From the IMG/VR virus record IMGVR_UViG_3300025647_004030, positions 1 to 21,337 of that record: a DNA stretch of 21,337 nucleotides; one strand, given 5' to 3'. The notes beneath the pieces were generated by a model. The model was not told where the DNA came from, made no database searches, and saw nothing but the letters and a program-made list of their open reading frames with translations. This DNA is from a virus. Position 1 is the stretch's first letter. Each line of letters opens with the position of its first letter. Position numbers and translations under genes: made by a program. Shown here in pieces: positions 1 through 21,337 of this stretch.

Positions 1-413
1 ATGTTCAATGCACTTTAACGTATCCTTCTGCTGATTACTCTACAACATTTACCCCTACGGGTGCGGTATCTAATTATTTATGCGTTGATGATGCTTTAGG
101 AAACCCTGATGAAGATACTACTTATGTTTCATCTTCTACTGTAGGCGGAGAAGACGAGTATTCTGTTTCCCATAGCATTACTGCAACTGATGTATACAGT
201 GTTAAAGTTAATACTCGAGCAATGAAAGACGACGTTAATCCTAGAAATTTCAAACATGGAGTTCGTACAGGATCAAATGCAAACGAAACAGAATATGTTT
301 TAGGTGAAGGATACGGTACTTATATAAATGTTTACGACGATCAAGGAAACGGTACACCGTGGGATCAATCGTCAATTGATGCTATGCGATCATTTATCCG
401 AGTTCAATCTTAA
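1..413 (+). CDS. probable phage virion/fibre-type structural protein, C-terminal part
   Basis: The open frame enters from the left edge (first full codon at base 3) and ends at TAA 411-413, giving the last 136 residues of a longer protein. The visible part is rich in Ser, Thr, Asn, Gly, Asp and Tyr, with alternating polar/hydrophobic residues suggesting beta structure, and no enzyme motif. It ends with a Gly-rich segment (VLGEGYGTYINVYDDQGNG) followed by SSIDAMRSFIRVQS. Such composition is usual in phage structural or adhesion proteins, and its place directly before the terminase fits a late-gene cluster. I do not recognise the family. The assignment to virion structure is inference from composition and context; the coding frame itself is secure because no stop interrupts it. 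Confidence 0.6.
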   Translation, partial: VQCTLTYPSADYSTTFTPTGAVSNYLCVDDALGNPDEDTTYVSSSTVGGEDEYSVSHSITATDVYSVKVNTRAMKDDVNPRNFKHGVRTGSNANETEYVLGEGYGTYINVYDDQGNGTPWDQSSIDAMRSFIRVQS

Positions 414-421
414 ATAGCCGT

Positions 422-460
422 TAGCTCCTTAACTAAATATATAAAAATATTAAGGAGCTA
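422..460 (+). promoter_or_regulatory. 11-bp perfect hairpin covering the terL Shine-Dalgarno, with late-promoter-like loop
   Basis: TAGCTCCTTAA (422-432) and TTAAGGAGCTA (450-460) are perfect inverted repeats separated by a 17-nt A/T loop. The right arm contains AAGGAG, the ribosome binding site for ATG 463. The loop reads CTAAATATATAAAAATA, close to the TAAATA-type late promoter of T4-like phages. In T4, genes e, soc and 49 use such hairpins to block translation from read-through early mRNA, while late transcripts starting inside the hairpin free the site. The structure is seen; the switch is inference. Confidence 0.6.
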
Positions 461-462
461 TT

Positions 463-1083
463 ATGGCGGCATCTGATGGTGTCTTAACTAAAAAAGCACA
501 CAAAAAAGAAACGTATACTGAACAAGAAATACAACATTTAGTAAAGTGTATGGATCCAAACACAGGATACTTACACTTTATGAAAAATTTCTATTACATT
601 CAGCACCCAGTAAAAGGGAAATTATTATTTAAACCATTTCCATATCAAGAAAGACTACTTCAAAGTTACCATAACCATCGATTCAATATCAATTTACTAT
701 CAAGGCAATGTGGGAAAACAACATGCGCTGCGGGATATTTATTATGGTATGCAATGTTTAACCCTGATCAAACAATATTAATTGCAGCTCATAAATATAC
801 CGGTGCTCAAGAAATTATGCAACGGATTAGATACGGGTATGAGTTATGCACTGACTATATTAGGGCAGGGGTAGTTAATTATAATAAACAATCTATCGAA
901 TTTGAGAACGGTTCTAGAATTGTTGCCCAAACTACAACAGCTAGTACAGGAAGGGGTATGTCTATTTCGTTGTTGTACTGTTTAGACGGTGATACTACTA
1001 CTGTTAAAGTTAGAAATAAACACACATTAGTTGAAGAAGAACTAACATTAGCAGAACTATATGGTAGACTTACCCGCAACTAA
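463..1083 (+). CDS. terL (gp17), part 1: terminase large subunit, N-terminal extein plus N-intein 1
   Basis: Residues 1-172 are the N-terminal ATPase part of a T4 gp17-type DNA packaging motor. SRQCGKTT at residues 80-87 is the Walker A motif with the T4-type SRQxGKT form. The extein stops at SISLLY, just before the Walker B acidic pair. From Cys173 (base 979) the last 34 residues are an intein N-terminal fragment starting CLDGDTTTVKV, block A of the Hint fold. The TAA at 1081 is genuine: the frame of the next ORF also carries a stop (1085-1087), so one indel cannot join them. ATG 463 follows AAGGAG with normal spacing. The product should trans-splice with the product of 1100-1840. Confidence 0.93.
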   Translation: MAASDGVLTKKAHKKETYTEQEIQHLVKCMDPNTGYLHFMKNFYYIQHPVKGKLLFKPFPYQERLLQSYHNHRFNINLLSRQCGKTTCAAGYLLWYAMFNPDQTILIAAHKYTGAQEIMQRIRYGYELCTDYIRAGVVNYNKQSIEFENGSRIVAQTTTASTGRGMSISLLYCLDGDTTTVKVRNKHTLVEEELTLAELYGRLTRN

Positions 1084-1435
1084 TTAATGGAAAGATCTTA
1101 TGAATCAAAACTATATATCAAATGACGAATACGAAATATTAACTCCTAACGGGTGGGAAGATTTTGAAGGATTAATATTCAACGAAAATGCAAACAAAAA
1201 TTCTCGTAAAATTTATTTTGACGACAACAGCTTTGTAACTGCAACAAATAATCATAGATTTTTTTCTAATAAAAAAGAAATAAAAGTGTCTGATTTAAAT
1301 GTAGGTGATACACTAGATTCATACAAATCTGTTAAGAAAATAATCAAGCTTGAAGATACGGTATTAGATCATACGTATGAGATTTTTAATGCAAAAAATC
1401 ATGTAATAATGGCAAATGAAATCAACTCCCATCAA
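979..1435 (+). other. split intein TerL-1 (34-aa N-intein, 112-aa C-intein) at Walker B
   Basis: The N-intein runs from Cys at 979 to the stop at 1081. The C-intein runs from ATG 1100 through NSHQ ending at 1435, followed by Cys+1. The C-intein has the usual post-split strand EYEILTPNGW, the TxxH of block B (TNNH, residues 49-52), the VGDTL strand and the closing EIFNAKNHVIMANEINSHQ. The last residue is Gln rather than Asn, as in a minority of inteins. The join rebuilds SISLLY-CDEFAFV, the TerL Walker B. The break directly after the first short block resembles the atypical split seen in AceL-TerL; the lengths here are read from the sequence. Confidence 0.9.
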
Positions 1436-1840
1436 TGCGATGAGTTTGCATTTGTTGCACCAAATATAGCTACAGACTTTTGGGCATCAATTTCTCCTAC
1501 ATTAGCAACAGGTGGTAAAGCTATTATTACTAGTACACCAAACTCTGACGAAGATACATTTGCAACAATTTGGCATCAAGCATTAGATAAATTTGATGAT
1601 CATGGAAATGAACAAATTATAGGAAAAAATGGATTCTTCCCATTTACGGCACATTGGAATGAACATCCTGATAGAGATGAAAAATGGAAACAAGAAGAAA
1701 TTGGAAGGATCGGTGACGAACGATTCCAACGTGAGTACGAGTGTGTAGTAGGAAATACTACTGTTACAATAGAAGATGAAAATGGAAATATTTTTATTGT
1801 TACTATTAACCAGTTATTTAATATGATGGAAAAACTATGA
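1100..1840 (+). CDS. terL (gp17), part 2: terminase large subunit, C-intein 1, middle extein, N-intein 2
   Basis: This ORF has three parts. Residues 1-112 are the C-terminal half of split intein 1. Residues 113-214 are the central TerL extein, beginning CDEFAFVAPN (Walker B Asp-Glu, D114/E115) and including IITSTPN, the motif III/coupling segment after Walker B in gp17-type terminases. Residues 215-246, starting CVVGNTTVTI, are the N-intein of a second split intein. Its start follows GGAAAG. It ends with TGA 1838-1840, sharing ATGA with the next ORF, which suggests translational coupling. The middle fragment must therefore be spliced at both ends, an uncommon architecture. Confidence 0.93.
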   Translation: MNQNYISNDEYEILTPNGWEDFEGLIFNENANKNSRKIYFDDNSFVTATNNHRFFSNKKEIKVSDLNVGDTLDSYKSVKKIIKLEDTVLDHTYEIFNAKNHVIMANEINSHQCDEFAFVAPNIATDFWASISPTLATGGKAIITSTPNSDEDTFATIWHQALDKFDDHGNEQIIGKNGFFPFTAHWNEHPDRDEKWKQEEIGRIGDERFQREYECVVGNTTVTIEDENGNIFIVTINQLFNMMEKL

Positions 1841-2304
1841 TTCATTGTCAGTACTGTAATACTCCAATGTTGATATTTACAAGTATGCAATACATGCAAT
1901 GTACAAATAAATATTGTGGTGTAAAATGGTCGTTTGATAATAAATTAATTGAGAATAATTCAGGAATGAAAGAATTAAGAAAAAATACAAAAGGGTATAA
2001 AATATTAACTCCAAACGGTTTTCAACCTTTTGCTGGTGTTAGCATGATGGGAGAAAAATATGTTATTAAATTGATATTTGAGCATAGCATAGAACTTAAA
2101 TGTACATTTAATCACAAGTTATACGTTGATTTAACTACTGTAGTAACTGCAGACGAACTAAGAATAGGTGATACAATTCTCACTAGCAAAGGTAATGTTC
2201 GACTAGTTGCAAAAGAAATTGTTGATTTCATTGAACCTGTATACGATGTTATTGAAGTAAGTAACGGACATCGATATTACACTAATACCCTATTAAGTTC
2301 GAAT
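1742..2304 (+). other. split intein TerL-2 (32-aa N-intein; C-intein with N-terminal zinc ribbon)
   Basis: The N-intein starts at Cys (1742) and ends at base 1837. The C-intein lies in the next ORF and ends in SSN at 2304, followed by Cys+1 (TGT 2305). The junction joins QREYE to CKFLVF, which I recall as the insertion position of AceL-TerL. The C-intein has YKILTPNGF, TFNH (block B TxxH, residues 90-93), IGDTILTS and VYDVIEVSNGHRYY. The residue before the terminal Asn is Ser, not the usual His. Both frames are closed near the break: the downstream frame has TAA at 1819-1821, so a simple frameshift error is excluded. Confidence 0.88.
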
Positions 2305-3057
2305 TGTAAGTTTTTAGTGTTTGACGAAACATTAATTAATTCGATAAAGTTATCGCAAATGGATGGAAAAGCACCTATTTTAAACATGGGTCAAGTTCGA
2401 TGGTACAAAAAGCCATTACCGCAGTATACATATTGTGTAGCATTAGATCCTAGTATGGGTACCGGCGGTGACTACGCGGCTATTGAAGTATTTGAATTAC
2501 CAACATATGAGCAAGTTGCAGAATGGCAACACAATACTACATCAATACCTGGACAGATTAAAATATTAACAGACATATGTAAATATATTCAATACGAATG
2601 TAACCAAACAAATAATATTTACTGGTCTGTTGAAAACAATGGAATCGGTGAAGCAGCATTAATTGTTATAAACGATTTTGGGGAAGAAAATATTCCAGGT
2701 TTATTTATATCCGAACCTATGCGGAAAGGTCATGTTAGAAAGTTTCGTAAAGGATTTAATACTACGTACAGTACAAAAATTACAGCGTGCAGTCGATTAA
2801 AAACAATGATAGAAAATGATAAAATGATAATTTGCTCTAAACCATTTATAAGCGAATTAAAAGGATTTATTGCATCGGGCTCAAGTTTTCAAGCAAAAAC
2901 TGGACTTACTGATGATTTAGTTAGTGCAGCACTTTTAGCTATACGAATGATGTCTGTATTAAAAGATTGGGATCCTAGAGTCTATAACACATTTACACAA
3001 ATGAGTCATGATGAAAATTATGAGATTCCTATGCCAATATTTATGAGCTCAATCTGA
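1837..3057 (+). CDS. terL (gp17), part 3: terminase large subunit, zinc-ribbon-tagged C-intein 2 plus nuclease extein
   Basis: Residues 1-156 precede the splice point and residues 157-406 are the C-terminal extein with the RNase H-like headful nuclease: ALDPSMGTGGDYAA (D204), YWSVENNG (E266) and LTDDLVSAAL (D359/D360) fit the acidic triad of gp17. The three exteins add to 524 residues, normal for a T4-like TerL. The first 30 residues form a Cys4 pattern, CQYC then QCTNKYC (C4, C7, C22, C27), resembling a zinc ribbon fused ahead of the C-intein. The start at 1837 has a GGA site and overlaps the preceding stop; an alternative ATG at 1966 would drop the zinc ribbon but is poorly spaced from any Shine-Dalgarno. 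Confidence 0.92.
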   Translation: MIHCQYCNTPMLIFTSMQYMQCTNKYCGVKWSFDNKLIENNSGMKELRKNTKGYKILTPNGFQPFAGVSMMGEKYVIKLIFEHSIELKCTFNHKLYVDLTTVVTADELRIGDTILTSKGNVRLVAKEIVDFIEPVYDVIEVSNGHRYYTNTLLSSNCKFLVFDETLINSIKLSQMDGKAPILNMGQVRWYKKPLPQYTYCVALDPSMGTGGDYAAIEVFELPTYEQVAEWQHNTTSIPGQIKILTDICKYIQYECNQTNNIYWSVENNGIGEAALIVINDFGEENIPGLFISEPMRKGHVRKFRKGFNTTYSTKITACSRLKTMIENDKMIICSKPFISELKGFIASGSSFQAKTGLTDDLVSAALLAIRMMSVLKDWDPRVYNTFTQMSHDENYEIPMPIFMSSI

Positions 3058-3068
3058 TAAATAATAAT

Positions 3069-4409
3069 ATGAATAGAATTAACAAAATAAGTAATGATCT
3101 TTTTAATAAAATTCGAGGAAGGTTTCCAAATGTTACTATAGGTGATAAAGATGGAAACATAACCAATAATCCGCATGACGCTAGGTTCTTTGATTTTAAT
3201 TACGAGCATAATGGAAATGAGCTCGGTGCTATTACAATTAAACTGGAAGATAATAAAATAATAATAATATTTTCAAAAGACTTTGTGTCAGATAAAGATG
3301 AAATATCAAAATCACAATGGTTTGATTTTTTAAAGGGATTAAGAGTTTTTTCAAGAAAACGTCGATTACGATTTGATGTTCGAGACATTACAAAAACAAA
3401 TTTAAATAAAAGAGATTATAAATTCTTAGCTAAACACACTGGGGAAGACCAAATGAATGAATCGGCAATGTACGGAACTTCACGAGTAAGTTACCAAAAC
3501 ATTAATAATGCAAGATTAGTTATCAAACATTCGCAACCTATTAACACAGAAAAAACTTCAAACAGATCGCATTCTGTAAACGCATTATTTATTGAAAGTA
3601 ACGAGGGTGAACGATTTAAATATCCGTTTAATCATTTAAACGGTGCTAGGGCAATGGCTAGACATGTAAGCGAAGGTGGAACACCATTTGATCAGTTTGG
3701 TCAGCATATTGTAGATTTATCAGAGGAATTAAGTAAACTTCGTAAATTTAAATCATATATGAATCGGTCAGGTGTAATGGCTGAAAGTTTGTCGCAATAT
3801 ACTGATGTTATTAAAGAACGCATGAATTATGTAAAAAAAGAAATTATGATGTTGCAAAAAGAGTCGTATTACACTGAAGCTAAAAATAACTTTAAAGAAG
3901 AAGAATACAACGATGTTCCAGATGAAATTCGAGAAAATTGGATCGATCAGTTAACTATTAAACAATTTAATGAAGAATTGGCAGACATTTTTCCTTACAT
4001 TTATAGATTAATTTCTGAAAAAACTTCAGTTAAAGAACTCGGGCCCGACGATTTTAATTTGTCTGAAGAAAGTACCGAAGATGAAAAAACAACTTCAAAA
4101 AAAGTAGGCAATACTACTGATGATAACGAAGACGATGAAAAAGATTTAGATGAATCAGTTAAACCACATACTCCACTGAGTGAGTTTATTATGAGTTTTT
4201 ATGACTCGACTACTGGGAAATTTCCAAAAGGTGAAACTGCTGTGTTAACAATGGTTGAAAAAAGTTACGGTGATCGATTTGTCACTCCGGCAAAAACATT
4301 TATCGAACGTGTAAACACAAAGTTTGAAGAATTTCATAATCAGTCATCGACTATGATTGCAGACGATACCGATCTGTTGAGAATTAAAGATTTAGCAGGT
4401 TTACAGTAA
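3069..4409 (+). CDS. conserved-looking phage protein of unknown function, 446 aa
   Basis: I do not recognise a domain with certainty. The N-terminal 120 residues are basic and beta-rich (DARFFDFNYEHNG, FSKDFVSD, GLRVFSRKRRLRFDVRDI). The middle (about 215-280) is predicted helical. Residues 345-375 form a very acidic low-complexity linker (STEDEKTTS, DDNEDDEKDLDE), before a C-terminal helical part ending DLLRIKDLAGLQ. There is no signal peptide or membrane segment. It lies between terL and a metallopeptidase gene, so a role in the capsid, packaging or late morphogenesis is possible but unproven. ATG 3069 lies 11 bases after the terL stop and has no clear Shine-Dalgarno. Confidence 0.75.
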   Translation: MNRINKISNDLFNKIRGRFPNVTIGDKDGNITNNPHDARFFDFNYEHNGNELGAITIKLEDNKIIIIFSKDFVSDKDEISKSQWFDFLKGLRVFSRKRRLRFDVRDITKTNLNKRDYKFLAKHTGEDQMNESAMYGTSRVSYQNINNARLVIKHSQPINTEKTSNRSHSVNALFIESNEGERFKYPFNHLNGARAMARHVSEGGTPFDQFGQHIVDLSEELSKLRKFKSYMNRSGVMAESLSQYTDVIKERMNYVKKEIMMLQKESYYTEAKNNFKEEEYNDVPDEIRENWIDQLTIKQFNEELADIFPYIYRLISEKTSVKELGPDDFNLSEESTEDEKTTSKKVGNTTDDNEDDEKDLDESVKPHTPLSEFIMSFYDSTTGKFPKGETAVLTMVEKSYGDRFVTPAKTFIERVNTKFEEFHNQSSTMIADDTDLLRIKDLAGLQ

Positions 4410-4421
4410 CATCACAATCAC

Positions 4422-5276
4422 ATGCTAATTAATGAAATTCTATTAGAAAGAATATCAATTGCAGCAGATTTCAATGAACTGCGATCTGAAATCGATCAAA
4501 TTGTTAGTGAACAAACAAATCTCGTTTACCAACAATTTGACGATTCCGATATAAAATTATTAACAAACAAGATTTTAACAAATATTGAATCTAAATTAAA
4601 ACAGTACATTAGCAAAAAAATATTAAAATATTCTCATAAACCGATTGAAGTAGTATTTACTACATTAGAACAAGGAACAGGTCAGTACATACCGGATGAA
4701 TCTAAGTTATTAATATCTAAAAAAATATTAATAAACTTAGCAAATTTGAAAAGTAGTATAAAACTTAAAGAGCTATCAAAGAAAAATATGCATACTATGA
4801 GCATGATGGTTAATATGTACAATAATACTATAAGCAATTTAGTTACAATTATTGTGCATGAGTTTACACATGCAGGACAAGTTAAAACAGATAAACATAC
4901 TGAGTATCGTAAAAGTTATATCGAACCTAATTTAGAAAAATTCTTAACTAAGTTGTATAGTAACGAAACAGATGATTCGTTTAGAGAACAGTTATATCTA
5001 TCTCAACCCCAAGAAATAGCAGCATATGCTAATCAAGCAGTTGCTGAAGTATCTCATAAAATACATAACTTATCACCAAAACAACAAGTACAAGCAATAG
5101 ACTTGATATTGAAAAATATTCAAAATACTCAAGCTGACTCTTCCATTCCATCGATTACTAGCAAATATAAAACTATTTCACAAAATGGTAAGAAAGAAAT
5201 GAAAATGTATCATCGATTCTTAAAACTGTTTTATCAAGAATTGCAATCATATAAAGAAATTATAGTAAACTATTAA
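4422..5276 (+). CDS. putative zinc metallopeptidase (HEXXH, gluzincin-like)
   Basis: A 284-residue protein whose centre carries TIIVHEFTHAGQ, an HEXXH zinc-binding catalytic motif in a hydrophobic helix. QPQEIAAYANQAVAEV follows about 55 residues later and is a good candidate for the third, Glu, zinc ligand. The rest is mainly Lys/Asn/Ile-rich helix, with no signal peptide, so it would act in the cytoplasm or in the virion. Possible roles are prohead processing, a virion-borne protease or cleavage of a host protein; the sequence does not decide. T4's own prohead protease (gp21) is a different, serine-type family. The gene follows the 446-aa gene by 12 bases and probably shares its transcript. 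Confidence 0.75.
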   Translation: MLINEILLERISIAADFNELRSEIDQIVSEQTNLVYQQFDDSDIKLLTNKILTNIESKLKQYISKKILKYSHKPIEVVFTTLEQGTGQYIPDESKLLISKKILINLANLKSSIKLKELSKKNMHTMSMMVNMYNNTISNLVTIIVHEFTHAGQVKTDKHTEYRKSYIEPNLEKFLTKLYSNETDDSFREQLYLSQPQEIAAYANQAVAEVSHKIHNLSPKQQVQAIDLILKNIQNTQADSSIPSITSKYKTISQNGKKEMKMYHRFLKLFYQELQSYKEIIVNY

Positions 5277-5285
5277 AAATAAGTA

Positions 5286-5314
5286 TTGACTTACATGCAA
5301 GTGTAGTGTATACT
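5286..5314 (+). promoter_or_regulatory. sigma70-type early promoter
   Basis: TTGACT at 5286-5291 and TATACT at 5309-5314 are separated by exactly 17 bases. Each hexamer differs from the consensus at one position. It would start transcription near 5321, ahead of the 28-codon ORF and gp32. Confidence 0.65.
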
Positions 5315-5360
5315 TTGTACTTTATATTAGGTAACTGTGATATACAACTACTCTAATATA

Positions 5361-5368
5361 GATAAATA
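5361..5368 (+). promoter_or_regulatory. late-type promoter GATAAATA
   Basis: GATAAATA matches the NATAAATA late-promoter form used by T4-like cyanophages. Transcription would start around 5375, 20 bases before the ATG at 5396. This is a short motif in AT-rich DNA, but its position in the intergenic interval is sensible. Confidence 0.4.
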
Positions 5369-5395
5369 CATATACCTTAGGAACAGAGGAAATTT

Positions 5396-5482
5396 ATGCC
5401 TGTGAAAGCACAGTACCACAATACTGTATTGTTGAAGCAGGAAAAGTTCTTAAAGAAATTTAAGAAGCCAACTGTTATTTAA
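5396..5482 (+). CDS. small basic ORF, 28 aa
   Basis: ATG 5396 has a very good ribosome site (AGAGGAAA, 5385-5392) and the frame ends with TAA 5480-5482. The peptide begins MPVKAQYHNTVLLKQEKFLK and continues FKKPTVI, so it is strongly basic with a Lys-rich centre. I do not recognise it. It could be a real micro-protein or a leader peptide that couples translation to gp32 expression. The Shine-Dalgarno and the two promoters before it are the main support; length alone would not be enough. Confidence 0.5.
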   Translation: MPVKAQYHNTVLLKQEKFLKKFKKPTVI

Positions 5483-5518
5483 ACATTTGGTAGTTCAAAT
5501 GAAACAACTTTAATTTTG

Positions 5519-5548
5519 TTGACGCAGTATGAGATACTACGTTACAAT
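5519..5548 (+). promoter_or_regulatory. second sigma70-like promoter with palindromic spacer
   Basis: TTGACG (5519-5524) and TACAAT (5543-5548) are 18 bases apart. The spacer contains AGTAT-GAG-ATACT (5526-5538), flanked by ACG/CGT, giving an imperfect palindrome at 5522-5542. It could be an operator, or an RNA hairpin in transcripts from the upstream promoters. Confidence 0.4.
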
Positions 5549-5602
5549 TAAAAAATAGTGTTAATACACTTAGGCATTTATTAATAACATTTTATAGGCA
5601 AA

Positions 5603-5631
5603 AAAATATGGCATCATTGGCAGAAATTAGA
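5603..5631 (+). repeat. 29-bp perfect direct repeat, copy 1 (gp32 start)
   Basis: Bases 5603-5631 are identical to 10053-10081. This copy covers five bases before the gp32 ATG and its first eight codons (MASLAEIR). The shared core includes ATGGCATCATTGGCAGAAAT. The two copies are read in different frames, so the identity is at DNA or RNA level, not protein level. Confidence 0.95.
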
Positions 5632-6603
5632 GAAAAACTCAAACAACAAGAAAACGCAACAACTTCAACCCAATTAGATAATGGAATTTACCCATTTTGG
5701 AGTATTGCAGAAGGCGAAACCGCTACTATTCGATTATTACCGGATAGTAATACAGATAATACGTTCTTTTGGGTAGAACGGCAAATGATTAAACTTCCAT
5801 TTTCAGGAATTAAAAACGATCCTGCATCAAAACCAGTAACTGTTACAATTCCTTGTATGGAAATGTATGGTGAAACTTGTCCAATTTTATCAGAAGTGAG
5901 AGGATGGTTTTCAGACGCTTCGCTTGAAACAATTGCTCGTAAATATTGGAAAAAACGATCTTATATCTTTCAAGGTTTTGTTGTACAAAATCCATTAAAA
6001 GAAGACAATTCTCCTGAAAATCCTATTCGAAGATTTATCATTGGACCTCAAATTTTTAAAATTATTAAGCAAGCATTAATGGATCCAGATATGGAAGAAT
6101 TGCCAACTGATTATACTGCTGGTTTAGATTTTAGAATGAAAAAAACGTCCGATGGTAGTGGATTTGCAGATTATTCAACTTCTAGTTGGGCTCGGAAAGA
6201 AAGACCACTGTCCGATGAAGAAATGGAAGCATTAAATAAATATGGACTATTTAATTTATCAGATTTTTTACCTAATAAACCTGATGAATCTGCAGTTAAA
6301 ATTATTAAAGAAATGTTTGAAGCATCAGTAGATGGCGAACCGTACGATCCTGTTAAATGGGGTCAACATTTCCGTCCTCCAGGTTTATCAGCTTCGGATA
6401 GCAATAATAAAGCAGCAACATCGGCACCAGTAGCAGCACAACCTTCAACACCAGCAGCATCATCAGACGATGCACCTTGGGAAGAAGATCAAGTAGCATT
6501 TACTAATCCTGTTGTAGCAGAAGTTGAAGAACCAAAAGCATCGGCTCCTACAGGTGGTGCTCAAGATATCCTAGCTATGATTCGTTCAAGACAAGCACAA
6601 TAA
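5608..6603 (+). CDS. gp32: single-stranded DNA-binding protein, gp32-like
   Basis: A 331-residue protein of the length and layout of T4-like gp32. It has a short charged N-terminal segment (MASLAEIREKLKQQE), used in T4 for cooperative self-binding, and an OB-fold core with FFWVERQMIKLPF. A Cys pair (C83 and C91 in IPCMEMYGETCPI) lies where gp32 binds zinc, followed by aromatic/basic YWKKRSYIFQGFVVQNP. An Ala/Ser/Pro linker (about 262-300) contains the acidic patch SSDDAPWEEDQ, and the end is DILAMIRSRQAQ. The acidic tail normally recruits replication and recombination partners. uvsX and a uvsY-like gene lie just downstream, as expected for the T4 presynaptic machinery. An A/T-rich leader with AGG precedes the ATG. 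Confidence 0.88.
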   Translation: MASLAEIREKLKQQENATTSTQLDNGIYPFWSIAEGETATIRLLPDSNTDNTFFWVERQMIKLPFSGIKNDPASKPVTVTIPCMEMYGETCPILSEVRGWFSDASLETIARKYWKKRSYIFQGFVVQNPLKEDNSPENPIRRFIIGPQIFKIIKQALMDPDMEELPTDYTAGLDFRMKKTSDGSGFADYSTSSWARKERPLSDEEMEALNKYGLFNLSDFLPNKPDESAVKIIKEMFEASVDGEPYDPVKWGQHFRPPGLSASDSNNKAATSAPVAAQPSTPAASSDDAPWEEDQVAFTNPVVAEVEEPKASAPTGGAQDILAMIRSRQAQ

Positions 6604-6616
6604 ATTTCATAGTATC

Positions 6617-6649
6617 CTTAGCTACTATACCGGTAGCTAAGCAATTTTT
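6617..6649 (+). terminator. intrinsic terminator after gp32
   Basis: CTTAGCTAC (6617-6625) pairs perfectly with GTAGCTAAG (6633-6641) across a 7-base loop, followed by CAATTTTT. The 9-bp stem and T run lie 14 bases after the gp32 stop and before uvsX, so gp32 mRNA can be made in excess of uvsX mRNA. Confidence 0.75.
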
Positions 6650-6666
6650 ATAATAGGAAAAAATAT

Positions 6667-6906
6667 ATGACAAAATCATTTGACCCCAGTAAGTTCCGTA
6701 AAGAACTTACTAAATCTATCTCTGGTATGGGTTTAGGTTTTAACGATCCTACAGATTGGATTAGCACAGGTAATTATGCGTTAAATTATCTAATTTCAGG
6801 AGATTTTAATAAAGGTATCCCATTAGGTAAAGTTAGTGTATTTGCAGGAGAAAGTGGCTGCTTACCTGACTCAGCTAAAGTTATGATTCGATATAAAGAA
6901 AAATAA
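6667..6906 (+). CDS. uvsX, part 1: UvsX recombinase N-terminal extein plus 15-residue N-intein
   Basis: Residues 1-64 are the N-terminus of a RecA-type recombinase (MTKSFDPSKF, then WISTGNYALNYLISGDF and GKVSVFAGESG). The extein stops inside Walker A: GESG here continues as SGKS in the next ORF. From Cys65 (base 6859) only 15 residues remain (CLPDSAKVMIRYKEK) before TAA 6904-6906; they match the first block of an intein. The next ORF's frame is closed by TAA at 6924-6926, so one indel cannot connect them. AGGA at 6654 precedes the start. The protein should trans-splice with 6936-8060 to make the complete P-loop. Confidence 0.92.
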   Translation: MTKSFDPSKFRKELTKSISGMGLGFNDPTDWISTGNYALNYLISGDFNKGIPLGKVSVFAGESGCLPDSAKVMIRYKEK

Positions 6907-7307
6907 ATTATTAACAACATTATTAAGGTGATATTATGAATTATATCGAAAAAGAAGTAACAGTGAAAGAACTTCGCGAATTATACCATACTAATAAGTA
7001 TGATATTGAAATAAACACTCCTGACGGATATCAAACACTGGGAAAATGGTTTGATAAGGGAGCTCTTAAAATGGTTAAAGTATGTACTCAGTCTTTTGAA
7101 ACAGTGTGTGCAGTAAACCATCTTGTCCAGTTAGATGATGATTCTTGGGTACAAGCAAGCGATCTAGAACTAGGAATGAAAGTCCAAACACTAAATGGTG
7201 TTGAATCAGTTATTGATATAACTAATCAAAAAGACGCCGAATGTTATGATTTTGAAGTTTTACATAATAATCATAGGTATTACGGCGACGGTATTGTTAG
7301 TCACAAT
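6859..7307 (+). other. split intein UvsX-1 with ultra-short N-intein, inside Walker A
   Basis: The N-intein is 15 residues (6859-6903) and the C-intein 124 residues (6936-7307). The C-intein starts with KEVTVKELRELYHT, a segment that lies in the N-intein half of the TerL-1 intein here (EELTLAELYGRL), so the break is one strand earlier. It goes on with YDIEINTPDGYQ, the block B region AVNH (Ala in place of the usual Thr of TxxH), LELGMKV, CYDFEVLHNNHRYY and GIVSHN followed by Ser+1. Splicing joins GESG to SGKSF. The only comparably short natural N-intein I recall is VidaL (about 16 residues). Confidence 0.9.
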
Positions 7308-8060
7308 TCAGGCAAATCATTTATATGTTCAGGAAACATAATCAAACATGCTCAAAAACAAGGTATTTTTGTAATTTTAATCGATTCTGAAAATTCCTTA
7401 GACTCTGACTGGTTAACTGCTCTTGGAGTTGATATAGACGAGTCAAAACTATTAAAACTAAATATGGCAATGATCGACGATGTTGCAAAAACTATTTCCA
7501 TTTTTATTAAAGATTACAAAGAATTGCCAGAAGAAGATCGACCTAAAGTATTATTTGTAATCGATTCGTTAGGTATGCTAATGAGCCCGACAGAAGTTAA
7601 TCAGTTTGACTCAGGTGATATGAAAGGCGATATGGGTCGTAAAGCTAAAGCATTGAAAGCACTTGTAACAAATTGTGTTAATATGTTTGGATCTCATAAT
7701 ATTGGATTAGTTGCTACAAATCATACATATGCTAGTCAAGACATGTTTGACCCTGATGATAAAATTGCAGGAGGATGTTTAACTGCTGGCCATAAAGTGC
7801 AAATGGCAGATGGCTCATTGAAAAACATTGAAGATATTCAAATCAACGATACTGTTGTTACCCTTGAAGGCGATTTTAATGTTGAAAAGACATTTGAATT
7901 TAATGATAAAGAAGTGTTTGAAATTGAATTAGAAACTGGTGAAATTATTCAAGCAACCGGTGAACATAAGTTTTTAACACAAGTAAACGGTAGTCAACTA
8001 GTATGGAAAACACTTGCTGAGTTATCAGTAGATGATGAAATTTTACGAGTAGGCGTCTAA
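6936..8060 (+). CDS. uvsX, part 2: UvsX C-intein 1, central extein, N-intein 2
   Basis: Residues 1-124 are the C-intein of UvsX-1. Residues 125-280 are the RecA-core extein: SGKSF finishing Walker A, ILIDSENSLD, VLFVIDSLG (Walker B Asp210), KGDMGRKAKALKALV, VATNHTYASQDMF and KIAGG at the end of the L2 DNA-binding loop region. Residues 281-374, beginning CLTAGHKVQMADGSLKNIED, are the 94-residue N-half of a second intein, including block B TGEH (residues 61-64 of the intein half). AAGGTG ahead of ATG 6936 is a strong ribosome site. Both ends need trans-splicing before a working recombinase exists. Confidence 0.93.
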   Translation: MNYIEKEVTVKELRELYHTNKYDIEINTPDGYQTLGKWFDKGALKMVKVCTQSFETVCAVNHLVQLDDDSWVQASDLELGMKVQTLNGVESVIDITNQKDAECYDFEVLHNNHRYYGDGIVSHNSGKSFICSGNIIKHAQKQGIFVILIDSENSLDSDWLTALGVDIDESKLLKLNMAMIDDVAKTISIFIKDYKELPEEDRPKVLFVIDSLGMLMSPTEVNQFDSGDMKGDMGRKAKALKALVTNCVNMFGSHNIGLVATNHTYASQDMFDPDDKIAGGCLTAGHKVQMADGSLKNIEDIQINDTVVTLEGDFNVEKTFEFNDKEVFEIELETGEIIQATGEHKFLTQVNGSQLVWKTLAELSVDDEILRVGV

Positions 8061-9758
8061 CAAATGACAAAAGATGAATTGCAACAGTACGTTGAAAATA
8101 CTACTAATTTAGCCGCGTTGTCACGAGTAGTTAAATTACGCAATCCATCTTTATATCAAGAAATATTAGATTCGTGGAGTTTTAGTGATCCGTATGCTAA
8201 CTTTGTCGAAGCGGTTAACTATTACTTAAAAATGGAAAGTATATATTGTATGTACGGACATCGTATGAAGTTTAATGGGTATCATAACGAATATACTTGT
8301 AAGAAAAATTGTCAGCACTCGATTAATAAGAAACATAATACCATGATGGAAAAGTACGGTGTCGAACATGCACATCAGTCTGATAAAATTAAAGAAAAAT
8401 TTAAAGATACACTTCTTAAACGATACGGTAGTGATAGTTTATACAAAGCATTTAATGAAAAAAGAACCGCTACTAATATTAAGAAATTTGGTCATAAAAC
8501 ACCATTAGAATCATTAGAGATACACAATAAAACCGTAAAAACGTATCGTGAAAATACTGGCTTTTCTAATCCATTTTGTAAGTTTAATTCAGAAGAATAT
8601 CGAGCGGAGTTTAGAAAAAAAGCAATTGAAACATATCAAACAAATAATCCTAAACTATACGACTATAAGTTAATATACGATACTCTTAGTGAAAATTCTT
8701 ATACTAAAGCTAGTCAAATATTGGGATTATATCCAGCACATTTAAAAAATGTTGCTACTCAAATGAATTGGGAACACTTATTACCTAAAAAGTCATCGTA
8801 TGAACAGTTAGTTGAACAATTCTTGGTTAATAACAACCAAAAATTTGTAATAAACACTAGAAGCATTATTGCTCCATACGAATTGGACTTTTACTTACCT
8901 GATTTGAAAGTTGCAATTGAAATTAATGGGTTGCGGTGGCATAGTGAACATTTTGCTAATAAAGATAGATATTATCATTTGCAAAAAACAAAACTATGCA
9001 AAGAGAAAGATATTCGTTTAATACATATATTTGAAGATGAATTTAATAATCATCAGGAAACAGTTTTTTCTATTATTAGTACCGTATGTGGAATACCAAA
9101 ACATAAAGTATATGGTAGAAAAACACAGGTAAAAGAAATAAGTAGTAGTGAAGCACGACAGTTCTGTGAAAAGTATCATTTACAAAAGTATGCCTCTGCT
9201 AGTATTAAGTATGGAGCGTACTATGAAAATAAATTACTAGCAGTAATGACGTTTAAACGAGATCGTGATTCAATATATGAACTAAGTAGATACTGTGTTC
9301 ATCCTGAATATATGTTAATAGGAATAGCTCAAAAAATGTTTTCTGCCTTTTTAGCAGCTAACGTACATTCTGAAATATATACATACAGTGACAATAGATA
9401 CTTTACTGGAAATCTATACGAACAACTGGGATTTAAATATGTTCACGATACTTTACCTAATTACTGGTATTTTAATGATTCAACCGTTAGACATCATCGA
9501 CTTAGGTTTACAAAGCAACGGTTAGTTAAAAATGGAGGGAATCCTAATTTAACTGAGTGGGAAATAATGAAAGATAACGGCTATGATCGCATTTGGGATT
9601 GTGGCAGCAAAAAATGGGTCTATAAAGAGGATATTTAAATGAATTTAAAAAAAGCAAAAATTAAAAGCAAAAAAAGTATTGGTATACAACCGGTGTATGA
9701 TATTTGTGTACCAGATGCACATCATTACTTATTAGATAGTGGAATTGTAAGTCATAAC
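7776..9758 (+). other. canonical split intein UvsX-2 with endonuclease gene between its halves
   Basis: The N-intein is 94 residues (7776-8057) and the C-intein 40 residues (9639-9758), the classical split position in the loop where homing endonucleases normally sit. The C-intein carries GIQPVYDICVPDAHHYLL and GIVSHN, followed by Ser+1. Splicing joins KIAGG to SGFIYASS, matching the RecA segment after loop L2. The intervening 8064-9638 ORF is an independent homing-endonuclease gene with its own start and stop, i.e. the fractured-gene layout described from marine metagenomes (Dassa et al. 2009). Confidence 0.92.
8064..9638 (+). CDS. EDxHD (Vsr-like) homing endonuclease, free-standing within the split intein
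   Basis: A 524-residue protein. Residues 85-190 carry repeated target-recognition-like units (KYGVEHAHQS, KRYGSDSLYK, KKFGHKTPLE). Residues 245-335 form the Vsr/EDxHD nuclease: SYEQLVEQFL (E247), YELDFYLPD (D275), VAIEINGLRWHSE (E286, H293), NKDRYYHLQKT (D301), then IRLIHIFEDEF. This fits the I-Bth0305I/I-TslI class. Residues 385-470 look GNAT-like (LLAVMTFKRD, ELSRYCVHPEY, NLYEQLGFKYV), as in other phage endonucleases of this class. It begins three bases after the N-intein stop and ends directly at the C-intein ATG. It probably cuts an intein-free uvsX allele to spread the element; the target site is not visible from sequence alone. Confidence 0.88.
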   Translation: MTKDELQQYVENTTNLAALSRVVKLRNPSLYQEILDSWSFSDPYANFVEAVNYYLKMESIYCMYGHRMKFNGYHNEYTCKKNCQHSINKKHNTMMEKYGVEHAHQSDKIKEKFKDTLLKRYGSDSLYKAFNEKRTATNIKKFGHKTPLESLEIHNKTVKTYRENTGFSNPFCKFNSEEYRAEFRKKAIETYQTNNPKLYDYKLIYDTLSENSYTKASQILGLYPAHLKNVATQMNWEHLLPKKSSYEQLVEQFLVNNNQKFVINTRSIIAPYELDFYLPDLKVAIEINGLRWHSEHFANKDRYYHLQKTKLCKEKDIRLIHIFEDEFNNHQETVFSIISTVCGIPKHKVYGRKTQVKEISSSEARQFCEKYHLQKYASASIKYGAYYENKLLAVMTFKRDRDSIYELSRYCVHPEYMLIGIAQKMFSAFLAANVHSEIYTYSDNRYFTGNLYEQLGFKYVHDTLPNYWYFNDSTVRHHRLRFTKQRLVKNGGNPNLTEWEIMKDNGYDRIWDCGSKKWVYKEDI

Positions 9759-10184
9759 TCAGGTTTTATCTATGCGTCTTCTATTGTAGTAGCAATGAAA
9801 AAATTAAAATTAAAAGAAGATGAAGATGGTAATAAAACTTCTGAGGTATTAGGTATTCGATCAGCATGTAAAGTGATGAAAACTAGATATGCAAAACCAT
9901 TTGAAGGTGTGCAAGTTAAAATTCCATATGATCGCGGCATGGATCCATATTCAGGTTTAGTTGACTTATTTGAAAAACGAGGATTATTACAAAAAACTGG
10001 AAATCGGTTACGATATGTTGATCCTCAAGGAAATGAACATATTGAATTTCGTAAAATATGGCATCATTGGCAGAAATTAGATATGATTATGAAAGACTTT
10101 AGTTCAAAAGAAAAAATGGTAAATAACTCTGAAGTTGTTGAAGAATTGGCAACTGATACAGAGGAGAATATTACACATGAATGA
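9639..10184 (+). CDS. uvsX, part 3: UvsX C-intein 2 plus C-terminal extein
   Basis: Residues 1-40 are the C-intein (basic leader MNLKKAKIKSKKS, then the closing Hint strands and GIVSHN). Residues 41-181 are the UvsX C-terminus: SGFIYASSIVVAMKKLKL, SACKVMKTRYAKPF, VQVKIPYDRGMDPYSGLVDL (the T4 UvsX GGIDPYSGL segment) and an acidic tail. The exteins sum to 361 residues, close to T4 UvsX (391). GAGG precedes ATG 9639. The stop overlaps the next start by eight bases. Bases 10053-10081 are a perfect copy of the gp32 start region in another frame. Confidence 0.92.
   Translation: MNLKKAKIKSKKSIGIQPVYDICVPDAHHYLLDSGIVSHNSGFIYASSIVVAMKKLKLKEDEDGNKTSEVLGIRSACKVMKTRYAKPFEGVQVKIPYDRGMDPYSGLVDLFEKRGLLQKTGNRLRYVDPQGNEHIEFRKIWHHWQKLDMIMKDFSSKEKMVNNSEVVEELATDTEENITHE
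10053..10081 (+). repeat. 29-bp perfect direct repeat, copy 2 (uvsX 3' region)
   Basis: Identical to 5603-5631. Here it is read as KIWHHWQKL in the UvsX C-terminal part, whereas the other copy is the gp32 start codon and first codons. The flanks diverge immediately on both sides. Confidence 0.95.
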
Positions 10185-10413
10185 ACAACATATTATTGAC
10201 ATTTGGCACTTATTTAGAGATCACGTTGATAAAAAACATCTAGATGAATTAGCTGAAAAGTATATTAATTTATTAGTAGACCTTGAAGTAGAAGATTCAG
10301 TTATTGAAGACTTATTAAGTTTAGATCCAACATTAGACGCTGCTATTCAATATTATTTAGATATTGATGAAGAAGAAGATGACGATGATGATATTGAGAC
10401 TGACGAGGATTAA
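10177..10413 (+). CDS. small acidic protein, 78 aa
   Basis: A 78-residue protein, largely helical (HIIDIWHLFRDHVDKKHLDE, LAEKYINLLVDLEVED), ending in a highly acidic tail of Asp and Glu. ATG 10177 is chosen because GAGGAG (10161-10166) precedes it by ten bases; an in-frame ATG at 10135 lies inside uvsX and lacks such a site. It overlaps the uvsX stop by eight bases and the UvsY-like start follows three bases after its stop. I do not recognise the family. Its position between uvsX and the uvsY-like gene suggests a recombination role, and the acidic tail could mimic DNA; that is inference. Confidence 0.7.
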   Translation: MNEQHIIDIWHLFRDHVDKKHLDELAEKYINLLVDLEVEDSVIEDLLSLDPTLDAAIQYYLDIDEEEDDDDDIETDED

Positions 10414-10415
10414 TA

Positions 10416-10871
10416 ATGGGTTGGTATACTGATATTGTTAATGATATCACTCAAGTTCCACATGCAAGAGCACATTTTGAATCAGAATTAGTTACTGCAA
10501 AATCTGAGCTAAAAATTTTTGGAAATATTGAAAAATTATCAGCAGACTTGCCGGGGATTGTCGAGTACCGATTTGGTCAACTTCAAGAAATTGAAGCAAT
10601 TTTGAACTATCTAAATATTGAACTACGCAAAATGCGTAGTTTATATTTTAAAAAATATTTAGAACATTATCAGCGAGCATTGTCTAGCCGTGACGTTGAA
10701 AAATACGTAGACGGAGAAGCAGATGTAGCTGAATTTGAAGTTATAATAAACGGATTTGCATTATTAAGAAATCAATGGTTGGGTCTTTTAAAATCTCTTG
10801 ATATTAAACAATGGCAATTAACTAACATTGTTAAGTTAAGGGTTGCAGGAATGGAAGATGCTTCTGTATAA
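10416..10871 (+). CDS. uvsY: UvsY-like recombination mediator
   Basis: A 151-residue, mostly helical protein. The central stretch ELRKMRSLYFKKYLEHYQRA and the following SSRDVEKYVDGEADV, then ALLRNQWLGLLKSLDIKQWQ and NIVKLRVAGMED, has the pattern I associate with UvsY-like proteins of marine T4-like phages. UvsY loads UvsX onto gp32-coated single strands, so all three presynaptic partners are clustered here. It is slightly longer than T4 UvsY (137). GAGG lies just upstream of its start. The similarity to T4 UvsY itself is weak by eye; genomic context raises confidence. Confidence 0.72.
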   Translation: MGWYTDIVNDITQVPHARAHFESELVTAKSELKIFGNIEKLSADLPGIVEYRFGQLQEIEAILNYLNIELRKMRSLYFKKYLEHYQRALSSRDVEKYVDGEADVAEFEVIINGFALLRNQWLGLLKSLDIKQWQLTNIVKLRVAGMEDASV

Positions 10872-10890
10872 CATTATTAAAGGTTAACAA

Positions 10891-11829
10891 ATGATAGAAT
10901 TATCAACAGTATACATGGGAATTGGGTTTTTATTAGCAGCATATTCTGTAATCGCAAACGACAGTGTTCAAACTTTAGGAACATTTATGTCCTCTAACAG
11001 TAAAGTTAGATGGCAATACTTATGGATTGCAGCGTCGATTGTATTAGTTGGAACTTTGGGATATAGCTGGTACATGTACAATGGAGATATTTCCTTTGGT
11101 AGATTAACGAAAATTCCATATCAAGAAGTTCAGTGGTATCATGCGTTAGCTCCTGGGTTATTATTGATATTAACTAGATTTGGAGTTCCAGTATCAACCT
11201 CATTTTTAGTGTTATCAGCATTTGCATCATCTCTTGTATTAGAGAAAATGCTATTAAAGTCAGTTATTGGATATATTATTGCAGCAATATTTGCATATGC
11301 TTTATGGTTTATTGTTGCAAGATTTTTAGACGAGTCAAAGAAAGTTCGCGAAGAAGCAAACAATACATGGAAAGTTGCACAGTGGTGTAGTACAGGTTTA
11401 TTATGGTTTATGTGGCTTTCACATGATATGGCTAATATTGCTGTATTTTTACCTAGAGAATTATCAGTACTACATTTGTGTATTGTATTATTTGTATTTG
11501 TAAGTTTATTAGCGGTTATGTTTTACGAACGAGGTGGAAAAATTCAATCAATAGTAAAACAAAAAACATCAACAAAATTTATTAGATCTGCTACTATTGT
11601 AGATTTAGCGTATGCGTTTATACTGTGGTATTTTAAAGAACTAAACAATATACCAATGTCTACAACATGGGTTTTTGTAGGATTATTAGCAGGACGAGAG
11701 TTTGCTATTGCAACAGTTACTAATAAAAAAATGAAAAATGTATTTCCAATGGTTAGGCGTGATTTTGCTAAGATGACTATTGGACTATTAGCGTCGATTG
11801 GTATTGCTGTTAGTGTGCATTATCTTTAA
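10891..11829 (+). CDS. PiT-family (PHO4-type) inorganic phosphate permease
   Basis: A 312-residue integral membrane protein with about eight to ten hydrophobic segments and the inverted-repeat signature of PiT transporters. In the first half VIANDSVQTLGTF (N23-D24) is followed by FGVPVSTSFLVLSAF (97-111). In the second half WLSHDMANIAVFL (H178-D179) is followed by NIPMSTTWVFVGLLAGRE (253-270). In PiT proteins the paired ND and P-S-T motifs make the phosphate and cation sites. It is short compared with bacterial PitA (about 500) but near compact archaeal-type members. A good AAAGGT site precedes ATG 10891. It is probably an auxiliary metabolic gene that raises phosphate uptake during infection. 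The His in place of Asn in the second ND motif is unusual. Confidence 0.75.
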   Translation: MIELSTVYMGIGFLLAAYSVIANDSVQTLGTFMSSNSKVRWQYLWIAASIVLVGTLGYSWYMYNGDISFGRLTKIPYQEVQWYHALAPGLLLILTRFGVPVSTSFLVLSAFASSLVLEKMLLKSVIGYIIAAIFAYALWFIVARFLDESKKVREEANNTWKVAQWCSTGLLWFMWLSHDMANIAVFLPRELSVLHLCIVLFVFVSLLAVMFYERGGKIQSIVKQKTSTKFIRSATIVDLAYAFILWYFKELNNIPMSTTWVFVGLLAGREFAIATVTNKKMKNVFPMVRRDFAKMTIGLLASIGIAVSVHYL

Positions 11830-11830
11830 T

Positions 11831-12526
11831 ATGAAAACATATATTATTCGATTAAAAGAAAACAAACACTCCTGTACAATGGCGCAGGAGTGCTTTGATA
11901 AAGCAGTTAATAATGGATTATCACCTATTTTTTTTGATGCAATTGATGGAAATTATGCTAAAGAATTATATAAAGAAACTAATATTTTTCCAGCAATGAA
12001 ATTCAAAAAAAATAGATTAGGCGTATTAGGATGCTTTTTTAGTCATTATAAATTATGGGAAATGTGCGCTTCAACAGATGAACCATTTTTAATATTGGAA
12101 CACGATGGTTATATGTTAAAACCATTACCTGAAAATATATTTGATTTGTTTACTGATGTGTTGAAATTGGATCGTCTTGATCCATATAGTTCAAAATATA
12201 ATACCCAATTATTATCCGAAGATACATTACCGATTACTATTGAAAAGTATTATAATCCAAAAGCTAAAATATTAAAAACTAAAAAGTTTAATGGAACTGG
12301 CAACTATTTCAAAGGCGCATACGCATACATATTAAAACCTTTAGGAGCACAAAAACTTTTAGAGTTTATTAAAGAGCACGGACATGTTCCTGCTGATCAA
12401 CAAATAGGTGATTTAGTATTAGACACATATACAACTGTTCCAAGTATTGCACGATTGCACCCGTATTATTCAATCGGTGATAATATTAATTCAGCAAGTT
12501 TAACTAAACATTTGGAGAAAAAATAA
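11831..12526 (+). CDS. glycosyltransferase family 25-like (LPS-type)
   Basis: 231 residues from ATG 11831, one base after the permease stop; an upstream in-frame ATG at 11798 lies inside that gene and is rejected. The start MKTYIIRLKENK, the GVLGCFFSHYKLWEMC block (64-79) and FLILEHDGYM (acidic E90/D92 motif) are the hallmarks of GT25 beta-glycosyltransferases. GNYFKGAYAYILKPLGAQKLL and VPADQQIGDLV match the later family blocks. It probably adds a sugar to a lipo-oligosaccharide-like acceptor or virion glycan. It opens a block of carbohydrate genes, and its stop overlaps the next ATG by one base. An 8-bp inverted repeat (11867-11892) lies near its 5' end. Confidence 0.8.
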   Translation: MKTYIIRLKENKHSCTMAQECFDKAVNNGLSPIFFDAIDGNYAKELYKETNIFPAMKFKKNRLGVLGCFFSHYKLWEMCASTDEPFLILEHDGYMLKPLPENIFDLFTDVLKLDRLDPYSSKYNTQLLSEDTLPITIEKYYNPKAKILKTKKFNGTGNYFKGAYAYILKPLGAQKLLEFIKEHGHVPADQQIGDLVLDTYTTVPSIARLHPYYSIGDNINSASLTKHLEKK

Positions 12527-13185
12527 TGTGGAGTTTACCGACAAGAGGAAGACCAAGTAGTTTAAAACGATTTATAGATGCATATGTAGATACTAAAGGA
12601 TCATCTGCTGTTTATGTAAGACTAGACGAAGATGACCCATTTTTAACTGAATATCTAAAGTTACAATTTCCTAAAAGTTTTATAATCAATGTTGGTCCTA
12701 GAGAAGGACTAAAAGCTGCAATGGAAGAAATGTTTAAAAAATATCCTAACGAAGATTGGTATGGGTTAGGTGCCGACGATATTGTTCCTCGAACGGACTT
12801 TTGGGATAAAGAGCTTGCAACTGAAGCAGGACTAAGAAAAATTGCTCATCCAGATGACTTGGGAAAAAGAAAGAAAAAGCACTTACCAACTCATCCGGTA
12901 TGTGGAGGAGATTTAGTAAGAGCAGTTGGATGGTTTGGACATCCAGCAACTGTTCATTTTTTTCTTGATAATAGTTGGCAGTTTGTTGGAGAAGGATTAA
13001 ATTGCATTACATTACGTGAAGATATTGTTGTAGAACATTTACATCATTCTTTAGGAAAATCACAATTAGATAGTACTTATAAAGAAGTGAATACTAAAAT
13101 GGAATCCGATAGAGCTAATTACAACGCATGGATAGAAGAACATGGAACCGCTTTATTAGCACGGTTAAAATCTCAAGGTTTTTAA
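12526..13185 (+). CDS. GT-A-type glycosyltransferase-like protein
   Basis: 219 residues. MWSLPTRGRPSSLKRFIDAY resembles the first strand and helix of GT2-like enzymes, and WYGLGADDIVPRTDFWD (78-94) has an Asp pair (D84-D85) where the metal/nucleotide-sugar DxD motif is expected. The middle contains PVCGGDLVRAVGWFG, and later a possible acceptor region HFFLDNSWQFVGE, followed by EDIVVEHLHHSLGK. This is a compact family seen in aquatic phages; sugar and acceptor are unknown. It shares one base with the GT25-like stop. The FkbM gene follows after a 64-base gap with nothing notable beyond an AAGG ribosome site. Confidence 0.7.
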   Translation: MWSLPTRGRPSSLKRFIDAYVDTKGSSAVYVRLDEDDPFLTEYLKLQFPKSFIINVGPREGLKAAMEEMFKKYPNEDWYGLGADDIVPRTDFWDKELATEAGLRKIAHPDDLGKRKKKHLPTHPVCGGDLVRAVGWFGHPATVHFFLDNSWQFVGEGLNCITLREDIVVEHLHHSLGKSQLDSTYKEVNTKMESDRANYNAWIEEHGTALLARLKSQGF

Positions 13186-13249
13186 AATGACAACACACTT
13201 GTTTTATACAAATTGCATGATTTAGCCAAAATAAGGCAACTAACATATT

Positions 13250-13900
13250 ATGAAAAAAACTAAATTTGATTATCGAGAAATTTTAGGAAAAACGTGGAAA
13301 TGGTCTGCTACTGATAAGAAAGCATGGAAATACTTAACTAATTCAGATCATTTAAAATTTCCAGAAACAATTTCATCAATGATTCCATCGCATCGTACAG
13401 TGATTCAAGCAGGAGGACATTGTGGATTATATCCTTATCAATATGCATCGTTTTTTGACACAGTGTATACATACGAGCCTAGTATTATTAATTATGAATG
13501 TTTAGTAGAAAATACTAAGGAAATTTCAAATATTAAAATCATTAACAAAGGTTTAGGAAATACATCAAAACTAGTTTCAATGAATGAAAATAGGAAAAAT
13601 ACTGGAAATCATTCAATTAATGAGTCGGAAAGTGGAAGTATTGAAATAACTACAATAGATAGTCAACTTTTGTCTGAAGTTGACTTAATTCATTTAGATT
13701 TAGAAGGTTATGAGAAGTTTGCACTAGAAGGAGCCGAAAATACTATTAAACAGTGCAAACCTCTAATAGTATTAGAAACTAATGATTGTTGTTTAAATTA
13801 CGGGTATACTCTCGATGACTTAACTCAATATTTAAACACATTAGGATATAAGTCTATAATGCAGTGGGAAAATGACCAGGCGTATGCATACTGTAATTAA
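13250..13900 (+). CDS. FkbM-family SAM-dependent methyltransferase
   Basis: 216 residues with the Rossmann methyltransferase pattern of FkbM proteins: VIQAGGHCGLYP (motif I, 51-62), VYTYEPSIINYECL (acidic end of beta 2, E76), IKIINKGLGN, then IEITTIDSQL and LIHLDLEGYEKFALEGA (146-162, the characteristic FkbM DxEG block). These enzymes usually O-methylate sugars, so it probably caps or modifies glycans made by the surrounding glycosyltransferases. ATG 13250 has AAGG upstream. Its 3' end overlaps the oppositely oriented sulfotransferase gene by 47 bases. Confidence 0.85.
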   Translation: MKKTKFDYREILGKTWKWSATDKKAWKYLTNSDHLKFPETISSMIPSHRTVIQAGGHCGLYPYQYASFFDTVYTYEPSIINYECLVENTKEISNIKIINKGLGNTSKLVSMNENRKNTGNHSINESESGSIEITTIDSQLLSEVDLIHLDLEGYEKFALEGAENTIKQCKPLIVLETNDCCLNYGYTLDDLTQYLNTLGYKSIMQWENDQAYAYCN

Positions 13901-14498
13901 ACCGTTTGAAATCATTAGCATACACTTTATTTAATAAGCTGATATTTCTGTGTGTAAATGGAAATGGTTTTTTATACGAAGACTGATTGTTCTTTTTAAC
14001 AAACTTATGTGTTAATTTCAACATTGTTTTCAAATCGCACATAAACGGTTTAAACCCATCTTCCAACTTATAGATATTTACACTATTACATCCTTCTATA
14101 TATAAATGTTGTGGACAAAAATGACGGTATAAATCGTCATTTTCAGAAAGAGTAGGATAAACGTCAGTTAAAAATGTTTCATAAGAATATTCTTTATGTA
14201 AATATCTATAATAAAATGCACTTTTAAATCGTTCATATGGATTTCGAACAAATGTAAATATGTTGTAATTACATATATCATCTTCATTGATTAGATTAAA
14301 TTTGATATATTCTTTAAAAAATAAATGATGATATTGTTGAGGTCCTGGTAAAGATAAATCTTGATTTGATATTAATCCATACGATGAATTGTCTAATGTG
14401 TATGGAACATTTATATTTTCAAATAAAAATTCATATATTGACTGACCAGCAGTTTTTGGAATATGTACAAATAGTAGTTTTTGTTGAGGAAGTATCAT
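13854..14498 (-). CDS. sulfotransferase-family protein (PAPS-dependent), antisense to the operon
   Basis: The only convincing minus-strand gene, 214 residues. LLFVHIPKTAGQSIYEFLFE (residues 8-27) is the 5'-phosphosulfate-binding loop of membrane-type carbohydrate sulfotransferases, and FTFVRNPYERFKSAFYYRYL (81-100) contains the 3'-phosphate-binding Arg and Ser. There is no N-terminal membrane anchor, so it would be soluble. It probably sulfates a sugar of host or virion glycan, using host PAPS. It converges on the FkbM gene with a 47-base 3' overlap, and upstream reads CTAAATAA (minus strand), a possible late promoter very close to the start. It looks like a separately acquired insertion into the + strand block. 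Confidence 0.8.
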   Translation of the reverse strand: MILPQQKLLFVHIPKTAGQSIYEFLFENINVPYTLDNSSYGLISNQDLSLPGPQQYHHLFFKEYIKFNLINEDDICNYNIFTFVRNPYERFKSAFYYRYLHKEYSYETFLTDVYPTLSENDDLYRHFCPQHLYIEGCNSVNIYKLEDGFKPFMCDLKTMLKLTHKFVKKNNQSSYKKPFPFTHRNISLLNKVYANDFKRFNYSMHTPGHFPTAL

Positions 14499-14565
14499 AC
14501 ATTTATTTAGTTGACTATTTTTTGCATACTAAATACGAATGATATAAACTAGCGAGATTTAAGAT

Positions 14566-15333
14566 ATGAAAAAAATTGTACTATGTACTGGAGGATATGA
14601 TCCTATTCATTCTGGCCATATTGCGTCGTTTAAAGAATCAAAATGTTTAGGAGATTACTTAATAGTAGGTCTAAATTCCGATGAATGGTTAGCACGAAAA
14701 AAAGGAAAACCGTTTATGCCAATGCACGAACGTATGTGTATTGTAAACAACTTGGAAATGGTAGATCAAACGATAACATTTTCTGACGACGATAATACTG
14801 CATGTGATGCTATCGAATGTTGTTTAGCACAATATCCTGATTATGAAATTATATTTGCAAATGGTGGAGATAGAGAATCGACTAATATTCCCGAATATAT
14901 TAAATATAAAGATAACAGTAGAGTCACGTTTAAATTTGGAGTTGGCGGATCGACAAAGAAAAATAGTTCTTCTTGGATATTAGAGGAATATAAAAATCCA
15001 AAAGTTGAAAGACCGTGGGGCTGGTATAGAGTCTTAAATGATAAAAAAATATACAAAGTTAAAGAACTAGTGATCCAACCCCATAAACAATTGTCAGTTC
15101 AAAGACATACTAATAGAGCTGAACATTGGTATGTGTTAAGCGGCGAATGCGTTGTATATACTGAATGGATGGACTTGCCTTATACAACAACATTACGTGC
15201 AAACGACACAGGGTACGTAATTCAGCCAGGTGTATGGCATCAAGGGATAAATCAAACTGACAACCCCTGTTATATATTAGAAGTTCAATATGGACTAGAG
15301 TGTGTCGAAGATGACATAGAACGGAGAGATTAA
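14566..15333 (+). CDS. cytidylyltransferase fused to a phosphomannose-isomerase-type cupin
   Basis: A two-domain fusion of 255 residues. Residues 1-140 are a nucleotidyltransferase: LCTGGYDPIHSGHIASFKES carries HxGH (H15-H18), followed by VGLNSDEWLARKKGKP, the substrate loop FANGGDRESTN and KKNSSSWIL, matching HldE/TagD-like cytidylyltransferases. Residues 148-250 are a cupin of the type II mannose-6-phosphate isomerase kind: ERPWGWYR, IQPHKQLSVQRHTNRAEHW, GYVIQPGVWHQGINQ, with metal-type His residues H173, H181, H187 and H225. It may make an activated sugar-alcohol or sugar for the neighbouring transferases. ATG 14566 has little Shine-Dalgarno. Its stop overlaps the next start by one base. 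Confidence 0.85.
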   Translation: MKKIVLCTGGYDPIHSGHIASFKESKCLGDYLIVGLNSDEWLARKKGKPFMPMHERMCIVNNLEMVDQTITFSDDDNTACDAIECCLAQYPDYEIIFANGGDRESTNIPEYIKYKDNSRVTFKFGVGGSTKKNSSSWILEEYKNPKVERPWGWYRVLNDKKIYKVKELVIQPHKQLSVQRHTNRAEHWYVLSGECVVYTEWMDLPYTTTLRANDTGYVIQPGVWHQGINQTDNPCYILEVQYGLECVEDDIERRD

Positions 15334-16010
15334 TGATACCAATTTTTATAGGATATGACCATAGGGAAGCAATAGCATATCATGTTTGCTCTAACTCTAT
15401 AATTAGACTAGCATCTACACCTGTTAGTATTTCACCACTTGCATTAAATTTATTGTCTACTTACTCTGAAGAACATACAGATGGTAGTAATAACTTTATT
15501 TACAGTCGATTTTTAGTACCTAGCTTAATGGATTACAAAGGTTGGGCTATTTTTATAGACGGTGACATGATTGTTAGAGATGATATTTTAAACTTATGGA
15601 ATTTAAAGGACGATTCAAAAGCTGTAATGGTAGTAAAACATTCATATAAAACCCGATTAACTGAAAAGTATCTTGGAGCAAAAAACGAAGACTATCCAAG
15701 AAAAAATTGGTCAAGTGTAATTTTGTGGAATTGTGGCCATAAAGCAAATCAACAAGTAACTACTAATTTTGTACAACATGCATCAGGTGCAACAGTGCAT
15801 CGATTTACATGGTTAGACGATTCCTTAATTGGTGAGTTGCCTATTGAATGGAATTGGCTACCTGATGAATTTGGAGATAATGCGTCAGCTAAATTATTAC
15901 ACTATACACTAGGAACACCGTGCTTTCACGATTTTTCATTAACTAATATGGCAAACGAGTGGCATAGAGAACGTATATATACAGAATATTCACAACAACA
16001 GCACCTTTAA
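15333..16010 (+). CDS. GT8-like glycosyltransferase
   Basis: 225 residues with PIFIGYDHREAIAYHVCSNS (characteristic N-terminus), FIYSRFLVPSL, WAIFIDGDMIVRDD (DxD, D76-D78), WSSVILWNCGH and the closing LLHYTLGTPCFHDF, the HxxGxxxP-like metal site of the family 8 GT-A fold. It should transfer a sugar from a nucleotide sugar to an unknown acceptor. Coupled by a one-base overlap to the cytidylyltransferase-cupin gene; the next gene starts one base after its stop. Confidence 0.85.
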   Translation: MIPIFIGYDHREAIAYHVCSNSIIRLASTPVSISPLALNLLSTYSEEHTDGSNNFIYSRFLVPSLMDYKGWAIFIDGDMIVRDDILNLWNLKDDSKAVMVVKHSYKTRLTEKYLGAKNEDYPRKNWSSVILWNCGHKANQQVTTNFVQHASGATVHRFTWLDDSLIGELPIEWNWLPDEFGDNASAKLLHYTLGTPCFHDFSLTNMANEWHRERIYTEYSQQQHL

Positions 16011-16011
16011 T

Positions 16012-16809
16012 ATGATAGCAATAGATAACACTGATGAAATTGTCAAATGTCTTGCTAAAGGTGGGAAAGCAAGATTTATTGATGATTATAAAGATTTAAA
16101 AACCGCCCACATTAATGAAGCAGTTATTTTTAGAAGTATGACTCAACGTAAAACAGTTGCATTATGCGAACAACAAACACGCAACTACTTTTACATTGAT
16201 ACAGGATATATTGGAAATTTAGAAAAACGGAAAGTGTGGCATAGAGTAGTCCCTAATAATATGCAGCACACTACTCCTAATTACAATTTACCTGATAAAC
16301 GATTTAAACTAATTAGTAAAGATAAACCATACTTACCATTTACAGAATGGAAAACTAAAGGATCTGCTATTCTAATTGTTACTCCGTCTGACAAACCGTG
16401 TATGTTTTATGGAGTCGATCGTGATACTTGGTTAAATGAAACTATAACTGAATTAAAGAAATATACAGATCGTCCTATAATTGTTCGAGATAAATTGTCT
16501 CGAAGAGAACGGGTAGGAGCTAACAACATATATAATCAATTTATTAATGATAATATATATGCAGTAGTTACATATAATAGCATTGCCGCAATAGAAGCTA
16601 TAGGATTTGGAATACCAGCATTCACTTTAGCTCCTACAGCAGCAGACGATTTATGTTTAAAAGATTTATCAAAAATAGAATCACCGTTGTATAGTGATAC
16701 TGAAAAAGTTGTTAAATGGCAGCACTGGTTAGGATATTGTCAATATACTCCTAAAGAAATGTTAAACGGATCTGTCTTTAAATTAATAGAGGAGTATAAT
16801 TTACAATGA
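16012..16809 (+). CDS. GT-B-like protein, capsule-synthesis type, paralogue 1
   Basis: 265 residues. The second half has the nucleotide-binding half of a GT-B-like fold, with AVVTYNSIAAIEAIGFGIPAF, a block like that of capsular polysaccharide (KpsC/S-type) or CDP-glycerol glycerophosphotransferase-like enzymes. The first half contains NYFYIDTGYIGNLEKRK and HRVVPNNMQHT. The closing WQHWLGYCQYTPKEML matches the end of the next two related proteins. Substrate unknown. The stop shares ATGA with 16806-17741, so translation is probably coupled. Confidence 0.65.
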   Translation: MIAIDNTDEIVKCLAKGGKARFIDDYKDLKTAHINEAVIFRSMTQRKTVALCEQQTRNYFYIDTGYIGNLEKRKVWHRVVPNNMQHTTPNYNLPDKRFKLISKDKPYLPFTEWKTKGSAILIVTPSDKPCMFYGVDRDTWLNETITELKKYTDRPIIVRDKLSRRERVGANNIYNQFINDNIYAVVTYNSIAAIEAIGFGIPAFTLAPTAADDLCLKDLSKIESPLYSDTEKVVKWQHWLGYCQYTPKEMLNGSVFKLIEEYNLQ

Positions 16810-17741
16810 CTATTACAGTAGCTTCATACTTAATGGGTATCCCTCCGGGCAATACTAACTTGGAAAAGCCAGCTATAATTGTTAATTTTATAGAAGGTGT
16901 ATGGCGTGCAGGGGATGATGGGACTATTGTAACTGATTACACTCCTGTAAATACTGATGTTGCAGTTATACAGGGTTTTGTGCATGAAAATAGTAAAAAT
17001 GCCCCACATTTGCAACTGAGAAAAGCAGTATATGAAAATCAAATAGCAAATAAAAAACGAACTATTATCGTAGATAGTAATTTATTTTTATATGCTGATC
17101 CAAAAAATACAAATAAATTTTTACGATATAGTTATGATGGGATATTTCCAAATACCGGCGAATATTGTAATAGTGATCCAGACCCATCTCGATGGGAGCT
17201 TATTAAAGATAAACTAGGCATTGATTTAAAACCTTGGAATATCGGTTCTGGTAAAACTATCTTAATTTGTTGTCAACGAAATGGCGGATGGAGTATGAAC
17301 GGCCAACAACTAATACCGTGGCTATTAAAAACTATTAGAAGTGTTCAACTTTTTACTAAAAAGCCAATAGTAGTAAGATTTCATCCAGGTGACAAAAAAG
17401 CTAAAGATCATAGTAGAACATTATCTAGATACAAGTTAAAAAATGTGTCAATTTCTAGTGCAGAAAATTTAACGCACGATTTAGTAGACGCACACGCAGT
17501 TATTAGTTATAATTCAAGTCCAGGTGTAGTTGCTGCAATTGAAGGAGTTCCAGTGTTTGTACTAGACCCGCAACGAAGCCAAGCATCGCCTGTTGCACAT
17601 ACAAATCTACGAGATTTAGATAATCCTCGAGAATTTGATAGGTCAGTATGGATACAACAGATGGCACAAATGCACTGGACATTAGACGAATTAAAAGATG
17701 GAACTGCGTGGAAACATTTAAGACAATGGGCAATAAAATGA
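16806..17741 (+). CDS. GT-B-like protein, paralogue 2
   Basis: 311 residues. After an N-terminal domain (VASYLMGIPPGNTNLEKPA, FVHENSKNAPHLQLRKAVYE), the second half reads KTILICCQRNGGWSMNGQQL, PIVVRFHPGD and HAVISYNSSPGVVAAIEGVP, with the same block order as 18570-19412 and a weaker match to 16012-16809. It ends in MAQMHWTLDELKDGTAWKHL. This is probably a capsular/polysaccharide-type transferase; acceptor unknown. It overlaps both neighbours by four bases (ATGA), typical of a single co-translated unit. Confidence 0.68.
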   Translation: MTITVASYLMGIPPGNTNLEKPAIIVNFIEGVWRAGDDGTIVTDYTPVNTDVAVIQGFVHENSKNAPHLQLRKAVYENQIANKKRTIIVDSNLFLYADPKNTNKFLRYSYDGIFPNTGEYCNSDPDPSRWELIKDKLGIDLKPWNIGSGKTILICCQRNGGWSMNGQQLIPWLLKTIRSVQLFTKKPIVVRFHPGDKKAKDHSRTLSRYKLKNVSISSAENLTHDLVDAHAVISYNSSPGVVAAIEGVPVFVLDPQRSQASPVAHTNLRDLDNPREFDRSVWIQQMAQMHWTLDELKDGTAWKHLRQWAIK

Positions 17742-18580
17742 AAAATATAACATTTGTAACGACCTTTCACAAAGAAGGTTTAGAAGTATATGGGCAACGA
17801 TTTTTAGATAGTTTTTCTAACAATGTAGACACACGATGTAAATTATTAGTATATGCAGAAGACTGCACACCTAAAGTACATGATGAACGGATTATTGTAT
17901 ATGATGCAAAACAAAAATTACCCAAATTAAACCAATTTAAAGAAACATGGAAAGATGTACCAAAAGCAAATGGTAAATGTCCTTTTCCTGAAAAAAGACC
18001 TAGAGACTTTCAAAAAGAATTTAAATGGAATGCTATTCGATTTGCAAATAAAGTTTATGCAGTGTTTGATGCATGTGATACACTTAAAGAAGATTGGTGT
18101 GTTTGGATAGATGCTGATACTATAGTTCATTCACCTTGGATGTATGGCGAAATGATAGAGTTATTCCCTGATGACAAGTGGATAACGTATGTAGGACGAG
18201 GAAAAGGATCGCAAACTTGGCCTGAATGTGGGTTTTACGGTTTAAATTTAAATAACAATATTTGTCATATATTTTTAAAAACTTTTGAAAATATGTACGA
18301 AGATGCAGAGCATGGAATCTTTACATTGCAAGAATGGCACGATTCATTTGTATTTGGCACTATATTAGATAACTTAAAAAAGACTAATCCAAATGTACTC
18401 GATTATTCAGAAGATGTATATTTAACTATTGCTAAAACCGGTGGTGGGGGACATCCGTTAATTAACTCTGTACTAGGAAAATGGATCGATCATATGAAAG
18501 GTGATCGAAAGTTTAATGGAAAAAGTAAGAAAAAAGATTTAATGCAAGCTCGGACAGAACAGTACTGGAATGAGATTTAA
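17738..18580 (+). CDS. GT-A-type glycosyltransferase
   Basis: 280 residues from ATG 17738, chosen because it overlaps the preceding TGA as ATGA with GGG upstream; the longer in-frame start at 17648 lies in the previous gene. MKNITFVTTFHKEGLEVYGQ is a typical first GT-A strand, WCVWIDADTIVHSP (120-133) has the DxD motif (D125-D127), and GSQTWPECGFYGLNLNN and EWHDSFVFGTILDN match the acceptor side. The end is basic. It sits between two related GT-B-like genes, suggesting a multi-step glycan assembly unit. Confidence 0.75.
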   Translation: MKNITFVTTFHKEGLEVYGQRFLDSFSNNVDTRCKLLVYAEDCTPKVHDERIIVYDAKQKLPKLNQFKETWKDVPKANGKCPFPEKRPRDFQKEFKWNAIRFANKVYAVFDACDTLKEDWCVWIDADTIVHSPWMYGEMIELFPDDKWITYVGRGKGSQTWPECGFYGLNLNNNICHIFLKTFENMYEDAEHGIFTLQEWHDSFVFGTILDNLKKTNPNVLDYSEDVYLTIAKTGGGGHPLINSVLGKWIDHMKGDRKFNGKSKKKDLMQARTEQYWNEI

Positions 18581-19412
18581 ATTATGGACAGAGTACGGAG
18601 CATTAAATAGTGCTCCGGTATTTGAAGCATTTTCATCTGGATTACAAAAGTTTGGACATACGATTGTAACTAAAGATCAAGATGTTAATGTAATATGGAG
18701 CATTTTGTGGAAAGGCAGAATGCTCCATAATAAACAAATCTTTTACGATAATAAACCTGTTATTGTGTTAGAAGTAGGTAGTATTAAGAGAAATAGTACA
18801 TGGAAAGTTTTGTTGTATAATAATCAAAAAATGATCGATTACACAGCAAATAGTAATGATACAACTCGACCTAACCTATTAAACATAAAATTAATGCCCT
18901 GGAGAACTAAAGGGGATAAAATTTTAATATGTTGCCAAAATCCAAATAGTCAGCAATGGTATGGATTACCGCAAATGTCTAAATGGGTGTTAGATACTAT
19001 ACAAACTATTAGGCAACATACTAACAAGCCGATTTATGTCCGTCAACATCCTAGATCTAGATTTAATTTTAATGAGAATAAATCGTTGTTAATCTATAAT
19101 GAGATTCCTAAAAAAATAAAAAATACATACGACGAGTATGATCTCTCATTTGAAAATTGTCATGCAGTTATAAACTACAATTCAAATCCCGGTGTGCAAG
19201 CAATACTGCAAGGGTATCCAGTATTTTGCGATAGATCGAGTATTATTGCACCAGTTGGAAATTTAGATATTAATAACATTAATAAACCAATATGCCCAGA
19301 TAGAAGTGAATGGTTAGTAAAATTTTCACACACAGAGTACACTATTACAGAACTTGAAAAAGGAATGCCGTTAACTTTGTTGACTTTGCCGTTAGAATCG
19401 TGTAAAATATAA
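18570..19412 (+). CDS. GT-B-like protein, paralogue 3
   Basis: 280 residues. It shares with 16806-17741 the blocks DKILICCQNPNSQQWYG, WVLDTIQTIRQHTNKPIYVR, QHPRSRF and CHAVINYNSNPGVQAILQG, then CPDRSEWLVKF and YTITELEKG. The N-terminal half (MRFKLWTEYGALNSAPVFEA) differs. Such gene families in phage glycan clusters often build variable surface glycans. The start overlaps the end of 17738-18580 by eleven bases. Its last codons contain the promoter at 19380-19408. Confidence 0.68.
   Translation: MRFKLWTEYGALNSAPVFEAFSSGLQKFGHTIVTKDQDVNVIWSILWKGRMLHNKQIFYDNKPVIVLEVGSIKRNSTWKVLLYNNQKMIDYTANSNDTTRPNLLNIKLMPWRTKGDKILICCQNPNSQQWYGLPQMSKWVLDTIQTIRQHTNKPIYVRQHPRSRFNFNENKSLLIYNEIPKKIKNTYDEYDLSFENCHAVINYNSNPGVQAILQGYPVFCDRSSIIAPVGNLDINNINKPICPDRSEWLVKFSHTEYTITELEKGMPLTLLTLPLESCKI
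19380..19408 (+). promoter_or_regulatory. sigma70-type promoter for the 19434 gene and uvsW
   Basis: TTGACT (19380-19385) and TAAAAT (19403-19408) are separated by 17 bases. The -35 matches the one at 5286. It lies at the end of the preceding gene and would start near 19415, about 20 bases before the ATG at 19434. Confidence 0.55.
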
Positions 19413-19433
19413 TTTTTAATAGTGACTATATCT

Positions 19434-20630
19434 ATGATAGATAAACAATTAATCAATAATAGCATTGTATCTGCAATGACTACTATTAAGACACTTACTC
19501 GCACTGAACACTGTGTGTTAACTCGCAGTAATCGTCTTTTGTTAAAAGAAACGAAGTTATCAAATGTGTTGTATCAACATATTTTAATAATCTTTGTAAA
19601 ACATGGGTATACAATTAACGACTCTATTACACTGGAACAATTAAAAGAATGGCTATTTAATTTATCAAATGATTCGATTAATTATGCTAATATAAATTGT
19701 ATAACTCGAAACATTAGTATTGTTGGAACACTTTCTAATAAAGAAATTAAACAAATTTGTAATATAATGCCAACTCATGTAGAACAATTTAAACTAGAAA
19801 ATAACTTAACTCGAATATATTTTTTTGCAATAGTTGAGTACGTAATTCCACCTATAGTAATAGGATTACTTGGAAAAAATATATATGTCGAAGATACATT
19901 ATTAGAAATGTATTTTCAAGTAAATGATTGTTTAACGCAATCTGAGAAATATTTATGCGGTATTAAAGACAATAAGCTGCATAATATTCCTAAAGAACTA
20001 AATGAGATCATTGTTAATGAAATAGGTGAGATAAATGAATCCACATATCTTAAATATGTAGATCGAAAATTTAGATATGGGTTTAATCTAGTACCTAAAC
20101 TGAAAGGTACGTCGTTAGTTGAGAAAATTGCTAATAGAGATTCTGTAGCAATGTATCATCCGTTAGATTGCAATAATATTACTAACTTACTAGATGCACT
20201 AATGCTACTAGATCGAACCCCAATACTAGTTGCTACTAGATCATCTAGCGGGTCTGCAATTACTAACATTGCAAAGTATCTAGAACCAAAAATACCATTA
20301 GAACAGCAGTGTTGTTTGATTGATTCAACAAACTCCTCTAATCAGCAAATTATTTATTCAAATACACAACTAGCAAATGAGATAAAAGAACTAAAGTTAT
20401 CTAAATTAATCAAAGCAGATACTAAAATAGTTTACGTTTCAGCAGTGCAATTACCAAACATCTTACTAAAAATATCATGGAAGCCTAGTACAGCACTAAT
20501 CGTTGATGCTCCTCTTTTCTCTAAAATAATAGCTTATATAACCATGCACTGCGACTTAATTATTCACGAAAGTCTTTACCTTAATACAATTTATGGAATT
20601 AACAATGGAACATTGCAAACTAATTATTAA
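19434..20630 (+). CDS. unrecognised protein of 398 aa upstream of uvsW
   Basis: From ATG 19434 (a GTG at 19422 is possible). I see no diagnostic domain. The first part is helical (MIDKQLINNSIVSAMTTIKT). The middle has an Asn/Ile-rich region and a Cys-poor run. Residues near 250-275 read LLDALMLLDRTPILVATRSS and GSAITNIAKYL, suggesting an alpha/beta fold, followed by KIVYVSAVQLPNILLKIS. This may be a Rossmann-like or helicase-associated domain, but I cannot name one. It has its own promoter and overlaps the 5' end of uvsW, so it may be expressed with it. Confidence 0.65.
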   Translation: MIDKQLINNSIVSAMTTIKTLTRTEHCVLTRSNRLLLKETKLSNVLYQHILIIFVKHGYTINDSITLEQLKEWLFNLSNDSINYANINCITRNISIVGTLSNKEIKQICNIMPTHVEQFKLENNLTRIYFFAIVEYVIPPIVIGLLGKNIYVEDTLLEMYFQVNDCLTQSEKYLCGIKDNKLHNIPKELNEIIVNEIGEINESTYLKYVDRKFRYGFNLVPKLKGTSLVEKIANRDSVAMYHPLDCNNITNLLDALMLLDRTPILVATRSSSGSAITNIAKYLEPKIPLEQQCCLIDSTNSSNQQIIYSNTQLANEIKELKLSKLIKADTKIVYVSAVQLPNILLKISWKPSTALIVDAPLFSKIIAYITMHCDLIIHESLYLNTIYGINNGTLQTNY

Positions 20631-21132
20631 CGACGAAGTAAACATTAAATTTGAAGGATTGCCTGTCGATGTTAGGCGAAAAATAGCATCAGCATTAAAG
20701 TTTCAAGTACCATATGCTAAGTATATGCCACAATATAAATTAGGTAGGTGGGACGGAACTGTTGCATTTTTTGGAATTGGCGGAGTAGGGTATCTTAATC
20801 ATTTGCCTACTATAATTGAGATATTAGCTAATAACAATATAGAAATTTCAGAAATTGAAGATAACCGAAATTTAGTTCAACTAAATTTCAGCGAGATTAC
20901 ATCAAGATTTTGGGCAGATCAGAATGTTAGATGGCCAGAAGGGCATCCTGCTGAAAATGAAGAAATTATGCTTAGAGATCATCAAGTAGATGTAATTAAT
21001 GCATTTTTAAAAAATCCACAAGCATTACAAGAAGTAGCAACTGGAGCTGGAAAATGTTTAACATACGATTCTACTATAATGATTGATGTTGAAAATAAAG
21101 ACTTTTATAATTTTATGATAAACAACATCTAA
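20605..21132 (+). CDS. uvsW, part 1: UvsW helicase N-terminal extein plus 25-aa N-intein
   Basis: From ATG 20605 (preceded by GGA; the ATG at 20593 has no Shine-Dalgarno) the extein has about 150 residues. It begins with the UvsW N-terminal domain (VDVRRKIASALKFQV, YMPQYKLGRWDGTVAFFG, matching T4 FRYGNWDGRI). It continues with the helicase Q/motif I region LRDHQVDVINAFL and EVATGAGK. At that Lys of Walker A an intein begins: CLTYDSTIMIDVENKDFYNF, ending MINNI at TAA 21130. The protein remodels branched DNA and unwinds recombination intermediates with UvsX. It overlaps the preceding gene by 26 bases. Confidence 0.85.
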   Translation: MEHCKLIINDEVNIKFEGLPVDVRRKIASALKFQVPYAKYMPQYKLGRWDGTVAFFGIGGVGYLNHLPTIIEILANNNIEISEIEDNRNLVQLNFSEITSRFWADQNVRWPEGHPAENEEIMLRDHQVDVINAFLKNPQALQEVATGAGKCLTYDSTIMIDVENKDFYNFMINNI

Positions 21133-21337
21133 TAGTAATGCTAACACTGTTACAATCATTAAACTTTTAAATAACTATTACAAGAGAAACTTGATGAAAT
21201 TTAGCACACACATAGGCAAACTAGCACACATTATCGAAAAATATAAAGGAATTAAGTTAAAAGATAATGTTGAAGAAGATATTAGAGATCTTAAATGTAC
21301 AGTTAAAACACCGTCAGGTGACACTGGTATTAACTAT
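21055..21337 (+). other. intein in UvsW Walker A, probably split (third atypical kind)
   Basis: The 25-residue N part starts at Cys 21055. The probable C-intein begins at ATG 21194 (AAGAGA before it) and runs off the window: MKFSTHIGKLAHIIEKYKGI, then DIRDLKCTVKTPSGDTG, the usual strand before block B. Unlike the other breaks, no stop closes the downstream frame between 21128 and 21194, so a single frameshift could also explain the gap. The split reading is favoured by the four other split inteins. Confidence 0.72.
21194..21337 (+). CDS. uvsW, part 2: UvsW part 2: C-intein, partial at window end
   Basis: This frame is open from ATG 21194 to the edge (48 codons). It contains intein-like sequence ending TPSGDTGINY. 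The UvsW C-terminal extein, starting within Walker A with Thr or Ser, must lie beyond the window. The start is inferred from AAGAGA (21183-21188) and from the analogous layout in terL and uvsX. Confidence 0.6.
   Translation, partial: MKFSTHIGKLAHIIEKYKGIKLKDNVEEDIRDLKCTVKTPSGDTGINY

What the first reader, a model, noticed from the sequence alone, without database searches (positions are those of the whole stretch)
422..460. Possible late-only translation switch at terL
A perfect 11-bp hairpin buries the Shine-Dalgarno, while its loop holds a late-promoter-like TAAATATA. Transcripts that begin in the loop lack the left arm, so only they expose the ribosome site. The precedent is T4 e/soc/49.
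Basis: partly seen in the sequence, partly recalled or inferred. Interest (0 to 1): 0.5.

Follow-up and report, generated by a model that had tools for sequence, protein, structure and literature searches.

The report
Late promoter inside ribosome-site hairpin
In front of the DNA-packaging gene of an uncultured T4-like phage, an RNA hairpin probably hides the ribosome-binding site on read-through messages and leaves it free only on messages that start inside the hairpin; the trick is known from a few phage T4 genes, and similar layouts turn up in front of other genes of other phages.

Summary
Arms 422-432/450-460 pair perfectly over 11 bp, the right arm holds the Shine-Dalgarno (SD, 452-457) of terL (ATG 463), and the 17-nt loop holds TAAATA (434-439). 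By T4 late-promoter numbering RNA would start near 445, past the left arm. Predicted SD opening cost falls from about 14 to 3 kcal/mol; 0 of 500 left-flank shuffles bury the SD as well. TAAATA alone is weak evidence (19% of shuffled loops contain it). Comparison supplies the support: a related terL (L142, 75% identical N part) has the layout with different arm sequences; its contig has another such hairpin before an endolysin, as at T4 gene e; and a capped scan found 49 extended hairpins with TAAATA inside, 45 with a gene in the box's direction, 4 in the other. Of 104 related terL upstreams, 81 instead place TAAATA so that RNA would begin at or next to the ATG, often behind a terminator. Against: tree neighbour L004 has an SD but no hairpin, a second TAAATA (411) would give hairpin-bearing RNA, the layout is rare genome-wide, and nothing shows when, or whether, upstream RNA is made. 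New member of a known kind (T4 e, I-TevI, segB).

The parts
422..432 (+). left arm of the hairpin (anti-SD)
   Evidence: perfect complement of 450-460; shuffling the left flank abolishes SD burial, 0 of 500
433..449 (+). 17-nt loop holding the late-promoter-like box
   Evidence: sequence; fold
434..439 (+). TAAATA, T4-type late-promoter core; predicted +1 at 445
   Evidence: same core at -11/-10 before ATG in 81 of 104 distinct terL upstreams; T4 numbering from a passage of PMC2988020
450..460 (+). right arm of the hairpin
452..457 (+). Shine-Dalgarno AAGGAG of terL
   Evidence: 5 nt before ATG 463; opening cost 13.8-14.1 kcal/mol in read-through RNA, 3.1 from 445
417..421 (+). outer helix, left side (pairs with 463-467)
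   Evidence: minimum-energy fold
463..467 (+). start codon region, right side of the outer helix
   Evidence: minimum-energy fold
411..416 (+). second TAAATA overlapping the upstream stop codon; would start RNA at 422, hairpin included
463..1083 (+). terL part 1 (ATPase N part; its end looks like the start of a split intein)
   Evidence: phrog_5989 3e-50, Terminase_6N; intein reading by eye
1100..1840 (+). terL part 2
   Evidence: phrog_36964 3e-23
1837..3057 (+). terL part 3 (nuclease domain)
   Evidence: Terminase_6C 4e-11, phrog_36964 3e-51
3..413 (+). upstream co-directional gene (3' part), possible source of read-through
   Evidence: open frame; phrog_2448, unknown function

Best explanation
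A start-site-dependent translation switch at terL. RNA that reads in from upstream folds 422-432 against 450-460, hiding the SD and partly the start codon, so terL is hardly translated. A T4-type late promoter (TAAATA 434-439, read by a gp55-like sigma) lies in the loop and starts RNA at about 445; that RNA lacks the left arm, so its SD is open. Translation of terL, a DNA-cutting packaging motor, then depends on its own late promoter. Shown by computation: hairpin, predicted burial and release, lineage use of the TAAATA core, gp55-type genes in related contigs, recurrence of the layout. Inferred: the real 5' end, the effect on translation, and that this delays terL to late infection.
For: Hairpin more than chance. 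SD opening cost 13.8-14.1 read-through, 3.1 from 445; left-flank shuffles reach the real value in 0 of 500. TAAATA at -11/-10 of ATG in 81 of 104 distinct related terL upstreams suggests that the core is this lineage's late box; gp55-type sigma match in 4 of 5 large related contigs, none in the window fragment. L142 terL (75% identical in the N part) has a 12-bp stem of different sequence with TATAAATA in the loop, 1 of 500 shuffles (as L574). Same contig: 14-bp hairpin with TAAATA inside before an endolysin, 0 of 500. Class test: stems extend by 3 bp or more beyond the seed in 49 of 111 real matches and 6 of 97 controls; of those 49, a gene of at least 50 aa starts on the box's strand in 45 and on the other strand in 4. 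Tail-sheath homologues: in 39 of 54 tested at most 3 of 60 shuffles bury the SD as well. Positive control in T4: e, I-TevI, I-TevII and segB at 0 of 60.
Against: No transcript or translation data. TAAATA in so AT-rich a loop has a 19% chance. A second TAAATA (411) would yield hairpin-bearing RNA. In the tree clade of four, only window and L574 (= L142) have the hairpin; L004 has an SD without one (61 of 500) and L575 neither, so it was lost or gained more than once. Genome-wide the layout is rare: at 3/60 or less, 5 of 40 genes in G007 (2.6 expected) and 3 of 38 in G001 (2.5 expected). In T4 the reversed-box control also scores, 5 of 12 against 7 of 28 forward. In SD hairpins sampled without regard to the box, TAAATA is no commoner than TATTTA, 4 of 82 each. 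Of 9 large records not chosen for a match, 1 held the pattern. AUG accessibility hardly changes from read-through to late RNA. PA5oct, among the closest named phages by terL protein (56%), shows no such layout before terL.
Confidence: 0.7

Rival explanations
1. The inverted repeat is a transcription terminator (or its remnant) of the upstream gene, and the SD in its right arm is incidental.
For: 45 of 71 related terL upstreams carry an intrinsic terminator by my pattern, and at least one shares arm letters (L015: AATAGCTCCTTAGGGAGCTATTTTTTT), so descent from a terminator is plausible.
Against: The 7 nt after the stem (461-467, TTATGGC) hold 3 T, the arm has 4 G/C of 11, and the loop is 17 nt; in the hairpin class 1 of 35 has 5 or more T in the 7 nt after the stem. 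The terminator scan found none in 300-560, but it allows loops of 3-8 only and so does not test this hairpin.
Confidence: 0.1
2. The palindrome is a DNA operator: a dimeric protein binds both arms and blocks the promoter between them, a little as I-TevI does at its own late promoter.
For: Two 11-bp arms flank the box symmetrically; operator control of a late promoter is known for I-TevI (PMC2988022, passages).
Against: Arms of the two hairpins in one contig (L142 terL and the endolysin) share little beyond the SD complement; stem extension goes with the direction of the box and gene. That the right arm holds an SD was built into the scan pattern and is no evidence here.
Confidence: 0.07
3. The hairpin is a fold without regulatory use: terL is expressed from RNA that starts at 445 or by ribosomes arriving from the upstream gene, and read-through is negligible.
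For: L004 has TAAATA plus a short SD leader and no hairpin; no transcript data exist.
Against: 0 of 500 shuffles, a second terL case, and the oriented class.
Confidence: 0.13

Closest known systems
T4 gene e (lysozyme) leader
   Same: Long upstream RNA hides the ribosome site; late promoters just upstream start RNA that lacks the 5' part of the structure and is well translated (PMC3014915, passages). The same test scores it 0 of 60.
   Different: Different gene; my detector for perfect stems of 8 bp or more did not list e. A related contig has the layout at an endolysin.
T4 I-TevI, I-TevII, segB and Aeh1 mobE hairpins
   Same: SD-burying structure; for I-TevI a late promoter makes RNA too short to form it, with similar arrangements stated for the others (PMC2988022, passages). 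I-TevI, I-TevII and segB score 0 of 60.
   Different: Those are homing endonucleases; here the gene is the packaging motor. mobE was not tested here.
T4 soc and gene 49
   Different: Gene 49 scored only 6 of 60 in my test; soc was not among the 12 rows printed.
Terminator plus leaderless-type late start in related terL genes
   Same: Would also make terL depend on its own TAAATA promoter.
   Different: Termination and a predicted leaderless mRNA instead of a hidden SD; prediction only.

Membership tests
T4-type late-promoter/SD-hairpin switch | stable RNA structure burying the SD in upstream-initiated RNA | tested here: met
   opening cost 13.8-14.1 kcal/mol, 0 of 500 shuffles; prediction only
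T4-type late-promoter/SD-hairpin switch | late promoter placed so that its RNA lacks the left arm | tested here: inconclusive
   TAAATA 434-439 gives a predicted +1 at 445, but the match is to the lineage core and not the full octamer, the core has a 19% chance in this loop, and a second core at 411 would keep the left arm
T4-type late-promoter/SD-hairpin switch | SD released in the late RNA | tested here: met
   opening cost 3.1 kcal/mol from 445; prediction only
T4-type late-promoter/SD-hairpin switch | 5' end mapped at the late promoter | not testable with these tools
   needs RNA from infected cells
T4-type late-promoter/SD-hairpin switch | upstream early or middle transcripts run into the gene | not testable with these tools
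   upstream gene 3-413 is co-directional and a scan for terminators with loops of 3-8 nt found none in 300-560, but its transcription and timing are unknown
T4-type late-promoter/SD-hairpin switch | phage encodes a gp55-type late sigma | tested here: inconclusive
   no match in the 21-kb fragment; match in 4 of 5 large related contigs
intrinsic terminator | G+C-rich stem followed by a T run | tested here: not met
   4 G/C of 11 in the arm; 3 T in the 7 nt after the stem

The most novel reading that the evidence does not exclude
Late genes of T4-like phages repeatedly evolve self-insulating promoters: the point where RNA starts decides whether it can be translated. Two interchangeable designs do this at the same gene, a leaderless start behind a terminator and a promoter enclosed in the loop of an SD-burying hairpin, and phages switch between them. 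The hairpin design recurs at terL, tail sheath, head-tail adaptor, endolysin and endonuclease genes.
Probability: 0.45. Interest if true: 0.65.

Novelty: new member of a known kind. Interest (0 to 1): 0.5.

Why it matters
In the reviews I saw passages of, this kind of control is described for a short list of T4 genes, chiefly lysozyme, soc, gene 49 and homing endonucleases. Here the same layout appears at the packaging motor, a nuclease that could be harmful early (inference), in two related uncultured phages, and a capped scan finds it before 45 genes. It makes a testable rule: find a late box between an anti-SD and an SD, and predict that only messages starting inside are translated. The related terL genes suggest a second solution, leaderless late messages, which can be checked by mapping 5' ends.

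Tried and rejected
Terminator reading: 3 T in the 7 nt after the stem; 1 of 35 in the class; the scan found none but allows loops of 3-8 nt only. Known RNA family: no Rfam match at gathering scores in the window; no tRNA. Enrichment of TAAATA in SD hairpins of viral contigs at large: none, 4 of 82 for TAAATA and 4 of 82 for TATTTA; that most sampled phages are not T4-like is my guess. Terminators before all leaderless-type genes: not general, 2 of 31 and 2 of 28, against 1 of 79 and 1 of 72 for leadered ones. Closest kin through the next gene (3069-4409): no relative confirmed. Second copy of the hairpin's core in the fragment: none. The pattern in 20 records: 11 had been chosen because they match; of the 9 others only Vibrio phage 2.275.O matched (2 places); the tool's backward-pattern control matched in 0 of 20. 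Base-pair counting in the sheath leaders: register varies in the alignment, so I used the energy test and a hand-defined 5-bp outer helix (all 5 pairs in 14 of 24 rows, one two-sided variant TAGGC/GCCTA in 2 of them; the shift control in that script failed and was not rerun; L714 was not anchored properly there).

Rows dropped before counts: L003 (upstream too short), then duplicates, leaving 71 distinct of 79, 9 loci without a nearby ATG, duplicates, and rows with under 45 bases upstream, 3 of 57 sheath rows without a testable box or SD, L204 and identical sequences. Scans stopped at 120 rows, and those kept the best 80 loci, so all are samples. The 45 genes are not independent: they fall into 33 groups by blastp.

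Full report
WHAT IS THERE. The window is a 21,337-base virus record. terL begins at ATG 463 and lies in three reading frames, 463-1083, 1100-1840 and 1837-3057. Just before it, 422-432 and 450-460 are perfect complements over 11 bp; the right arm contains the SD AAGGAG (452-457), and the 17-nt loop reads CTAAATATATAAAAATA. Perfect repeats of this size occur 0.325 times per shuffled window (40 shuffles; 2 seen), and about 0.003 would be expected to end 1-8 nt before one of 24 starts. In the predicted fold a further helix pairs 417-421 with 463-467, so the start codon is partly covered.

PREDICTED SWITCH. T4 late promoters are 8-bp boxes about one turn upstream of the start, with the first base at -13 (PMC2988020, passages). 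Counting from that, TAAATA at 434-439 starts RNA at 445, which keeps five loop bases and the right arm and loses the left arm. The cost of opening the SD is 14.1 kcal/mol in RNA from 380, 13.8 from 413 and 3.1 from 445. With the right part kept and the left flank shuffled, the cost averages 5.1 and never reached the real 14.7 in 500 shuffles. AUG pairing changes little between the two RNAs, so the predicted effect is on the SD.

IS THE BOX A PROMOTER? Alone it is weak: 19% of shuffled loops contain TAAATA, and the window has 25 on each strand. Relatives help. Of 104 distinct upstream regions of related terL genes (loci; dropped rows are told under Tried and rejected), 81 have TAAATA beginning exactly 11 or 10 bases before the ATG, 5 of them with C before it as here. 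In the first set, 45 of 71 have an intrinsic terminator by my pattern, 43 of them with TAAATA within 30 bases of the ATG, and 4 of 71 have an SD-like sequence. Four of five large related contigs match the gp55-type late sigma family, the fifth and the window fragment do not. A second TAAATA at 411-416, over the upstream stop codon, would start RNA at 422 with the hairpin included; I cannot say which is used.

THE SAME LAYOUT ELSEWHERE. A scan of viral contigs for CTCCTT, TAAATA and AAGGAG in this order (stopped at 120 rows) gave 111 distinct matches; a control with the left arm's letters reversed (also stopped at 120) gave 97. Stems run at least 3 bp beyond the seed in 49 of 111 against 6 of 97; among matches followed by an ATG and a frame of at least 40 aa it is 35 of 51 against 2 of 32. 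Of the 49, a gene of at least 50 aa starts on the strand the box reads in 45 and on the other strand in 4 (one has both, one neither); among the 62 unextended matches it is 20 and 24. The 45 genes form 33 groups and include matches to head-tail adaptor (6), tail sheath (4), tail tube (2), endolysin, endonuclease and terL (1). That terL, L142 on a 382-kb contig, is 75% identical to the window's N part; its 12-bp stem has different arm sequences and TATAAATA in the loop (1 of 500 shuffles). The same contig carries a 14-bp hairpin with TAAATA inside before an endolysin (0 of 500), which parallels T4 gene e. The pattern fixes the box between an anti-SD and an SD; only stem extension and gene direction are independent evidence.

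CONSERVATION IN ANOTHER GENE. For the tail sheath found in that scan, 57 distinct upstreams were read. In 39 of 54 testable ones at most 3 of 60 left-flank shuffles bury the SD as well; 15 of 54 do not pass. Pairing differs between subgroups, by eye: a TTTTCTCC-like arm upstream of the box in many of the closer homologues, and an arm made partly of the box itself (TAAATATCTC with GGAGATATT) in many of the more distant ones. Different pairings reach the same end. These sequences are related, so 54 is not a number of independent cases.

POSITIVE CONTROL AND LIMITS. In T4 the same test puts I-TevI, I-TevII, e, segB and the divergent pair 26/51 at 0 of 60, gene 4 at 2 and gene 49 at 6 (gene positions). 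It also marks 5 of 12 reversed-box sites against 7 of 28 forward ones, so box direction is not shown by that test in T4; the 26/51 site reads as a box both ways. In the two related contigs the layout is rare, 5 of 40 and 3 of 38 at 3/60 or less with about 2.5 expected each; reversed-box controls there are 0 of 8 and 1 of 7. It is a special device and not a general rule. SD hairpins sampled without regard to the box show no excess of TAAATA. Of 9 large records not picked for a match, 1 held the pattern. PA5oct, among the closest named phages by terL protein (56%), shows no such layout before terL.

HISTORY. In a tree of 126 TerL N parts the window groups with L004, L574 (= L142) and L575 (98/89; the bootstrap had not settled, and L004 is a long branch whose place is unsure). 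L004 has TAAATA with a short SD leader and no hairpin, L575 neither. This small clade has left the leaderless-type layout of its relatives; the hairpin was lost or gained more than once. At least one relative's terminator shares arm letters (L015), so the hairpin may descend from a terminator whose loop took in the promoter; that is a guess.

LEADERLESS STARTS. In two large related contigs the ATG lies at the predicted +1 or one base before it in 31 of 105 and 28 of 96 TAAATA-linked genes, against 2 of 61 and 1 of 30 for the reversed box; in T4 it is 3 of 58. In the window the gene after terL (3069) and the minus-strand gene at 14498 have it too, besides one site inside a gene that is probably chance. 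The 3069 gene matches phrog_13484, and 2 of the 59 leaderless-type genes of the two contigs match the same family. No transcript data support this yet. That phage messages are often leaderless is stated in the AR9 paper (PMC5312081, passages).

COMPARISON WITH WHAT IS KNOWN. T4 e, soc, 49 and I-TevI are described as having the SD or AUG hidden in RNA structure, with late RNA of e and I-TevI starting past the left strand, and similar arrangements for I-TevII, I-TevIII, segB and Aeh1 mobE (PMC3014915 and PMC2988022, passages). The window's element works like these by prediction; promoter use, 5' ends and translation were not settled. Searches for a terL example and for leaderless late T4-like genes or further hairpin cases listed no paper whose title or opening of abstract described one; the library holds open-licence papers only, the listings were short, and I read passages of six papers, not whole texts.

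The late-promoter row of the membership test was lowered from met to inconclusive, and the terminator test was re-based on the sequence itself because the scan tool could not see a 17-nt loop.

Noticed in passing
463-3057; 6667-10184; 20593-21132: Genes that look broken by split inteins: terL in three parts (Hint-like match in part 3, just below Pfam's cut-off), a UvsX/RecA-like gene in parts 6667-6906, 6936-8060 and 9639-10184 (Intein_splicing match above, RecA match below the cut-off), and by eye a third gene ending near VATGAGKC with no Pfam match. L002 looks split near the same terL site; L054 reads on into the intein-like part without a stop in the stretch translated.
   Followed up: partly
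L657-L676 and L677-L694; window 3058-3069: Many genes of two related large contigs have TAAATA exactly 11 or 10 bases before the ATG, predicting leaderless late mRNAs: 31 of 105 and 28 of 96.
   Followed up: partly
8064-9638: Reading frame with a DUF7487 match and weak acetyltransferase-like matches lies between two parts of the UvsX-like gene, where a homing endonuclease might be expected.
   Followed up: no
11798-19412: Stretch that by eye holds sugar-related genes; a sulfotransferase-like gene on the minus strand has its ATG (14498) at the predicted +1 of a TAAATA, and 14566-15333 matches a heptose adenylyltransferase family.
   Followed up: no
L511 and L567 (rows): SD-burying hairpins whose loop, by eye, seems to hold a sigma-70-like -10 box, with the left arm in the -35/-10 spacer; possibly the same trick with a host-type promoter.
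   Followed up: no
L723-L754 upstream of tail sheath: Several members of this group in which the late box itself forms part of the left arm.
   Followed up: partly
18694-18729: Second perfect 11-bp inverted repeat, inside a reading frame.
   Followed up: no

What the first reader, a model, noticed from the sequence alone, without database searches (positions are those of the whole stretch)
463..3057. One terminase gene broken into three separately translated pieces by two split inteins
TerL exteins of 172, 102 and 250 residues lie in three ORFs, each with its own start. All catalytic motifs are conserved once the pieces are joined, so this is not decay: both frames are closed at the break points and intein motifs are intact. 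The middle piece must splice at both ends. Two inteins in one three-part motor enzyme would need orthogonal pairing, so the two short N-inteins must choose the correct C-intein.
Basis: partly seen in the sequence, partly recalled or inferred. Interest (0 to 1): 0.82.

Follow-up and report, generated by a model that had tools for sequence, protein, structure and literature searches.

The report
Phage terminase in three spliced pieces
This phage encodes its DNA-packaging motor enzyme as three separate proteins that almost certainly stitch themselves together through two different split inteins; this is a more extreme form of a known arrangement, and relatives suggest it is the leftover of homing-endonuclease genes that broke the gene and were later lost.

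Summary
TerL lies in three ORFs (463-1083, 1100-1840, 1837-3057) with exteins of 172, 102 and 250 residues. Joined, they match unbroken TerLs of related phages end to end at 65-80% identity; 77 of 80 relatives lack both inserts. Each break carries an intein split right after its first helix (N-parts 34 and 32 aa). The second matches CatC (PDB 6dsl), the consensus of GOS-TerL and AceL-TerL. Trans-splicing is the best explanation (0.9); no splicing was measured.
It is not unique: 12 sequence-distinct TerLs are broken at both sites, three of them in four pieces. Relatives show the series empty site, split intein plus homing-endonuclease gene, split intein without it, re-fused contiguous intein. 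The window keeps about 13 terminal codons of a lost endonuclease gene at site B, and the intein-B halves are 86-89% identical in DNA to relatives whose flanking exteins are mostly 60-80% identical: horizontal movement as a unit.
Orthogonal pairing is plausible but unproven: the two pairs share about 23% identity and have opposite charge patterns. The same 21 kb also breaks UvsX twice (one VidaL-type intein) and UvsW at least once, so five split inteins coexist.

The parts
463..1083 (+). terL-a: extein 1 (172 aa, to ...ISLLY at 978) plus N-intein B (979-1080, 34 aa, CLDGDTTTVKVRNKHTLVEEELTLAELYGRLTRN)
   Evidence: 5' AAGGAG ribosome site
1081..1139 (+). site-B spacer and fossil end of a homing-endonuclease gene: TTAATGGAAAGATCTTATGAATCAAAACTATATATCAAATGA reads LMERSYESKLYIK*, equivalent to the end of the endonuclease ORF of L085/L086, overlapping the C-intein start; the GGAAAG ribosome site lies in it
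   Evidence: comparison of spacer and C-intein start; read by eye
1100..1840 (+). terL-b: C-intein B (1100-1435, 112 aa, ends NSHQ) plus extein 2 (1436-1741, 102 aa, CDEFAF...REYE) plus N-intein C (1742-1837, 32 aa)
   Evidence: best fold match 6dsl, Cat atypical split intein
1837..3057 (+). terL-c: about 44-aa CxxC...CxxxxC head (1837-1965), C-intein C (1966-2304), extein 3 (2305-3054, nuclease domain); ATGA overlap with terL-b suggests translational coupling
   Evidence: CatC 6dsl_B, E 7.2e-14
6667..6906 (+). uvsX-a: UvsX N-terminal extein plus 15-aa N-intein (CLPDSAKVMIRYKEK) splitting Walker A
6936..8060 (+). uvsX-b: VidaL-type C-intein plus middle extein plus canonical long N-intein (CLTAGHKVQ...)
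   Evidence: VidaL 6vgv, E 4.6e-54
8064..9638 (+). free-standing homing endonuclease gene (phrog_3339; weak Vsr/DUF559 similarity) lying between the halves of the second UvsX intein
9639..10184 (+). uvsX-c: C-intein (ends VSHN|S) plus C-terminal UvsX extein
20593..21132 (+). uvsW-a: UvsW N-terminal part to GAGK (Walker A) plus 25-aa N-intein; a C-intein-like ORF starts near 21194 and runs off the window

Best explanation
One T4-type large terminase is encoded in three cistrons and rebuilt by two protein trans-splicing reactions. Extein 1 carries N-intein B; the middle protein carries C-intein B, extein 2 and N-intein C; the third protein carries C-intein C and extein 3. N-B docks into C-B and N-C into C-C, each forming a complete HINT domain, and class-1 splicing (Cys1 and Cys+1 at both junctions) joins Y172-C173 and E274-C275 to give the 524-residue motor. 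Both are atypically split inteins with the break just after the first helix. The break is a relic: homing endonuclease genes sat in the middle of the inteins, split them and spread them, and were then deleted, leaving two independently translated halves. Shown here: ORFs, junctions, homology, HINT fold match, selection on the site-B halves, endonuclease-bearing relatives, endonuclease fossil at site B. Inferred: splicing itself, its order and its pairing specificity, and the order of evolutionary steps (for site C the past endonuclease is inferred from relatives only).
For: Joined exteins align to unbroken relatives across both junctions. Pfam and PHROG TerL hits on all three ORFs. C-intein C hits CatC 6dsl at E 7.2e-14 in an alignment that runs through the +1 Cys; C-intein B hits it at 1.3e-6. 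Model of terL-b: best fold match 6dsl, E 6.1e-7, target TM 0.61. Ka/Ks about 0.1 for both halves of intein B against L085/L086. Both halves of intein B 86-89% identical in DNA to L083/L085 while flanking exteins are mostly 60-80% in 60-nt windows, with sharp edges; pS 0.34-0.45 against 0.83-0.92 for extein 1. Same double break in 12 distinct TerLs; most site-B splits have a roughly 0.9-kb gap, usually holding an ORF of about 290-310 aa, between the halves. Fossil endonuclease 3' end in the window. Ribosome-binding sites before the pieces.
Against: No splicing product has been seen. Site-B C-intein ends in Gln, which may splice more slowly than Asn. The terL-b model is low-confidence (mean pLDDT 58). 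The middle piece could be cyclised if N-intein C paired with C-intein B. Selection on the site-C halves is less clear because synonymous sites are near saturation.
Confidence: 0.9

Rival explanations
1. The three pieces reassemble non-covalently into a working terminase, as the split NrdA of phage Aeh1 does, and the intein halves are inert relics.
For: PMC2988022 describes Aeh1 NrdA and phage 25 gene 43 working as separate polypeptides after endonuclease insertion or splitting.
Against: Those cases are not described there with inteins; here both halves of the site-B intein are under purifying selection, and the broken relatives examined carry intein halves at the breaks. The site-B break lies at the Walker B strand, so unspliced intein tails would sit in the active site.
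Confidence: 0.05
2. Pseudogene or assembly error: the terminase is decaying or the breaks are sequencing frameshifts in contiguous inteins.
For: Contiguous versions of the site-B intein exist (L053, L107), so one frameshift could mimic a split.
Against: Stop codon, frame change, ribosome site and fossil endonuclease end at site B; the same splits in many independent contigs, most with a coding gap between halves; low Ka/Ks in both intein-B halves.
Confidence: 0.03
3. Cross-reactive inteins: splicing happens, but N-B also pairs with C-C (skipping extein 2) or N-C pairs with C-B (cyclising extein 2), so part of the product is misassembled and the level of active TerL is limited.
For: All four halves belong to the same atypical intein group; the review PMC11766414 reports that GOS-TerL and AceL-TerL N-fragments can be exchanged; site-B N-inteins have changed C partner in evolution.
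Against: N-B versus N-C and C-B versus C-C are only about 23% identical in the window and carry opposite charges (N-B +2, C-B head -6; N-C -3, C-C head +4).
Confidence: 0.15

Closest known systems
AceL-TerL, GOS-TerL and the consensus Cat intein (PDB 6dsl)
   Same: Same kind of host gene; N-part about 25-37 aa split after helix 1; HINT fold; C-intein C matches CatC at E 7.2e-14, alignment running through the +1 Cys.
   Different: Described as one split intein per gene; here a second, divergent split intein (site B, Walker B strand, C-terminal Gln) breaks the same gene, giving a middle piece that must splice at both ends. That site C is exactly the AceL insertion point was not checked against the original paper.
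Fractured genes (Dassa et al. 2009, cited in PMC6892783 and PMC13014065; the paper itself is not held)
   Same: Phage enzyme genes broken by split inteins; UvsX of this window with its free-standing endonuclease fits the pattern.
   Different: TerL here has no endonuclease in either break; only a fossil of one at site B.
VidaL intein (PDB 6vgv)
   Same: First UvsX intein of the window is a close relative (E 4.6e-54).
   Different: N-part here is 15 aa; VidaL's is 16 aa (PMC13014065).
Split DNA polymerase B of jumbo phage MIJ3 (PMC6892783)
   Same: Jumbo phage with a putative split intein and an HNH endonuclease gene between the parts; its TerL is among the nearest named relatives.
   Different: One break, different gene.
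Aeh1 NrdA genes-in-pieces (PMC2988022)
   Same: Phage enzyme encoded in pieces after endonuclease insertion.
   Different: Works as separate polypeptides, no intein described.

Membership tests
Atypical (S2-site) split intein, AceL/GOS/Cat-TerL type | HINT fold similar to Cat/AceL | tested here: met
   6dsl best fold match for terL-b; sequence hits E 7.2e-14 (C) and 1.3e-6 (B)
Atypical (S2-site) split intein, AceL/GOS/Cat-TerL type | N-part of about 25-37 aa ending after helix 1 | tested here: met
   34 and 32 aa; helix at residues 24-38 in the contiguous relative's model, low confidence
Atypical (S2-site) split intein, AceL/GOS/Cat-TerL type | Nucleophiles Cys/Ser at 1 and Cys/Ser/Thr at +1, block B TxxH, C-terminal Asn or Gln | tested here: met
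   Cys1 and Cys+1 at both; TNNH and TFNH; C-terminal Gln at B, Asn at C (reading)
Atypical (S2-site) split intein, AceL/GOS/Cat-TerL type | Trans-splicing activity | not testable with these tools
   needs expression
Fractured gene (Dassa type) | Free-standing endonuclease gene between the intein halves | tested here: not met
   TerL spacers in the window are 16 nt and an overlap (-4); met for UvsX site 2 in the window and for most TerL relatives
T4-type large terminase | ATPase and nuclease domains | tested here: met
   PF03237 on ORFs 1 and 2, PF17289 on ORF 3, all above cut-off
VidaL intein (UvsX site 1) | Sequence match and ultra-short N-part | tested here: met
   E 4.6e-54; N-part 15 aa

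The most novel reading that the evidence does not exclude
A natural network of at least five mutually orthogonal split inteins in 21 kb of one phage assembles three important enzymes (TerL in three, UvsX in three, UvsW in at least two pieces), with pairing at the two TerL sites held apart by an opposite charge pattern, and with TerL of relatives reaching four pieces.
Probability: 0.6. Interest if true: 0.68.

Novelty: new variant of a known kind. Interest (0 to 1): 0.52.

Why it matters
It gives natural, co-existing pairs of the short-N split inteins that protein chemists use for labelling, with a built-in test of orthogonality, since mispairing would skip or cyclise the middle extein of an essential motor. 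The series of relatives (empty, split with endonuclease, split without, re-fused) lets one test how split inteins arise and why the split persists after the endonuclease is gone.

Tried and rejected
Zn-ribbon head of terL-c as a remnant of the site-C endonuclease: a profile of nine endonuclease ribbons gave no significant match in the window (best window hits E 1.7-2.1, decoys reach 0.9), so its origin is left open. RNA-level splicing: no Rfam family in the window and no room for an intron in 16- and -4-nt spacers. Plasmid records: no match. The promoter scan of 1-3200 gave no excess over shuffles. Dassa 2009 and the GOS-TerL paper were not held. The literature searches run turned up no description of a natural gene in three pieces with two split inteins in the titles, abstracts and passages I looked at, but most subscription papers are not held.

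Full report
Observation. The three ORFs and the stated extein lengths are exact. PF03237 (terminase ATPase part) covers ORFs 1 and 2, PF17289 (nuclease part) ORF 3, and intein families hit the C-intein regions. The joined 524-aa protein aligns to unbroken TerLs of related phages over its whole length at 65-80% identity; of 80 loci fetched with ORF 1, 77 have no insert over the covered part, L001 has both breaks, L053 has one, as a contiguous intein, and one more (L079) has only a small discontinuity elsewhere (L079 is counted among the 77 or 78 without inserts). The nearest named phages are jumbo phages related to PA5oct and MIJ3 (60% over extein 1). The window is an IMG/VR virus fragment of 21,337 bases.

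Inteins. Site B (172|173, at the Walker B strand, LLY|CDEFAF) and site C (274|275, REYE|CKFLV) each hold an intein split after the first helix. C-intein C matches CatC (6dsl, the consensus built from GOS-TerL and AceL-TerL according to PMC11766414) at E 7.2e-14; C-intein B at 1.3e-6. The model of terL-b, though of low confidence, has 6dsl as its best match in the PDB. PMC13014065 places the AceL and GOS splits after helix 1 and the VidaL split after strand 2; the window has both kinds. C-intein B ends in Gln, as do most of its site-B relatives.

Selection and movement. Against L085 and L086 both halves of intein B give Ks 0.46-0.68 and Ka/Ks about 0.1, whereas extein 1 is saturated (pS 0.83-0.92). 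DNA identity is 86-89% inside both intein halves and mostly 60-80% in the flanking exteins, with sharp edges (the script stopped at L085's extein 2 because that contig ends there, so this rests on L083 and L085). This is what homing of a unit predicts, and indicates that both halves are kept functional. For site C synonymous change is near saturation, so the same claim cannot be made as strongly.

How the break arose. In most site-B relatives with a split, an ORF of about 290-310 aa lies in a 0.9-kb gap between the intein halves. In L085 and L086 the end of that ORF overlaps the start of the C-intein; the window keeps this stretch (LMERSYESKLYIK*, against LMERFYESKLYIK* in L085) although the rest of the gene is gone (read by eye). 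L091 at site C seems to join the 5' and 3' ends of the endonuclease gene of L001 across a 76-nt spacer. L053 and L107 are contiguous, and still contain the former C-intein start codon and, in L107, the endonuclease tail. The simplest order is invasion, spread, endonuclease loss, then either a persistent split (the window) or re-fusion. This order is an inference.

Recurrence. 12 sequence-distinct TerLs are broken at both B and C. L128, L138 and L142 have a third split intein at site A (85|86, Walker A), so four pieces. Hence the window is one case of a recurrent pattern. Loci were found with intein queries, so they say nothing about how common the state is; the unbiased figure is 2 of 80, whose query also held the N-intein.

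Pairing. In the window N-B versus N-C and C-B versus C-C share about 23% identity. Net charge of N-intein residues 4-18 is +2 for B and -3 for C; a 22-residue head of the C-intein is -6 for B and +4 for C. Over 35 site-B and 13 site-C loci the means are +1.7 and -3.9 against -1.2 and +1.0 (some site-C heads were mislocated by the script, and the loci are not independent). Cognate pairs should attract and crossed pairs repel. Whether these residues touch was not tested. As a caution, very similar site-B N-inteins (81-87%) occur with two C-intein subtypes only about 30% identical.

Surroundings. UvsX is broken twice: a VidaL-type intein in Walker A and a canonical split intein with its endonuclease still between the halves. 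UvsW starts with a piece ending in a 25-aa N-intein. A C-intein profile finds five places in the window, two of which are the two parts of one UvsX intein; with the UvsW N-intein that makes five split inteins by my count.

Verdict. It is a new variant of a known kind: split-intein TerL is known; two or three split inteins in one TerL was not found described in the papers I could search. Splicing and orthogonality remain to be measured.

Noticed in passing
L001, L083, L085, L087, L094, L101-L104, L113, L119, L122, L126, L134, L137 and others, just after the site-B N-intein: The endonuclease cassette begins with a near copy (mostly 12-17 of 18 nt) of the start of extein 2 (GAYRARTTTGCATTTGTA) running into a T4-late-promoter-like TATAAATA; 31 of 56 site-B split loci fit a pattern for copy plus TAAATA. 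This resembles the I-TevI operator, a homing-site copy overlapping its late promoter (PMC2988022), and suggests an autorepressor site.
   Followed up: partly
L053:6057-6111 and L107:809-890: The linker of the contiguous (re-fused) site-B inteins contains an inverted repeat (for example CAGTTGATAATGTT...AACATTATCAACTG in L107), as if the endonuclease deletion was healed by fold-back copying.
   Followed up: partly
window 1837-1965: About 44-aa head on terL-c with CxxC...CxxxxC, not seen before the other site-C C-inteins compared; origin unknown, not significantly similar to the endonuclease Zn ribbons.
   Followed up: yes
L090, L113, L116: A large contiguous intein (over 300 aa) at TerL site A inside Walker A; L113 and L116 also have a split intein at site B.
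   Followed up: no
window 11798-19412: A run of ORFs between UvsX and UvsW that by their sequence look like glycosyltransferase, methyltransferase and nucleotidyltransferase genes; not searched.
   Followed up: no
L135:5631-5975 (site C): The site-C N-intein is fused in frame to a truncated endonuclease-like N-terminal domain, another decay state.
   Followed up: partly
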